From NCBI RefSeq assembly GCF_014695575.1, contig NZ_JACJOO010000067.1, positions 62,001 through 126,000 of the forward strand: a stretch of DNA of 64,000 bases, in the 5' to 3' direction. The notes under the pieces are model-generated. The model worked only from the letters and a program-made list of their open reading frames with translations. It was not told where the DNA came from and ran no database searches. Positions within the stretch are counted from its first letter, which is position 1. Each line of letters opens with the position of its first letter. The translations under genes were made by a program, and so were the position numbers. This document shows positions 1 through 64,000 of the stretch, in pieces. This DNA is from Leptolyngbya sp. FACHB-8. GTDB lineage: Bacteria > Cyanobacteriota > Cyanobacteriia > Elainellales > Elainellaceae.

Positions 1-1
1 G

Positions 2-214
2 ACCCTGATGAAACGGTACTTCACCGTTGCTGAGCAGTACGCCGCCAATCCCTCTCCTGAGTTGGAGGCGGAAGTGAAGCAGCGGATGGCTAATGCCTAC
101 AGCAAGATCGACAAAGCTGTGAAGCGTGGTGTTTACCATCCCAACAACGCAGCTCGTAAGAAAGCTCGCTTGGCTCGCTTCTTGAAGAAATCTGCTACGG
201 CTAGCGCATCCTAG
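2..214 (+). CDS. rpsT: 30S ribosomal protein S20 (5' end outside window)
   Basis: This is the C-terminal part of ribosomal protein S20, a 16S rRNA-binding protein of the small subunit. The reading frame is open from base 2, and the first residues, TLMKRYF, are an internal part of the family pattern rather than a start, so the gene begins before the window. The visible part carries the basic helical stretch with the family signature around [20 protein letters not shown] and a Lys/Arg-rich end. It is followed on the same strand by tatD and the rpoB-rpoC1-rpoC2 genes, an order I recall as common in cyanobacteria. The assignment is firm; the missing 5' part is a window effect. Confidence 0.95.
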
Positions 215-229
215 GTTTGAGTCTTCAAA

Positions 230-249
230 GGTCAGGGCAAGCCCTGACC
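230..249 (+). terminator. Hairpin just after rpsT, no T-run
   Basis: A perfect 9-bp inverted repeat (230-238 and 241-249) with a two-base centre lies 16 bases after the rpsT stop. No T-run follows, so it may be a weak or factor-dependent terminator or an mRNA 3'-end stabiliser rather than a classical intrinsic terminator. Confidence 0.45.
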
Positions 250-437
250 CGGAGGCTAAACCTGCCAAGGTTCAAATGTGGGTTTCTCTCGCTCTTCGCT
301 CCTGAGCGTAGGCGATAGAAAGAACGATACAAATAAGAGCCAGATGAAGCTGATGGAGCAACGACGTGGTGAGGATTCAGCCTCCCTGGCCAGGTTAGAG
401 GGACAGAAACCGAACGGAGCGTTTACGGTCTGAACCT

Positions 438-1262
438 ATGCAGCTAATTGATACCCACGTTCATTTGAACTTTGATAGCTTTCAGCCGGATCTGGACGAT
501 GTGGCTCGGCAATGGCGGGAAGCTGGGGTTGTTCAACTGGTTCACTCCTGTGTAGAGCCAGCAGAATTTTCCGTAATCAAAGGTATTGCTGACCGCTTTC
601 CGGAGATCTCCTTTGCGGTCGGCTTGCATCCGTTGGATGCAGAAAAGTGGATGGCAAACTCTGCCGAGCAAATTTTTGATTTAGCGCGATCCGATGCTCG
701 AATTGTGGCAATCGGTGAGATAGGGCTGGACTTTTACAAGGCCGAGAACCACGAGCATCAAATTCAGGTATTTGAGGCTCAGTTAGCGATCGCCCATACA
801 CTTGACCTCCCCGTTATCATCCATTGTCGCGATGCAGCAGCGGAGATGGCAGAGTTATTGCGATCGCGCCAGCAGAGGGGCGAAACGGTGTGCGGCGTCA
901 TGCACTGTTGGAGTGGTACGCCTGAGGAAACACAATGGTTTCTTGATCTGGGTTTTTATGTCAGCTTTAGCGGAATTGTAACCTTCAAAAATGCTCAGGC
1001 AGTTCATGCCTCAGCGCAGATGGTTCCGGCCAATCGTTTGCTGATTGAAACCGATTGTCCATTTCTAGCTCCGGTGCCTCACCGAGGTGAACGGCGTAAC
1101 CAACCCGCCTACGTTCGTCATGTGGCAGAACGTGTGGCGGAACTGCGTCAAGAATCTGTAGAGACGATCGCGACGCAAACAACCGCAAACGCTCGCCACT
1201 TGTTTAAGTTGCCCGATTTACCGGAGGCTACTCCAGCAAACGAATCCCTGGCAATTAGCTAG
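438..1262 (+). CDS. tatD: TatD family metal-dependent DNase/hydrolase
   Basis: Predicted cytoplasmic metal-dependent hydrolase of the TatD family (274 aa, close to the usual 255-275). Members act as DNases on DNA ends or damaged DNA. The TIM-barrel metal ligands are visible: the N-terminal HxH in DTHVHLNF, the Glu in IGEIGLDFY, the His in VIIHCRD, the His in MHCWSG, and the Asp in the C-terminal signature [17 protein letters not shown]-like stretch. The ATG at 438 starts the protein right at the first beta strand, which fits the family. It lies between rpsT and rpoB; functional coupling to transcription is not implied by sequence. A cyanobacterial tatD next to rpoB is, as far as I know, an ordinary arrangement. 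Confidence 0.93.
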
Positions 1263-1675
1263 ACAAATTAAATTTGTCAAGTACTTAGCTAAAATCTTTA
1301 GCTAGAATAGCGATGAGTCGATTCACATTGAACATCATTCGTTGCGCTTTACAACTTTGCTGGCCTCTGGGCGATCGCATTCTGTGCGGTGGCCCTCCTG
1401 CGTTTTAACGCTCTGCCCCTGACTGAAACAGGAGTGTCGGATGTGTGGCCACCCTCTGTCTTTCCGCTCCTGCCTATTTTGAGTCTGCCCGCTCTACTTA
1501 TATATCCTGTGCTAATTAAACGAACACCGCCTCTCCCTTTGTTCATAGCCGCAGTACATTTCAGGCCTCCTGGGTAGCTCATACCCCTATTTCATCCCCC
1601 TGATGAAATAGGGGTCGTGGCGCCTTCAGCCTCATTTCGATTTTCCCGACAAGCCGACCCGTTCTGAGGAGACGC
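1263..1675. promoter_or_regulatory. tatD-rpoB intergenic region, rpoB leader
   Basis: This 413-base gap holds no convincing gene; the short open frames in it have no recognisable domain. It begins with an 8-bp-arm dyad at 1262-1278, three TTAGCTA copies (1255, 1285, 1298), then a candidate TAGAAT -10 at 1303-1308 for which I see no good -35 at standard spacing. Near the rpoB end is a strong hairpin (1583-1615), then the ribosome-binding site GAGGAG at 1666-1671, four bases before the rpoB ATG. I infer that rpoB has its own promoter here, without being able to place it exactly. Confidence 0.5.
1583..1615 (+). promoter_or_regulatory. Hairpin in the rpoB mRNA leader
   Basis: Perfect 14-bp inverted repeat (1583-1596 with 1602-1615) around a 5-base loop, 60 bases before the rpoB start codon. 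There is no T-run after it, so it is unlikely to be a simple terminator. It could be an attenuation, protein-binding or RNA-stability element for rpoB; this role is inferred from position only. Confidence 0.6.
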
Positions 1676-4600
1676 ATGACTAACTCACTCCAAACCGCCA
1701 TCAACTTTACGTTGCCTGACCTGGTTGAGATCCAACGGTCCAGTTTTCGCTGGTTTTTGGAAGAGGGGTTAATTGAGGAACTCGATAGTTTCTCCCCCAT
1801 TACTGACTACACCGGAAAGCTTGAGCTTCACTTCCTCGGACGGGACTATAAGCTCAAACGCCCTAAATATGATGTGGATGATGCGAAGCGGCGGGATGCG
1901 ACCTATGCCGTACAGATGTATGTGCCAACCCGTCTGATCAACAAGGAAACCGGCGAAATTAAAGAACAGGAAGTGTTCATCGGGGATTTACCCCTGATGA
2001 CGGACCGGGGGACCTTCATCATTAACGGGGCCGAGCGGGTTATCGTTAACCAGATCGTTCGGAGCCCTGGGGTTTACTACAAGGCAGAAACCGACAAAAA
2101 CGGACGACGCACTTACAACGCCAGCCTGATTCCCAACCGGGGTGCCTGGTTGAAGTTTGAAACCGACAAGAATGACCTGGTTTGGGTTCGTATCGACAAA
2201 ACCCGTAAGCTCTCCGCTCAAGTGCTGCTCAAGGCACTGGGTCTGAGCGACGGCGAAATCTTCGATGCCCTCCGTCACCCCGAATACTTCGAGAAAACCA
2301 TCGAAAAAGAAGGCCAATTCTCTGAAGAAGAAGCGTTGATGGAACTGTACCGGAAGCTGCGTCCCGGTGAACCTCCCACGGTATCGGGTGGTCAGCAGTT
2401 GCTAGACTCCCGCTTCTTCGATCCCAAGCGTTATGACCTGGGACGAGTGGGCCGTTACAAGCTCAACAAAAAGCTGCGCCTCAACGTTGCAGAAAACGTT
2501 CGGGTACTGACACCTCAGGACATCCTGGCCTCCATCGACTACCTAATCAACCTGGAATATGACATCGGCAACGTCGATGATATCGACCACCTGGGGAACC
2601 GCCGTGTGCGCTCCGTGGGTGAACTGTTGCAAAACCAGGTGCGCGTGGGTTTGAACCGTTTGGAGCGGATTATCCGGGAACGGATGACCGTGTCTGATGC
2701 AGATGCACTGACACCCGCCTCCCTGGTGAACCCGAAGCCTCTCGTCGCGGCTATTAAAGAGTTCTTCGGTTCATCTCAGCTCTCGCAGTTCATGGACCAG
2801 ACCAACCCTCTGGCAGAACTGACTCACAAGCGTCGTCTCAGTGCCCTTGGCCCTGGTGGCCTGACTCGGGAGCGTGCAGGCTTCGCGGTGCGAGACATTC
2901 ACCCCTCCCACTACGGTCGGATCTGCCCCATTGAAACACCAGAAGGTCCCAACGCCGGTCTGATCGGTTCTTTGGCAACCCACGCTCGTGTAAATGCCTA
3001 CGGTTTCATCGAAACCCCTTACTATCCCGTAGAAAACGGTCGAGTGCGGCGCGACATCACTCCCATCTACATGACCGCCGACGAAGAAGATGATCTGCGG
3101 GTTGCTCCCGGAGACATTCCTGTGGATGAAGAGGGCATCATTCTTGGGGATCAGGTGCCTGTACGTTACCGTCAGGATTTCACCACTACGACTCCTAAAG
3201 AAGTGGACTACGTCGCCATTTCTCCCGTACAGATTATCTCCGTTGCAACATCACTGATTCCGTTCCTGGAGCACGATGACGCGAACCGAGCTCTGATGGG
3301 TTCAAACATGCAACGGCAGGCGGTGCCTCTCCTCCGTCCCGAACGTCCTTTAGTTGGAACAGGGCTGGAAGGCCAGGCAGCCCGTGACTCGGGGATGGTA
3401 ATTGTGAGCCGCACCAGTGGTGAGGTGTCCTATGTGGATGCGAACCGCATTCAGGTGCTTAGCGATGATGGTAGTGAGCGCAATTATTACTTGCAAAAGT
3501 ATCAGCGCTCTAACCAGGACACTTGTTTGAATCAGCGGCCCATTGTAAACGTGGGCGATCGCGTCATCGCCGGTCAAATCCTTGCGGATGGTTCTGCAAC
3601 CGAAGGTGGTGAACTCGCACTTGGCCAGAACATCCTCGTCGCTTACATGCCATGGGAAGGCTATAACTACGAGGACGCCATCCTGATTAGTGAGCGTCTG
3701 GTTTACGAAGACGTTTACACCTCCATTCACGTCGAAAAATACGAGATTGAGGCCCGTCAAACCAAGCTTGGTCCTGAGGAAATCACTCGGGAAATTCCCA
3801 ACGTCGGTGAAGACGCGCTGCGCCAACTCGACGAAAACGGCATCATCCGTATCGGTGCCTGGGTAGAATCCGGTGACATTCTCGTGGGCAAGGTGACTCC
3901 AAAAGGGGAATCAGACCAGCCCCCCGAAGAAAAACTGCTGCGAGCCATCTTTGGTGAAAAGGCTCGGGATGTACGAGACAACTCCCTGCGCGTACCGAAC
4001 GGTGAAAAAGGCCGCGTAGTAGACGTGCGGGTGTTTACTCGGGAACAGGGTGATGAACTGCCTCCCGGTGCAAACATGGTGGTGCGCGTTTACGTAGCTC
4101 AGAAACGGAAGATCCAGGTGGGCGACAAGATGGCGGGACGCCACGGCAACAAGGGAATTATTTCCCGGATTCTGCCGCTGGAAGACATGCCATACCTACC
4201 CGACGGTCGACCTGTAGACATTGTATTGAACCCCCTGGGTGTACCTTCCCGTATGAACGTGGGTCAGGTGTTCGAATGTCTATTGGGTTGGGCTGCTGAG
4301 AACCTTGGTATGCGTTTCAAGATGACCCCCTTCGACGAAATGTATGGCGAAGAGGCATCTCGTCTAACCACTCACTCCAAGTTGCAGGAAGCGCGCGATC
4401 GCACCGGTAATAACTGGGTATATGACCCCGAGAATCCTGGCAAAATCGAGGTCTATGACGGACGGACTGGGGAAGCGTTCGATCGTCCGGTTACCGTGGG
4501 TAAAGCCTACATGCTGAAACTGGTTCACCTGGTTGACGATAAGATCCACGCTCGCTCCACGGGCCCATACTCGCTGGTTACCCAGCAGCCTCTGGGTGGT

Positions 4601-4975
4601 AAAGCTCAGCAGGGTGGACAGCGCTTCGGGGAAATGGAGGTGTGGGCACTGGAAGCTTTCGGTGCTGCCTACATTTTGCAAGAGCTGCTGACGGTGAAGT
4701 CTGACGATATGCAGGGGCGCAACGAAGCTCTGAATGCGATCGTCAAAGGCAAACCAATTCCTAGACCGGGTACACCAGAATCCTTCAAGGTGTTGATGCG
4801 TGAGTTGCAATCCCTCTGTCTCGACATTGCGGCTCACAAGTTGCAAACCCAGGATGATGGTACCAGCCGCGACATCGAAGTTGACCTGATGGCGGATGTC
4901 GGCAACCGACGCACTCCATCCCGTCCCACCTACGAATCCATCTCTCGCGAAGAGCTAGAAGAGGTAGAAGAGTAA
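1676..4975 (+). CDS. rpoB: DNA-directed RNA polymerase subunit beta
   Basis: Catalytic beta subunit of RNA polymerase (1099 aa, a usual cyanobacterial length). The ATG at 1676 has a good ribosome-binding site (GAGGAG). Visible landmarks: the rifampicin-binding cluster SQLSQFMDQ...[15 protein letters not shown] near residues 365-395 (sensitive-type residues retained), the [15 protein letters not shown] block, the [11 protein letters not shown] / [17 protein letters not shown] region that joins beta-prime, and the C-terminal [16 protein letters not shown] motif that packs against RpoC1. It is followed by rpoC1 after a 125-base spacer that contains a hairpin, and all three polymerase genes are read in the same direction as one likely operon. 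Nothing looks truncated or shifted. Confidence 0.99.
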
Positions 4976-5028
4976 CACCGTCGCCGATCCGGTTTGGGGA
5001 ATTAGTGCCCCAACCGGATCAGTCGGTG
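4976..5028 (+). other. Hairpin between rpoB and rpoC1
   Basis: The spacer has a GC-rich inverted repeat: 4986-4999 pairs with 5008-5020 with a single bulged T, around an 8-base loop. CACCG at 4976-4980 can pair with CGGTG at 5024-5028 to extend the base. No T-run follows. It probably folds in the rpoBC1C2 transcript and could limit read-through or set relative expression; this is inferred. Confidence 0.6.
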
Positions 5029-5100
5029 ACTTTCATTGGGGCGGTAGAGCCGACCCATTTCTTTGCTTCCGCCTTACATCACTACAAGGAATCATCCGTA

Positions 5101-6990
5101 ATGCCTAAGCTAGAACAGCGCTTTGACTACGTCAAAATTGGTCTGGCATCCCCGGAGCGCATTCGTCAGTGGGGAGAGAGAACCCTGCCGAATGGCATGG
5201 TAGTCGGGGAAGTGACCAAACCCGAAACCATTAACTACCGGACGTTAAAGCCCGAAATGGACGGGCTGTTTTGTGAACGAATTTTTGGGCCTGCAAAGGA
5301 CTGGGAATGCCACTGTGGCAAGTACAAACGGGTACGGCACAGAGGTATTGTGTGCGAACGATGTGGGGTGGAAGTTACTGAATCCCGTGTTCGTCGTCAC
5401 CGTATGGGTTATATCAAGTTGGCTGCCCCCGTTACCCACGTTTGGTATCTGAAGGGCATCCCCAGCTACATGGCAATTCTGTTGGATATGCCCCTACGGG
5501 ATGTTGAGCAGATTGTTTACTTCAACGCCTATGTCGTTCTAAATCCTGGTAATGCTGACAACCTCTCCTATAAGCAACTGCTGACGGAAGATCAGTGGAT
5601 TGAAATTGAAGACCAGCTTTATAGCGAAGACTCGCAACTGGCTGGGGTTGAGGTCGGCATTGGTGCAGAGGCCCTTCAGCAACTCCTGCAAGATCTGGCT
5701 TTAGAAAAAGAAGCGGAGCAACTGCGGGAAGAAATTGCTACGGCAAAAGGTCAGAAGCGCGCCAAGCTAATCAAGCGCTTGCGGGTTATCGATAACTTCA
5801 TTGCCACCGGCTCGAAGCCTGAGTGGATGGTACTGTCGGTCATCCCTGTTATCCCTCCCGACCTGCGCCCGATGGTGCAGCTGGATGGGGGCCGATTCGC
5901 AACCTCCGACTTGAACGACCTGTATCGTCGCGTTATCAACCGGAACAACCGTCTGGCTCGTCTTCAGGAAATCCTGGCTCCGGAAATCATCGTCCGGAAC
6001 GAAAAGCGGATGCTTCAGGAAGCGGTTGACGCGCTGATCGATAACGGTCGTCGTGGTCGTACCGTAGTGGGCGCCAACAACCGTCCGCTGAAGTCCCTCT
6101 CCGACATTATTGAAGGTAAGCAGGGTCGTTTCCGGCAAAACCTTCTAGGTAAGCGGGTTGACTACTCTGGCCGTTCCGTTATTGTGGTTGGCCCTCGCCT
6201 GAAGATTCACCAGTGTGGTCTGCCCAAGGAAATGGCGATCGAACTGTTCCAGCCGTTTGTGATTCACCGTCTGATCCGCCAGGGCCTGGTGAACAACATC
6301 AAAGCGGCTAAGAAGATGATTCAGCGCAACGATCCCCAGGTTTGGGACGTGCTGGAAGAGGTGATCGAAGGACACCCCGTCATGCTGAACCGCGCACCGA
6401 CGTTGCACCGTCTCGGTATTCAGGCCTTTGAACCCATGTTGGTAGAAGGTCGCGCCATTCAGCTACACCCGCTGGTATGTCCTGCGTTTAACGCAGACTT
6501 TGACGGTGACCAGATGGCGGTTCACGTTCCGTTGTCGTTAGAAGCTCAGGCGGAAGCCCGCTTGTTGATGCTGGCCTCTAACAACATCCTGTCTCCTGCA
6601 ACGGGGCGTCCTATTGTGACCCCTAGCCAGGATATGGTGCTGGGTTGCTATTACCTGACGGCTGAGAACCCGGATGCATCTCTGGGTAAGGATCGCTACT
6701 TCGCGAACCTGGAGGACGCCATTATGGCCTACGAGCAAAGGCAGGTGGATCTGCACGCTTATGTATGGGTTCGGTTCGATGGTGAAGTTGAGCAGGATGA
6801 CTCTGACACAAAACCACTCGAAGAACTTGTGGATAAAGACGATGCGGGTAATGTTCGGAGTATCACGCGTCGCTATAAGTCCCGCCGAGTACGGACAGAT
6901 GGCGAAGGAAATCTGATTTCCCAATACATCTACACCACGCCGGGCCGCATTATCTACAACAAGACCATTCTGGATGTGCTGTCAGTCTAA
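5101..6990 (+). CDS. rpoC1: RNA polymerase subunit gamma (N-terminal beta-prime)
   Basis: N-terminal half of beta-prime, encoded separately (RpoC1) in cyanobacteria and plastids. The ATG at 5101 is chosen because [19 protein letters not shown] is the family N-terminus and AAGGA (5086-5090) lies at the right distance; the frame is open upstream to 5005, but that extension would run through the rpoB-rpoC1 hairpin. The product is 629 aa. Zinc ligands are visible at Cys70, Cys72, Cys85 and Cys88 (CHCGKY...CERCG). The catalytic Mg2+-binding motif [12 protein letters not shown] is near residue 463. The protein ends where the beta-prime chain is split in this lineage, and the rest is in rpoC2 just downstream. 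It assembles with RpoA, RpoB, RpoC2 and omega. Confidence 0.98.
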
Positions 6991-6997
6991 TTAATGG

Positions 6998-7030
6998 TTG
7001 CGATTTATAGGCGATGCCTATAAATCGCAA
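6998..7030 (+). other. Hairpin between rpoC1 and rpoC2
   Basis: Perfect 15-bp inverted repeat (6998-7012 with 7016-7030) around a three-base loop, starting 7 bases after the rpoC1 stop and ending 57 bases before the rpoC2 ATG. It lacks a T-run, so it is not a classical terminator. It may act on mRNA stability or on uneven expression of rpoC1 and rpoC2; that role is inferred. Confidence 0.65.
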
Positions 7031-7087
7031 ATCAGGCGGAATAGATTTGCAGAACTCGCTAATCGTTAATTGAGGGCAGAGACTACG

Positions 7088-10000
7088 ATGACGGAGCAAA
7101 ACGCAACGCAGAAGCCTGAAGAAAAGATTGTGTTTCGTAACCGAGTGGTTGATAAGAAACAGTTACGCAATCTAATTTCTTGGGCATTTACCAACTACGG
7201 CACCGCTCGCACCGCTCAAATTGCCGACGAACTGAAGGATCTGGGCTTTAAGTTTGCGACTCGCGCTGGAGTTTCCATTAGTGTGGATGACTTGCAGGTC
7301 CCCCCTAGCAAGCGCCAACTATTGCAGGAAGCCGAAGAAGAAATTCGCCTCACCGAAGAGCGCTACAGCCGGGGCGACATTACCGAAGTGGAACGTTTCC
7401 AGAAGGTAATCGACACCTGGAACAGCACCAGTGAAGAACTGAAAGACGAAGTGGTGCGAAACTTCAAGAAAAACAATCCACTGAACTCCGTTTACATGAT
7501 GGCGTTCTCTGGTGCCCGAGGAAACATCTCTCAGGTTCGTCAGTTGGTGGGGATGCGAGGTCTGATGGCAAACCCACAAGGGGCCATCATTGACTTGCCA
7601 ATTAAAACCAACTTCCGGGAAGGTCTGACTGTAACGGAATACATCATCTCCTCTTACGGTGCACGGAAAGGTCTGGTAGACACGGCGCTTCGTACCGCCG
7701 ACTCTGGCTACCTGACCCGTCGTCTGGTGGACGTATCCCAGGACGTGATTATCCGCGAGCAAGATTGCGGCACCGATCGCGGTATTACGATTCGCCCCAT
7801 GACTGACGGGGAACGCGTACTGATTCCCCTCCAGGATCGACTGCTCGGTCGAGCGGCAGCAGAGGATATTATTGACCCTGCTACTGGTGAAGTGTTGGTA
7901 CAACGCAATCAGCCTATTTCGGCTGAGATGGCTAAAGCTGTGGGTAAGGCCAATCTACCTTCCTTGAGAGCGCGATCGCCCCTCACCTGTGAAGCTACCC
8001 GTTCTGTGTGCCAAACCTGCTACGGCTGGAGCTTGGCTCATGCTTCCCTGGTAGATCTGGGTGAAGCGGTTGGGATTATCGCCGCTCAATCTATCGGTGA
8101 ACCGGGGACCCAGCTCACCATGCGTACCTTCCACACAGGAGGTACGTTTACTGGGGAGCAAGTGCCCCAAGTTCGGCCTGCTGCCGACGGTATCGTGCAA
8201 ATCAAGCCGAAGCAGATTCGGGCACGAGCCTTCCGCACCCGTCATGGGGAAGACGCACAAATTCTAGAAGTGGGTGTTGATCTCACCATCGTATCGGGTT
8301 CGAAGCAGGAAACCCATAACCTGCCACCGGGTTCCATTCTGTTTGCAAAGGATGGCGAATCTGTACGAGCTGGACAGATGGTGGCAGAAATGCCTGCGGC
8401 TGGTCGTGTTCGTAAGGTTACAGAAAAGGCTACCAAGGACGTGGCTTCCGACTTGGCCGGTGAAGTGAAATTCGCCGATGTAATTCCGGAAGAGAAGAAG
8501 GACCGTCAGGGCAACACCACTCGCAGCGCTCAGCGGGGTGGTTTGATCTGGGTTCTTTCAGGTGAGGTTTACAACCTGCCACCGGGTGCAGAGCCTGTTG
8601 TGAAGAACGGCGATCGCATCACGGCTGGAGATATCCTCGCTGAAACCAAGCTAATCACCGAAAACGGTGGTTCGGTTCGGATTCCTCCGGATAGCGAAGG
8701 CAAAACCAACCGCGAAGTCGAAATTATCACAGCTTCTGTGCAGCTCGACCAGGCACGAGTACGGGCCGAGAGCTACCAGGGCCGAGAGCATTACATGATC
8801 GAGACCCCTAACAACCAACGGTTCTCGCTGATTGCGACTCCCGGGACCAAAGTGACCAACGGCCAGGTCGTTGCTGAACTGATCGACGATCGCTACCACA
8901 CTCAGACTGGCGGTATCGTTCGCTTCTCGGGTTTGGAGACGGCGAAGAAAGGGAAGGCGAAGCTCGGTTACGAAGTCGTCAAGGGTGGAACCATTCTGTG
9001 GATTCCTGAAGAATCCCATGAAGTCAACAAGGATATCTCCTTGTTGTTGGTGGAGGACGGTCAATACGTTGAAGCCGGAACCGAAGTGGTGAAGGACATC
9101 TTCTGCCAGAGCAACGGTGTCATTGAAGTCACTCAGAAGAACGACATTCTGCGGGAAATCGTGGTCAAGCCCGGTGAACTGCACATGTTGGATAACCCCG
9201 AGGCGATCGCCAACCGGGAAGACAACATTGTTCTCCCCGGAGAAGAAGTGATCCCTGGGCTGGTCGTCAACGAACTGCGCTACCTGGAGTATGTTGAGAC
9301 TCCCGAAGGCCCCGCAATTCTGCTGCGCCCTGTGACCGAGTTCGCGGTACCCGATGAGCCTCCGGTTCCCAGCCAGGCGTCTTCTAGCGAAGACATGAGC
9401 CGTTCCATCCAACTGCGGGCATTACAGCGTGTGCTGTATAAGGATGGCGATCGCGTCAAATCTGTTGAAGGGGTTGAACTGGTACGCACCCAGCTGGTGC
9501 TGGAAATTGACCAAGAAGCTCCCCAATTGGCAGCAGACATCGAGCTGGTTCCCGATGAAACCGAAGACGGCATCATGCGTCTGCAACTGGTGATTCTAGA
9601 ATCCCTGGTGATTCGTCGCGATGTGGTTGCGGATCAAACCCAGGGCAGTACCCAGACCCGCCTGCTCGTGAAAGATGGCGACCAAATCGCTCCTGGAGCC
9701 GTGATTGCTCGGACTGAAATTCAGTCTAAGGAAGGCGGTGAAGTGCGCGGTATTCGCCAGGGGGAAACCATTCGTCGTCTGCTCATCGTGCGCGATGCAG
9801 ACCTGATGACGATTGACACCCAGGGCCAAATACCTACCGTGAAATCGGGTGATCTGGTGGTGGCTGGAAGCACCATTGCCCCTGGACAAGAAATTCCAGA
9901 ATCGGGTCAGGTTATCTCGGTTGAGCCTAGCCAAGTGGTTATTCGACTGGCACGTCCTTACCGGGTATCTGCGGGTGCCGTGCTGCATATCAGCGATGGG

Positions 10001-11125
10001 GACCTGGTACAACGGGGTGACAACCTGGTACTACTGGTATTTGAACGAGCCAAGACCGGAGACATCATTCAGGGTCTACCTCGTATTGAGGAACTCCTGG
10101 AAGCCCGGAAGCCCAAAGAAGCTTGTATTCTGGCGGCTCGTCCGGGTACAGCTCAGGTGATTTACGGCGACGATGACAACGTCGAAGTGAAGGTGGTTGA
10201 AACTGATGGCGTTATTACTGAATACGTCATTGGCCCTGGTCAAAACGTGATCGTGATCGATGGCCAAGAAATTGATACCGCTGAACCATTGACCGATGGC
10301 CCTGCCAACCCCCACGAAATCTTGGAAGTGTTCTTCCGCTATTACCGCGAAAGCATGGGCACCTATGAGGCAGCTCTGCTAAGCCTGGAGAAAGTACAGA
10401 CCTTCCTGGTAAACGAGGTGCAGTCCGTGTATCAATCCCAGGGGATTGAGATTTCTGACAAGCACATCGAAGTGATTGTGCGGCAGATGACCTCGAAGGT
10501 ACGGGTAGATGACGGAGGTGACACCACCATGCTGCCTGGCGAACTTGTTGAACTGCGCCAGATTCAGCAGGTAAACGAGGCTATGGCTATCACAGGTGGG
10601 GCTCCGGCAGACTATACCCCGATGCTGTTGGGTATTACCAAGGCGTCACTCAATACCGACAGCTTCATCTCGGCGGCCAGTTTCCAGGAAACCACTCGGG
10701 TTCTGACGGAAGCGGCGATCGAAGGGAAATCGGACTGGCTGCGTGGTCTGAAGGAGAACGTGATCATTGGTCGTCTCATCCCGGCAGGGACAGGCTTCAA
10801 TGCTTACGAAGAAGCCAACACGAACATTGATGTAGACCTGAGCTACGACGGTGGCGTGTTTGAGGACGAGATGACGCTGGGAGATGTGGTTCTCGACGAT
10901 CGCATTGCCCGTAGCTATGATCTCGACGGTGGCCTCGACATCTTCCCCATTGATCGGCCCAAGAGCGGCGGGGCAGACTTCAACCGGCCCTTTAGCTTTG
11001 GAGGCGCTTCTCCCATCCTGGATGATGAGGATGCCGATGAGTTGATTGGCGGTACCGCGTCGGAAGTTGACGACGATGACTATGAAGACGTCGACGATGA
11101 CATGGACGACGATGATGAGGATTAA
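7088..11125 (+). CDS. rpoC2: RNA polymerase subunit beta-prime (C-terminal part)
   Basis: C-terminal part of beta-prime (1345 aa from the ATG at 7088; GAGGG at 7072-7076 is the likely ribosome-binding site; a TTG at 7070 is the alternative). The bridge-helix and trigger-loop region is recognisable as [24 protein letters not shown]-type sequence near residues 330-350. A very large insertion of about 630 residues (roughly 350-985), the cyanobacterial SI3 domain, splits the trigger loop; the fold resumes at [19 protein letters not shown]. Zinc-ligand cysteines lie near [16 protein letters not shown]. The last 35 residues are almost all Asp/Glu, ending DDDDED. A strong terminator follows. It works with RpoC1 as one functional subunit. 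Confidence 0.98.
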
Positions 11126-11158
11126 AGACCTCTAGGGCACTCTGTGCAGCTTAAGTAA

Positions 11159-11198
11159 GATGGTGTAGAACACTCGTGTTCTACACCATCTTTTTTTT
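11159..11198 (+). terminator. Intrinsic terminator of the rpoBC1C2 operon
   Basis: A perfect 15-bp inverted repeat (11159-11173 and 11176-11190) is followed at once by eight T residues (11191-11198). This is a textbook Rho-independent terminator placed 33 bases after the rpoC2 stop. Confidence 0.95.
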
Positions 11199-11552
11199 GG
11201 GTGTTATAGGGCTCAACCATACAGCGCCGTTGGATTGATTCTGCGCAGAATCAACTTGAATAATCGCTATATAACTCGCACAAAATATCCCTGCACGTTG
11301 AGCCTGGGTCTACTTCACGGCCACTCTGCTAGAGCTGTATAGACAGGGGAAATTAAGCTCAAGGCCGACGATTTATGGGTCTAACAAGTTCCCTATCGGG
11401 TAATGGGGTTTTCCCTAAGAGTTGGGTTGTTTTTGGCCTGGAAAAACGCTGCAATCCCTTGCCAGTCCCGTACTTTGCCGGATGGCAACTGTCCCATTTC
11501 GACGGATGATAAAAACACACTTCATAACATTTCACTCCTGGCCTCTCACGTT
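11199..11552. promoter_or_regulatory. Gap with a 20-bp palindrome and possible promoter
   Basis: No gene is supported between the rpoC2 terminator and the ATG at 11553. The notable element is a perfect 20-bp palindrome without spacer at 11235-11254. A TATATAA sequence at 11268-11274 could be a -10 element, in which case the palindrome covers the -35 region, as a repressor operator would. The leader to the 11553 gene would then be about 270 bases. Promoter placement is inferred. Confidence 0.45.
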
Positions 11553-12173
11553 ATGCAATCCTTTTTATCTGATCTTTCTGATGGGATTGGTCAGGCTGAT
11601 ACTGATCAGCCATTGATTCTAGAGTCACGTACCCTCTACCGTTCCTGTCATATTGTTTTGACAGAAACGGGTGAGCGTATGCCTGCAATTAATTATGGGA
11701 ATCAGTTTTATAGCTTCTTCCGCTCTGAGCGAGATAGAGCGCGAGCTTTAGAATTAGCGACTAAACTGCGCCAGCGGGATCACCTTCCCCTACTCACCCA
11801 AACCCCCAAGGGATTCGCGATTTGGGTCTTTGAGCCAGATGCCCTTTTAGCGTCTCAACAGGCGATCGCTCAAAGCTTTACTGATGCGGATTCCTCCTAT
11901 GACGAGTTGGATTCGTCCTACCGTCTCCTGACATCAACGGATAGTTATCAAACGTGCGAGATTTCTGTTCCTGATCTCGATAAACGCCTCTCCGCCATCC
12001 TCTATGAAGGCCGCTTCTATAGCTTATTCAAGACAGTTGATGATCTTCAGCAAGCATGCCAAATTATCAACCGGCTCAGCTACCGAGGTGATGAAACCGT
12101 CATCATTCAATCAGCCGAGGGCATGAGCTTATGGATTTTGGAACCGGATGGTTTTTTGGCTGCTCGCATTTGA
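11553..12173 (+). CDS. Uncharacterised protein with a duplicated domain
   Basis: I do not recognise a named family. The ATG at 11553 (MQSFLSDLSDG) gives 206 aa; the frame stays open upstream to 11403, but that part does not resemble the rest. The protein is two copies of one unit of about 85 residues. The first runs from LESRTLYRSC through INYGNQFYSFF to IWVFEPDALLA, the second from SSYRLLTS through ILYEGRFYSLF to LWILEPDGFLA. Each unit has a YGxxFYSxF strand-like core, a helix, and an (I/L)W(V/I)xEPD end. There is no signal peptide or membrane segment, so it is probably cytoplasmic and a small alpha/beta protein. It converges on apcF with a shared terminator. Function unknown. Confidence 0.75.
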   Translation: MQSFLSDLSDGIGQADTDQPLILESRTLYRSCHIVLTETGERMPAINYGNQFYSFFRSERDRARALELATKLRQRDHLPLLTQTPKGFAIWVFEPDALLASQQAIAQSFTDADSSYDELDSSYRLLTSTDSYQTCEISVPDLDKRLSAILYEGRFYSLFKTVDDLQQACQIINRLSYRGDETVIIQSAEGMSLWILEPDGFLAARI

Positions 12174-12208
12174 TTTGTTGACATGCCAGGTAAACATAAT
12201 AGTGAGCC

Positions 12209-12255
12209 AAAAAGCAAAAGGGACGTTCTAAGAACGTCCCTTCTGCTTTTTCAGA
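12209..12255. terminator. Bidirectional terminator between convergent genes
   Basis: A 12-bp stem (12218-12229 with 12231-12242, tight apex) is flanked by an A-rich left side (ccaaaaagc) and a T-rich right side (gcttttt), so it can end transcripts from both directions: the 11553 gene on plus and apcF on minus. Confidence 0.85.
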
Positions 12256-12268
12256 AAATATTTGAGAA

Positions 12269-12778
12269 TTAGACGCTTTGCTCGCTCAGTTCAAGCGTCA
12301 TGTAATCAAAGGGCTGATCCACAAAAGCAGTGGAGCTAATACCCGCAGCAGCTACCTGTTCCTTCACCAGTTCCTTCATAATTTGGATACCACGAACGGT
12401 CGGAGCGATGGGTACGCTCAGAGAGTTGTAGGTTTCCCGCAGACCCTGGAGTACACGCTCATCCAATACATCCATGCTGCCTGCAATGATGGCATAGCTG
12501 GCGTAACGCAGGTAATAGTCCATATCCCGGAGACAGGCGGCGTAGCGACGAGTGGTATAAGCATTACCACCGGGACGAATCAGTTCAGGTACTTCCTCGA
12601 ACAGTCGGGAGCCTGCTTGCTTCACAATGGCTGCGGCGTTCGAATTGATCACAGCGGCTGCTTGAACCCGCTCCATACCTGTTGTGAAGTAGGACTTCAG
12701 GCTATCCATGGCGTCCCGATCCAGGTATTGGCCTTTGATATCGTAGTTTTCAATCAGCTTTGTGACTGCGTCCCGCAT
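12269..12778 (-). CDS. apcF: Allophycocyanin beta-18 subunit
   Basis: Minor beta-type allophycocyanin subunit of the phycobilisome core (169 aa). It sits beside the ApcE chromophore domain in the core trimers that pass energy to the photosystems. The start MRDAVTKLIENYDIKGQYLD and the end DYMTLELSEQSV match ApcF rather than ApcB, which ends differently and is 161 aa. The phycocyanobilin-binding Cys82 lies in RRYAACLRDMDYYLRYASYA, and the Asn of the GGNAYTT loop (methylated in beta subunits) is near residue 72. The ribosome-binding site GGGAG is at 12789-12793. As is common, apcF stands apart from the other apc genes. A hairpin-forming stretch (12854-12896) lies in its probable leader. Confidence 0.96.
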   Translation of the reverse strand: MRDAVTKLIENYDIKGQYLDRDAMDSLKSYFTTGMERVQAAAVINSNAAAIVKQAGSRLFEEVPELIRPGGNAYTTRRYAACLRDMDYYLRYASYAIIAGSMDVLDERVLQGLRETYNSLSVPIAPTVRGIQIMKELVKEQVAAAGISSTAFVDQPFDYMTLELSEQSV

Positions 12779-13437
12779 AAAATAAAGTCTCCCAACACAG
12801 GTTTATTGATAGTTCAGATGTTACAGGGGATTGTACGAGCCCTGCGTCGTCTCTGATAAAACTGGCTTCTATGCCGCAATGAAGCTAAGTTTATCACGGG
12901 ACATTGTGCGGAATGAGGCTTCTACTGCCTCTATCGGAGCTGGCCTGATTAAGTTTTATGACTAAGGATCGGACAACTATCAAATCTCAACATTTTTCTA
13001 AAGATTAGGGACCATCGCCGTATTTTTCTGGGAAAAATGTTGTTTTTTGGGCAGTTAGAGCTTCCAATTTCAGAAAAGTTAAGTGTTACATACAAGCACT
13101 TCTTTGAGGGCGATCGCTCCTTGGGGATCAATTTGAAGGATTCTCTGAGGAGGGGTTTAATCCGTAGAATTGCCTCGTTTAAGAGGAATCTAATTTCTTT
13201 AGAGAACTCACGCATTTTGTAGTTCTTTATACAAAATGCGTGCATCGCAGTTCCTACGATTATGCAGGTGCAGTTAAGCCCAATTACCTGATCAAGATGT
13301 TTGGATTTAGAGATCTGTGTGGGCAGGGGAAGCGTGGGTCAGTAGGCGAGCCATCCTTGGGCAGCTCAGAGGGTTGCCTTCCATGTGCATCATGCGTCAC
13401 ATTTCTTTGAATATTTGCCGGAACTAAGGAGTAGTTC
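12779..13437. promoter_or_regulatory. Divergent apcF / glnA intergenic region
   Basis: The 659 bases hold promoters for apcF (minus) and glnA (plus). Short open frames at 12949-13245 (minus) and 13037-13222 (plus) overlap the glnA control region and show no family features, so I do not call them. On the apcF side, TGATAAA (12854-12860) and TTTATCA (12890-12896) with nested CTTC/GAAG can form a leader hairpin. On the glnA side an NtcA box and a matched -10 are present. The rest of the glnA leader (about 170 bases) shows no motif I recognise. Confidence 0.6.
13209..13260 (+). promoter_or_regulatory. NtcA-activated promoter of glnA
   Basis: GTA-N8-TAC, the NtcA consensus, occurs at 13219-13232. 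A TAN3T-type -10 (TACGAT) lies at 13255-13260, leaving 22 bases between the box and the -10, the classical spacing of NtcA-activated promoters, where the box replaces the -35. The box is the centre of a perfect 13-bp inverted repeat (13209-13221 with 13230-13242, 8-base spacer). The nitrogen control of glnA by NtcA is established in cyanobacteria; its operation here is inferred from this layout. Confidence 0.85.
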
Positions 13438-14859
13438 ATGACCAAGACCGCTGAAGACGTCCTTCGTCTAATTAAAGACGAAGGTTACAAGATGATCGAT
13501 CTGAAGTTCATCGATATGCCAGGTACCTGGCAGCACCTGACGGTTTTTGAGAACCAGATTGATGAATCCAGCTTTACAGATGGGGTTCCCTTCGATGGTT
13601 CTAGTATTCGGGGATGGAAAGCCATCAACGAATCTGACATGACGATGGTGTTGGATCCCACCACCGCTTGGAAGGATCCTTTCATGAAGGAGCCGACCCT
13701 TAGCATTATTTGCAGCATTAAAGAGCCCCGGACGGGCGAATGGTACTCCCGTTGCCCTCGTGTAATCGCGCATAAGGCGATCGATTACCTGAAAGCTTCG
13801 GGTATCGGTGACACTGCGTTCTTTGGCCCTGAAGCTGAATTCTTTATTTTTGAAGATGTGCGCTTCGATCAAACCGAGAGCCAAGGCTTCTACTACGTTG
13901 ACTCGGTAGAAGGTCGTTGGAACTCCGGTCGCGTTGAAGAGGGCGGCAATAAGGGTTACAAGCCTCGCTACAAAGAAGGCTACTTCCCTGTAGCTCCCAC
14001 GGATACGCTGCAAGACATCCGGACGGAAATGCTGCTAACCATGGCAGACTGCGGTGTACCCATTGAAAAGCATCACCACGAAGTAGCAACCGGCGGTCAG
14101 TGCGAACTGGGCTTTAAGTTCGGTACTCTGGTTGAAGCAGCTGACTGGCTCATGACCTACAAGTACTGCATCAAAAACGTGGGTGTACGTCACGGTAAGA
14201 CGGTTACCTTCATGCCCAAGCCGGTCTTTAATGACAACGGTTCTGGGATGCATACCCACCAGTCCATCTGGCGCGATGGTCAGCCTCTGTTTGCGGGCGA
14301 CAAGTATGCCGGTCTGAGCGACATGGCTTTGTGGTACATCGGCGGTATCCTGAAGCATGCACCTGCGCTGTTGGCTTTCACCAACCCCACCACCAACTCC
14401 TACAAGCGTCTGGTGCCTGGTTTTGAAGCTCCCGTAAACCTGGCTTACTCTCAGGGTAACCGTTCCGCTTCCGTGCGAATTCCTCTCTCGGGTACCAATC
14501 CCAAGGCGAAGCGTCTGGAGTTCCGTTGCCCCGACGCAACCTCCAACCCTTACCTGGCGTTCGCAGCAATGCTCTGCGCCGGTATCGACGGGATCAAGAA
14601 CCAGATTGATCCTGGTGAGCCTCTGGATGTGGACATCTATGACCTCAGCCCTGAAGAATTGGCGAAGGTGCCTTCAACCCCCGGTTCTCTGGAAGATGCG
14701 CTGAGCAGCCTGGAGAAGGACCACGAGTTCTTGATCACCGGTGGCGTGTTCACCGAGGACTTCATTGGCAACTGGATCAACTACAAGTTGGACAACGAAG
14801 TGAACCCGATGCGTCTGCGTCCTCACCCCTACGAGTTCGCACTCTACTACGATTGCTAA
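13438..14859 (+). CDS. glnA: Type I glutamine synthetase
   Basis: Glutamine synthetase, which makes glutamine from glutamate, ammonium and ATP, the entry step of ammonium assimilation (GS-GOGAT). It is 473 aa, the usual GSI length. Visible motifs: [11 protein letters not shown] near residue 52, the Glu/His metal ligands in [11 protein letters not shown] and [14 protein letters not shown], the ATP-site [16 protein letters not shown], and NRSASVRIP plus [17 protein letters not shown] near the substrate site. AAGGAG at 13426-13431 is a strong ribosome-binding site. Upstream is an NtcA box at promoter spacing, so expression should rise under nitrogen limitation. In cyanobacteria this enzyme is typically inhibited by small inactivating factors rather than by adenylylation; their genes are not in this window. 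Confidence 0.98.
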
Positions 14860-14930
14860 AGCAGAAGGTATAAGACAGAAAACAAAAGGCGTGACCGGTT
14901 CGTTCTTTGTCTAAGTATCTGTGTTGGTTA

Positions 14931-14965
14931 AAAAAAGGGAAGGGTTAGTCCTTCCCTTTTTTCTT
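14931..14965. terminator. Bidirectional terminator after glnA
   Basis: Thirteen-base arms (14931-14943 with 14950-14962) around a 6-base loop have an A-run on the left and a T-run on the right. It lies between convergent glnA and the adenylate cyclase gene and can serve both. Confidence 0.9.
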
Positions 14966-15009
14966 GGGTGTTTGAAATTTTGCAAGCACAGCGTGCATAC
15001 AAAAATTGC

Positions 15010-17637
15010 TTATTTGGTGGTCATCGTGTGAACGCCATCCCAATGCGCTGATGGGGGAGTCAGGAGGTAGGTGTGGGCACGCTCCAGGTGAACGGCGATC
15101 GCGCGATCCGTGGGTCGCAGCTGCTGCGCTTGCTCAAACCGTTGAATGGCGGTTTTGAAATCCATATGGGTGTAAGCAATACGAGCTTTGTAGTACAGGT
15201 CGAGGAATTCTTGGGTCTCGTCGTCGGGGGGAGATTGGCGATCGCCTATCAATTCATAAATGGCGATCGGCTGGGTTTTACCCTTCACTCGAATACGGTC
15301 CAGTTCCCTTACCCACACCTCATCCTTACAAAGCTGATAGGTAAACTCGCTAAGAATAATGTCACAACCATATTCCTTCGTGACGCCTTCCAAACGAGAG
15401 CTAATGTCTACCCCATTTCCAATCACGGTGTAATCCATGCGTTTTTGGGAACCGATATTGCCAGAAACGACCTCGCCGGAGCTGATGCCGATGCCGATGC
15501 GAATCATTGGTTGGTTAATGAGTTGTCGCTCGGCGTTAAACTCGGCCAAGCGTCGTCGCATATCTAAGGCAGAGCGCACCGCCATAACAGCATGATTTTG
15601 GAGAGGGAGAGGTGCCCCGAAAACGGCCATTAAGGCATCACCAATGAATTTGTCGAGGGTGCCTTCAAAGTTGAAGACTGCCTCCACCATCGTCTCGAAG
15701 TAATTGTTCAGCAGGGTTACGACATCGGCCGCTTCCATGTGCTCCGTCAGGTTTGTGTAGCCGCGAATATCAGAAAAGAGGATGGTAACGTCCTTGCGTT
15801 CGCCTACCATGAGGGCATCTTCGCCCAGGGCCATGACCCGCTCAGCGACACCGGGTGTCATGTAGCGGTACATGGTGGCCTTCATCCGTTTTTCCTGGCT
15901 AATGTCTTCCAAGACAACTAGACCACCTCGCACCCGCCCTTCGGGGTTCGTGAGTGGATTAACGGTGAGGTTGATGCTGCGCTCAATCTCTTGAACATGC
16001 TCAGCCGGAATGGGGGAAGCGTCAGATGTCTCTTGGTTCCAGGGGAGGTAGTGGTTGGGATGCGTGGGCGATCGCACTGCCAGCACATGGGTCAACCCAT
16101 CCGTATCCTCCAGCCGCACAATGGGGGCATCCTCGGCAGGTTTCACATCCAAAGTCGTGGCTTTGTCAGAGAGAGCGTGGGACTGCTGCGACTTTTCCTG
16201 GCCTAATAAGTAACTGCCAACGGTTAGGGTTTGCTCTGGTACATAGTGCCGTGCACCATGCTTCAGACTGTCCTCCAGGCGCATCCGCAGGTTATCGACG
16301 GGGACCACATCCCAGACCCAGCGCCCGGTGAGTTTGCGAATCCAGGTTTGTTGCTGCCGTCCCCCGTCCCGTTGTAGGGGGCATCCCAGTAACGCCAGAG
16401 CTGCGTCATTAATGGTGACAATGCGACCTTCCAGGTCGGTGGAAATAACAGCATCAGAAAGGCTTTGCAGAATGTCCTTCTGGTATTGCTTTTCCAGTAA
16501 CACCCGTTCGAAGAGTTGGGCATTTTCGAGCGCAATACCTGCCTGAATATTGAAGGCCCGCATGAATTCTTCGTCCGAGCGGTTAAACGTGCCCTGATAT
16601 TTATTGATTAATTGGGTGACACCAATCAGTTTCCCCTCTGAGTTGTAAACCGGCATACACAGGATATTGCGCGTGAGGTAGCGCGTTCGCTGATCGGTCG
16701 AAGGGTCAAAACGGGGGTCTTCGTAGGCATTGGGAATATTGAGGGTTTGCCCGGTCGAAGCGACAAAGCCAGCAATTCCTCGGTTCGCTGGAATACGAAT
16801 TTCAAGTAGCTCTTTGCCATCGGCTGTGGCAATTTTAGACCACAGTTCACCGCGTTCTCGGTCTAGTAAAAATAAGGTGCTGCGATCGGCTTGCATCAGC
16901 TTCCGGGCTTCATTCATCACCGCCTGGAGGGTGCGTTCCAGATCAAGGCTCTGGGCCAGAAATGTGGTGGCATTGAGTAGGGCAGTAGCTCCCCGTTGAT
17001 TGCGAGAAGCCATGTAGAAAGCCGTACAGCTTTCAAGAATGACTCCCATAGCAGCAGCAAACTCTTCGAATTGGATCTCGTCGGTGACATCGAAGGGGCG
17101 ATCGCCCTGCTTATTCAACAACTGCGCCACTGCAACAACTCGATGCTGGCCATCGAATATGGGCATGCACAGAATATTAGAGGTGCGATAGCCAGTGTTG
17201 ATGTCCACCTCGGGGTTGAACATTGGGTGGCTGTAGGCATCGGGAATATTGAGGGGACTGCCCGTGCTAGCCACGTGCCCGGCGATACCTACGGATAGGG
17301 GAATGCGAAGTTCCTTGATCTGACCATTCTCGCCGCTGGCAACCTTAGACCAGAGCTGCTCTTTCTCTTCGTCCACGAGAAAGATTGTGGTACGATCAGC
17401 CTTCAAAATTTGTCCAATCTTTAAGGTGAACGCTTCTAAAATCTGCTCGAGTGCTGTTTCCAGGCCATCGTTATTGATGAGATCGATGGCGCGGCGGCAC
17501 TGGTCAAACTCTTGAGTAATCTGGTCAAGCAGTTTGACAAATTGAGGGGCGGGTAAATCTTTAACAAGGGGAATAAGGGCACTTTGGCGATCGCCCTGAG
17601 AGAAGATCGCCAACATATTCCCATTTGAATCGGCCAT
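15010..17637 (-). CDS. GAF-GAF-PAS class III adenylate cyclase, CyaB1-like
   Basis: Predicted soluble adenylate cyclase making cAMP (875 aa). Domains: GAF-1 (about 60-205) and GAF-2 (about 230-380), each with an NKxnFx3DE motif typical of cyclic-nucleotide-binding GAFs; a PAS region (about 390-600); a class III cyclase domain (about 610-795); and a C-terminal TPR-like segment. This order matches Anabaena CyaB1, whose GAF tandem senses cAMP. In the cyclase, the metal Asp is in FSDIRGYT, the purine-binding Lys663 in LDKFIGD, and Thr737 in YTVIG replaces the Asp of mammalian enzymes, a class IIIb trait linked to bicarbonate response. The usual G-D-G-V-N is G-N-G-V-D here, so the transition-state Asn position (744) is Asp. 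The GAF copies are similar and probably arose by duplication. Confidence 0.9.
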   Translation of the reverse strand: MADSNGNMLAIFSQGDRQSALIPLVKDLPAPQFVKLLDQITQEFDQCRRAIDLINNDGLETALEQILEAFTLKIGQILKADRTTIFLVDEEKEQLWSKVASGENGQIKELRIPLSVGIAGHVASTGSPLNIPDAYSHPMFNPEVDINTGYRTSNILCMPIFDGQHRVVAVAQLLNKQGDRPFDVTDEIQFEEFAAAMGVILESCTAFYMASRNQRGATALLNATTFLAQSLDLERTLQAVMNEARKLMQADRSTLFLLDRERGELWSKIATADGKELLEIRIPANRGIAGFVASTGQTLNIPNAYEDPRFDPSTDQRTRYLTRNILCMPVYNSEGKLIGVTQLINKYQGTFNRSDEEFMRAFNIQAGIALENAQLFERVLLEKQYQKDILQSLSDAVISTDLEGRIVTINDAALALLGCPLQRDGGRQQQTWIRKLTGRWVWDVVPVDNLRMRLEDSLKHGARHYVPEQTLTVGSYLLGQEKSQQSHALSDKATTLDVKPAEDAPIVRLEDTDGLTHVLAVRSPTHPNHYLPWNQETSDASPIPAEHVQEIERSINLTVNPLTNPEGRVRGGLVVLEDISQEKRMKATMYRYMTPGVAERVMALGEDALMVGERKDVTILFSDIRGYTNLTEHMEAADVVTLLNNYFETMVEAVFNFEGTLDKFIGDALMAVFGAPLPLQNHAVMAVRSALDMRRRLAEFNAERQLINQPMIRIGIGISSGEVVSGNIGSQKRMDYTVIGNGVDISSRLEGVTKEYGCDIILSEFTYQLCKDEVWVRELDRIRVKGKTQPIAIYELIGDRQSPPDDETQEFLDLYYKARIAYTHMDFKTAIQRFEQAQQLRPTDRAIAVHLERAHTYLLTPPSAHWDGVHTMTTK

Positions 17638-17847
17638 GGTTTTGCAGGGTTAGGGGTCTGAACAATGCAAAGCAACCACACCAGCAAAAATCTGGTAGAA
17701 GCATTTCCGATAGAGCACCCTAGGGCGTACGGCCCGATCTCTAAGCTAACCTACTCCACCGATAGACTACCACTCGAGATGAAGTTTTCATGAAGGTGTC
17801 AGCCTCCTCTCTGAACCTATTCCTTGGCTATATTTTTGGGCTGCCTA

Positions 17848-20337
17848 CTACTGCCCTAATGCTTTGGCATAGGCACCATAGAGGCGTTGGAGATAGTTTT
17901 CAAGGCTGTAGGTTTGGGCCATTTCGTAGCCGCGCTCAATCATTTGATCGCGGAGGGGGCGATCGCCCAACAGCTTCTCAATTTTGTTCTTGATGTCATT
18001 TACATCATAAGGATTGGCATAGAGCGCTGCTGAGCCACAGATCTCGGGCAAGCAAGAAACGCTGGAGGTAATGACTGGACATCCCAGGGTCATGGCTTCC
18101 ACAGGGGGCAGGCCGAACCCCTCGTAGAGGGAGGGGAAGACCAGGGAATAGGCGCCCTTATAGAGGTATTTCAACGCCTCTAGCGGGACGTACTCCAGCA
18201 GTTTGACCTGGCGTTTGGAGTCACGATCAAACAGGTAGTTGAGTTTCCCCAACTCCTGTTCCCAGGACCAGGCTTTCTTACCCACAATCACTAGGGGCAT
18301 ATCTGTATCTACCGTAGCGTAAGCTTCCAGCAAACGACCGATGTTCTTTTTGGGCTCGATCGCCCCCACAAACAGGAGATAGTTGTCGGGGGTGAGGCCG
18401 TAGCGACGGAGGTAGTTGGCGATCGCCTGCTCATTCGCCTGCAATGGTTGCAGAGTCACAGGTTGGTACGTAACCACGATGCGATCGGGGTCAGCATCAA
18501 AGTAAGTGAGCAAATCCTTCTTGGTATTCTCGGAAACGGTGATGATGACCTCAGAATCCTCAATGGCATTGCGGATTTTGCCGTAGAAATCCTTTTTGTT
18601 ATCCAGCGTGGTGTAGGGCAATCGCAACGGGATCAGGTCGTGAACCGTGGTGATTTTTTTAGTGCCTTTGATCCGAATGGGCAGCGGATAGGTCACGTGC
18701 CAAATATCCATCTTTTCGGGCACGTGGATGTCGGTGACACGCCCGGTCAGGGAGAAAGAGAAATTGGCAATGTCATAGCACTTCGCCAGGTTGAAGGACT
18801 GCGCATAGCGAATAAAGTCCGCTCCATAGGCTCCCTCTTTCAGTACAATATCGCCAATGCTCGTCCGTCGCCAGGCTCGATAGAAAGGCCCGGTGTAGGA
18901 CTTTGCCATCCCCTTAAACAGCCCGATTAACTCCGCAATAAGATTGGTACGACGGGATTGATGATCAAAAAACAGGATTTCGTCGAGAACCTTATCTTTT
19001 TTATTGCTATTGCGGCTGAGCAGAACATCCACCTGAGCTCCCATCGTTTGCAGAGCTTTTACAAGGGTGGTGCTATAGGTTTTGATGCCGGTACCGTCCG
19101 TTAATTGCAGGTTGTAGCCATCCATCAGGATTTTGACCCCAGCTAGTTTGCCTGCCAGGGCGGATTCTCCCGTAGCGGGTCGTTGGTCACACTCAATCCA
19201 TTGGGGTGGAGTCTCCGCTTCCGGGGCTTTGGGGACAGCCAGTTCCAATAGAGGCGTTTCTCCGAGGGCGGCTCCACTGGCATCGCGTTCGCTGGCATTG
19301 TCCCACGTAGAGCCTTCCGCCCCACCCTGGAAGGTACGTACCAATCCCGGCACGACAATGAGATAGCCGCCGCGCTTGGTGATGGAATTGGGTGACCATG
19401 CCGTGATCCACCAATCTTCGTCGGCTCCCTGGCCATGCTTACGGCCCACGGGTTTGGGCGCACCCAGGTAAGGAGTTGGGATGGGCAGCACCCCTGCCCA
19501 GTAGCCGCGGTGAGCGTGTAGGTGTTGACCGGGGAGCGATCGCTTATACAACACCTGGTATCCCCCCAACGCCCCCGTTGCGAACGTGGGATGCTCCGAT
19601 GCATCCTTCCCCGCCAACAATGGCCGCTCCTTGGCATCCTGAATCTGCCCCAGGATCTGGAATAGCTCAGGGTGTACATCCACATCGTCCTGGAAGTAGG
19701 AGATCCAATCCACATCGGGGTCGGCTAACCAGTAGCCAATGCCGATGTTCATGGCGTTGGGCAAGCCTCGGTTTTCGGGTACGCGAATCAGTGGGACGTT
19801 GTGTTCGTCGGTAATGCGTTGATTCTCGTGAAAGTTTTCTTCGGTGGAGGCGTCATCGACGACGACGACAGGGGCACCGAGGGCGAGGATTTGGGGGAGC
19901 GATCGCGCTAAGCTTCCCGGGCGGTTGTAGGTCGTGATCACGCTAGCGAAGGTAGGCTTCCTCTCCTGCATCCGGTCCAGCGTTTCGAGCGCCGCCAGTT
20001 GGTCTAGCAACGATTGCACATGACCTTTGACCACAGGAGGCGCCGAATCCAGAGCATGGCGCGCGTACACCACAAATACCGGATTTGCGAACACCGGCTG
20101 AAACTGCTGCATCACCGCCACCGCAAAGGGCGGTTCTACTTCATGCACCATGCCCTTATGGAACACTACAAAATCAAATTGCTCCGGAGGCAGCACATAG
20201 GTGACGTTGTAGTGGTAGTTCCCTGGAAAAAACTCCATAAATTCGTTCGGAGCTAGAATCGCCGCCGTGGGCTGAGCGTGCTCCTTCAGAAAGTCTCGGG
20301 TTTCAATCCAAAATTCGTCTTCAAGGGGAAAAGGCAT
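17848..20337 (-). CDS. Two-domain glycosyltransferase (GT2 then GT4)
   Basis: Composite glycosyltransferase of 829 aa. An N-terminal segment of about 125 residues of unclear role is followed by a GT2 (GT-A fold) domain (about 130-340) opening with ASVITTYNRPGS and VVVVDDAST and carrying a DDVD metal-type motif. A linker (about 350-385) leads to a GT4 (GT-B fold) domain (about 390-825) opening with VKILMDGYNLQ. Its donor-binding half shows LFVGAIEPKKNIGRL and the EGFGLPPVEAMTLGCPV motif of retaining GT4 enzymes. Two activities on one chain suggest addition of two sugars in series. It is the last gene of the minus-strand glycan island. Substrates cannot be read from sequence. It lacks the shared FWKLR tail of its neighbours. 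Confidence 0.85.
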   Translation of the reverse strand: MPFPLEDEFWIETRDFLKEHAQPTAAILAPNEFMEFFPGNYHYNVTYVLPPEQFDFVVFHKGMVHEVEPPFAVAVMQQFQPVFANPVFVVYARHALDSAPPVVKGHVQSLLDQLAALETLDRMQERKPTFASVITTYNRPGSLARSLPQILALGAPVVVVDDASTEENFHENQRITDEHNVPLIRVPENRGLPNAMNIGIGYWLADPDVDWISYFQDDVDVHPELFQILGQIQDAKERPLLAGKDASEHPTFATGALGGYQVLYKRSLPGQHLHAHRGYWAGVLPIPTPYLGAPKPVGRKHGQGADEDWWITAWSPNSITKRGGYLIVVPGLVRTFQGGAEGSTWDNASERDASGAALGETPLLELAVPKAPEAETPPQWIECDQRPATGESALAGKLAGVKILMDGYNLQLTDGTGIKTYSTTLVKALQTMGAQVDVLLSRNSNKKDKVLDEILFFDHQSRRTNLIAELIGLFKGMAKSYTGPFYRAWRRTSIGDIVLKEGAYGADFIRYAQSFNLAKCYDIANFSFSLTGRVTDIHVPEKMDIWHVTYPLPIRIKGTKKITTVHDLIPLRLPYTTLDNKKDFYGKIRNAIEDSEVIITVSENTKKDLLTYFDADPDRIVVTYQPVTLQPLQANEQAIANYLRRYGLTPDNYLLFVGAIEPKKNIGRLLEAYATVDTDMPLVIVGKKAWSWEQELGKLNYLFDRDSKRQVKLLEYVPLEALKYLYKGAYSLVFPSLYEGFGLPPVEAMTLGCPVITSSVSCLPEICGSAALYANPYDVNDIKNKIEKLLGDRPLRDQMIERGYEMAQTYSLENYLQRLYGAYAKALGQ

Positions 20338-20404
20338 GGGAATTCAGTGATGCGTCACACTGGAACGGTCAGGAATAACTTTATATCAAATCCGGTTGAA
20401 GAAC

Positions 20405-20453
20405 CGTGATGGGGAGTAGCACAGTGCAATGCGCCGTGCTACTCCCCATCACG
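20405..20453 (-). repeat. Long intergenic hairpin
   Basis: Perfect 18-bp inverted repeat (20405-20422 with 20436-20453) around a 13-base loop, between two glycosyltransferase genes read on the minus strand. No U-run follows on the minus-strand RNA. It may reduce read-through into the last gene of the island. Confidence 0.65.
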
Positions 20454-20474
20454 ATTCTGACGACAAGATTGTTC

Positions 20475-22247
20475 CTAATCCGTTGTAGGAATACCCAGGC
20501 GGCGCTTCACCCGAAACCAGCCACTCCGCAGTTTCCAGAACTTGCTGGATTCCATAGCCGCGATGCGGGCTCTGGCATCATACAGATCGCGATAGTTTTG
20601 TTGGGCGTATTGGATCGTCAGGCCAGGGGTAAACTCCTGATGCCAGAAGACGAGGCGCAGGGCAATTTGTTCTGTCTCAGAAATGGGGGCGGGAGGTTGC
20701 ACCTCCACGGTCACTTCGTAGCTGAATTTGAATTGGGTTCGTTGGGCCAGGTGAAGCAACAGGCAGGTGTGGGCAGCTTCGCTGAGTTCCGGGTCACGCC
20801 CCAACCATGATAGACAAGACTGACGCACCAAAAAACTACCGGGAGCAACCAGGGGCTGAAGCTGCAACAACCGCTCAGAACTGTAGGGATGAAAGCTGTA
20901 CAACTCAAGGGGATCGCCCGATCGCCCCACAGCTCCGCTATAGGCAACTCCCACTTCAGGATTTTGCTCCAGAATTTGTACGAGCGTCCCAATGTGATTG
21001 GGATACAGCACATCTCCAGCGTCCAAAACTCCAGCGTACGTGCTGTGGATGCGGCTCAGTCCCTTCCACAAAGCAGTGCTGAAGGGAACATCAGCGGGAA
21101 CCTCCAACCGCATCATGGAAACATCGGTGTGATGCCATTCTGCCCGTTCAGAATCCGTGGCGGATTGGATTAAGGTAACGGAGAGATTGGGATACGTTTG
21201 CCGGCTGAGGCTGTCGAGCGATCGCCCCACCTCTTCCGCCGACTTTCCCACCCCCATCAAGAGGATCTGCACCGGGCATTCCTCCTCGATCTGCAAGTGG
21301 CCGTGCGCCACAAACTGCTTCTCAGGCAGTACCTCCTGCTGAAGCTGAGGCAGGTTTTGCAGCAGTTTTTCCAGGGTGTAATGGTCGTTGAAGTGGGCGT
21401 GGGCTTGCTGGGTGAGGGCGATCGCAGCCTCCCGATTTCCACAAATCCAGGCCATGTGCTGATCAATCTGCCGGGCCTGCTCTACCGGGCTAGCTTCCGC
21501 GTCAATATACAACACGGAATCCCCAAAGGCGTCGCGGATAAAGGGATGATCGCTACAAACGGCTACAGCTCCAGCAGCAACAATTTCAAAAATGCGCATG
21601 GAGGCAACCCCAGCCCGTCGGTGCTCATCCCGATGCAGACACAGGCCCACCCCTGCTTGATGGAGGGTTTTGAAAAGACTGGTGCCATCAAAGGGTAGGC
21701 TACCCCGGTACGCATTCTTCAAGTACTGCCACCCAGCAGGATTGCCGTACACTGCCATATAGGGCCGCTGATCCAGCTCACGGAACAGATCGGAGAAGCG
21801 CTGTCCATCCCAATTAGAGCCACAGTAAACCAATTGTGGGTTGTCAAGTTGAGGCTGCTGGTATTCGGTGGCGGGGGAGCTGGTGTAAAAAGGCATCCGC
21901 AGAAACGGCTTGGGGGTGTTGCTCAGCAAACGATGCAACCACCGCTCGATGTAGGGGGCGGCAACCAGATAGCCGTCATAGGAAAGGATGTGGGCGATCG
22001 CCTTATCCACCCCTTCAAAAAAGTGGGGCGGGCTCCAAATACACCCGTATGTAGGAAATGACGTCAGCTTAGGAGCGTTGTCGTGCATCGCCAGCACGCA
22101 ATCCGGTTGAAAATCCTGGATCTCCTGAGCATTGCGACAGGTGACAGCTTGCCAGCCCAACCGTTGCGCGGCGATTTCAATACGGCGAGCTAATTCGGCT
22201 TCAGCAAACCAGTTTTCTTCAAAGGGGTAATGAAGGGCAATTTTCAT
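20475..22247 (-). CDS. Two-domain glycosyltransferase (CgeB/GT4-like, GT2)
   Basis: Composite glycosyltransferase of 590 aa with the domain order reversed relative to the 17848 gene. Residues 1-320 resemble CgeB/GT4-type transferases (MKIALHYPFEENWF start; a RAGVASMRIFEIVAAGAVAVCS donor-site helix). Residues about 340-530 are a GT2-like domain (VQILLMGVGKSAEEVGRSLDSL, then GVLDAGDVLYPNH in the DxD position). The last 30 residues form a short helix, ARIAAME, then the tail SSKFWKLRSGWFRVKRRLG, shared with three other proteins of this island. Predicted cytoplasmic or peripheral membrane enzyme of surface-glycan assembly. Acceptor and donor unknown. It lies after a small coiled-coil protein gene, separated by a hairpin. 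Confidence 0.82.
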   Translation of the reverse strand: MKIALHYPFEENWFAEAELARRIEIAAQRLGWQAVTCRNAQEIQDFQPDCVLAMHDNAPKLTSFPTYGCIWSPPHFFEGVDKAIAHILSYDGYLVAAPYIERWLHRLLSNTPKPFLRMPFYTSSPATEYQQPQLDNPQLVYCGSNWDGQRFSDLFRELDQRPYMAVYGNPAGWQYLKNAYRGSLPFDGTSLFKTLHQAGVGLCLHRDEHRRAGVASMRIFEIVAAGAVAVCSDHPFIRDAFGDSVLYIDAEASPVEQARQIDQHMAWICGNREAAIALTQQAHAHFNDHYTLEKLLQNLPQLQQEVLPEKQFVAHGHLQIEEECPVQILLMGVGKSAEEVGRSLDSLSRQTYPNLSVTLIQSATDSERAEWHHTDVSMMRLEVPADVPFSTALWKGLSRIHSTYAGVLDAGDVLYPNHIGTLVQILEQNPEVGVAYSGAVGRSGDPLELYSFHPYSSERLLQLQPLVAPGSFLVRQSCLSWLGRDPELSEAAHTCLLLHLAQRTQFKFSYEVTVEVQPPAPISETEQIALRLVFWHQEFTPGLTIQYAQQNYRDLYDARARIAAMESSKFWKLRSGWFRVKRRLGIPTTD

Positions 22248-22294
22248 AAGATTTTGCTATATCATTCCGTCTTTCTGAAAACTGTTTGAGATAC

Positions 22295-22327
22295 AAGAAT
22301 TGCAGTTTTTGAAGAACTGCAATTCTT
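22295..22327 (-). repeat. Intergenic hairpin
   Basis: Perfect 13-bp inverted repeat (22295-22307 with 22315-22327) around a 7-base loop, between the 22340 and 20475 genes. No clear U-run on the minus strand, so any terminator role would be partial. Confidence 0.6.
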
Positions 22328-22339
22328 ACGCGCAGAAAA

Positions 22340-22801
22340 TCACATGAGGGAAAAGATACCGAGAGAGCCAGGAACTTTTTGTTGCAGTTTTTGTAGGCTT
22401 TCCCAATGGTGAGGTTCAGTAGGAAGCTTACAGAGAATGATCTGGGTCTTATCCGAAATGACGGACAGTTCCAGATCGTCGTGCCAATTCCAACCCATCG
22501 CTTGGAGGTTAGAAGATGGAATCCCTAAAGTTTGCTGAGCAGCCGCTGTTTCCTGAGCATTACCTAGCAGGAGAAAGGATCGCGTAGGCCTTGCTTCTAA
22601 TATCTGCAAGATACGAATTGATGCCTCTAAAAGTGCCGTTTCATTTTCCAATTGAGCTTCTGCAAAATTGTCTAACCGACGGGTTAAAACCGCAATATCC
22701 TGAGTCGTTTTTGAGAGTCCTTCGAGTTGTTCTAATCGACGAAGAATCTCATCCAGTTTGTTTAGAAGTAGCTCTTTGATAACTTTGATGCGATTCAGCA
22801 T
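22340..22801 (-). CDS. Uncharacterised coiled-coil protein in glycan island
   Basis: I do not recognise a family for this 153-aa protein. Residues 1-75 are helical and rich in Leu/Glu/Lys heptads (KVIKELLLNKLDEILRRLEQ onward), likely a coiled coil. Residues 80-153 look like a small alpha/beta unit starting RSFLLLGNAQETAAAQQTLG. There is no signal peptide. It starts 5 bases after the stop of the upstream GT2 gene (22807-23697), so the two are very probably co-transcribed and translationally linked. A partner or scaffold for neighbouring glycosyltransferases is possible, but that is inference from context only. Confidence 0.7.
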   Translation of the reverse strand: MLNRIKVIKELLLNKLDEILRRLEQLEGLSKTTQDIAVLTRRLDNFAEAQLENETALLEASIRILQILEARPTRSFLLLGNAQETAAAQQTLGIPSSNLQAMGWNWHDDLELSVISDKTQIILCKLPTEPHHWESLQKLQQKVPGSLGIFSLM

Positions 22802-22806
22802 TGCGA

Positions 22807-23697
22807 TTAGGAATTTATAGAGTTAGATCGGTTGGAATGAAGCAAATCAGCTAACTGGCTGCGAAGGTCTTCACCTTTTTCCAGAAGAGCTTTAGCTCTG
22901 GGTGTATTCGCAAAAACAGGACGAGCTTTCGCAGCTCGGCTTAAGCTCTCATGAAGGCTAATAACTTCATGCTGAAGATAGCGAACCCGCTGCTGAAGCC
23001 AGTCGTCTTGCTGGAAAAGAGGAGCACTATTTTGAACACGGAAAAACTCTGTCAGTGAAAGAGTCTGTTCGCGGCAGGAAAAGCCCTGGTTCGAAAAAGA
23101 AGCAATGATTTCAGGAAAATAGCAAACTACAGCTTCAGGATATTGAGCCAATCGTAAAAACCAGTCATAATCCGCTGAAATTCGATATGTCTCATCAAAC
23201 AGTCCCAGCTTCTCAAACAAATGGCGACCGAAGAAACTGGCAGAATGTTGAGGGCCATCCGAAAACCACAAAAGAGCTTCTTTCAGTTCTTCAGGAGGCC
23301 GGGGTACGCGATGAATCGTGCGGTTATTTTGCACAATTCGCATTTCCATTTGCCCGTACACAAAATCACATTTTGGTTGCTGGGCGATGAAATTTGCTAA
23401 CTTCTCAAAGACCTGATGATTAACGAGGTAATCATCAGAATTGAGGAAGTACAAAAAGTCTCCCGTTGCCATGCGGATACCCTTGTTCATGGCCGCATAG
23501 ATTCCCCCGTCAAGTTCGCTGACAACACGGGCAATCTTCGAGGCGTATTTCTGGACGATATCGAGGGTGCGATCGCTCGACTTCCCATCGATAATCAAAT
23601 ACTCCACATTCGGGTAAGTTTGATTGACAACGCTCTGAATGGCTTGTTCAATGTGAGCTTCAGCATTCTTACAGACCGTGATAACCGTGATTTTCAT
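22807..23697 (-). CDS. GT2 family glycosyltransferase (WcaE-like)
   Basis: Single-domain GT2 glycosyltransferase (296 aa). It starts MKITVITVCKNAEAHIEQAI and has the nucleotide-sugar Asp motifs LIIDGKSSDRT and FLNSDDYL, followed by ADYDWFLRLAQ in the acceptor region. The overall pattern matches WcaE-type transferases of colanic-acid and exopolysaccharide clusters. The C-terminal 60 residues are probably helical. It transfers a sugar from a nucleotide donor to a growing lipid-linked glycan on the cytoplasmic side; the particular sugar is unknown. It lies 44 bases after the 23742 gene and 5 bases before the small coiled-coil gene. No FWKLR tail. Confidence 0.88.
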   Translation of the reverse strand: MKITVITVCKNAEAHIEQAIQSVVNQTYPNVEYLIIDGKSSDRTLDIVQKYASKIARVVSELDGGIYAAMNKGIRMATGDFLYFLNSDDYLVNHQVFEKLANFIAQQPKCDFVYGQMEMRIVQNNRTIHRVPRPPEELKEALLWFSDGPQHSASFFGRHLFEKLGLFDETYRISADYDWFLRLAQYPEAVVCYFPEIIASFSNQGFSCREQTLSLTEFFRVQNSAPLFQQDDWLQQRVRYLQHEVISLHESLSRAAKARPVFANTPRAKALLEKGEDLRSQLADLLHSNRSNSINS

Positions 23698-23741
23698 AGC
23701 AGGATAGTTGAGGGAAACACGAACACGAGAGGGGAATACAA

Positions 23742-25355
23742 TTACTCCTCGGCAGGAAGACCTAAACGCCGTTTAATTCGAAACCAGAGACCCCGCAATT
23801 TCCAAAATTTGCTGGTTTCCATCGCTTCAATTAATTGGTTCTTCTGAGTCATTTCGGCCTCTAGAAACTGGATGCGTCGTTCCTGAGTTTGGAGCTCCTG
23901 AGTATCGTGCAGCAGCGCATGAACCAGCACAGGCTTATGAATTGCTTCGTAGTGTTCACCCAGAGTGGCATTGAAGCCAGCCAGGCTAGTCTGAACCGGA
24001 GGTGAGACAGTTTCCGTTAGAACTGTGTTCACGAGCGTCGCTGTGCCCCCGGAGTTAGAGCTTGTACTGCTGGAACTCCCATTTGAAGACGATTGGAGCA
24101 GGGACTCATACAACGCTAAAAAGCGCTGCCCGATCACGGGCATGGAGTACTCCGTTTCGGCAATTTCCCGGCAGAGAGACTGCATAGCGACAGAGGCTTC
24201 GCGCTGTAGTACACAATCGACGATGAGCTCTGCCATGCGCTTAAAGTCGCCCACAGGAGCAAGCCAACCCGTTTTACCCGACCGAATGACATCCGGCATG
24301 CCACCCACATCAAAGCCAATCAGAGGTGTGCCACAACTGATAGCCTCTAACATGACGTTGGGCAGATTATCCTCTAGCGACGGCAGAATAAACGCATCTG
24401 CTGCTGAGTAGAGTTCTGCTAGCTTTTGGGGCGAGTTGCAAAAGCCCACATGAACATATGGAATGTCAGGAGCATCCAGGGGATGGCTGATGTTGCCAAA
24501 AAAGAGGAATTGAATCTTACCAGCATTGGCAGCGGCCCTAAACTTTCCATTCTGCAGAGCGCGGCGAATCGCCTCCAACACTTGGGGGAATTCCTTCCGA
24601 GACTCGATGCTGCTCTGGGCAATGAAGGTGAACGCTCCCGGTTTAAGACCTAGACGTCGCCGGGCAGCAGGTTTACCCAGGGGTCGAAAAACATCCGTTT
24701 CGATCGGGTTAGGAATGACATGAATGGGGCAGTTCCCCAAGAGACGGCTCTGTCGTGCCTCCTGGGCCATCCAGCGGCTCGGCGTCACAATCGTCAGGTT
24801 GGGGACGTGCGCTAGGAGCTCCAATTTGTCTTGAAGCACCGCGGATGGAAGATGGTAGGGGTCATTCTGCAATTGTGGGCAGGGGGCGCAATTATCGGTG
24901 TAGCCACTACACCCCGAGCTGTAGTGACACCCTCCAGTAAACGGAGCCATGTCATGCAACGTCCAGACGACAGGCTTGCCTAGTTCCAGCAGGGCCTTCA
25001 GAGAGGTGGGGGAGATGAATTGGCTGACCCAATGCAGATGGATAATGTCGGCCTGGGCGATCGCCTCGACCGACGTTAAATCTAACCCTGGATATGCGGC
25101 CGTAAAAAGGGTTTTGGCTCGATTGGTCAGATTACGGTTCAAGTAACGCCGCTGAATGGCTAGCCATTCAGGAGACTGGAGTTCCAGTTCGAGCGCTTGT
25201 GAGGTCACCTCCAGGACAGTGGGATCGGTCGAGACCTTCCAGCGCACCGCCATGCGGCTATCCTGCCCCAACTGTCGAAGTGATTTATGCAGGCGATAAG
25301 CCGCCAGCGCCGCTCCGCCACGAATATCTCGGGTGTTGACCTGAACAATTTTCAT
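23742..25355 (-). CDS. GT4 glycosyltransferase with FWKLR tail (copy 1)
   Basis: GT4 (group 1) glycosyltransferase, 537 aa. The start MKIVQVNTRDIRGGAALAAY is the glycine-rich first loop of the GT-B fold. The donor-site block has FILPSLEDNLPNVMLEAISCGTP-type sequence with the ExxxxxxxE pattern. Between the halves is a cysteine-rich loop, GGCHYSSGCSGYTDNCAPC, with four Cys that could bind zinc; the next gene has the same loop. Residues about 410-440 are a Ser/Asn-rich linker, then a helix and the tail TSKFWKLRGLWFRIKRRLG. Probably a cytoplasmic or membrane-associated enzyme of surface-glycan synthesis. It is a paralogue of the 25374 gene directly upstream, 18 bases away. Confidence 0.87.
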   Translation of the reverse strand: MKIVQVNTRDIRGGAALAAYRLHKSLRQLGQDSRMAVRWKVSTDPTVLEVTSQALELELQSPEWLAIQRRYLNRNLTNRAKTLFTAAYPGLDLTSVEAIAQADIIHLHWVSQFISPTSLKALLELGKPVVWTLHDMAPFTGGCHYSSGCSGYTDNCAPCPQLQNDPYHLPSAVLQDKLELLAHVPNLTIVTPSRWMAQEARQSRLLGNCPIHVIPNPIETDVFRPLGKPAARRRLGLKPGAFTFIAQSSIESRKEFPQVLEAIRRALQNGKFRAAANAGKIQFLFFGNISHPLDAPDIPYVHVGFCNSPQKLAELYSAADAFILPSLEDNLPNVMLEAISCGTPLIGFDVGGMPDVIRSGKTGWLAPVGDFKRMAELIVDCVLQREASVAMQSLCREIAETEYSMPVIGQRFLALYESLLQSSSNGSSSSTSSNSGGTATLVNTVLTETVSPPVQTSLAGFNATLGEHYEAIHKPVLVHALLHDTQELQTQERRIQFLEAEMTQKNQLIEAMETSKFWKLRGLWFRIKRRLGLPAEE

Positions 25356-25373
25356 TGGTGCACAAACGCTGCT

Positions 25374-27140
25374 TCACGGCTCGGAGTTCCGTCCCAACTG
25401 CTTCAACCTGAACCAGGCATTTCGCAGTTTCCAGAATCGACTGCCTTCCATCTCCGCAATTTTAGCCTGCGATCGTACCAATTCCTCTTGTGTGTGGACC
25501 AACTGTTCCCCTAACTGACTGACCTGCTGCCGCTGATTGGCCAACCGCTCTCGCAGCTTTTGCACCTCCGGTCGCAGCCTTTGTACTTCCGGCCGCAATT
25601 TCTGCAACCTTTGGACCTCTGGCCGCAACTTCTGCACCTCCAGCCGCTTCTCGTGGAGTACTGAACGGGTTTCGTGAAGATCCTGTTTGGTTTGCTGGAG
25701 TAGCAACTTGTCTGCTTCCCAACGTTCCTGAGTAGCATCCAGGCGTTTCTCTAGCGCTCGTCGTTCCCGCAGCAGAGCTTCTTGAGCCAGGTCTGGATAC
25801 AGGGTCGCAAAGTGAGGCCCCATGCTCGTGTCGAGGCTCATATCGCGATCAGCGGGCGATCGCTCGACCAGAGGTGGTGAGGGTAAGTCAGCATATAATG
25901 CCTGGTACCGTTCGGCCTGAAGGGTCAAGGCATAGTTCGCTTCCACATGACGACGAGCTGTTTCTCCCAGGGTTTGGCGTTGTTCAGGTGCCAGGGTTAA
26001 CGTCACAATTGCCTGGGCCAGGGCCTCTAAATCACCGGGTGGAACGAGGGCTCCGGTCTGCCCATCCGGAACAGCATCAGGGATACCTCCGCTGGCAAAG
26101 GCGATAACGGGTGTCCCACAGGCCATGGCCTCCAGCATGGTGTTGGGCAGGTTGTCTTCTAGAGACGGCAGGATGAACAGATCGGCTGCGGCGTAGAGCT
26201 GGCTGAGGGTCTCATCTGAATCAATGGTGCCAAAGGAGCGCACCGGAATTTGGAGGGTTTCTAGATCTTCACTAGGGGCCCCAAAGCAGAGCAGTGTTAC
26301 TTTACCCGCCTCGATCAAGCTCTCAAACTGCGGGTTCGCACGGCACTGCTGCAACGCTTTGAATAATGGCAGAAATCCCTTGCGCTGCTCGTTCCCATTG
26401 TTGGCTCCAATGAGTAGAGCGATCGCCCCCTCATCCAACTCCAGCGCCCGCTTTGCCTCTCCCTTAGGCCAGGGCCGAAACACATCGGTCTCCAACCCAT
26501 AGGGAATGACTTCTATCCGCTGCTGCCGAAACAAAGCACTCTGGCGGGCACAATCGGCCAGCCATTGACTGGGAGTGACCACGGTAATGGGAGATTGCAG
26601 CAGGGCCAGCTTATCTCGCAGCAGATAAGCTGGCAAATCTGCCGGATTTTCGGCTAGCTGAGGGCAGGCATGGCAGGTGGTCTGGTAGCGATCGCATCCC
26701 GCCGGATAGTGACAGCCTCCTGTGAAGGCTGAGCAATCATGAAGCGTCCACACGGCGGGCTTACCGAGCTGTAGCAGCCTTTGCAGGGTCGTCACAGACT
26801 GAAATCTGCTAACCCAATGGAGATGGATCACATCAGCCCCCATTACTTGGGGGAACTGGCTTAGATCCACACCCGGGTAAGGCAGCGAAAAGAGCGTATT
26901 GGTGAGGTCTGAGCGATCCTGGTCGATAAAAACAGATTGAATTGCCGCCAGCCCCATTCGCCGCACGTACTCTTCGGAGTAAACGGTGTCAGTAGCGTAA
27001 ACCTGAGGGTCCGGCGATCGCTTGCTCCGCACCACTAATGAAGATTCCACCCCAATTTGCTGAAGACCAAGGTGTAACCGATAGGTCGCGCGAGCGGCTC
27101 CCCCGTCCACATCATTCGTGCTGAGTAGGGCAACTTTCAT
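25374..27140 (-). CDS. GT4 glycosyltransferase with FWKLR tail (copy 2)
   Basis: GT4 glycosyltransferase, 588 aa, paralogous to the 23742 gene. It starts MKVALLSTNDVDGGAARATY, carries the same four-cysteine loop (GGCHYPAGCDRYQTTCHAC) and a donor-site block LPNTMLEAMACGTPVIAF. After the catalytic part (about 1-410) comes a long coiled coil (about 445-560) that contains near-identical LRPEVQ(K/R) repeats at about 493-528. The protein ends with GSRFWKLRNAWFRLKQLG. The coiled coil suggests self-association or binding to the other tail-bearing proteins of the island. It starts 2 bases after the stop of the upstream 27143 gene, so the two are almost certainly co-transcribed. Substrate unknown. Confidence 0.87.
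   Translation of the reverse strand: MKVALLSTNDVDGGAARATYRLHLGLQQIGVESSLVVRSKRSPDPQVYATDTVYSEEYVRRMGLAAIQSVFIDQDRSDLTNTLFSLPYPGVDLSQFPQVMGADVIHLHWVSRFQSVTTLQRLLQLGKPAVWTLHDCSAFTGGCHYPAGCDRYQTTCHACPQLAENPADLPAYLLRDKLALLQSPITVVTPSQWLADCARQSALFRQQRIEVIPYGLETDVFRPWPKGEAKRALELDEGAIALLIGANNGNEQRKGFLPLFKALQQCRANPQFESLIEAGKVTLLCFGAPSEDLETLQIPVRSFGTIDSDETLSQLYAAADLFILPSLEDNLPNTMLEAMACGTPVIAFASGGIPDAVPDGQTGALVPPGDLEALAQAIVTLTLAPEQRQTLGETARRHVEANYALTLQAERYQALYADLPSPPLVERSPADRDMSLDTSMGPHFATLYPDLAQEALLRERRALEKRLDATQERWEADKLLLQQTKQDLHETRSVLHEKRLEVQKLRPEVQRLQKLRPEVQRLRPEVQKLRERLANQRQQVSQLGEQLVHTQEELVRSQAKIAEMEGSRFWKLRNAWFRLKQLGRNSEP
25550..25660 (-). repeat. Tandem LRPEVQ-coding repeats within GT4 gene
   Basis: Short tandem repeat units encode LRPEVQ(R/K) three times plus the related KRLEVQK unit, spaced as a heptad or hendecad coiled coil. 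The DNA units are similar but not identical, so this looks like an expanded coiled coil, not a recent slippage tract. Confidence 0.7.
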
Positions 27141-27142
27141 GA

Positions 27143-29401
27143 TTAATGGTCTCCGCCTCGGAGCGATCGCTTGACCTGAAGCCAGAGTCGCTGCATTTTC
27201 AAAAACTTACTATTTTCCAGGGCGGCTAGCTTCGTCTGAGCATCGTGTAGAGCATCCTGATACTCCTGAAGCTGCCGAGCCAGATTGCGTTTCTGCCGCT
27301 CTATTTTCTCGGTTTGAGCCACTTTCTGAGCCAGCTTATCTTGCAGGCTCTCAATTTGTTGCTGCTTGAAGGCCAGTTTCTCATCCTTAATTTTTTTAGC
27401 GGTAAAACGCCCCAATTGTTGCATCAGATGATGGTAGTTCTGCTCGGTAAACAGCGGGATTTGATCCCGCTGCCCTGTGTAGGTGGGAAACATCAGCGCA
27501 TTTTTCAGGAAAGGCTCAACCTCTTTCACCCAGGGTTGGGTAAGCAGGGACACCAGGGTAGCTTTGGCTTCATCCACACAGCCCAGGTAGGCCAGTGCAG
27601 CCCCCCATTGCAAGGTGTAAACGGCCAGAGCACGCGTATCTTGACGAGCATGAGCTTGCAAGAAAAGAGCAGCAAAGGCGTCATCGATCCACCCTTTATC
27701 GATAGTTGACAAAGTGTCAGGGAGGCGATCGCCAACCGTTTCCACCCGCAACTCCTGCGTTAACCGAAAAGTATAGGTTGAGCCAACATGGGCAATGGGC
27801 TCAAAATGGTCAGCCAACCGTTGAACGACCAGGGGGATCCAAAAGCAGGTGTACCATCCGTAGTCTTGAAATAGAAAAATGGTGCCTTTATGAACGTGAG
27901 GGGCCATTTTTAGCAGGAAATACTGGGTGCCATACCAGCTTTTGCACCCATCTACGAAAACAGCACCAAACTGGCTATCAGGAGGTTCAAACTCTTGTTC
28001 AAGCTGTCCGACCTGCTCAGGATAATCAGGCAAAGCCTGACTTTGAGAGACCAAGAATGCGCTGTAAGGCTGATTTTCATGGAAGCGTTGGAAGACTTCC
28101 AAAAAGCTAGTTGAGGTTTCAACCGTTGCCTTTAAATCAGCAGGTAATCGCCCTTCTTCAAATGAAGTTTGAAGGAAATTGGAGAGCTGTTGAGGGTCGT
28201 AATACTCGTCAAAACGATCGCATGTATAGAACTTTGTTTCGGGGTTTCGTTGAGGATTTGCCGCCATACCGAGGGCGATCGCTCGCGAGGTTCCTCCTAA
28301 AAATGGCCCAATCTCGAAAACATCCTCATTCCCTGGCCAGAACTTCGCAAAGTAGTTATATAAAAAACGCCGTTCTTTAGCAGAAACCTCTGATGGAACC
28401 TCATCCAATTGGGCTGAAAGTTCAGGGGATGATACCTGAAAATAATGCGGCGTATTGTAACCCAACTCGTATAAGGGCTCCAGGTCTAAAAATTGCTGTT
28501 TTAAACCCTCAGGAGACTGAAAATATTGGGCTCCGAGGTAATAATCTACTAACTCTAATTGTGCCGGAGTAATAGAATCGGATGGCTCCTGAAATAGGGA
28601 CTTAATTTTCTGGATACGCGGCTCATCCAATGTGGCTAAGGTCAAAGCTAAACGCTTCGGGTCTGCAGCAGAACGAGTGACATTACCAGTATCAATGTAG
28701 AGATAAGGACACCCAGTTTTAACCGCATAAAACACATGAGAGCTAATATCATTGCCTGCCGCGTAGCGATGCAGTGACAGCAAATGATAAAGTCGCGCCA
28801 TGAAGAGGGGATCGTACATATGCCCCGCCGAAACGACTCGAAACCCCGCCGCTTCAAAGGGCTTTTGACACCCGAGCTGGAAATCTCGCCAATATAGACA
28901 AATGGTAACAGGATGGTAACGTTGTTCTAACGCATGAAGCTTATCAATAACAACTTGAGGATCAAATGCCGTGGTAATGTGATGAGTCGAGTGCGTCAGG
29001 AAAAAGAGAGTGCCATCGCGCTCGGGCTTAGGTGCATTTTTATAGAGATCTAGTAAATAGAGAAACGGCGAACTTAAAGGGTATAAGCGTTTATGAACAT
29101 GCTGCTTCTTTAAGTTATTTTCGTAATTTTTCTGAAGGTGTTCTGAAAAGTAGAAAGCAGCCGGCAAAGGACTGAAAATTTCTTTATGCCAAATAAAAGT
29201 ATCTGATAAATAAACTCCATGAGGAACCACTCCCTTCAAGGCGTAATCCGGGGGAAGATTGGCATAGGTTTTGAGAATGCGATCGCCCCCATAAAACGCA
29301 TTTCCATGAAAAATTTCAACGTTCCCCTCGGGACATTCCTGACACAAACTCTCCAGGTTTTCCTGCTGTGCCAGGGTCTCGTCCAGAGTTAATTCAAACA
29401 T
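27143..29401 (-). CDS. Composite glycan protein with methyltransferase domain
   Basis: 752 aa from the ATG at 29401 (MFELTLDETLA). The frame is open to 29581, but the extra 60 residues look like non-coding sequence, and no good ribosome-binding site marks either start. Residues 1-330 resemble a transferase-like alpha/beta fold with no family I can name surely; VFYAVKTGCPYLYID is similar to nucleotide-sugar-binding ends of capsule proteins. Residues about 335-610 are a Rossmann methyltransferase of the Methyltransf_24 type (VFEIGPFLGGTSRAIALGM, then GAVFVDGCKSW and LFQDYGW). The end (675-752) is a coiled coil and the tail NSKFLKMQRLWLQVKRSLR, the most divergent copy of the shared FWKLR tail. 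Probably modifies or builds the same glycan; activity is inferred. Confidence 0.72.
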   Translation of the reverse strand: MFELTLDETLAQQENLESLCQECPEGNVEIFHGNAFYGGDRILKTYANLPPDYALKGVVPHGVYLSDTFIWHKEIFSPLPAAFYFSEHLQKNYENNLKKQHVHKRLYPLSSPFLYLLDLYKNAPKPERDGTLFFLTHSTHHITTAFDPQVVIDKLHALEQRYHPVTICLYWRDFQLGCQKPFEAAGFRVVSAGHMYDPLFMARLYHLLSLHRYAAGNDISSHVFYAVKTGCPYLYIDTGNVTRSAADPKRLALTLATLDEPRIQKIKSLFQEPSDSITPAQLELVDYYLGAQYFQSPEGLKQQFLDLEPLYELGYNTPHYFQVSSPELSAQLDEVPSEVSAKERRFLYNYFAKFWPGNEDVFEIGPFLGGTSRAIALGMAANPQRNPETKFYTCDRFDEYYDPQQLSNFLQTSFEEGRLPADLKATVETSTSFLEVFQRFHENQPYSAFLVSQSQALPDYPEQVGQLEQEFEPPDSQFGAVFVDGCKSWYGTQYFLLKMAPHVHKGTIFLFQDYGWYTCFWIPLVVQRLADHFEPIAHVGSTYTFRLTQELRVETVGDRLPDTLSTIDKGWIDDAFAALFLQAHARQDTRALAVYTLQWGAALAYLGCVDEAKATLVSLLTQPWVKEVEPFLKNALMFPTYTGQRDQIPLFTEQNYHHLMQQLGRFTAKKIKDEKLAFKQQQIESLQDKLAQKVAQTEKIERQKRNLARQLQEYQDALHDAQTKLAALENSKFLKMQRLWLQVKRSLRGGDH

Positions 29402-29598
29402 AGGAAAAAGGCTAAAGAACAGATAGGTAGTTAATCCTGCTAAGCATGATTCCAAGAGGCTCAGCAGATTGAGCCCCACCATTCTCTCACAACCCATAGA
29501 GGATAATACATCCCACTTGTTTGAGGTAGGTGAAGCTCGCTCACACAAGTGGGTTTCCAAATTTGCAAAATTGGAATACATCCCCCGGAATTATCCTA

Positions 29599-30630
29599 TC
29601 AGGACTGAACCCGTTGCAAAATTTGCTGAACAATGCGATCGCCCCCCTGTCCATCAATCGTTTGCCACCCTTTACTGGCTAACGCGCTCAAGCGTGCTGG
29701 ATCCATCAGACGACTTCGTAAGGTATCCGCTGCCTGTTCAACAGCTCCCAAGTTCTCCAGCAAATCCAGTGCCGCTAGAGGTTCTACGTAAGGAGCCATG
29801 TTTTCCCAAGCGATCGCTCCACAAGGCCGCCCCAGGCACATCACTTCATAGCTTGTGATACCTCCTAACGTAATAGTCAGGTCGTGTTCCACAATCAACT
29901 CCGCTAGAGACGATGGCGCGTTCAAAAGGCGAATGCGTGGCTCCTTCTGGGCCAGGTTTTGTAGATGATAGCGATGATTGGGATGGAATGCTGGACCGGC
30001 GATCGCTGTCACCTCTAAATCGGCCTCGTCCAAGAGGGGCCGCAGCCGCTGCAGAAAGTTCAGCGTCAGGTTAGCAGGGTCAGCGCCTCCCAGAGTCACG
30101 AGAATGCAGCGAAGGCGATCGTCCTGCCAGGGTTGCTCCGGTCGTAAGTCTCGCACTGACTCCCGAATCACTCGATAAGGCGATCCGATCAATGCGGCCT
30201 TCTCAAACGATGCAGGCAGATCAGCCGTGGATTTCGAGCTATCTTCGTCCACAATCATGTCAGCCGAAAAACGCCCACTAGCGCTGTCGTTCAGGTGCAC
30301 CAATAGCCGATACCCTTCATCACGGGCGGCCTGGAAATCCTTATCCTCCAGGTCCATCAAGTCGGTGATGAGGACGGCATAAGTGCCGGGGGGAGCGAGG
30401 AGCGATCGCCAATCCAATGCCGTCTCCCGATCCTCGACGCCCAAGACTTCACAACCTTTGGGGGCAAAGTGTTCCACCAATTCGGGTGGAGCCTCCCAGA
30501 TCACCAGAACACGGTGCCAGTAGCTTGTTTTTAGCAATGCCTGGGCCAGGGTGGCGGTACGGGAGAGGTGACCGACACCAATGTGGCGATTTCCAGCAGC
30601 CTGAAGCACAACAACGGGGCGGGTAAACAT
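29599..30630 (-). CDS. pseG: PseG-type UDP-sugar hydrolase / SpsG family
   Basis: Predicted UDP-2,4-diacetamido-2,4,6-trideoxy-beta-L-altropyranose hydrolase, the fourth step of pseudaminate synthesis, which removes UDP. It has a GT-B-like (MurG-like) fold. The protein is 343 aa, somewhat longer than Campylobacter PseG (about 275 aa). Visible: IGVGHLSRTATLAQAL, the GxGHxxR pattern with the catalytic His; LVTLGGADPANLT in the second half; and LTITLGGITSYEVMCLGRP at the nucleotide site. Neighbours encode the synthase (PseI) and the other Pse enzymes, which supports this role over a generic SpsG. A strong hairpin (30701-30766) separates it from pseI. Confidence 0.82.
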   Translation of the reverse strand: MFTRPVVVLQAAGNRHIGVGHLSRTATLAQALLKTSYWHRVLVIWEAPPELVEHFAPKGCEVLGVEDRETALDWRSLLAPPGTYAVLITDLMDLEDKDFQAARDEGYRLLVHLNDSASGRFSADMIVDEDSSKSTADLPASFEKAALIGSPYRVIRESVRDLRPEQPWQDDRLRCILVTLGGADPANLTLNFLQRLRPLLDEADLEVTAIAGPAFHPNHRYHLQNLAQKEPRIRLLNAPSSLAELIVEHDLTITLGGITSYEVMCLGRPCGAIAWENMAPYVEPLAALDLLENLGAVEQAADTLRSRLMDPARLSALASKGWQTIDGQGGDRIVQQILQRVQS

Positions 30631-30700
30631 AACGAGGGCTGTATAGCAATGTTTTTGATGCTAACGCAGAACGCAGAGAGGCTGTTTTTGACTCATCTTG

Positions 30701-30766
30701 CACCGCACCGATTGTGCCAGGGTAGATGAGTCGGGCTCCATCCACCCTGGCACAATCGGTGCGGTG
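30701..30766 (-). repeat. Long hairpin between pseI and pseG
   Basis: A perfect 23-bp inverted repeat (30701-30723 with 30744-30766) surrounds a 20-base loop. A second 9-bp inverted repeat (30690-30698 with 30724-30732) uses part of that loop, so alternative folds are possible. It lies in the 187-base gap between co-directional pseI and pseG. No U-run on the minus-strand RNA. Confidence 0.7.
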
Positions 30767-30817
30767 AACTGATGGTTGCAGTGGAAAAACAGTCGCTTGG
30801 GTGCTACGAGACCCGGA

Positions 30818-31870
30818 CTAGCCAATCAAGTCCCAAGACATTGGTGTTCCTTTTTTGACCGCTCGATTGATGGTTTTCCCGAGAAGGGTTTCTAGATATT
30901 TGGGAGGAAGCCCCAAACCAGGGCGCACAGCTCGGAGATTTTTAGAAGTGAGGCGATCGCCCGCCTCCATATTCTCAGCAATGTAGAGCGATCGCCGGTA
31001 CTGCAATGACGCTTGCTCTGCTTCAGTTGGCCCATACTGAACCTGACCCATGGCTTGCCACGCCCGTTCCGTTTCAATTACGAGCTGTTGCATTTCCTCG
31101 GGCTCCATAGAAAATGCCGAATCTACCCCCCCATCAGCCCGCCGCAGGGTGAAGTGTTTTTCAACGACCGTTGCGCCCAGAGCGATCGCGGCCACCGCCA
31201 CTCCAATACCCATGGTGTGATCCGACAAGCCCACCTGCACACCGAATAAATCTCGCAGATGGGGAATCGTGTTGAGGTTGGAATTTTCAGGAGTTGCAGG
31301 ATAAGTGCTGGTACATTTCAGCAGGACAATATCCTCACATCCTGCGGCTCGCACAGTACGGACAGTTTCATCAAGCTCGGCAATGGAAGCCATGCCGATG
31401 GAAATAATCATGGGTTTGCCAGTGCTGGCCACCTTCCGAATCAGCGGCAAATGAACATTCTCAAAAGATGCAATTTTATAGCAAGGAACGTTTAGCTCCT
31501 CCAAAAAATCAACAGCAGTCTCATCAAAGGGCGTACTAAAAACAATTAAATCCAGCTCTTTACACCGCTTAAAAATGGGCAAGTGCCATTCCCAGGGGGT
31601 ATAAGCTTGCTGATAAAGCTGATGGAGTGAACTGCCTTTCCAAAGACTATTGGGATTATCAATAAAAAATTCTCCATCCGACACATCCAGCGTGATGGTA
31701 TCGGCAGTATAAGTCTGTAACTTAATGGCATGAGCCCCAGTTTTAGCGGCCACCTCAACAATTTCTAGAGCCCGTTCAAGAGATTGATTGTGGTTCCCCG
31801 ACATCTCCGCAATGATGAAGGGAGGATAGTGGGGACCGATGGGGCGATCGCCAATAGTAACCGTATTCAT
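30818..31870 (-). CDS. pseI: Pseudaminic acid synthase
   Basis: NeuB-family synthase that condenses phosphoenolpyruvate with 2,4-diacetamido-2,4,6-trideoxy-L-altrose to give pseudaminic acid. It is 350 aa from the ATG at 31870 (MNTVTIGDRPIG); a TTG nine bases earlier is an alternative. The TIM barrel (1-280) shows FIIAEMSGNHNQSLERAL, IKLQTYTADT, VFSTPFDETAVDFLE, YKIASFENVHLPLI, GLSDHTMGIGV and VVEKHFTLRRADGGVDSAFS. Residues about 290-350 form the SAF (antifreeze-like) domain. The substrate-specific pattern and the pseB/pseC/pseG neighbours favour PseI over NeuB or LegI. The second synthase-like domain of the island is in the 32482 gene. Confidence 0.9.
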   Translation of the reverse strand: MNTVTIGDRPIGPHYPPFIIAEMSGNHNQSLERALEIVEVAAKTGAHAIKLQTYTADTITLDVSDGEFFIDNPNSLWKGSSLHQLYQQAYTPWEWHLPIFKRCKELDLIVFSTPFDETAVDFLEELNVPCYKIASFENVHLPLIRKVASTGKPMIISIGMASIAELDETVRTVRAAGCEDIVLLKCTSTYPATPENSNLNTIPHLRDLFGVQVGLSDHTMGIGVAVAAIALGATVVEKHFTLRRADGGVDSAFSMEPEEMQQLVIETERAWQAMGQVQYGPTEAEQASLQYRRSLYIAENMEAGDRLTSKNLRAVRPGLGLPPKYLETLLGKTINRAVKKGTPMSWDLIG

Positions 31871-31918
31871 AAAAAGCAAAATCTACTAAGTAATAGTATC
31901 GGCATGGTTGACAAGGAA

Positions 31919-32461
31919 CTAGGGCTTTAAACACCGGTAGTGAAAAGCTTCACATCCTTGAATGGTAAGTTGACCAGACTGTATAAAATTAGCAGCCTCA
32001 AATGCTCGAATAGACACTAAATTGTCAACTCTAATATAAGCATGAATAGTGTGAATATCCGTTTCTTGGAACACCTGATAACACGCTGTCTTAAGGGAGA
32101 GTTTGCCATATCCATACCCTCGCATCTCAGGCGCTAGACTAATGCTAATATTTGCCTCCCCAGAACACACTGTATCAAACCGTACCTGCCCAATTGAATT
32201 CCCGTTATGGGAAGCAATCCATAAATAACACCCTGGCTCTGTCAGTTTTTGCTGCAGCCAACGAGTATGGTTTTCCCAAGGAATGGGAGATGTGGAAAAA
32301 GACACAGCTCGCACATGAGGATCATTCGTCCATTGCCAGAGCAAGCGGGCATCTTCAGCAGTTGCAGGTCTTAGATAGATTGAGACGTCCAAGTCAACTC
32401 CCTGCCGATGCCCTTTCTGCAGAAATGGCTGAGAAAGTTCAGGATCAACCGTGTAGTCCAT
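31919..32461 (-). CDS. pseH: GNAT N-acetyltransferase, PseH-like
   Basis: GNAT-fold acetyltransferase of 180 aa. In this context the likely reaction is N-acetylation of UDP-4-amino-4,6-dideoxy-beta-L-AltNAc by acetyl-CoA, the third pseudaminate step (PseH). Visible are the RPATAEDARLLWQWTNDPHVR start of the fold, SISLAPEMRGYGYGKLSLKT with the acetyl-CoA pyrophosphate loop (R/Q-x-x-G-x-G/A), and the C-terminal VDNLVSIRAFEAANFIQSG. The first 25 residues precede the domain and may be an extension or a late-start artefact. It lies 20 bases after the synthase-cytidylyltransferase fusion. A sugar acetyltransferase for another residue is the alternative; the context argues for PseH. Confidence 0.8.
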   Translation of the reverse strand: MDYTVDPELSQPFLQKGHRQGVDLDVSIYLRPATAEDARLLWQWTNDPHVRAVSFSTSPIPWENHTRWLQQKLTEPGCYLWIASHNGNSIGQVRFDTVCSGEANISISLAPEMRGYGYGKLSLKTACYQVFQETDIHTIHAYIRVDNLVSIRAFEAANFIQSGQLTIQGCEAFHYRCLKP

Positions 32462-32481
32462 CCTTTACCAATTCCTTGTAA

Positions 32482-34263
32482 TTAAACAATTTTTGTTTCT
32501 TCATTCAATAAAGCAATCAATTGATTGTCATCGCGATACCTAAGCGATTTATGGCTATTGATTGATGCAACATTTGGATTGTTATCTAAAAATAAAAAGA
32601 TATCAGTTAGGGTATAGCTCACATTGCCCTGAGCGATAAAATTCTGATGCAACTGATTAAATAGCAGCAGATCTTCTTCATAATCTAGAGTTAATCGATA
32701 ATCCCTAACTAACTCATCAGGCAAATCAACAAAATTGAGCCTAAAATGCTCTGGATTGTTCTGAAAATACCATGTCATATACTCAGCATGCTGAGCGGTT
32801 GGGAAATGGCGATGTATTTTTTCAAGGGTCTGCACACTGATAATTTCTAAGTTCGTTCCGACGGCTGCTCTACTTGCTGTAGTGTAGTCTGCAGCATTTT
32901 CAAAATGGGATTTTAGCAATAGTTGGCAGATGTGATTATCAATGAACGGCATATCAGCCGTCACCCGAATAATAATGTCAATTTTTAACTGCTGTGCTAC
33001 ACCTAAGTAGCGCTGAATTACATCTTCAGGATGCCCCTGGTAGAAGATAACGCTGGAGGAAAATAAATAATCCTTTAAGGGCATATCGCTCTCTAGATCA
33101 GATGTTGCCAATATAGTGTGATGAACATTCTGAAATTTGAGAGCATTCCGAAGACAAAACTCAACGGAGGTGAGATCGCCTAAAGTTAACAAAGCTTTCT
33201 TGGGTAGTCTTGATGACTTCAACCGACAGGCAACGATCGTCGCGATTTTTGCTTTCTTAAAGTCATAGCTGTAGAAAGCATCCCCACTTACCTTTTCTGT
33301 CCCCAGGATATGAAATGTGTCCTGCAAGCTTTTAATTTGCCTTGCACTAAGACCTGTTTTATCGGAGCGTTTATAAACTAAGTCTTCACTCAATGCGAGT
33401 AGTTTTCCCGCAGGCACATCCGTTTTTAGGAACGGGATCATTAACGTTTTCTGTAAGTATTCTCTCTCTTTAGCATTAATAAAAGGCTGTTCAGCTAAGC
33501 CTGCATATACAAATTGTTTTTCAATGAATGAGTCATATTTTTCGGGCGTGATACTAGAGAAATAATCATAAGGAGTTTCTCGGTCTGCTAACATAACGTG
33601 TTTTTCAAGAACGTCAGCCCCCTGCATCATCGCCATAATAGGCAGCCAAATGCTATCCTCCGTCGTACCATCTGCATGATCAGCAAAGACAACACGGCAG
33701 TTAAAGCATTGTTTAATTGCTTTAATTTTGCCAATTCCAGAGTCTTCAATTTGTGTAGGATATGCTTGAAATCCTACTTCTAACAACAGCTCCTCAGGCT
33801 GCAAGTCCCGTTTGAACCTTTGAGTGATTTCATCTATTTCATCTAAGGTAAATGACGCAATATTAAGAATCAGCTTTTTACTAGATAAATCGAGAGCTGT
33901 TATTTCCTTAATCAGGCTGTAGTTGTATAGAATCGAAGCTTGAAATTTAATACCGTAGATGGCCTGAAAATTGTTTTTTAAGATTTGAACGCTATAAGAG
34001 TCAAAAATATCGAGCCAAACATCTTTTGTTTGGGCAACTTCTCTAATTAATTGTTCCCATTGGGTCTCATAAAAAAAAAGTTTTTTATAAACCTCATACC
34101 ACTGGTAATTTTCTGTGGCGAGAAAATCAGGATGAAAGGCCTGGAACTTAATTCCAAAACCTTTTGTGTATTTCTGAAACGACCTAACTAGCTCTATTGC
34201 ATAGTTGTGATCACCACCATGTGTATTGGCAAATTCGATAATGTTATAAGGCATGTTTGACAA
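32482..34263 (-). CDS. NeuB-like synthase fused to SpsF cytidylyltransferase
   Basis: 593-aa fusion. Residues 1-255 are a NeuB-family TIM barrel: NIIEFANTHGGDHNYAIEL, FGIKFQAF, VVFADHADGTTED and GADVLEKHVML match the PEP-condensing synthases, though the barrel is divergent (VWLDIFDSYSV where PseI has VFSTPFDETAV). Residues about 265-325 are a SAF-type domain. Residues about 340-590 are an SpsF/PseF cytidylyltransferase: IATIVACRLKSSRLPKKAL is the nucleotide-binding start, followed by IIRVTADMPFID with the metal Asp. It probably supplies the CMP-activation step, since no separate PseF or NeuA is present. The gene is AT-rich compared with its flanks. The synthase half could act on a second nonulosonate or be a non-catalytic partner of PseI. 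Confidence 0.85.
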   Translation of the reverse strand: MSNMPYNIIEFANTHGGDHNYAIELVRSFQKYTKGFGIKFQAFHPDFLATENYQWYEVYKKLFFYETQWEQLIREVAQTKDVWLDIFDSYSVQILKNNFQAIYGIKFQASILYNYSLIKEITALDLSSKKLILNIASFTLDEIDEITQRFKRDLQPEELLLEVGFQAYPTQIEDSGIGKIKAIKQCFNCRVVFADHADGTTEDSIWLPIMAMMQGADVLEKHVMLADRETPYDYFSSITPEKYDSFIEKQFVYAGLAEQPFINAKEREYLQKTLMIPFLKTDVPAGKLLALSEDLVYKRSDKTGLSARQIKSLQDTFHILGTEKVSGDAFYSYDFKKAKIATIVACRLKSSRLPKKALLTLGDLTSVEFCLRNALKFQNVHHTILATSDLESDMPLKDYLFSSSVIFYQGHPEDVIQRYLGVAQQLKIDIIIRVTADMPFIDNHICQLLLKSHFENAADYTTASRAAVGTNLEIISVQTLEKIHRHFPTAQHAEYMTWYFQNNPEHFRLNFVDLPDELVRDYRLTLDYEEDLLLFNQLHQNFIAQGNVSYTLTDIFLFLDNNPNVASINSHKSLRYRDDNQLIALLNEETKIV

Positions 34264-34325
34264 GAGGCTGATAATTTAGTAGAGGCATGAAAAAGAGGTA
34301 GCTTTTCTGTAACTTAGGGTGAGTT

Positions 34326-34859
34326 CTATTGCTTACAATTCAAGTGGCGAACTTCAATCCCACGGTTTTTCTTAGAATCTAATACAATAACATTTGCAAA
34401 GCCTCGTTTTTGGGCTGCCAAACAAATACCATTTGTATCTGATGCTTTGAGAGGGGGTTGATTGGGCGATCGCAACTTATACGACGGATACCCATAAAAT
34501 GTAGCATCACAGTTTGCTGCAGGTAGTCCATCAAGTAATGCTACTCCTGTAATAGCAGGAGCAATAAAAGGAGAAACCTTGCAGTTCCTATACCATTTCC
34601 AATACAACTTATAACTTTGGGGAATAAAAAGAAGAGTTTTTCTTTTCTCCAAAGATGGCATGGTTCCAATTTTTTGCAAAGCAGCAAGCAATTCTTTTCG
34701 CTTCGGATCAGCTTTAGGAAGATCTATAGAATCTTCAACCCCTTTTACAGCCCCTATAACATTACTTATCGAAGCAATAACGATGGGGAGCCCTACAAAG
34801 GCAAACAATAAAGTTTTGAGTGGAATCTGACCAATGTACTTGAGCATTTGTGAACTCAA
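34326..34859 (-). CDS. Uncharacterised membrane-anchored protein
   Basis: No family recognised. The 177-aa protein has one probable membrane helix at about residues 13-37 (LLFAFVGLPIVIASISNVIG) after a short N-terminus. The remainder (40-177) is likely on one side of the membrane and contains four Cys (in NCKVSPF, ANCDATFYG, GICLAAQ and the C-terminal LNCKQ). The gene is AT-rich, like its neighbours. It lies 62 bases before the fusion gene and 93 bases after the multi-spanning protein gene, on the same strand. A role in glycan export or in processing at the membrane is possible by context only. Confidence 0.65.
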   Translation of the reverse strand: MSSQMLKYIGQIPLKTLLFAFVGLPIVIASISNVIGAVKGVEDSIDLPKADPKRKELLAALQKIGTMPSLEKRKTLLFIPQSYKLYWKWYRNCKVSPFIAPAITGVALLDGLPAANCDATFYGYPSYKLRSPNQPPLKASDTNGICLAAQKRGFANVIVLDSKKNRGIEVRHLNCKQ

Positions 34860-34952
34860 CTATCAAGCCGCTGAAGTTAAGATTTAGCTCTGCAAAAAAT
34901 TTCGAAAAAAACTAAACTTACTCTAAGTTTCCCCTTATCAAAGACATAACTT

Positions 34953-36560
34953 TTAAGATATGTAAGATCTGCAGCGAGGGTTCAAAACTATTTGCAGTCC
35001 ATCTGAGCAATGGAGATTTCCTAAAAGAAAGCTAAGGGATAACCAAATTTGGAAATCCATGAAGTAGTAAGCAGCCCCGCCCGCTAAGTCCAATAACATC
35101 CCAGGAAGTAAACCTAAGAAACAGGCAACAACAATAATTTCGACCTCAACAATTTTACCTGTGCGACAAGCTATGACTAAATCACCTACTGTGCTAAGGC
35201 CTATAGCTTGAAGTCGAAGACTGAGGTAGATAACAGACCATAAAAAGAGTATAGGAAACCAAAAGACTCGAAGACCAGGCTCGATAGCAGCAAGATAGGC
35301 AAAAGGTTGTGCAGGGTTAGAGGGCATAGGAGAACCACCTAAATACCCCATAAAGCTCAAGGCCTGAAGCTGTAAACCTATGGAAGCTATTAAACCTACC
35401 CATACTAGCCAATGTGTATAAAGCCGGAGGCGTAAAACGCTATAGAAAACAATGTTGAACAAAACGAAGCCAACCGATACTTTAGATAACGTAATAGCCC
35501 ATAGAAGTAAGCTAACACAAAGTATTAGTAACCCTGTTGAAATAGAATTTTTATTTTTATGCTGATAAGTTAGAAACTTTAAGCATAAGGATAGACAAAG
35601 AAAAGCTAGGCTGAGGGCAAATAGTTGAGATTGACTAACTATGCTGCTGCTTAGAAAAATTCTAAGTTTCGAATATAGAACAATCGGTAAAAAGCCGACA
35701 AAACCAAGAAACAACAATCCCCAAAATTTCCAATCTTTTCTTAGATCTTGCTTGCAAGAACTAAGTTTATCTAAAGAGCGTAAATCTACTACAAAGTTTA
35801 AGAAGCTGTGAAAGAGAATGGGTACTATCAGGATTGGATAGGCTAAATTGTAGAATCGAAAAACACTCAAGTCGAGTAATGGTGCAAGCTGAGCAAATAA
35901 CCAGTGGCTAGCAATGTGATAGGGAAGGTAAACTGGACCATCGATTCCAGTACTCGGTACTCCATAAGTTTGAATCATAGCTGCAACACTGCTGTGGAAC
36001 AGGTTGTCAATATGCAGGGTTGCCGCCAGAAGACTTGCGTTAGGGCGGAGACTCATATAGCGAAAGCCCCAAACTACCCAGGCAATGTAAGTATAGAACG
36101 CAAAAACAATTCCCCCTACCGCCCAGTGTCTCCATTCCAGCCTTGTGGGCATAAATCGCCACAGACTCAAGCAGAGGAGAAGCACTGCCAAAACCCAAAA
36201 AAACGGCATGAAGTTTACGGACAGGTAAGTTCTTAGCCAACTAAGCCCAATTAGAACTGCCAGTCCTAATAGTGTTACGATTGCATCCATTCCCACGTCA
36301 GTCTGGGATGATTGCTTTAACCAAGACCGCAATTCCCGATAACCTTGAGGCAACAGTAGTAGGCAAACACTGACTGCGGCAGAATTCTGAACCTGTTCAA
36401 AGCCCCGCAGTATGTCGGGTTGCACCACCGTGTAACAGATGGAGAGGGTGATCGCCAACATTACACAAAATATTGCCGTAGTCAGCCGGGCCTTCTGAAT
36501 GGAGACTTCTTGGGTAGGTACAGGAGGCAATGCTGCCCCCATACTAAATGGTTCAGACAT
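34953..36560 (-). CDS. Multi-spanning membrane protein of glycan island
   Basis: Hydrophobic protein of 535 aa from the ATG at 36560, which overlaps the stop of the upstream aminotransferase gene by 8 bases (ATGTCTGA); an ATG at 36590 is the alternative. I count roughly ten to twelve hydrophobic helices (for example AVLIGLSWL, LLLCLSLWRF, FWGLLFLGFVGFLPIVL, LFALSLAFLCLSLCLKFL). The hydrophilic loop with HIDNLFHSSVAAM and YHIASHWLFAQL could be the catalytic periplasmic loop of a GT-C enzyme or a polymerase. No conserved domain is recognised with confidence. As the only large integral membrane protein of the island it is a candidate polymerase, ligase or GT-C transferase; this is inference. Confidence 0.7.
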   Translation of the reverse strand: MSEPFSMGAALPPVPTQEVSIQKARLTTAIFCVMLAITLSICYTVVQPDILRGFEQVQNSAAVSVCLLLLPQGYRELRSWLKQSSQTDVGMDAIVTLLGLAVLIGLSWLRTYLSVNFMPFFWVLAVLLLCLSLWRFMPTRLEWRHWAVGGIVFAFYTYIAWVVWGFRYMSLRPNASLLAATLHIDNLFHSSVAAMIQTYGVPSTGIDGPVYLPYHIASHWLFAQLAPLLDLSVFRFYNLAYPILIVPILFHSFLNFVVDLRSLDKLSSCKQDLRKDWKFWGLLFLGFVGFLPIVLYSKLRIFLSSSIVSQSQLFALSLAFLCLSLCLKFLTYQHKNKNSISTGLLILCVSLLLWAITLSKVSVGFVLFNIVFYSVLRLRLYTHWLVWVGLIASIGLQLQALSFMGYLGGSPMPSNPAQPFAYLAAIEPGLRVFWFPILFLWSVIYLSLRLQAIGLSTVGDLVIACRTGKIVEVEIIVVACFLGLLPGMLLDLAGGAAYYFMDFQIWLSLSFLLGNLHCSDGLQIVLNPRCRSYIS

Positions 36561-37689
36561 GGCGATGGACTGCCTCAATGACACGATCAATCATCTCATC
36601 AGTCATGCCTATCCAGAGCGGCAATCGAACCAGGCGACTGCTCAGGTCATCGGTGTAGGTTAGCTCTCCATGGGCACGACTAAACTTCTGGCCGGCTGGA
36701 GACGAGTGGAGGGGAACGTAGTGGAAGACGGCATCAATGGCATCCGTCTTCAAGTCTCGAATGAATTGGTTTCGTTTTTCAGTGCTAGGAAGTAGTAAAT
36801 AGTACAAATGCGCGTTATGTTCTGAGATTTCTGGAACGATGGGTCGCCGCAATTTTTCTGTTTGCTCTAGCTCTGCAAAAGCCTCATGGTAACGTTGCCA
36901 GATATAACGCCGCCCTTCGGTAATGCGCTCGGCTTCCTGGAACTGAGCCCATAGAAACGCGGCACTAATCTCATTGGGTAAGAATGAAGACCCAATATCA
37001 ACCCAACTATATTTATTAACCTCTCCTCGGAAGAATTGGCTCCGATTCGTCCCCTTCTCCCAAATAATTTCCGTGCGTTCGAGCCAATGGGGATAGTTAA
37101 CGAGAAGGGCGCCCCCTTCCCCACAGATAATATTTTTCGTTTCGTGAAAACTAAGGGTTGCCAAATGCCCAATACTGCCTAAGGGGCGGTTTTTGTAGGA
37201 AGCAAAGAGGGCCTGTGCGGCATCTTCAACAACCCAGAGGCGGTGGTGATTGGCGATCGCCATAATCGTGTCCATCTCACAGGGGACCCCTGCATAATGG
37301 ATGGGGACGATCGCCTTAGTTTTAGGCGTAATGGCAGCCTCAATCTTCGTCTCATCGAGATTCAGGTTATCGGGGCGAATATCCACAAAGACGGGAATTG
37401 CCCCCCTTAGCACAAACGCGTTCGCCGTCGAAACAAACGTAAACGACGGCATAATGACCTCATCCCCCGGCTCTACTTCCGTTAGGATTGCCGCCATTTC
37501 CAATGCTGCTGTGCAGGAATGGGCCAGAAAAGCTTTGCGGCACCGAAGGTGCGACTCTAACCAAACATGACACTGCTTGGTGAAATAGCCGTTGCCCGAT
37601 AGCCATCCTTTGTCAATGGCGTACTGGATTTGAGCAAACTCAGTACCGACAGTGTACGGACGATTAAAGGGAATCGTTATTTGGTGCAT
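36553..37689 (-). CDS. rffA: dTDP-4-amino-4,6-dideoxygalactose transaminase
   Basis: PLP-dependent sugar aminotransferase of the DegT/DnrJ/EryC1 family (378 aa), closely matching RffA/WecE, which makes dTDP-Fuc4N from dTDP-4-keto-6-deoxyglucose. Diagnostic stretches: IPFNRPYTVGTEFAQIQYAI, SCTAALEMAAILTEVEPGDE, PSFTFVSTANAFVLRGA, VPIHYAGVPCEMDTIMAIA, VVEDAAQALFASYKNRPLG. The PLP Lys is in SFHETKNIICGEGGA. The ATG start overlaps the end of the methyltransferase gene before it by 13 bases, so translation is probably linked. The dTDP-sugar supply genes (rmlA, rmlB) are not in this window. This is a different branch from PseC and implies a second amino sugar in the glycan. Confidence 0.9.
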   Translation of the reverse strand: MHQITIPFNRPYTVGTEFAQIQYAIDKGWLSGNGYFTKQCHVWLESHLRCRKAFLAHSCTAALEMAAILTEVEPGDEVIMPSFTFVSTANAFVLRGAIPVFVDIRPDNLNLDETKIEAAITPKTKAIVPIHYAGVPCEMDTIMAIANHHRLWVVEDAAQALFASYKNRPLGSIGHLATLSFHETKNIICGEGGALLVNYPHWLERTEIIWEKGTNRSQFFRGEVNKYSWVDIGSSFLPNEISAAFLWAQFQEAERITEGRRYIWQRYHEAFAELEQTEKLRRPIVPEISEHNAHLYYLLLPSTEKRNQFIRDLKTDAIDAVFHYVPLHSSPAGQKFSRAHGELTYTDDLSSRLVRLPLWIGMTDEMIDRVIEAVHRHV

Positions 37690-38345
37690 TCGAGAATGAG
37701 GTGGGTATAAGGAATTCGTAACAGTTTGTGATTTATATTGACAGAGATTCTATCAAAAACCGGTTGGGCTAACTGAAGATACCCTTCAGTGGTACGCACG
37801 TTTTGCCCACGATCCTTTGAAATAATCCAACGGGCAAGGGGAGACTGCCCTTTAACATAGACCCCATCAAACGTAATGAGTCGGCCTCCAGGACGCAAGG
37901 CTGTATGGGCCAGATGAAACAACTGAATAGCTTCGTCGTCATTTAGATGGTGCAGAATTCCGATGGCGAGTACCAGGTCAAAGTACTCCTGCTTAGGTAA
38001 GGTAGTGGTAGTGACAGGCTCGCAGATGAAGGTGGCGCGATCGCCAAATCGTTTCCTGGCTGCACTAATATAGTCAGGGCTGATATCGAAGCCGGTGTAG
38101 TTTACATCTGGCAGAAAAGGCAACAGATCGGCAGGCCCACAACCGATATCCAGAATTTGATCCCCACTTTCTGGACGAATATAGTCACGAACCAAAATGG
38201 TTCGCCCCCGGGTACCCCCCGTTAACCATCCAAAAAGGCTGTAAACGAAAGGGGCTTGAAGCACAGCCCGAATTCCCTGGTTGATTTGCGGCATAGGTTT
38301 ATGAGCGGACGTGGCACTGCGCAAAGTATGAGAAGAGGCTGGCAA
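37677..38345 (-). CDS. Class I SAM-dependent methyltransferase
   Basis: Methyltransferase of 222 aa. Motif I is ILDIGCGPADLLPFLPDV, then YTGFDISPDY with the acidic ribose-binding residue, and VLAIGILHHLNDDEAIQLF (motif II region); GGRLITFDGVYV follows. An N-terminal stretch of about 17 residues before MPQINQGIRAV may not be translated. The 3' end overlaps the rffA start. Its target is unknown; a sugar O- or N-methyl group or a biosynthetic intermediate is plausible from context. Confidence 0.85.
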   Translation of the reverse strand: MPASSHTLRSATSAHKPMPQINQGIRAVLQAPFVYSLFGWLTGGTRGRTILVRDYIRPESGDQILDIGCGPADLLPFLPDVNYTGFDISPDYISAARKRFGDRATFICEPVTTTTLPKQEYFDLVLAIGILHHLNDDEAIQLFHLAHTALRPGGRLITFDGVYVKGQSPLARWIISKDRGQNVRTTEGYLQLAQPVFDRISVNINHKLLRIPYTHLILECTK

Positions 38346-38377
38346 GCCCAGATATCAGCTTGGCCCGTCAGCTTAAA

Positions 38378-39241
38378 TTACACCTTTTGGGCAACAACCA
38401 AAAGAGAACCTCCTAAAGGCAAGGAAAGCTTGGCTTGGATTAATTGACGCTCTATAGCCATGACAGCCTCTAGGGTAGCATTCAACCAGGAGGCGATCCG
38501 AAATTCCGCTGCCGGATCGTAGGCTTGAGTTGAGCCCTTTTCTCGCAAGCGAGATACCAGCATCAGAGGTAGCAATAGGGAGACAAAGGATGTCATTCGC
38601 ACAATGCGAAAACCGGCAGCCTCAACTTTTGTTTTGATTTCCCTCGCTTCATAACGACGAACGTGATGGGCATAATCATCTGCTCGGCTCCAGAGCCATG
38701 AATGTTGCGGCACTGTGAGTAAAATTCCTTGCTGGCTTGCTCGATACATTTCGCTCAAAACCCGAGTATCGTCCTGAATATGCTCTAGCACATCGAATGC
38801 CCCAATCACGTCAAACTCCTCCGTGAAAGGAATTGAGCGGGCATCCATTTGAAATAAGCTGGCTCTAGAAAGTCGCTGAGCCGCAAATTTCAGCCCAGTG
38901 GTAAAGATTTCGCTCCCCTGAAGCTTTAGGTGCGGGAATGTTTGCTCTAAATTTGACAGCACGAAACCAGTGCCGCAACCAATTTCCAAAAAACTCTTTG
39001 CGTTTGGGAAATAGGTCTCTAATGCCCACGCTAATAGATGATTTCGTGCTCGGAACCAGAAATTATTACTTTCAAGAGTTACAAGCAGGTTAAAAAAATG
39101 AGCTTCAAACCCTTCACTAGATAGTGCTAGTTCTGGAGAGAAAGCTAAAAACCCATCTATGTTTTTGGGGCGAAAGGCACACTCAGGGCATTCCCAATCT
39201 TTGCTGTGAAACTGGGTGCTGCATTGGCAACAGTGCTTCAT
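38378..39241 (-). CDS. Methyltransferase with N-terminal zinc ribbon
   Basis: Class I methyltransferase (287 aa) with a short N-terminal Cys4 zinc-ribbon (CCQCSTQF...WECPECAF: pairs of Cys at residues 4-7 and about 18-21). The catalytic fold starts near residue 80: FLEIGCGTGFVLSNLEQTF, then GSEIFTTG, FDVIGAFDVLEHIQDDTRV and ILLTVPQHSWLWS. The pattern is typical of methyltransferases in O-antigen and exopolysaccharide clusters. There is no membrane segment. The ribbon could bind a protein partner; inferred. Confidence 0.85.
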   Translation of the reverse strand: MKHCCQCSTQFHSKDWECPECAFRPKNIDGFLAFSPELALSSEGFEAHFFNLLVTLESNNFWFRARNHLLAWALETYFPNAKSFLEIGCGTGFVLSNLEQTFPHLKLQGSEIFTTGLKFAAQRLSRASLFQMDARSIPFTEEFDVIGAFDVLEHIQDDTRVLSEMYRASQQGILLTVPQHSWLWSRADDYAHHVRRYEAREIKTKVEAAGFRIVRMTSFVSLLLPLMLVSRLREKGSTQAYDPAAEFRIASWLNATLEAVMAIERQLIQAKLSLPLGGSLLVVAQKV

Positions 39242-39408
39242 AGTATAAATTCTTGTATGCTTCTAGCGATCTTAATGACTATCAAAAAAATGGTTCTATC
39301 GTTTTTAATGCAATGTAAAATATGAGTTTAAAATTCATGTTCTTTTAAGGTTTTATATTTTTCGTTTCCAGATTTCAAAAGGTTTCGAGGTTTCTGGCTC
39401 ATCAAAAT

Positions 39409-39771
39409 TCATTGACGGCTGGCGATGATAATGCCTGCCATAATAAATCCAAGACCAATACCCTTTGAAAGGGTGAGAGTTTCATGGAAGAAGATAGATC
39501 CTAAGATAAGAATTAAAGCAAAGGAAAGACTCATAAATGGGTAAGCATAGCTAATCGGAAATTTAGTCATTGCGGCCATCCAGGACAGCCCTGCTAGAAA
39601 GGTTAAAAATACGCTCAGGATAATCCATGGATTAATCAGGAGACGTAGCATAAAGATAACTTTCTCCGGCACTCCTTCTGGCAGAGCTCCAACCATATTC
39701 ATTTGCCATTTAACGATGATTTGACTCAAAACTCCAAAGAGAATTGAGGCAAAGATATAACCGTGGCTCAT
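39409..39771 (-). CDS. SMR/EamA-like four-helix membrane protein
   Basis: Small membrane protein of 120 aa with four predicted helices (IFASILFGVLSQIIVKW; PWIILSVFLTFLAGLSWMA; ISYAYPFMSLSFALILILG; GIGLGFIMAGIIIAS). It looks like half of an EamA domain or an SMR-type transporter, as in ArnE/ArnF, which flip lipid-linked aminosugars. In this island it may move a lipid-linked sugar across the membrane, probably as a dimer. An unrelated SMR exporter is the other reading. Confidence 0.78.
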   Translation of the reverse strand: MSHGYIFASILFGVLSQIIVKWQMNMVGALPEGVPEKVIFMLRLLINPWIILSVFLTFLAGLSWMAAMTKFPISYAYPFMSLSFALILILGSIFFHETLTLSKGIGLGFIMAGIIIASRQ

Positions 39772-39792
39772 TAGGTTCTCCTGGATAAGAGA

Positions 39793-40563
39793 TTAAGTAG
39801 CTTTTGCTTCAACATAGGTAACCAGTGAATTTGGATGGCGTCGGTTTAGCTTTTGAAGCAGGTGGAAGGGGGTAAGGGTATATTCGTTCAGAAGCAAGTT
39901 TAGAACGGATGGGAAGGTTGTTTTAAACTGAACATCGCGATCGCCCGACGCCACCGTCCTTGCCTGCATATCCAAAACTTTTTTTCGAGACTCAGCACGA
40001 TTCACCAGGAAGTTTGAAATTGGTAGTAACAGGTTTGACAGTGGGTAAGTCAAACCTGCTATATGTTCGATCTTCCAGCCGAATTCGTTCAGGCGATTAT
40101 GGAGTCTTTCAAAGGTATATCGTCTGTAGTGCCCTGCAATTTCATCTTCAATTCCCCAGTTATTTGGTGAAGATGGCACAAATAGAACTGCGGTTCCTTG
40201 AGGGTTTAGAAACTCTCGACACTGGTCAAAATAGCGCTTTTCATCTGCCTCATTGAAATGCTCAAGAACCATGCAAGATATGACCATGTCAACGGTATGC
40301 AAAGGTTGGCTGTGGAGCCAATCTTTGCATTGAATGTTATATTGACCACTTTTAATATATGGCTGGTTAATTTGAGAGGCAATGGCGAGCGATCGCTCAT
40401 TTAAATCATACCCAACTCCTTGCCATCCCTGTTCCAACAGCACTCTTGATAAAATGCCATGCCCTGTACCAATCTCGATAAAAGAACCGGGCTTCAAGTA
40501 GCGTAAACGCTCCTTGAAATACATATGTTGAAGAATAGTTCCGGGAGGTAGGGGAGATGACAT
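39793..40563 (-). CDS. Class I SAM-dependent methyltransferase
   Basis: Methyltransferase of 256 aa. Motif I reads FIEIGTGHGILSRVLLEQGW, then GVGYDLNERSLAIA; the post-I region is DMVISCMVLEHFNEADEKRYF; and AVLFVPSSPNNWG follows. The C-terminal third (VNRAESRKKVLDMQARTV onward) is a substrate-cap-like segment. It is the third of four single-domain methyltransferases of the island. Located 21 bases before the four-helix protein gene. Substrate unknown. Confidence 0.85.
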   Translation of the reverse strand: MSSPLPPGTILQHMYFKERLRYLKPGSFIEIGTGHGILSRVLLEQGWQGVGYDLNERSLAIASQINQPYIKSGQYNIQCKDWLHSQPLHTVDMVISCMVLEHFNEADEKRYFDQCREFLNPQGTAVLFVPSSPNNWGIEDEIAGHYRRYTFERLHNRLNEFGWKIEHIAGLTYPLSNLLLPISNFLVNRAESRKKVLDMQARTVASGDRDVQFKTTFPSVLNLLLNEYTLTPFHLLQKLNRRHPNSLVTYVEAKAT

Positions 40564-40672
40564 GAATCCCTCTTGAAAGCAGTTTGAGAATGTTTATGAA
40601 GGTTGATTGTCGAATTAGAACGACACGAAAAAGGTTTTTTTCAGCTCGGCTTTACCTGATTTTTGATTCGAT

Positions 40673-41509
40673 CTATCCCTGCCCTGCACGATACAGGCGT
40701 TTTTCAGATGGTTGGTAATATTCATCCAGGCTGGTCACGACACGGGTGTACCACCCTAAAAGTTGTTGGGTTCTTGCGGGTAATGCTCCTTCTTTAAAAA
40801 GGCCTGGGTTATTTAAAGCCCGGCAGTAATCAATTTGCTGCTTAAAGTATGAGCGGGTGAACTGATGATTAATGCCTAAACGATCCTGGCCTGATACATT
40901 CATCCCCGCAGCATGCCAGAGGGTTGAGTCAAATACTATCATCGAACCTGCTGGGCACTCGATAGGTAACGCGTTTTGATGGCAATAATCCTTATCGGGA
41001 GAGGAAAGTTTCTGATGGGATCCAGGAACTACCAATGTTCCCCCATTTGTATGGGTAAAGTCACTAATCGTAAACATCACGTTGATGGAAGCCATGTAGC
41101 CATTTAGGACACGCCGAAAGTCCTGGTGAAACTGATTTTGGAAAACTTTTGGCGTTTCTCCTGGTGGAAATGGAGGCAAAATAAATCCATTTTGGAGATG
41201 CAAGATACAAGTTTCTGATACAGTTGCATCAATAATAGACAGAACTTCTGGGAGTTGTAAAAACTTGAGGAAAAACGGGTCAAATAGCATCATTAAACGC
41301 AAGATGCCGAGTTCCCCAGCTTGATGAAGCCTGTCTTTTCCCACCTCAGCCCAAATCTTTTGCTGAACGGTGTATAGGCGATCGCGGCACTCTTCAACAA
41401 AAGCTGGTTCTAAAACATTTTCAACGACGCTAAAACCTACGTAACTAATTTGTTCTAGTGCGACGGGTAGCCAGTTCTGAGTTGTTGTTAGATGCTGATT
41501 TACTGTCAT
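40673..41509 (-). CDS. PhyH-type Fe(II)/2-oxoglutarate dioxygenase
   Basis: Phytanoyl-CoA dioxygenase family protein (278 aa), a cytoplasmic non-haem iron oxygenase. The 2-His-1-carboxylate triad is visible: HxD in NQFHQDFRR near residue 147 and the distal His in [11 protein letters not shown] near residue 199; the 2-oxoglutarate Arg is in [11 protein letters not shown]. The substrate is unknown. In glycan clusters, enzymes of this family may hydroxylate a sugar, a lipid carrier, or an acyl group. It lies 6 bases after the GH43-like gene and is likely co-transcribed with it. Confidence 0.87.
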
Positions 41510-41515
41510 CTTACG

Positions 41516-42424
41516 TTATGTATTGGATTCTAATACTGCCAGACCCATGCCTGTTTTTCCATAAGCATTGCCGTTGTAAACCATGTAGCGATCGCCTTTA
41601 TGGTCAAAAACATTTGGATACTCAACGGTTTCTGAATCCCACCCAGAGTCAGAAACCGTAATACCCACCTGTTCGTCCAATCGCGTCCAGTTAACCCCGT
41701 CCTCAGACTCAGCATATCCAATGCGATAGCTTTTTCCCCGATAGGAGTACCACATGCGATAAAGCCCCGGCTCTTTGATGACGCAGGGTTTAGACATGGC
41801 ATACTCATCATCCGACTTAAAAGGAATGGCAATTCGTCCTTCTCGGTGCCAATTAACGCCATCTGGAGACTCGGCGTACTTTAGCAAGTGCGCCATATCA
41901 GTTTGTTCGGTGCCCCACTTCAGGTTAGAGCCGTACCACATACGCCAAAGGTCACCATCTTTGATGACCCAGGGATAGGAAATGGAAAAGGGATCAACGG
42001 CATGACGATCCAGCAAAGGAGCCTGAGAAAAACGTTCAAAGGCAATTGATGAAGTTGGGCTAATAGCTAACCCAATACTATTCCGCCAGGGAACTGTTAC
42101 GCCCAAATTCCAACCTAGATAGTAGAGATATCGCTTTTCCCCAACCGTAACCAAGCAACCCATAGATGCACCACTATCATCAAAAGTGCCCAATTCGCCC
42201 GGACTTAAAATCGGTTGTTTGGCAATCTCCAGTATTTTATCGGGTTCATTTAAGTTAATAACAACATAGCCAATGCTAGAACGGTTTTGGGCATCTCGGC
42301 AGCTAAAGTAAATGCGATAGAGATCCTCCTCTAAATGTTCTGCTACCGCATTGGCAGCATGAGAAATCATCCACTCGTACTGATTGTTTGGGCAGAATAT
42401 TAAACCCAACTTTCTCCACTTCAT
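41516..42424 (-). CDS. GH43/GH32-like beta-propeller protein
   Basis: 302-aa protein with repeated propeller blades, each with a W(H/T)R-type strand and an MWYxxR pattern (RMWYGSNLKWG, RMWYSYRGKSYRI, YMVYNGNAYG). This is the five-bladed fold of glycoside hydrolases GH43/GH32/GH62 or of GH130-like enzymes. It has no signal peptide, so it is probably intracellular, unlike secreted hydrolases. Catalytic residues cannot be assigned with confidence; Asp/Glu candidates are in TFDDSGASMGC and DRHAVDPFSI. It could trim or rearrange a sugar precursor. It is placed between the NeuD-like gene and the PhyH oxygenase gene. Confidence 0.75.
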   Translation of the reverse strand: MKWRKLGLIFCPNNQYEWMISHAANAVAEHLEEDLYRIYFSCRDAQNRSSIGYVVINLNEPDKILEIAKQPILSPGELGTFDDSGASMGCLVTVGEKRYLYYLGWNLGVTVPWRNSIGLAISPTSSIAFERFSQAPLLDRHAVDPFSISYPWVIKDGDLWRMWYGSNLKWGTEQTDMAHLLKYAESPDGVNWHREGRIAIPFKSDDEYAMSKPCVIKEPGLYRMWYSYRGKSYRIGYAESEDGVNWTRLDEQVGITVSDSGWDSETVEYPNVFDHKGDRYMVYNGNAYGKTGMGLAVLESNT

Positions 42425-42434
42425 TATCGACCTC

Positions 42435-43097
42435 CTAAAGTTTTCGCAAGCGATGACTTGGAACCTTAGAAAGTTCTGCCCCTGGAGTTGTGTAAACTTC
42501 GCTTTCCTGCGTATCTTTAAGAATCAAGGAGCCTGCACCAATGACACAATAGGCTCCTACCGTGATATGGTCACGGAGGGTTGAGTTCACACCAATAAAT
42601 GTGTTTTTCCCAACCTTTACACCACCAGAAATGACAACATGAGATGTGATGAAACAATTATCTTCAATCTCAGCATGGTGTCCGATATGGTTGCCGCTCC
42701 AAAGAGTGACATTATTGCCAATCTTGACGAAAGGTTGAATGGTATTGTCTTCAAAAATAAAGCAGTTATCTCCAATTTGGGTATCACCCCAGTGGGTTGC
42801 CCTTGAACTGATATAGCTGATGAGTGAGTAGCCTTTTGCTTTTGCTTGCTCATACTTCTCTGTTCGTACCTGGTTCAGCTTTGCATAGCTGACTGCAATA
42901 AACATAGTGTATTTGCCAGGAGTATAGTGCTGCTCAACCTCTTCAAAAGCAACCACTGGCAAACCACAGAACGTACGATCCGAGAGATATTCTCGATTAA
43001 CGGTAAATGCAACAACCTCATGTTCGCTATCATGGGCTAAATAAAAATGGGCGATCTGGGCAATATCCCCAGTGCCAAATATAACAACCTTACTCAT
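42435..43097 (-). CDS. NeuD/PglD-type sugar acyltransferase
   Basis: 220-aa acyltransferase. Residues 1-80 form a nucleotide-sugar-binding Rossmann-like part (VVIFGTGDIAQIAHFYL), and about 95-210 form a left-handed beta-helix with hexapeptide repeats (for example IGDNCFIFEDN, IGNNVTLWSGNHIGHHAEI, VGKNTFIGVNSTLRD). The His in GNHIGHH is in the position of the PglD catalytic base. The family N-acetylates UDP-4-amino sugars or acylates nonulosonates. With RffA in the same island, acetylation or formylation of dTDP-Fuc4N is a plausible job. AT-rich compared with pse genes. Confidence 0.86.
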   Translation of the reverse strand: MSKVVIFGTGDIAQIAHFYLAHDSEHEVVAFTVNREYLSDRTFCGLPVVAFEEVEQHYTPGKYTMFIAVSYAKLNQVRTEKYEQAKAKGYSLISYISSRATHWGDTQIGDNCFIFEDNTIQPFVKIGNNVTLWSGNHIGHHAEIEDNCFITSHVVISGGVKVGKNTFIGVNSTLRDHITVGAYCVIGAGSLILKDTQESEVYTTPGAELSKVPSHRLRKL

Positions 43098-43147
43098 CTA
43101 CGAAAGCCCTTTTAGATCAGAAAACAAATAATTAACTTTGGTCACTT

Positions 43148-43777
43148 TTACTTTCGAACCAAAATAGTAAACTCGTATAAGTTGTAATCGTGTAAAAGTG
43201 CTACGTTTCTAGAAAAATTCCGTTTGCAATAATCAAAGTAAAAGCAAGGGTCAGCGTAATAGAGGTTATCTCGCATATATTCTGGGTCTGAGTAGCTAGT
43301 TAAAACGTTAAACGAAAAACCTTTATAACTTAAATCATTAAGTTGATGCAAAATTGAGAGTACATACTTCTTCCAGTCATGCGTAGAGTATTGCAGCTTG
43401 ACATTTAAGATTCCGCTAGCCACTGTGTAGTCAGCGATTTCAGAAAAGCCACTTCCTGATAAAAACTGACAGTTTTCAAAGTTGCCATAGCGAGCGTGGC
43501 ACAACTTGATCATCTCTTCAGAAAGGTCAAACCCTGTGTAATGAAAGGAAAGATTGCGTCGGGCCATGTATTCAAATAAATACCCATATCCACATCCGAA
43601 ATCATTTAGACTAAAGCTTGAATCCTGCTCACAAATCTTGAGTAATTGATCAAACCGTAATTCTTGAGATTCTAAGGAATTCCAATCGACGCCTTTAGGA
43701 ACTGTGCCAAAGGTGAGTACCTTCTCGGTGTAGTAAGTATTAACATCCTGCTGTAAAGAATCAAAAGAATTAGTCAT
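43148..43777 (-). CDS. Class I SAM-dependent methyltransferase
   Basis: Methyltransferase of 209 aa from the ATG at 43777 (MTNSFDSLQQDVNTYYTEKV). This start overlaps the stop of the GT2 gene before it by ATGA, which argues for translational coupling and against the longer open frame to 43933. Motif I is LNDFGCGYGYLFEYMAR, then YTGFDLSEEMIKLC and DYTVASGILNVKLQ. The substrate is unknown. AT-rich. Confidence 0.83.
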   Translation of the reverse strand: MTNSFDSLQQDVNTYYTEKVLTFGTVPKGVDWNSLESQELRFDQLLKICEQDSSFSLNDFGCGYGYLFEYMARRNLSFHYTGFDLSEEMIKLCHARYGNFENCQFLSGSGFSEIADYTVASGILNVKLQYSTHDWKKYVLSILHQLNDLSYKGFSFNVLTSYSDPEYMRDNLYYADPCFYFDYCKRNFSRNVALLHDYNLYEFTILVRK

Positions 43778-44706
43778 TTTTGCTTCAAGGAGTGCTGATA
43801 GATTTCTCGAATAATAGAATAGGGGCGTTGCTTTGTCTCGATAAAAATTTTGGAGATGTAAATTCCAATGATCCCTAAGAAGGAAATAATTAAACCTCCA
43901 ATAAACCATATAGAAACAATAAGGGATGTCCATCCCTCAAGACCGATACCAAATAATATCTTTCGAGCAACTAAATCTAGGATGCAATAAGCAGAAATAG
44001 ACGAGATAAGCAGACCTAGGTAGAAAATAAAGATAAGGGGTCTATTACTGAAGGATGTTACGGCATTGATCAGAATTCCAAGCTTTTTAGAAAAGTTGTA
44101 AGTTGTTTCACCTTTCGAGTGTTTAATAATCGTAAGGGAAACTTGTTTATAGCCAGTAATGTACCAAATCCCAGCCATATCCAATTCTCGTTCCCGATGC
44201 CGAAGTAAGCTTTTAACGTAGCGTCGGGTCATTAAACGAACTGTAACAACGTTTTTAGGAAAATCAATACCCGAGAGTTGTCTGAGAAGGCGATAGTATA
44301 TAGCACCTGTAACTTTCTCAAACCAGTTGCCCTTCCTATTCTTTTGAACTCCGTAGACAACATCACAGTCTAGCTCCATGCGCTTTTGGTAGAACACATC
44401 AAGCAGCTCAGGTTCTTCCTCGAGATCACAATCGATAAGAAAGACAAGCTTTCCTCTAGCATGGGATAAGCCAGTCATCATAGCCTTGTGATGGCCAAAG
44501 TTCCGTGAAAGATCGAGAACTCGGACTTTTGAGTCATTCTCATAAAGTTTGACAGCAATATCTAACGAGTTATCGGGGGACCCGTCATTAACAAAAATAA
44601 TTTCATAGGAACTAGTAATTTTCTGAGCTTCATCTGCAACCCGTTCATAGAACTCCTGCAGGTATGGAGCGGAACCATACATAGTTGTAACAATTGATAG
44701 ATCCAT
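43774..44706 (-). CDS. Membrane-anchored GT2 glycosyltransferase (GtrB-like)
   Basis: GT2 enzyme of 310 aa from the ATG at 44706, two bases after the WbqC stop; a TTG at 44712 would overlap that stop. The catalytic domain (1-220) has LSIVTTMYGSAPYLQEFY, the aspartate motifs FVNDGSPDNSL and FLIDCDLEEEPELL. Two C-terminal membrane helices follow (about 230-255 and 265-290), as in dolichyl- or undecaprenyl-phosphate sugar transferases of the GtrB/DPM1 type. It probably loads a sugar on undecaprenyl phosphate at the cytoplasmic face for later transfer outside. The gene is part of a tight wbqC-GT2-methyltransferase set. Confidence 0.88.
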   Translation of the reverse strand: MDLSIVTTMYGSAPYLQEFYERVADEAQKITSSYEIIFVNDGSPDNSLDIAVKLYENDSKVRVLDLSRNFGHHKAMMTGLSHARGKLVFLIDCDLEEEPELLDVFYQKRMELDCDVVYGVQKNRKGNWFEKVTGAIYYRLLRQLSGIDFPKNVVTVRLMTRRYVKSLLRHRERELDMAGIWYITGYKQVSLTIIKHSKGETTYNFSKKLGILINAVTSFSNRPLIFIFYLGLLISSISAYCILDLVARKILFGIGLEGWTSLIVSIWFIGGLIISFLGIIGIYISKIFIETKQRPYSIIREIYQHSLKQK

Positions 44707-44708
44707 AA

Positions 44709-45404
44709 TCAAAAACTTTTCATAAATTTAGATGCTTGATCACCTTCATTAAAAAGCAAATCAAGAATGCTTACAGCGTGATCAAACGGTGGAAAACGTT
44801 GATCATATTCGGGATAGCCTGAGTAGTCAAAAAAAGTAACCTTAAGCCTTGCCTGAGTAAACTGATTAAGATCCATATAATCTTTTGCAGAGGGGCCGGA
44901 AATATAATGGGTTCCCCCTGCTTGCTTGCAAAGGCTAATCAAACGCTCATTTTTCCCATCTACGATTTCATAGTTAGATGACCATGAAATCTGTGTTTTG
45001 ATACCCAAGAAATCACAAATCTGGGTGATAAAAAGATGATTAACTTTACTTAAGTAGTGCTGCTGGCTAGCTATTTCATAAAGCTGCCAAAACATATCTT
45101 TTATGTCCAAGAAATATTTGGATTTACTGTAGTTATGGGTTAACGTTTTCCAATGTTCCATTGCCCAATCGTCACTAGCCACTGTTGTTTCATTAATTTT
45201 TTGATAATACTTTCCTTTTACGTTGACTGGAATTGTGAGCCATTCTGTTCCTTTCGAGGTTTTGATTTTATTACGATTACGCCAGTCACGCCGTGTGTAT
45301 TGCATGTCATCAAATAGGATGAACTCATCAACGGAGTTGATCAGGTCAAAATATCCTTTCCAGGGGATGTAATTAGACTGAACAATAGCAATTTTCTTAT
45401 CCAT
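44709..45404 (-). CDS. WbqC family protein
   Basis: WbqC-like protein (231 aa from the ATG at 45404, MDKKIAIVQSNYIPWKGYF). The family start KxAIxQxxYxPWxGYFxxI and the FDDMQYTRRDWRNRNKIK block are clear. WbqC proteins are found in O-antigen and capsule loci; a precise reaction is not established to my knowledge, though an aminosugar modification role has been proposed. It is followed with a 2-base gap by the membrane GT2. The longer start at 45416 adds only MTGS. Confidence 0.85.
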   Translation of the reverse strand: MDKKIAIVQSNYIPWKGYFDLINSVDEFILFDDMQYTRRDWRNRNKIKTSKGTEWLTIPVNVKGKYYQKINETTVASDDWAMEHWKTLTHNYSKSKYFLDIKDMFWQLYEIASQQHYLSKVNHLFITQICDFLGIKTQISWSSNYEIVDGKNERLISLCKQAGGTHYISGPSAKDYMDLNQFTQARLKVTFFDYSGYPEYDQRFPPFDHAVSILDLLFNEGDQASKFMKSF

Positions 45405-45477
45405 ACTTCCAGTCAAAATACTGTATCGTCAAACTTCAAATATCCACTAATTAACAGCTACCTGAAACACTAAGTCA

Positions 45478-48079
<2,602 letters not shown>

Positions 48080-49636
48080 TCAGCGGACTAGAGCGATCGC
48101 CCCCATCCCTGGCAGCCTCGCTTCGAACTGACCGTCTCGGCCAACTCGTAGCCGCTCTGTACAAGATTCAGCTAGGAGGTTGCAGTACTCGCCAGCCGGT
48201 AAGCCCGTTTGGAAGCGATGGGTGAGGGGGCGACCATCTCGATTAATGACGACAAAACCGCGATCGCCCCGCCCAAATGCAATTTGATTGCTCCCGTTAG
48301 TCCACCAGTGGGTCAGGGGTTGACCATCGGTGCGGTTGCGGAAGCGAACCATGGGAGCAATCGTTGTCCAGTGATGCTCACATACCCACTCCTGGCCACA
48401 GGTCGTCGTGCCGTTGGCAAAGATTCGATGGGTGGTACCGTCCGGATCAGCGGGCGGCCCCTGGTCGGATGTTGTGAAGGGGTAGCTAGACATGACCTGG
48501 GGATAGCCGTAAGGAAAGGCCAGCATAAACACATTCGCCAGGCTGTAGAGACTGGCCTGTTTGTGGGTCAGGTAGGTACCACCACCGCCATGGCCTCGTT
48601 GTTTGTCGTGGTTGTCGATAAAAACAACGGCTTTATCAGCAGGCATCAACCCCCAGGATTCTCCTAGCGTTTCCAGTTGGGCCAGGTTTCGGTTGTTAAG
48701 CCCCAAAAAACTTTCCCCAACAATGTGGCCATACTCAAACTCAAACACATCGCCGTTGGGATAGTACTCTACTTTCTTGATCGCTTCGGTGCCTGGATCG
48801 ATAACTTCTTGATACACATAGGGGTCAGGTTCCACCTGTTCGCGAAGATGTTCCAGAACAATACCCAATTCTTTTGCCCGGATGTGTTTAGCAGCGTCGA
48901 TCCGGAATCCATCAATGCCCAGGTTAATGAGGTCCAGGAGATAGGCGCTAATCTGGCTTTGGACATAGGGAGAGGCCAGGTTTAAGTCTGCCAGACCCAC
49001 CAGTTCGCACTGGGTCACAGTGTCGGAATCCTGATAAGTGTCGATATTACGGCGACAGGAATTAAAGTCAGGATCCCGATACAGGCCAGGATAGTCATAT
49101 TTGGTAAAGCGGGTACCCGCACTGCCAACCCCAGAGCTAACTCCTGCCATGTGGTTAATGACAGCATCGGCATAGACCTGTACCCCAGCACCATGGCATC
49201 GACGGACCATATCAGCAAGTTGGGTGCGATCGCCGCTTCGGCTTACCAGCTTGTAACTGACGGGTTGATAGCGTTGCCACCAGGGAAATTGCTCGTCAGC
49301 CAACACCACGTGTTCTTGCGGTGGAGAAATTTGGACCGCAGCATAGCCATTGGGTCCCAGGAAGGTTTCACATTCCTGGGCGATGTCATCCCAACGCCAT
49401 TCGAAAAGATGTACCAGTACAGTACGGGGAGATGGATCGGCTGACAAACCTGCAGGCGTGGCCCCGCGAAAGAAGTGTTTTGTACCCAAATTTACCTGGC
49501 CCAGGCTACAGCTTCCGGCCAGGGTCATCACCGTGATCAGTAGACTCACAAGTGTGATGCTTGACAACGGGCGCCAAAGGGACAGAAGGCCTGGGCGATC
49601 GCGGCGAAATCGGTGTACCAGCGGTAAACGATCCAT
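48080..49636 (-). CDS. Secreted alpha-amylase (GH13)
   Basis: GH13 alpha-amylase (518 aa from the ATG at 49636, MDRLPLVHRFRRDRPG; the frame is open to 49702). A basic N-terminus and hydrophobic stretch (ITLVSLLITVMTLAGSC) form a signal peptide; the Cys after AGS is a possible but imperfect lipobox. The four GH13 regions are visible: DAVINHMAG (I), GFRIDAAKHI with the nucleophile Asp (II), YQEVID with the acid Glu (III), and FIDNHDKQRG (IV). QISPPQEHVV and WWQRYQPVSYKL place it with animal/Streptomyces-type amylases. It would hydrolyse alpha-1,4-glucans outside the cytoplasmic membrane. Its stop is just before the 48020 hairpin. Confidence 0.9.
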   Translation of the reverse strand: MDRLPLVHRFRRDRPGLLSLWRPLSSITLVSLLITVMTLAGSCSLGQVNLGTKHFFRGATPAGLSADPSPRTVLVHLFEWRWDDIAQECETFLGPNGYAAVQISPPQEHVVLADEQFPWWQRYQPVSYKLVSRSGDRTQLADMVRRCHGAGVQVYADAVINHMAGVSSGVGSAGTRFTKYDYPGLYRDPDFNSCRRNIDTYQDSDTVTQCELVGLADLNLASPYVQSQISAYLLDLINLGIDGFRIDAAKHIRAKELGIVLEHLREQVEPDPYVYQEVIDPGTEAIKKVEYYPNGDVFEFEYGHIVGESFLGLNNRNLAQLETLGESWGLMPADKAVVFIDNHDKQRGHGGGGTYLTHKQASLYSLANVFMLAFPYGYPQVMSSYPFTTSDQGPPADPDGTTHRIFANGTTTCGQEWVCEHHWTTIAPMVRFRNRTDGQPLTHWWTNGSNQIAFGRGDRGFVVINRDGRPLTHRFQTGLPAGEYCNLLAESCTERLRVGRDGQFEARLPGMGAIALVR

Positions 49637-50322
49637 AGAATAGGTAGTAAATGTACTGCACCCAGGCATGGGGGGTTCAACCACCCATTCTGGAACGTGC
49701 ACCAGGCTAACTGCAAATTTTCCTGAAGTCAGGTGAGCTTACCCGGTACTCTGCATAGCCTGTTAGAGTTCTGTTATACGAGATCAGGGTTTTCTCTGAC
49801 CACAGGTATCTGCATCCTGAACTTTTGTGACAGGGCTTACGGACCCCCAGAGCAATCTGGTGAGGGCAGATTGCTTTTGAAAAGCTGTGCAGAAGGGGGC
49901 TTCTCAAACGCAAGCTGCCCGTTCTATGCACGTAACGTTTTACAGCCAGAACTTACACATTTGTGTTGTGGGTGAGGTGCTTCGTACCCCACCCACAACA
50001 CAAATGCGTAAGTTCTGACATCTTTCGGTGAACCCCGTGTGAATTTCATTAGAGGGAGTTGGGCAATCTTAGAGAGTGCTGATTTCCCAAAAGCGGCTAT
50101 CCCCTAAAAAAACTCGTTACTAAGCACACCGACCGCGTTATAACTAGGTGCAGCCCTGGTGCAACTATATGGAAGTGCTTCTGGAATCGAGGGGACGTTA
50201 CATTGCTGTGCAATGTTTCTCGAACAAGATTCTCAGAATCATTCGGATGATAGTTGGCTTCTTTGGGAAGGTATGGGGTGTCTACTGACATTTCCTCTTC
50301 AACTTCTGATGTGACCCGCGTT
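49637..50322. promoter_or_regulatory. Divergent amylase / M23 peptidase region
   Basis: This region contains no gene I can support. It should hold promoters for the amylase (minus) and the peptidase (plus). A hairpin at 49851-49875 (9-bp arms) is followed by TTT on the plus strand and could end a short transcript. A much longer hairpin lies at 49948-50016. The rest shows nothing I recognise. Confidence 0.4.
49948..50016. repeat. Long imperfect hairpin (TTC apex)
   Basis: Thirty-three-base arms (49948-49980 with 49984-50016) differ at only three positions, around the apex TTC. The apex sequence GGTGC-TTC-GTACC and the G-rich upper stem are similar to the elements at 48020 and 61769. It lies between divergent genes, so it is not a shared terminator. 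Confidence 0.65.
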
Positions 50323-51156
50323 ATGAACAAACGAGCTGTTCGCTTCGGCCGAATTTTGTTGGCAATTGGTGCAAGCCTCTCCGTGGTAGCGGTGTTGGAA
50401 GCGCATCAGGATATGGTAGGTGCGCGATCGCTAAATGAAACTTCCCAAGCAACCGGCGCAAGCCCATCAACGCTTCCCCCGGGCCTACCTCCCAGTGGCG
50501 CAATTCAATCCCCCCAGGGCACACAAGCCACGCCGCAGCAAGTCGCTCAGGCTCAACCGTCTGCAGGTGGTCAGGGCACGGCGGTCAGCACGGGTAATCC
50601 GAATGAACAGGGTCAGGGGTTGTCTAACCTGTCGGCCAACCAGATTGCCGCTGTTACCCGAGATAACCAGTGGTCAGGTGCTTCCTTCCCGCTGGAGCAA
50701 TTTCAAGCGTACACCTCGCCCTTTGGCTATCGTCGCTCCATCGAAGGCTACAACTACAACGAGTTTCACTATGGTCTGGACATGGCAGCCCCCCGCGGCA
50801 GCTACATCCGCAACTGGTGGACAGGCACGGTTGTCGAAGTGTCGGATGACTCTAACTGCGGTACATCCGTGGTCGTCGAAGCCGGAAACTGGCTCAGCAT
50901 TTTCTGCCACATGGAAGGGCGTGTCGAAGTATCTAATGGTCAGCGGGCCATGGTAGACCGAGATGGCGGCCTGCGGATTGTGGAAGGATCAACTGTACAA
51001 GCTGGGCAACGCGTCGGTCGGGTCGGCATGAGCGGCCGTACTACAGGCCCCCACCTGCATTGGGGTCTGAAGTACGACAATAACTGGGTTGACCCTGCGA
51101 TGGTCTTGCGGGCCATGTACAGCAGCCAGCAAAACACCGCGTCTCGGCCCAACTAA
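50323..51156 (+). CDS. M23 family metallopeptidase (LytM-type)
   Basis: Peptidoglycan-directed endopeptidase of the M23 family (277 aa from the ATG at 50323, MNKRAVRFGRILLA; upstream in-frame codons to 50254 lack a better start). An N-terminal hydrophobic segment (about 8-25) is a signal or anchor. A Pro/Gln/Ser-rich linker (about 40-115) leads to the LytM domain: FGYRRS, the first zinc ligands in FHYGLDM (HxxxD), and HLHW (HxH) near the end, then VDPAMVLRAM. It should act in the periplasm on cell-wall cross-links. It converges on the PHP gene and shares the 51185 hairpin. Confidence 0.88.
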   Translation: MNKRAVRFGRILLAIGASLSVVAVLEAHQDMVGARSLNETSQATGASPSTLPPGLPPSGAIQSPQGTQATPQQVAQAQPSAGGQGTAVSTGNPNEQGQGLSNLSANQIAAVTRDNQWSGASFPLEQFQAYTSPFGYRRSIEGYNYNEFHYGLDMAAPRGSYIRNWWTGTVVEVSDDSNCGTSVVVEAGNWLSIFCHMEGRVEVSNGQRAMVDRDGGLRIVEGSTVQAGQRVGRVGMSGRTTGPHLHWGLKYDNNWVDPAMVLRAMYSSQQNTASRPN

Positions 51157-51184
51157 TCGTTCACTACGCTCAGTTGAAGAACCC

Positions 51185-51229
51185 GATATAGAAAATGCGC
51201 GGCGCTAAACGCCGCGCATTTTCTATATC
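51185..51229. terminator. Convergent-gene hairpin (bidirectional terminator)
   Basis: Perfect 20-bp inverted repeat (51185-51204 with 51210-51229), 5-base loop, 28 bases after the M23 gene stop and 9 bases before the PHP gene stop (minus strand). The arms have short A- and T-runs inside the stem. Most likely ends both transcripts. Confidence 0.75.
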
Positions 51230-51238
51230 TCAGTTGGA

Positions 51239-52063
51239 TTAATTTTTGAGGCTGGCCGCTGCTTCTTTCAAGTCATCTAGCAGTTGCAGGGGAAGATGGA
51301 AGCTATTGAGGTGGGGGGCATGGTTGCTGCCCGTATTGGGGCCATGATAGTCACTACCGCCCGTTTTCACCAACCCGTACTGATTGCACCAGTCCTTCAG
51401 GACGGCAGACTGACCCGGACTGTGGGTTGGATGGTACACCTCTAACCCCATCAAGCCAGCGTCCATCAGGTCGCCGAGCACCTGGGCCACGTCGCCTCCC
51501 CGAAACAGATAGGGATGCGCCCACACCGGCACCGCACCGCACTCGCGCAATAGCTTTACCCCATCGATCGCTGAAAACTTTTCGTACTGCACATAGGCCG
51601 CTTTTCCATCAGCGAGGAAGCGATCGAACGCCTCTTCATAGCTTTTGACATGACCTGCTCCCACCAGTGCCTTAGCAACGTGGGGCCGACCGGGAGCCAT
51701 GCCTTCGCCCATTTCGGGTAGGGTGACGGGGTAGCCTAACTGAGCTAATTTATCGATCATGGCCTGGGCACGGCGCTTGCGGCCATTCAGGCGATCGCCC
51801 AACGGCCCCTCCAACTTCTCCGGGTCTGGGTAAAACCCCAAAATATGCAGAGAGCGGTTCCCCCATACCGTACTCAACTCCAAACCTGGCACAATTTCCA
51901 GGTCATGATCGCTAGCAGCTTCGTAGGCTTCGGGCCAACCCGAAAGGGTGTCGTGATCCGTGATGGCAAGGGCTTTGACTCCGGAAGCGATCGCCTCCTT
52001 CACCAATTCGGTTGGAGTCAATGTGCCGTCAGAGAAGGTGGTGTGACAGTGCAGTTCAAGCAT
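51239..52063 (-). CDS. PHP domain metal-dependent phosphoesterase (TrpH-like)
   Basis: PHP-family phosphoesterase (274 aa from the ATG at 52063, MLELHCHTTFSDGTLTP). The longer frame to 52096 begins inside a hairpin and is less likely. Metal ligands include HCH of LHCHTTFSDG, the Asp and His in AITDHDTLSG, GLELS with Glu, the His in WAHPYLF, and the C-terminal TGGSDYHG. TrpH/RNase AM-type proteins act on small nucleotides or RNA 5' ends; which substrate applies here is unknown. It follows pepA on the same strand. Confidence 0.88.
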   Translation of the reverse strand: MLELHCHTTFSDGTLTPTELVKEAIASGVKALAITDHDTLSGWPEAYEAASDHDLEIVPGLELSTVWGNRSLHILGFYPDPEKLEGPLGDRLNGRKRRAQAMIDKLAQLGYPVTLPEMGEGMAPGRPHVAKALVGAGHVKSYEEAFDRFLADGKAAYVQYEKFSAIDGVKLLRECGAVPVWAHPYLFRGGDVAQVLGDLMDAGLMGLEVYHPTHSPGQSAVLKDWCNQYGLVKTGGSDYHGPNTGSNHAPHLNSFHLPLQLLDDLKEAAASLKN

Positions 52064-52089
52064 GGGAAGGGGGAGAGTAGATAGAAGGG

Positions 52090-52126
52090 GTTGCATTTTC
52101 GTGCGTGACGCACACGAAAATGCAAC
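52090..52126 (-). repeat. Hairpin between pepA and the PHP gene
   Basis: Perfect 14-bp inverted repeat (52090-52103 with 52113-52126), 9-base loop, directly after the pepA stop. It may end the pepA transcript or separate the two genes. Its presence argues for the PHP start at 52063. Confidence 0.65.
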
Positions 52127-52134
52127 TAAAACGT

Positions 52135-53610
52135 TTACGCCAGTACCCAGTTCACCAGGGTACGCACGCCAAAGCCCGTACCGCCAGCGTTGTTGTAGCC
52201 GGTATCCTTATCAGTCCAGACGGGGCCTGCAATATCCAGGTGCAGCCAGGGGGTGTCCTTGACAAACTGCTTCAGGAAAAGGCTGGCAGAGATCGCGCCA
52301 CCGGCCCGAGACCCTGTATTCTTCATGTCGGCCACGACCGATTTCATAGAGTCGAAGTACTTTTCTTCCATGGGCAGTTGCCAGAACTTTTCGCCGGAGA
52401 ACTTGGAAGCTTCCATAAATTGTTCTGCCAATTCTGGATAAGGGCTGAACAAACCTCCGATGTCATCACCCAGGGCAACAATGCAAGCTCCGGTAAGGGT
52501 AGCCAGATCAACGATCGCCTCTACACCCAGCTTCTCAGCAAACACCAGGGCATCGGCCAGAGTGAGGCGGCCTTCTGCGTCGGTGTTGTTAATTTCAATG
52601 GTCTTGCCGTTGGAGGCCGTGAGGATATCACCGGGGTGCATGGCACGACCGCTGATCATGTTTTCAGTGACCGCGCTAATGAAGTGGACTTCCACATCGG
52701 GCTTGAGTTGGGCGATCGCCTTGGCAGCCCCAAAGGTTGCAGCGGCTCCCCCCATGTCGGTTTTCATCATCTCGATGCTGCTAGCACCCACCTTCAAATT
52801 AAGGCCACCGCTGTCAAAGGTTAGCCCTTTACCAACAATCGCAACCTTCTTGCGGGGCGTACCCTCAGGCCGGTAGGTGAGATGGACGAATTTGGGCGGC
52901 AGCTCGGAAGCCTGAGCGACTCCCAGGAAGGCACCCATACCCAATTTCTCACAGTCCTCTTTTTCCAGGATTTCAATATCCAGGCCGTATTCTTTGGCGA
53001 TCGCCTCCGCCGTCTCTGCCAGCGTAATGGGGGTCACGATGTTAGCCGGAGCCGACACCAGTTCCCGCGCCAAAATTACACCGAGGGCAATCTGGCGAGC
53101 TTTGGTGAACGCGGCTTCCTGTCCGGCAAACCCCAGGAGCTCGATGCTCTCTAGCGTTGGATTTTTCTTGTCATCATCACCGGACTTGAAGCGATTGTCC
53201 TGGTGCAGGGTGAGTTCAATAGCTTCAGCGATCGCCTGCGCACTGGCAGCCGCATCTCCATTCCATACGGGCAGGCTCAGCCCCAAGGTTTTTACTTTTT
53301 CCTTCTGGGCCAGACGTACGGCCTTCGCGGTAGCCCGCCGTAGCCCTTCCAGTGTCAACTTCTCGGCTTTACCCAGGCCAACGACACCCACTTTACGGAC
53401 CGGGCTGTTCGCACCCACACGGGTAACGGCTCCGCTTTCCGGCTTGCCTTTGAACTCAATTTCGCTGATCAATTCCTGTAACGTGCCCGACAACCGGCCA
53501 TCCAGGGTTGACAGATCGCCTGTCAGTTCCGCGGCATCTTCCAGCAGACCAACAATTAAACAATCTCCCTGCCACTCAGCCCGGGGGGCATCAGTTCCAC
53601 GTAGCTCCAT
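52135..53610 (-). CDS. pepA: Leucyl aminopeptidase (M17)
   Basis: Cytosolic dinuclear-metal aminopeptidase (491 aa from the ATG at 53610, [13 protein letters not shown], which matches the cyanobacterial family start; an extra 8 residues to 53634 are possible). The N-terminal macrodomain-like part (1-165) precedes the catalytic part: [13 protein letters not shown] with the first metal Asp, MKTDMGGAA, and the signature [13 protein letters not shown]. It should form a hexamer and remove N-terminal Leu and other residues, in protein turnover. It is divergent from the lytic transglycosylase gene at 53801. Confidence 0.95.
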
Positions 53611-53800
53611 AACGTTGCATCTATCCCGTTTCAACTTTTGTTACTTTCCAGTATCGATCATTGCGGCGGGGATGTGCGGCGACGAACAACGGGGTCCGGT
53701 TGGCAACCTTAATCAGGCCATTACACAAGTACCCACACGCCCTTTCCATGCGCTACCCTAATGCTGACGGTTCGCTTCTCTGTCTTTAGGCAGGTCTTCC

Positions 53801-55981
53801 ATGACACCATCACGACGCAAGCTGGTTATCGCGGGTGCGGGTGCCTCCGCCCTGACATTGGGGGCTGTAGCTGCAACGGTTGTCGGTTTTGGGATACTGC
53901 CCTTTCCAGGGCTAATGCCAGCTCCCCAACCCAACCCTCAACTTGCAGACAATTCGGGTCAGCCTTCGGAGGTATTACCGCTGGTAAGCCTAAAAGCTCA
54001 AGAGCGAGAAGCGACTTTGCAGGCGATCGCCCAGCGCCCCAACTCGGTGGGTCAGGCCCATGCCAAGTTTTTGTTAGCCGCTGATTTGATTGCTCAAAAC
54101 CGTGGGGGTGCCGCACTTCCCCTCCTGGATGGGCTGGAAAAAGATTATCCAATTCTGGCACCAGTCATTCTGGCCCGCCGGGCCCAGGCCCAAACCGCTA
54201 CCGGAGATAGTGCCGCTGCTACGGCGACCTGGCAGACCCTCATTAAAGAGTATCCGGATAGCCCCATGACTGTGGATGCCCTGGAGGTGCTGGGTAAGAC
54301 CGATCGCCGCTACTGGCAGGAAGCGATCGCCCGTTTCCCGGCCCACCCTCGCACCCTGCAACTGGTGCTAAACCAACTGGCAGAAAATCCTAACCAACCC
54401 CCATTACTCCTCCACCTGGCTCGCTATGGCGTAGATTTACCCGATATCAAAGGGGTTCTGGATCGGTTAGTGGCTGAATATAACGCTCAGCTCACACCGG
54501 AAGATTGGGAGGCGATCGCCTTCGCTTACTGGGAAAACATGCGCTACAACTCAGCGGGGAAAGCGTATGCCAAGGCTCCTCCAACTGCTGTGAATTTGTA
54601 CCGGGCCGGACGAGGGGCCCACTTGGGCGATCGCCGTGCCGATGCCCTGGCCTACTACCAGAAAACCATTGATACCTTTCCAGATGCTCCAGAAACAGCC
54701 ACCGCTCTGCTGCGTATGGCTGACTTGGCTCGCCCCGCCGAGCAAGGGATGCCTTATCTGGATCAAGTCATCCAGCGGTTCCCGAACCGGGCTGGGGATG
54801 CCTTGCTGAAGAAAGCACAGTTACTAGACGCACTCAACAGCCCAGACGCCGCAACGCAAGCACGAGAAACGCTGCTCAAACAGTTCAGCTCATCCGAGGC
54901 CGCGGGAGAACTACGCTGGGTGCTGACGGAAGGTCGAATGGCAGCAGGTGACCTGGCCGGAGCCCAAATTTGGGCGCAGCAATTGGTCGAGCAAAACCCT
55001 ACCAGTGAGTATGCTCCAGAAGCAGCCTATTGGTTAGGCAAGTGGGCTCGGCAGCAGGGCAATGAGGCGGCAGCAAAGGTTGCCTTCGAGCGTGTGTTGC
55101 AGCGCTATCCCGAGTCTTACTACGCCTGGCGATCGGCTGTGATGTTGGGCTGGGATGTGGGCGACTTTACCACTGTGCGCTACCTGCAACCGGAAGTGCG
55201 CCCCCTCGATCATCGTCCCGTCCCCCCCGCTGGGTCAGACGTGGTCAAGGAGCTTTATCGCCTGGGGCAAGATCGGGAAGCTTACGCCTACTGGCAAACG
55301 GAATTTAAGAACCCTAAAGACCCAACGGTCGATGAGCAGTTTACCGATGGCTTGATGCGATTGGGTGTTCAGGACAACCTCAACGGCATTTTTATGATCT
55401 CGAGCTTGCAGAACCGGGAGGACCCGGCAGAACAGGCTCAGTATCAGGCCCTAAAGCAACAACCCGCTTTCTGGGAAGCTCTCTACCCCTTCCCCTTTGC
55501 CGACCTGATCGGAACCTGGTCACGGGAACGGCAGCTTAATCCCCTGCTCGTAACAGCCCTGATCCGTCAGGAATCTCGCTTCGAGCCCAAGATTGAGTCT
55601 GTGGCGGGAGCGATGGGGTTGATGCAAGTCATGCCCTCTACTGGAGAATGGATCGCGACCCAACTGGGGCTTACAGAGTATCGCCTGGATAACCCCAGTG
55701 ACAACGTCAACCTGGGCACCTGGTATTTGGACTATACCCACGACACCTACAACGAGCATTCGTTGCTAGCCGTCGCTAGCTATAATGCTGGCCCTGGCGC
55801 CGTCGCAGGTTGGGTCGAGCGTTTCTCCTTAGATGATCCGGATCTCTTTGTTGAACAAATTCCCTACCCAGAAACCAAGGGCTATGTAGAATCTGTGTTT
55901 GCCAACTACTGGAATTACTTGCGGTTGTACAACCCAGCGATCGGCCAGCAACTCATCAATATTCAGGAAGCCAAGGGGTAA
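53801..55981 (+). CDS. Soluble-type lytic transglycosylase (Slt70-like)
   Basis: Peptidoglycan lytic transglycosylase (726 aa). The N-terminus is a signal or anchor (RRKLVIAGAGASALTLGAVA). Residues about 60-520 are an alpha-superhelix of TPR-like units (for example YAPEAAYWLGKWARQQGNEA), as in Slt70. Residues about 575-700 are the SLT domain: the catalytic Glu591 is in LIRQESRFEP, then VAGAMGLMQVMPSTGEWIA and ASYNAGPGAVAGW. It cleaves the MurNAc-GlcNAc bond with 1,6-anhydro product formation. The M23 peptidase at 50323 acts on the same polymer, but the two are not adjacent. Confidence 0.93.
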   Translation: MTPSRRKLVIAGAGASALTLGAVAATVVGFGILPFPGLMPAPQPNPQLADNSGQPSEVLPLVSLKAQEREATLQAIAQRPNSVGQAHAKFLLAADLIAQNRGGAALPLLDGLEKDYPILAPVILARRAQAQTATGDSAAATATWQTLIKEYPDSPMTVDALEVLGKTDRRYWQEAIARFPAHPRTLQLVLNQLAENPNQPPLLLHLARYGVDLPDIKGVLDRLVAEYNAQLTPEDWEAIAFAYWENMRYNSAGKAYAKAPPTAVNLYRAGRGAHLGDRRADALAYYQKTIDTFPDAPETATALLRMADLARPAEQGMPYLDQVIQRFPNRAGDALLKKAQLLDALNSPDAATQARETLLKQFSSSEAAGELRWVLTEGRMAAGDLAGAQIWAQQLVEQNPTSEYAPEAAYWLGKWARQQGNEAAAKVAFERVLQRYPESYYAWRSAVMLGWDVGDFTTVRYLQPEVRPLDHRPVPPAGSDVVKELYRLGQDREAYAYWQTEFKNPKDPTVDEQFTDGLMRLGVQDNLNGIFMISSLQNREDPAEQAQYQALKQQPAFWEALYPFPFADLIGTWSRERQLNPLLVTALIRQESRFEPKIESVAGAMGLMQVMPSTGEWIATQLGLTEYRLDNPSDNVNLGTWYLDYTHDTYNEHSLLAVASYNAGPGAVAGWVERFSLDDPDLFVEQIPYPETKGYVESVFANYWNYLRLYNPAIGQQLINIQEAKG

Positions 55982-56115
55982 CCGAAATAGGATGTGTATG
56001 TTGCACGCCTAAAAGTTGATTAACCCCGATTGAGGGAGAGCACGGTCGTGGGTACAGCGCCCTCCTTCCATTCGTTAGAGGTGTCATCCCGGACTGATGT
56101 TGCCTGCATCAACCA

Positions 56116-57006
56116 TCAGCAGCCTTCTCGAATCGCGATTAACTCCTCGCGCACATTTCCCGGTGTGAACCCTAACGCCCGTGCCCGGCTAATATCGACC
56201 GAGACATCTGGAGGCCGGGGAGCCGGCATGGGTACATCCGATTGGGAGCAGGGCTGAATGAGGGTTTGAGGGAGGCCAAACACCTCTGCCATGATGAGAC
56301 CAAATTCGTAGCGGGAGAGGCGATCGCCCCCACCCAGATGCAGAATTCCCGAGGCCTTCTCCAGAGCCAGCAACAACCCCGTGGCGGCGTCGCGCCCACT
56401 CAACGGTGAACGAAATTCATCGGTAAACAGCCGTATAGGTTCCCCCCGGCGAATTTGTTCCAGAAAGGTTTGCAGAAAACTGGGAGCCGTTGGAGCCGCC
56501 CCAAACATAAGCGACATACGACAGATAGCCGCCTGGGGATATCGGCGCAAAATCTCTTGTTCAGCCTCAAGCTTTTGTTTGCCATAGAGGCTGACCGGGG
56601 CAACCGGATCTGCTTCTCGATAGGGGGCGTGGTGCCCATCAAATACCAGATCCGTTGAGGTGAAGACATAGGGGATCGCAGCTTCAGCACAGAGTTCCGC
56701 CAGTTGTACGGAGGCGGTAACATTGATGGCGCGGCTTCCTTCCGGATCCATCTGACAGGCATTAGGTTTGGACTCAGCCGCTAAATGGATCACGCCGTCC
56801 GGTTGTAAGGTCTGGAAAAATGCCGCGATCGCCCCAAAATCTGTCAGATTCAGGGATTGGTTGTTGACACCTGAGATAGAAAGCGGGTGGCGATGGTAAG
56901 TGCCCGTCACCTGAAAGGTCGCCGCCGCCGCACGGCATACATACCATCCTAAAAAACCACTCGCCCCTGTTACCAGGAGCTGACGGGACGTTGGAGGAGA
57001 AGGCAT
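56116..57006 (-). CDS. RmlD-like NAD(P)-dependent sugar reductase
   Basis: SDR protein of 296 aa in the RmlD substrate-binding family. Visible are LLVTGASGFLGWYVCRAA (GxxGxxG), VIHLAAESKPNACQMDPEGS, the LVFDGHHAPYREADPVAP strand and SLYGKQKLEAE with YxxxK. The family reduces dTDP-4-dehydrorhamnose or related sugars. It stands alone here and about 9 kb from the glycan island, so a dTDP-L-rhamnose role is possible but unproven. Its stop lies 132 bases after the transglycosylase stop (convergent). Confidence 0.82.
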   Translation of the reverse strand: MPSPPTSRQLLVTGASGFLGWYVCRAAAATFQVTGTYHRHPLSISGVNNQSLNLTDFGAIAAFFQTLQPDGVIHLAAESKPNACQMDPEGSRAINVTASVQLAELCAEAAIPYVFTSTDLVFDGHHAPYREADPVAPVSLYGKQKLEAEQEILRRYPQAAICRMSLMFGAAPTAPSFLQTFLEQIRRGEPIRLFTDEFRSPLSGRDAATGLLLALEKASGILHLGGGDRLSRYEFGLIMAEVFGLPQTLIQPCSQSDVPMPAPRPPDVSVDISRARALGFTPGNVREELIAIREGC

Positions 57007-57149
57007 GGATCAGGTAGTGCGTCAGGGTTTTGCAGGGTAAGCATTAGTAAACTTGCTCCCAGGGGACATCGGTCCAGAGGTTAATATAAGTATTGTTCAA
57101 GTCGTGACCGAACTTGATTATTTTTCGCACCCAACACTTGGTAAATCCC

Positions 57150-57476
57150 ATGAATGCGTTGAATTTTGGTGGATGGATAGCGATCGCTATCACCCTGGTG
57201 AGCGGATTCAGCATGGCAGCAGAGGCCCAAGTATCCCAGCAAGACACCGAATCTACCCCGATAGAAGTGCTACAACCTGTCCCAGAAGCATCCGTCCCAG
57301 CCTCCGATGAAGTTACCCCTCCCAATAGCGTTGTCACGTCGCCTGATCAGCCTGCTTCATCTACGGTTCCCCTGTCTCCCAGTATTTCTCAGGTAGAATT
57401 GCCTTTTAGTGATGTATCACCTGATCATTGGGCCTATGAAGCATTGTTATTCCTTTCGACGGGTAGTCGCCAGTAG
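57150..57476 (+). pseudogene. Truncated S-layer-homology (SLH) porin-like fragment
   Basis: A 108-aa frame from the ATG at 57150 (MNALNFGGWIAIAITLVSGF) begins with a signal peptide ending near AAEA-Q, followed by a Pro/Ser/Thr-rich linker, then PFSDVSPDHWAYEALLFLS, the first half of an SLH domain. The frame then stops (TAG at 57474), just where a normal SLH domain would go on with a glycine-rich turn. SLH domains in cyanobacteria usually begin long outer-membrane porins (about 500-600 aa). None of that body is seen in any frame before the ATPase gene. I read this as the remnant of such a gene, though an expressed short protein cannot be excluded. Confidence 0.6.
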
Positions 57477-57606
57477 GTCGAAGGTAACCTCAACCCTCAA
57501 GAAGGAAATAGCGACCAACACGCTTCAACCCCGGACTCCAAATCTTTAGGTTGTCCTGTATCCAAGGTTGTATCCCCAAATCCATCTCAATTAAGGTTTT
57601 AAGTTC

Positions 57607-60447
57607 ATGACAGCCCTTCTCCCAAATGATGCGACGCTCTGGTACACCCTTCCCGCCGACAAAGCGGTTGAAATACTCCAAAGCGATCGCCAACTGGGTC
57701 TTACATCGGCAGAAGTAGCCGAGCGTCAACAACTTTTCGGCCCGAATGAGCTCGAGGAATCCGGGGGGCGTAGTTCGTTCAGCATTCTGATTGATCAGTT
57801 CAAAAACATCATGCTGATCATGCTGATCGTGGTGGCGCTCATCTCCGGGATAATGGACTTGATTGACCTGCGTCAGGGGAATGTCAAAGCCAACGATATT
57901 CCGTTTAAGGACACCATTGCCATTCTGGCGATCGTGTTCTTGAACGGTCTTTTGGGGTACATGCAGGAAAGCCGGGCCGAAAAAGCATTGGCAGCCCTGA
58001 AAAATTTGTCGTCGCCCAAAGTGCGAGTGAACCGGGATGGTCGGCTCGCTGAAATTGACTCTAAAGATCTGGTACCCGGGGATGTGATGCTACTGGAGGC
58101 CGGAGTGCAGATTGCCGCCGATGGCCGGTTACTGGAGGCCAGTAGTTTACAGATCCGGGAGGCGGCCCTGACGGGTGAGGCCCATGCGGTTACCAAGCGG
58201 GTCGATGTAGATTTAGGGCCTGATACTCCGGTGGGCGATCGCCTCAACGCCGTGTTTCAGGGCACCGAGGTTGTTAATGGTCGGGGCACTGTGTTGGTCA
58301 CCAACACAGGCATGAAAACGGAGCTTGGCAAAATTGCCACCATGTTGCAGTCGGTCGAAACGGAACCGACCCCTCTGCAACAACGGATGGATCAGCTCAG
58401 TAAAGTGCTCGTGACCGGGGCCATGCTTCTGGTAGGCGTGGTGCTTGGTGTCGGTTTACTCGTCTCTGGCTGGGGACAGTTCCGCGAACTCTTAGAAGTC
58501 TCTCTGAGTATGGCGGTGGCGGTGGTTCCCGAAGGTTTACCGGCTGTTATCACGGTCACTCTAGCCATTGGGACTCAGCGCATGGTGCGCCGCCATGCTC
58601 TCATTCGTAAGTTGCCTGCGGTGGAAACCCTGGGTTCAGTGACAACCATCTGCTCTGACAAAACGGGTACTTTGACCCAGAACAAAATGGTGGTGCAAGC
58701 GGCTCACCCCATTAGCGCATCCACCAGTATCACAGGTCACGGTTACATCCCAGAGGGCGAGTTTCAGCGAGATGGTCAGCGGATTGATCTTCAGAGCGAT
58801 CGCGAACTCAACGCTCTGTTGGTAGCCTGTATGCTCTGCAATGATGCGGTATTGCAGAAAGAAAATGGTAACTGGATCATTATTGGGGACCCGACCGAAG
58901 GTTCCTTAGTGGTAGCCGCCGCAAAAGCCGGAATTGATCGTCATCTATTGGACGATAAGCTGAAGCGGGTTTCTGAGTTTCCCTTCTCCTCCGAGCGGAA
59001 GCGCATGAGCGTTATGGTCGAGACAGGGGGCACTGGCAAAGAGGCCGCTCTGGCCCTCCTACCCAACCGAGATAACCCCTCACCTTACACTCTCTTCTGT
59101 AAGGGTTCGCCAGAACTGGTGCTGGAGCGCTGCACACTCATCTTTAAAGGCGATCGCCCCCAACCCATCACCGAGGAGCAACGCCAACAAATTCTCGAAA
59201 CCAACAACCGTCTTGCTGGCAAGGGTCTGCGGGTATTGGGCTTTGCCTACAAACCCCTGAATCAACTTCCCCCAGATGGTTCTGAAGCCGAGACAGAACA
59301 GAGCATGGTTTGGCTGGGTCTGGTGGATATGCTCGACGCCCCTCGTCCTGAGGTGCGAGATGCGGTGGCTCGCTGCCGCACAGCCGGGATTCGTCCCATC
59401 ATGATTACGGGTGACCATCAGTTGACGGCTCAGGCGATCGCGGAAGACCTGGGCATTTCTCAACCAGGCGATGCGGTTCTGACAGGGCGCGAACTGGAAA
59501 AAATGAGCCCGGAAGACCTGGATCAGGAGGTGAAGCGGGTCAGCATCTATGCCCGAGTCTCGCCAGAACACAAGCTGCGGATTGTGCAGTCTCTCCAGCG
59601 GCAGGGCAAGATCGTCGCCATGACCGGAGACGGGGTGAACGACGCTCCCGCTCTAAAGCAAGCCGACATCGGGATTGCCATGGGTATTACGGGAACCGAT
59701 GTGAGTAAAGAAGCCAGCGACACCGTATTGCTGGATGACAACTTCGCCACGATCGTAGCGGCTGTGGAAGAAGGCCGCGTAGTTTATACCAACGTTCGCC
59801 GCTTCATCAAATACATTCTGGGTTCCAACATTGGGGAAGTGTTAACGATCGCCGCCTCTCCCCTTCTGGCGGCGGGCGGTGTGCCTCTGACCCCACTTCA
59901 AATTCTCTGGATGAACCTGGTGACCGACGGTCTGCCTGCCCTCGCTCTAGCAGTTGAACCCGCCGAACCCAACGTCATGAACCGCCCACCCCACGATCCT
60001 CAGGAAAGCATTTTTGCTCGCGGGTTAGGAGCTTATATGATTCGGATTGGGATTGTATTGGGGATTATTGCGATCGCCTTGATGACGATCTCCTACTACT
60101 ACACCACTCAACTGGCAACCGATGGCGACCCCGAGCGCTGGAAGACCATGGTGTTCACAACCCTTTGTATTGCTCAGATGGGCCATGCCCTGGCGATTCG
60201 CTCCAATACTCAATTGACCATCCAGTTGAATCCCTTGTCGAACCCCTATGTACTTGCGGCTGTTACCCTGACAACACTCCTGCAACTAGCCTTGATCTAC
60301 GTGGAGCCCCTGCGCAACTTCTTTGGAACGCATTTGCTCAGTGGCACAGAGCTGATGATCTGTCTTGGATTTAGCGCACTGATGTTTGTTTGGGTCGAGA
60401 TGGAGAAGTTATTCATCCGGTGGTACCACACCCGCAAGCATAGCTAA
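57607..60447 (+). CDS. P-type Ca2+-ATPase, PacL-like (P2A)
   Basis: Cation-transporting P-type ATPase (946 aa). Order: N-terminal cation_ATPase_N segment ([19 protein letters not shown]), two helices, actuator domain with LTGEA, M4 with [16 protein letters not shown] (PEGL ion site), phosphorylation site Asp351 in [14 protein letters not shown], nucleotide-binding domain ([11 protein letters not shown]), hinge [21 protein letters not shown], and C-terminal helices with [18 protein letters not shown]6 NLVTDG and the PEGL motif place it in the SERCA-like P2A class, as Synechococcus PacL. It should export Ca2+ (or Mn2+) from the cytoplasm. A good terminator follows. Confidence 0.93.
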
Positions 60448-60450
60448 CTC

Positions 60451-60485
60451 AAAGAGGGTGGAAGCGTTGCTTCCACCCTCTTTTT
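60451..60485 (+). terminator. Intrinsic terminator of the Ca2+-ATPase gene
   Basis: Perfect 15-bp arms (60451-60465 with 60469-60483), 3-base loop, and a T-run (60481-60485) partly in the stem, 3 bases after the ATPase stop. Confidence 0.9.
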
Positions 60486-60602
60486 CTATGAGGCTGCGAC
60501 ATTGAAATGGCCAGCTTCACAGTTCACAAAAACCAATTACAGGCCAAATTCCAGTACCCTGATAGGGTTGCGCTCACCCAATATTGTCTGTTTCGGCCCG
60601 GG

Positions 60603-61730
60603 ATGTTTCTGAAAACCCTTCATCTGCGGCAGTTCCGCAACTACCACGATCAGTTTGTGCAGTTTTTGGCACCCAAAACCATTCTCCTAGGGGAGAATGC
60701 TCAGGGGAAGTCAAATCTGCTGGAGTCGGTGGAGTTGCTGGCAACATTGCGATCGCACCGAGCCAGCCGCGATCGTGATCTGGTTCTGGAGGGGTGCGAG
60801 GAGGGCCGCATTGCCGCCACCCTGGAAAAGGAGACGGGTCCTGTGGACCTGGGGGTCGTGTTTCGGCGTAGCGGTCGTCGTACTCTCGTCGGTAATGGGC
60901 AAACGTTCAAGCGTCAGATCGACTACTTAGGAATCTTAAGTGCGGTTGAATTTTCCAGCCTGGACCTGGAATTGGTCCGTGGCGGGCCAACCTATCGCCG
61001 CAACTGGATTGATACCCTTTTAGTGCAACTGGAGCCAGTCTATGCGCATCTGTTGCAGCAATACAATCTGGTGCTGCGTCAGCGCAATGCTCTCTTGAAG
61101 CAGCAGAGCAAGCCCGAGGATATTCGCAAGCCTGATACGACAGAGTTAGCCGTTTGGGATGCACAACTCGCGACTTTGGGCACTCGGGTGATCCGACGCC
61201 GGGCTCGGGCGATCGCCCGCATTGCCCCGCTAGCAACGGTCTGGCATGGAAACATCAGCGATCAGCGAGAACACCTCCAGGTGGCGTATCAGCCCAACGT
61301 AGCGGCGGAAACCGATGACCCCGAGCAGATTCGGCAGGCATTTCTGGAGCGCATTCAGGAGCGGGCGATCGCGGAGCAAGTTCAGGGCACCTCTCTCGTG
61401 GGCCCGCATCGAGATGAAATTGAGTTTTCCATCGACCATACGCCTGCCCGCCAGTTTGGCTCTCAGGGGCAACAACGCACCCTCGTTCTCGCCCTCAAAC
61501 TCGCCGAACTGAAGCTGATCGAGTCTGTCATTGGAGAGCCACCGCTGTTGCTGCTCGATGATGTGTTAGCAGAACTCGACCTCAATCGGCAGAACAAACT
61601 CCTGGATACAATTCAAGATCGGTTTCAAACCTTGATTACGACAACTCATCTGGGTTCATTTGATGCGCAGTGGCTCCAGTCATCGCAAATCTTGACCGTC
61701 AACCACGGTGGGGTCTCCATCCAATTTTAA
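60603..61730 (+). CDS. recF: DNA replication/repair protein RecF
   Basis: SMC-like ATPase that helps RecO and RecR load RecA at gapped DNA (375 aa from the ATG at 60603, [16 protein letters not shown], the family start; the frame is open to 60507). The Walker A is GENAQGKS (residues 30-37), the signature-like region is [20 protein letters not shown], and Walker B is [14 protein letters not shown]. No dnaA, dnaN or gyrB gene is adjacent, so this recF is outside the classic oriC cluster, as in many cyanobacteria. Confidence 0.95.
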
Positions 61731-61768
61731 TTTCCAGACTTCTGTAATGCTGTGCGCATTGATTAAGT

Positions 61769-61805
61769 AAGGTAGGGTGGGGCACTTCGTGCCCCACCCT
61801 ACCTT
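61769..61805 (+). repeat. Long hairpin after recF (TTC apex)
   Basis: Perfect 17-bp inverted repeat (61769-61785 with 61789-61805) with a TTC apex, 39 bases after the recF stop. Outer sequences extend the dyad imperfectly (GTGCG near 61752 with CGCAC near 61819; TTAAGTA with TACTTAA). It shares the GGGGCAC/GTGCCCC core with the 48020 and 49948 elements. A transcript-end role for recF is likely. Confidence 0.7.
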
Positions 61806-61937
61806 TGTTGTACTTAACGCACTTACACATCGATATATAGCGCTATGCGTTTAGGTCATGTTGCAAACGTGTGGATGGAATGTGATGTGCGGCGCGCATC
61901 ACACCGACACGTAAGGCCTGAAGTCTTGTAAAGCGAA

Positions 61938-62360
61938 TTAACGAATGAGTTGTGTCACCCACTCGTCACCATTCTCCTCAGAAGCCAACTGAAGACGAGC
62001 TAACCGCCAGGTTTTGCCCTCCACCTGGCGTTGCAGATACACCTCGAAGGGATTGCGGCGTTGCACCAGGGTGCGATCGGGATAGGTGAGTTTAAGGGTA
62101 TAGCTACCTTCTACGCGATAGCCTTTGAGCCCATTAATTCTGAGCGGTTGGCGGCTGTCAATTTTAACGCTGTCAAGGTTGAAGGAAGGCTGTGCAGCAG
62201 CGGGAACGCCCAGTTGTTGAGCCAGTTCGATCTGGGTTTGGCTGAATTGAAGGGCGATCGCCTTCTCCACCAAACTGCTATCGGGCAACCGCCCTCCACA
62301 GCTGGTCAGCAACACAGCCAGCAACACAACCAGAACGACGCGGAGCACAGGGTATTTCAT
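61938..62360 (-). CDS. Uncharacterised lipoprotein
   Basis: 140-aa protein with a clear lipoprotein signal: hydrophobic VLRVVLVVLLAVLLTSC with the lipobox LTSC (Cys21), followed by GG. The mature part has a helix (SSLVEKAIALQFSQTQIELA), then a beta-rich segment (YRVEGSYTLKLTYPDRTLVQ; WRLARLQLASEEN). It looks like a small cystatin- or SnoaL-like alpha+beta fold, but I name no family. Probably attached to a membrane facing the periplasm. It lies 105 bases after the gamma-glutamyltransferase gene on the same strand. Confidence 0.78.
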   Translation of the reverse strand: MKYPVLRVVLVVLLAVLLTSCGGRLPDSSLVEKAIALQFSQTQIELAQQLGVPAAAQPSFNLDSVKIDSRQPLRINGLKGYRVEGSYTLKLTYPDRTLVQRRNPFEVYLQRQVEGKTWRLARLQLASEENGDEWVTQLIR

Positions 62361-62465
62361 ACAGCTTCAACGGCAGAAGGGAGAGCCAGAATTCCCGTTC
62401 TTTCCTTACAGTACAGCGTGACAGCACAGCGTGGGCGATCGCTTTCACCATCAGATTGCGTAAGG

Positions 62466-64000
62466 CTACAGGAGAGCGATCGCCCCATCTCGCCGCGAAT
62501 CTCCTGCGGCTTCCAGGGTGCCATCGGGTGCTTGACTGACGGCATGAACCCCACCAAAGAACATATTGCTGGCAGCCCAGGCATTGACTTCCTGGTCAAA
62601 GGGAAAGTCTGAAAGGGGCTCCAACTCCAACCCAAAGCCAGGTTCCAGGCTAAATACTCCATTCTCCCAATGAATGCGAGGGCTTTCGACGGCGGCTTCG
62701 ACCTTCATGCCAAAATCTACTAAGTTACTCATCACCTGCAAAATAGCCGTACGGATGCGGTTCGAGCCACCAGAACCAAGAACAAGCTCGGGTTGGCGAT
62801 CGCGCAACACAATCGTCGGCGACATCATCGAGGAAATCCGCACATTCTCCTGCCACTGGTGAAACCCCGTGGGGTGCAAATCCTCTTCGCCCAGCATGTT
62901 GTTCAGCATTACCCCCGTTCCAGGAATGCTGTAACCGCAACCTTCACCATTAGAGCCGGTGAGACTGGCCGCATTACCTTCCCCATCAATAACGCTGATA
63001 TGGGTCGTACTTCCCCACTTGTTGACGCTGCCAGTCAAGGCGCGGGCGTAGGTGTGTAAGTGGTTGGGGGAAAGAAAGCGTTCGGCGACATCGGGGGCGT
63101 AGAGTTGGCGATCGTAACCATCAGCGCGGGCCTGATTGGTAAGGCGCATTACCTGGGCCAGGGTGGTGAGATGCTCCAGCGAGCCAAAGGGCATTGCAGC
63201 CAGATCAATCTGGGAGAGTAACCCCAGCGCGAAGGCGATCAGCGTACCACCCGAACTGGGGGGTGGGTTGGTCAGAAGGGTGTTACCGCGATAGTCGGCA
63301 ACGAGGGGCGATCGCTCAATGACGGCATAGTCCTTCAAATCCGCCAGAGTCAGGAATCCGCCTTTTTCCTGGCAGGCGCGCACCAATTGCTGAGCGGGTT
63401 CTCCTTCATAAAATCCTCGCGCGCCCTCAGCCACCAAAAATTCCAGGGTATCCGCTAGGGCTGGAATGCGTAGAATATCTCCCGGCTGTAGCCCCTTCCC
63501 ATTCGGCACCAGAATCGGCCCCATCTCGGGACAGGCGGCCAGGATAGGGGTCAAAATGCTAAAGCTGTAACACTGGAACGGGGTCATCTCTACCCCAGTA
63601 CGAGCGTAATGGATCGCAGGAGCAGCAACGGTCGCTAATGGTAACCGTCCCAACTTCTTATGAACATGCAGTAAGCCTTTCGCGACACCCGGAACCGCTG
63701 CCGACCCTAACCCAATATGGAACTCCTGGATCACACTTCCAAAGTTGACATCCACTGGATAGAAGTCTGGATGAAGAGTATTCCGTTGCTGAGGGGTTTG
63801 GGTGAAAAAGTCGAATAATGTGTTGTGATGGTCGCTGGTATGAGCCAGCAGAAAACCACCGCCCCCCAAAGAAATTAACGCGTACTCAGCTACACAGGCT
63901 GCCAGAGCCGCTGCCACTACAGCATCAAAGGCATTGCCTCCCTGTGCCAGAATTTCCATGCCAGCTTCGGCAGTTTTGCGGTGTCCGGCGGCGATCGCCC
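62466..64000 (-). CDS. ggt: Gamma-glutamyltransferase (5' end outside window)
   Basis: Gamma-glutamyltransferase/hydrolase acting on glutathione and related gamma-glutamyl amides. The frame is open to the window edge; residues before the first ATG in the window (63959) read AIAAGHRKTAEAG, which is family N-terminal sequence, so the gene starts outside. NAFDAVVAAALAACVAEY and GGGGFLLAH are in the large-subunit part. The autoprocessing nucleophile Thr is in STTHISVIDGEGNAASLT, which begins the small subunit after self-cleavage. SMMSPTIVLR and GSGGSNRIRTAILQV follow. The gene is complete at its 3' end. Confidence 0.93.
   Translation of the reverse strand, partial: AIAAGHRKTAEAGMEILAQGGNAFDAVVAAALAACVAEYALISLGGGGFLLAHTSDHHNTLFDFFTQTPQQRNTLHPDFYPVDVNFGSVIQEFHIGLGSAAVPGVAKGLLHVHKKLGRLPLATVAAPAIHYARTGVEMTPFQCYSFSILTPILAACPEMGPILVPNGKGLQPGDILRIPALADTLEFLVAEGARGFYEGEPAQQLVRACQEKGGFLTLADLKDYAVIERSPLVADYRGNTLLTNPPPSSGGTLIAFALGLLSQIDLAAMPFGSLEHLTTLAQVMRLTNQARADGYDRQLYAPDVAERFLSPNHLHTYARALTGSVNKWGSTTHISVIDGEGNAASLTGSNGEGCGYSIPGTGVMLNNMLGEEDLHPTGFHQWQENVRISSMMSPTIVLRDRQPELVLGSGGSNRIRTAILQVMSNLVDFGMKVEAAVESPRIHWENGVFSLEPGFGLELEPLSDFPFDQEVNAWAASNMFFGGVHAVSQAPDGTLEAAGDSRRDGAIALL

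Follow-up and report, generated by a model that had tools for sequence, protein, structure and literature searches.

A shared C-terminal tail on unlike cyanobacterial glycan enzymes as a candidate membrane-proximal anchor of the WbdD type

Four adjacent glycan genes end in a common tail

The window, the whole 64,000-nucleotide stretch of Leptolyngbya sp. FACHB-8 DNA analysed here, carries a glycan gene cluster in which four adjacent minus-strand genes (carriers 1 to 4) encode proteins with a common tail of consensus I-x-A-M-E-S-S-K-F-W-K-L-R-x-x-W-F-x-L-K-x-x-L-G. The features of the locus are listed here.

20475..22247, minus strand: carrier 1, CgeB-like glycosyltransferase plus GT2-like part, 590 amino acids, with a short helical stretch ahead of the tail
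20478..20546, minus strand: tail 1, SKFWKLRSGWFRVKRRLGIPTTD, C-terminal end of ORF 20475-22247 (ORF translation)
22340..22801, minus strand: 153-amino-acid neighbour protein with a basic N-terminal helix
23742..25355, minus strand: carrier 2, GT4 glycosyltransferase, 537 amino acids
23745..23813, minus strand: tail 2, SKFWKLRGLWFRIKRRLGLPAEE, C-terminal end of ORF 23742-25355 (ORF translation)
23817..24002, minus strand: coiled-coil arm of carrier 2 (model helix 452-513), directly ahead of the TS break
25374..27140, minus strand: carrier 3, GT4 glycosyltransferase, 588 amino acids, paralogue of carrier 2
25377..25442, minus strand: tail 3, SRFWKLRNAWFRLKQLGRNSEP, C-terminal end of ORF 25374-27140 (ORF translation)
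25443..25769, minus strand: arm of carrier 3, a coiled coil of about 108 residues (limits by eye)
27143..29581, minus strand: carrier 4, 812 amino acids, an N-terminal part without assigned domain plus a Methyltransf_24-like domain
27146..27211, minus strand: tail 4, SKFLKMQRLWLQVKRSLRGGDH, C-terminal end of ORF 27143-29581 (ORF translation)
27212..27439, minus strand: coiled-coil arm of carrier 4 (limits by eye)
29599..47630, minus strand: the cluster's genes for a pseudaminic-acid type sugar (PseG-like 29599, PseI 30818, PseH-like 31919, NeuB plus cytidylyltransferase 32482, WecE-type 36553, PseC 45478, PseB 46641)

Each tail stands at the exact C-terminus of a complete open reading frame (20475-22247, 23742-25355, 25374-27140 and 27143-29581), as the earlier note on this DNA had read it. 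The serine of SKFW is residue 568 of 590, 515 of 537, 567 of 588 and 791 of 812 in carriers 1 to 4, so 22-23 residues remain to each C-terminus. The window carriers comprise three glycosyltransferase bodies and one methyltransferase-like body, for which a terminating activity is only putative here: Pfam assigns carrier 1 to Glyco_trans_1_2 (CgeB-like) with a weak GT2 match, and the Methyltransf_24 match of carrier 4 falls just below the cut-off. The note had described the bodies as different, which is right in that unlike bodies are present, but carriers 2 and 3 are GT4 paralogues with 42% identity and the number of unlike bodies is therefore three and not four.

Tail 4 is the most divergent of the four. 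Codon usage differs between the copies, as also claimed before: 3-10 of the 8-18 identical residues per tail pair use different codons, and nucleotide identity between the window tails is 51-69%. The genome has a fifth copy, at the end of a 319-amino-acid sulfotransferase-like ORF on another contig (C35), and the remaining glycan ORFs inspected in the window cluster are without the tail. PseB, PseC and PseI score above the cut-off and the PseG-like and PseH-like genes below it, a gene content from which the cluster is predicted to make a pseudaminic-type sugar. At three other loci (L138, L140 and L040) homologues of the 22340 protein lie close to carriers, and this small neighbour is a possible partner of the tail.

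The tail is a C-terminal module widespread in cyanobacteria

A search profile built from the four window tails and applied to 292 cyanobacterial genomes from 116 genera gave 126 matches in 66 genomes and 43 genera, bearing out the note's impression that other cyanobacterial glycosyltransferases end in similar tails. In the fetched loci, reversed ORFs gave 0 matches at E<=1e-3 versus 102 for forward ORFs. When 84,980 prokaryote species were scanned with a pattern, every one of the best 76 loci was cyanobacterial, with about 250 weaker loci beyond these; outside cyanobacteria, taxon sampling covered plasmids and E. coli. A Nostoc plasmid has one copy next to an ABC transporter pair, and an IMG/VR contig has another, on a TylF-like methyltransferase; a phage search for the tail gave no match. 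No tail-specific match occurs in the per-protein Pfam tables and no tail model among the Pfam/NCBIfam families of 73 carriers; a PDB search with the tail profile returned one, non-significant match, and a literature search for FWKLR only an unrelated antimicrobial peptide paper.

The domains ahead of the tail are varied. Among those 73 carriers are matches to methyltransferase, GT2, GT4 and sulfotransferase families, so that the tail, which several methyltransferase bodies carry as well as GT2, GT4 and sulfotransferase ones, is not confined to one glycosyltransferase family by descent. Clustering of the bodies yields separate groups, an FkbM-like one among them, and a nucleotide-sugar transferase (GT8-like) group recognized by eye. 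Among 219 distinct copies, 182 lie within 32 residues of a C-terminus, and this position on varied bodies marks the tail as a module rather than a trait of one family. Most of the 25 loci found to be related to the GT4 enzymes of the window have frames of only about 414-440 residues that stop with the glycosyltransferase domain, and internal copies of the tail lie mostly between an arm and a further glycosyltransferase module. Together, the varied bodies, the tail-less GT4 relatives and the internal copies indicate that the tail has been exchanged between enzymes. Tail-only coiled-coil proteins also exist (L050, L052 and L040). In answer to a check that the note had proposed, carriers cluster: 71 of the 126 matches have a second match within 15 kb, versus 1.2 by chance.

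Such exchange of ends, visible in the many bodies and the internal fused copies, would also follow if the tail were a functionless 3′ end spread by recombination between neighbouring glycan-cluster genes. We regard this explanation as very improbable, given that the window tails keep their residues despite their different codons and low nucleotide identity, and that the tail is conserved across 43 genera.

A short basic helix follows a coiled-coil arm

AlphaFold2 run on 77 C-termini predicts a helix at 5-66, a break at 67-68 on a T-S pair and then a further, 15-residue helix at 69-83, consistent with the helix expected by the note. Over 102 copies, S1 is kept in 95, K2 in 96, F3 in 97, W4 in 99, R7 in 96, W10 in 95, M-2 in 88 and I/V/L-5 in 97; with a single exception, every copy has S, T or D at the S1 position. 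The break on S1 and the near-invariant S, T or D there are as expected of an N-cap, and we infer from the model that S1 caps the tail helix.

The tail is basic and aromatic, as first described, with a mean net charge of +5.3 and conserved W/F residues. Its description as an amphipathic helix stands only in part, as the tail is helical in the model but its amphipathicity at 100 degrees is modest (mean z 0.6 versus shuffles). A HeliQuest-type lipid-binding discriminant exceeds its threshold (D>1.34) in 97% of tails versus 7% of control C-termini. More conspicuous than the amphipathicity are the charge and the invariant W/F/R/S residues, which suggest a specific contact besides the membrane surface, perhaps with an export-complex protein or the lipid carrier.

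An extended coiled coil follows the enzyme in carriers 2, 3 and 4. The arm of carrier 2 is a predicted 62-residue helix, and a full-length AlphaFold2 model of this carrier, made from three sequences, has low confidence, with no tail docking readable from it. Arm lengths vary, and some arms are built of heptad-multiple repeats: that of carrier 3 contains imperfect 21-base (one-heptad) tandem repeats encoding LRPEVQR, and in that of locus L067 a 42-base (14-residue) unit recurs 11.7 times with 94% match. The tail might do no more than end or register an arm oligomer, with no membrane or partner role, since it always follows an arm and the a/d-like spacing of F3, L6, W10, L13 and L17 could pack in an oligomer. 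This account is improbable: the modelled helix breaks and shifts register at S1, about five positive charges per chain disfavour tail-tail packing, and carrier 1 is almost armless yet has a perfect tail.

Carriers lie directly downstream of wzt in many genomes

We recognized wzt genes by the Wzt_C domain (PF14524) and considered the best 90 in the cyanobacterial set. A carrier lies within 6 kb downstream, always on the same strand, in 28 of these (chance 0.6), and 27 of the 28 fall among the 49 best-scoring wzt genes. These linked loci are distributed one each over 28 of 65 tail genomes. The carrier is usually the gene next to wzt, and a methyltransferase or sulfotransferase. Likewise, where a Wzm homologue is followed on its own strand by a carrier (30 loci), the gap between them is mostly about one wzt gene; by Pfam counts nearly all of these first carriers are methyltransferases, about two thirds of the 30, or sulfotransferases, 8 of the 30. 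Wzt_C occurs in 48 of the 65 tail genomes, a raw overlap that includes shared phylogeny; the other 17 gave no Wzt_C match. Near the window cluster there is no wzm or wzt, and the Wzt_C genes of the same genome sit on another contig.

An alternative is that the tail is solely a protein docking tag, recognized by one conserved membrane or scaffold protein, with any lipid contact incidental. The receptor could be Wzm/Wzt or else a small coiled-coil protein, for which the 22340 protein and the tail-only proteins are candidates. S1, K2, F3, W4, R7 and W10 are each kept in 93-97% of the 102 tails on unrelated bodies, stricter than in a generic lipid helix, and the clustering of carriers and the tail-only coiled-coil proteins fit such a tag as well. 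Such a tag would act in the manner of the encapsulation peptides by which bacterial microcompartments are loaded, short helices at protein ends that gather unrelated enzymes of one pathway, but the cyanobacterial tail differs in following a coiled coil and in being highly basic. A net charge of +5 and the Trp content are typical of interfacial helices, and some tail genomes are without Wzt_C; we therefore consider a pure docking tag unlikely, while giving it more weight than either alternative above.

A related motif ends the WbdD coiled-coil ruler

WbdD of E. coli O8/O9(a) and Klebsiella O5/O3 is a chain terminator that sets sugar-chain length with a coiled-coil molecular ruler in ABC transporter-dependent O-antigen assembly; membrane binding and recruitment of the polymerase are reported for its C-terminal region (PMC11231755; see also PMC3482155 and PMC6286764). 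The O8 protein contains the motif QMADLHNSRSWRITQPLRW and the O9 protein the motif IEKIHRSRSWRMTKGYRYL, the latter near residue 592 of 708, and in both serotypes the gene directly follows wzt. The SRSWR[IM]T in both sits where the coiled-coil ruler ends, ahead of the membrane- and polymerase-recruiting region. A similar motif, S-x-S-W-[RK]-[LIVM]-T-x-P-L-R, occurs after coiled coils in pseudomonadal FkbM, methyltransferase, sulfotransferase and glycosyltransferase proteins; it was located with hand-written queries. C-terminal pseudomonadal copies leave 18-25 residues, and in several Rhodobacterales sulfotransferases the motif lies, as in cyanobacteria, at the extreme C-terminus with 19-22 residues left. 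A literature search for SWRLT/SWRIT gave nothing relevant among the papers listed.

Alignment by hhalign places the cyanobacterial and pseudomonadal/WbdD cores in register (columns 1-14 on 1-14) with a score of 16.5, reached by 0 of 300 column shuffles. hhalign assigns a probability of no more than 40-51%, with 51% for this alignment, and the common core spans about 14 columns, so that homology is likely and not proven; on this alignment the tail and the segment that ends the WbdD ruler are probably remotely homologous. The likeness extends to architecture, an enzyme followed by a coiled coil with an S-x-[SF]-W-[RK]-[LIM] motif at its end, and, in many cyanobacterial loci though not in the window, to a gene placed directly after wzm-wzt; the enzyme of WbdD includes an N-terminal methyltransferase. 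By contrast, the cyanobacterial core is SKFWKLRxxWFxLK and not SRSWR[IM]T, the protein usually ends about 20 residues later where WbdD continues for more than 100, and up to four carriers per cluster bear differing catalytic bodies, sulfotransferases included. Fused polymerase-terminators (Klebsiella O7 ORF6 and O12 WbbB), which join terminator, coiled coil and glycosyltransferase modules, resemble the internal cyanobacterial tails at the joint of coil and glycosyltransferase in architecture, whereas most cyanobacterial carriers are unfused. Cyanobacterial orthologues are mentioned in the O7 paper.

Interpretation and significance

Our preferred reading, to which we assign a probability of about 0.6, is that the tail is the membrane-proximal anchor or docking end of WbdD-type coiled-coil glycan enzymes, common to several enzymes per cluster. 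The earlier note had proposed a sorting or assembly tag for a glycan-synthesis complex and knew of no assigned function, and its picture of a C-terminal module on unrelated glycan enzymes survives; the module is not isolated, as it ends a coiled-coil arm, adjoins wzt in many genomes and matches a WbdD segment. In the mechanism we propose, carriers would be cytoplasmic enzymes that build or cap surface polysaccharide, with an arm that may oligomerize the enzyme and keep its catalytic domain off the membrane. The conserved Ser/Thr at the arm end would break and cap the helix, and the 15-residue Trp/Phe/Lys/Arg helix would lie on the inner membrane surface and dock there with a membrane component common to the carriers, an arrangement in which several enzymes of a pathway could act next to one another on the same lipid-linked glycan. 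By analogy with WbdD, such an assembly might also control chain length.

Several observations argue against this WbdD-type anchor. The window cluster is without nearby wzm/wzt, and several window carriers are glycosyltransferases and not obvious terminators, carrier 1 with hardly any arm. Membrane binding alone would not need residues to be so strictly conserved, amphipathicity is modest, and WbdD continues for more than 100 residues past the motif.

We advance only tentatively, as a rather doubtful extension, that in many cyanobacteria the tail-and-arm module co-anchors the unrelated enzymes of a cluster in one membrane assembly, with the sulfotransferases encoded directly after wzt as a new kind of sulfate-capping terminator. 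What is new is the extent of the tail in cyanobacteria, the several enzyme classes that carry it within a cluster and the sulfotransferases in terminator position. The signature also reveals, at the joint of ruler and membrane, a motif of WbdD itself that is so far without annotation, and, by tying the cyanobacterial enzymes to the WbdD ruler model, it gives testable mutants. The assembly and export of sulfated and other cyanobacterial surface polysaccharides are largely open, and their genes are hard to recognize; the 20-residue signature serves as a direct search key for members of the assembly machine and names likely chain terminators next to wzt.

Proteins associated with the tail carriers

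The glycan enzymes carrying the Trp-rich C-terminal tail are accompanied in the window by the following features:

22340-22801, 153-aa protein with a helical basic N-terminus (MLNRIKVIKELLLNKLDEI)
29599-47630, pseudaminic-acid pathway cluster (PseB, PseC and PseI by NCBIfam; PseG/PseH-like)

Homologues of the 153-aa protein were found near carriers in three other loci (L138, L140 and L040). Within the pseudaminic-acid cluster, the gene at 34953 encodes a polytopic membrane protein of 545 aa that had no family match. Three small proteins at other loci consist of a coiled coil and the tail, without an enzyme domain:

L050:4695-5096
L052:12565-13185
L040:5620-6174

These share an N-terminal motif resembling LLKTVWDILESRD and may serve as scaffold or adaptor subunits. 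Another tail copy occurs on a TylF-like methyltransferase encoded by a 117 kb IMG/VR contig of phage or plasmid origin (L201:2257-3120).

Candidate terminators and coiled-coil arms

In eight loci (L047, L076, L080, L092, L093, L094, L098 and L041), the first carrier downstream of the glycan-export genes wzm-wzt is a sulfotransferase-coiled coil-tail protein, and we regard these proteins as candidate sulfate chain terminators. Two E. coli WbdD chain terminators carry the motif SRSWR[IM]T:

L215:7094-9220, the O9 protein
L206:3101-4378, the O8 protein

In both, the motif lies exactly where the coiled coil ends; we found no mention of it in the literature searched. A single 1042-aa carrier ends in two tandem tails connected through a short linker (L075:4544-7672). 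At L067:4946-5436, a coiled-coil arm is encoded by 11.7 near-identical 42-base repeats, each specifying two heptads. Slippage at such repeats could alter arm length, a property that a ruler would need.
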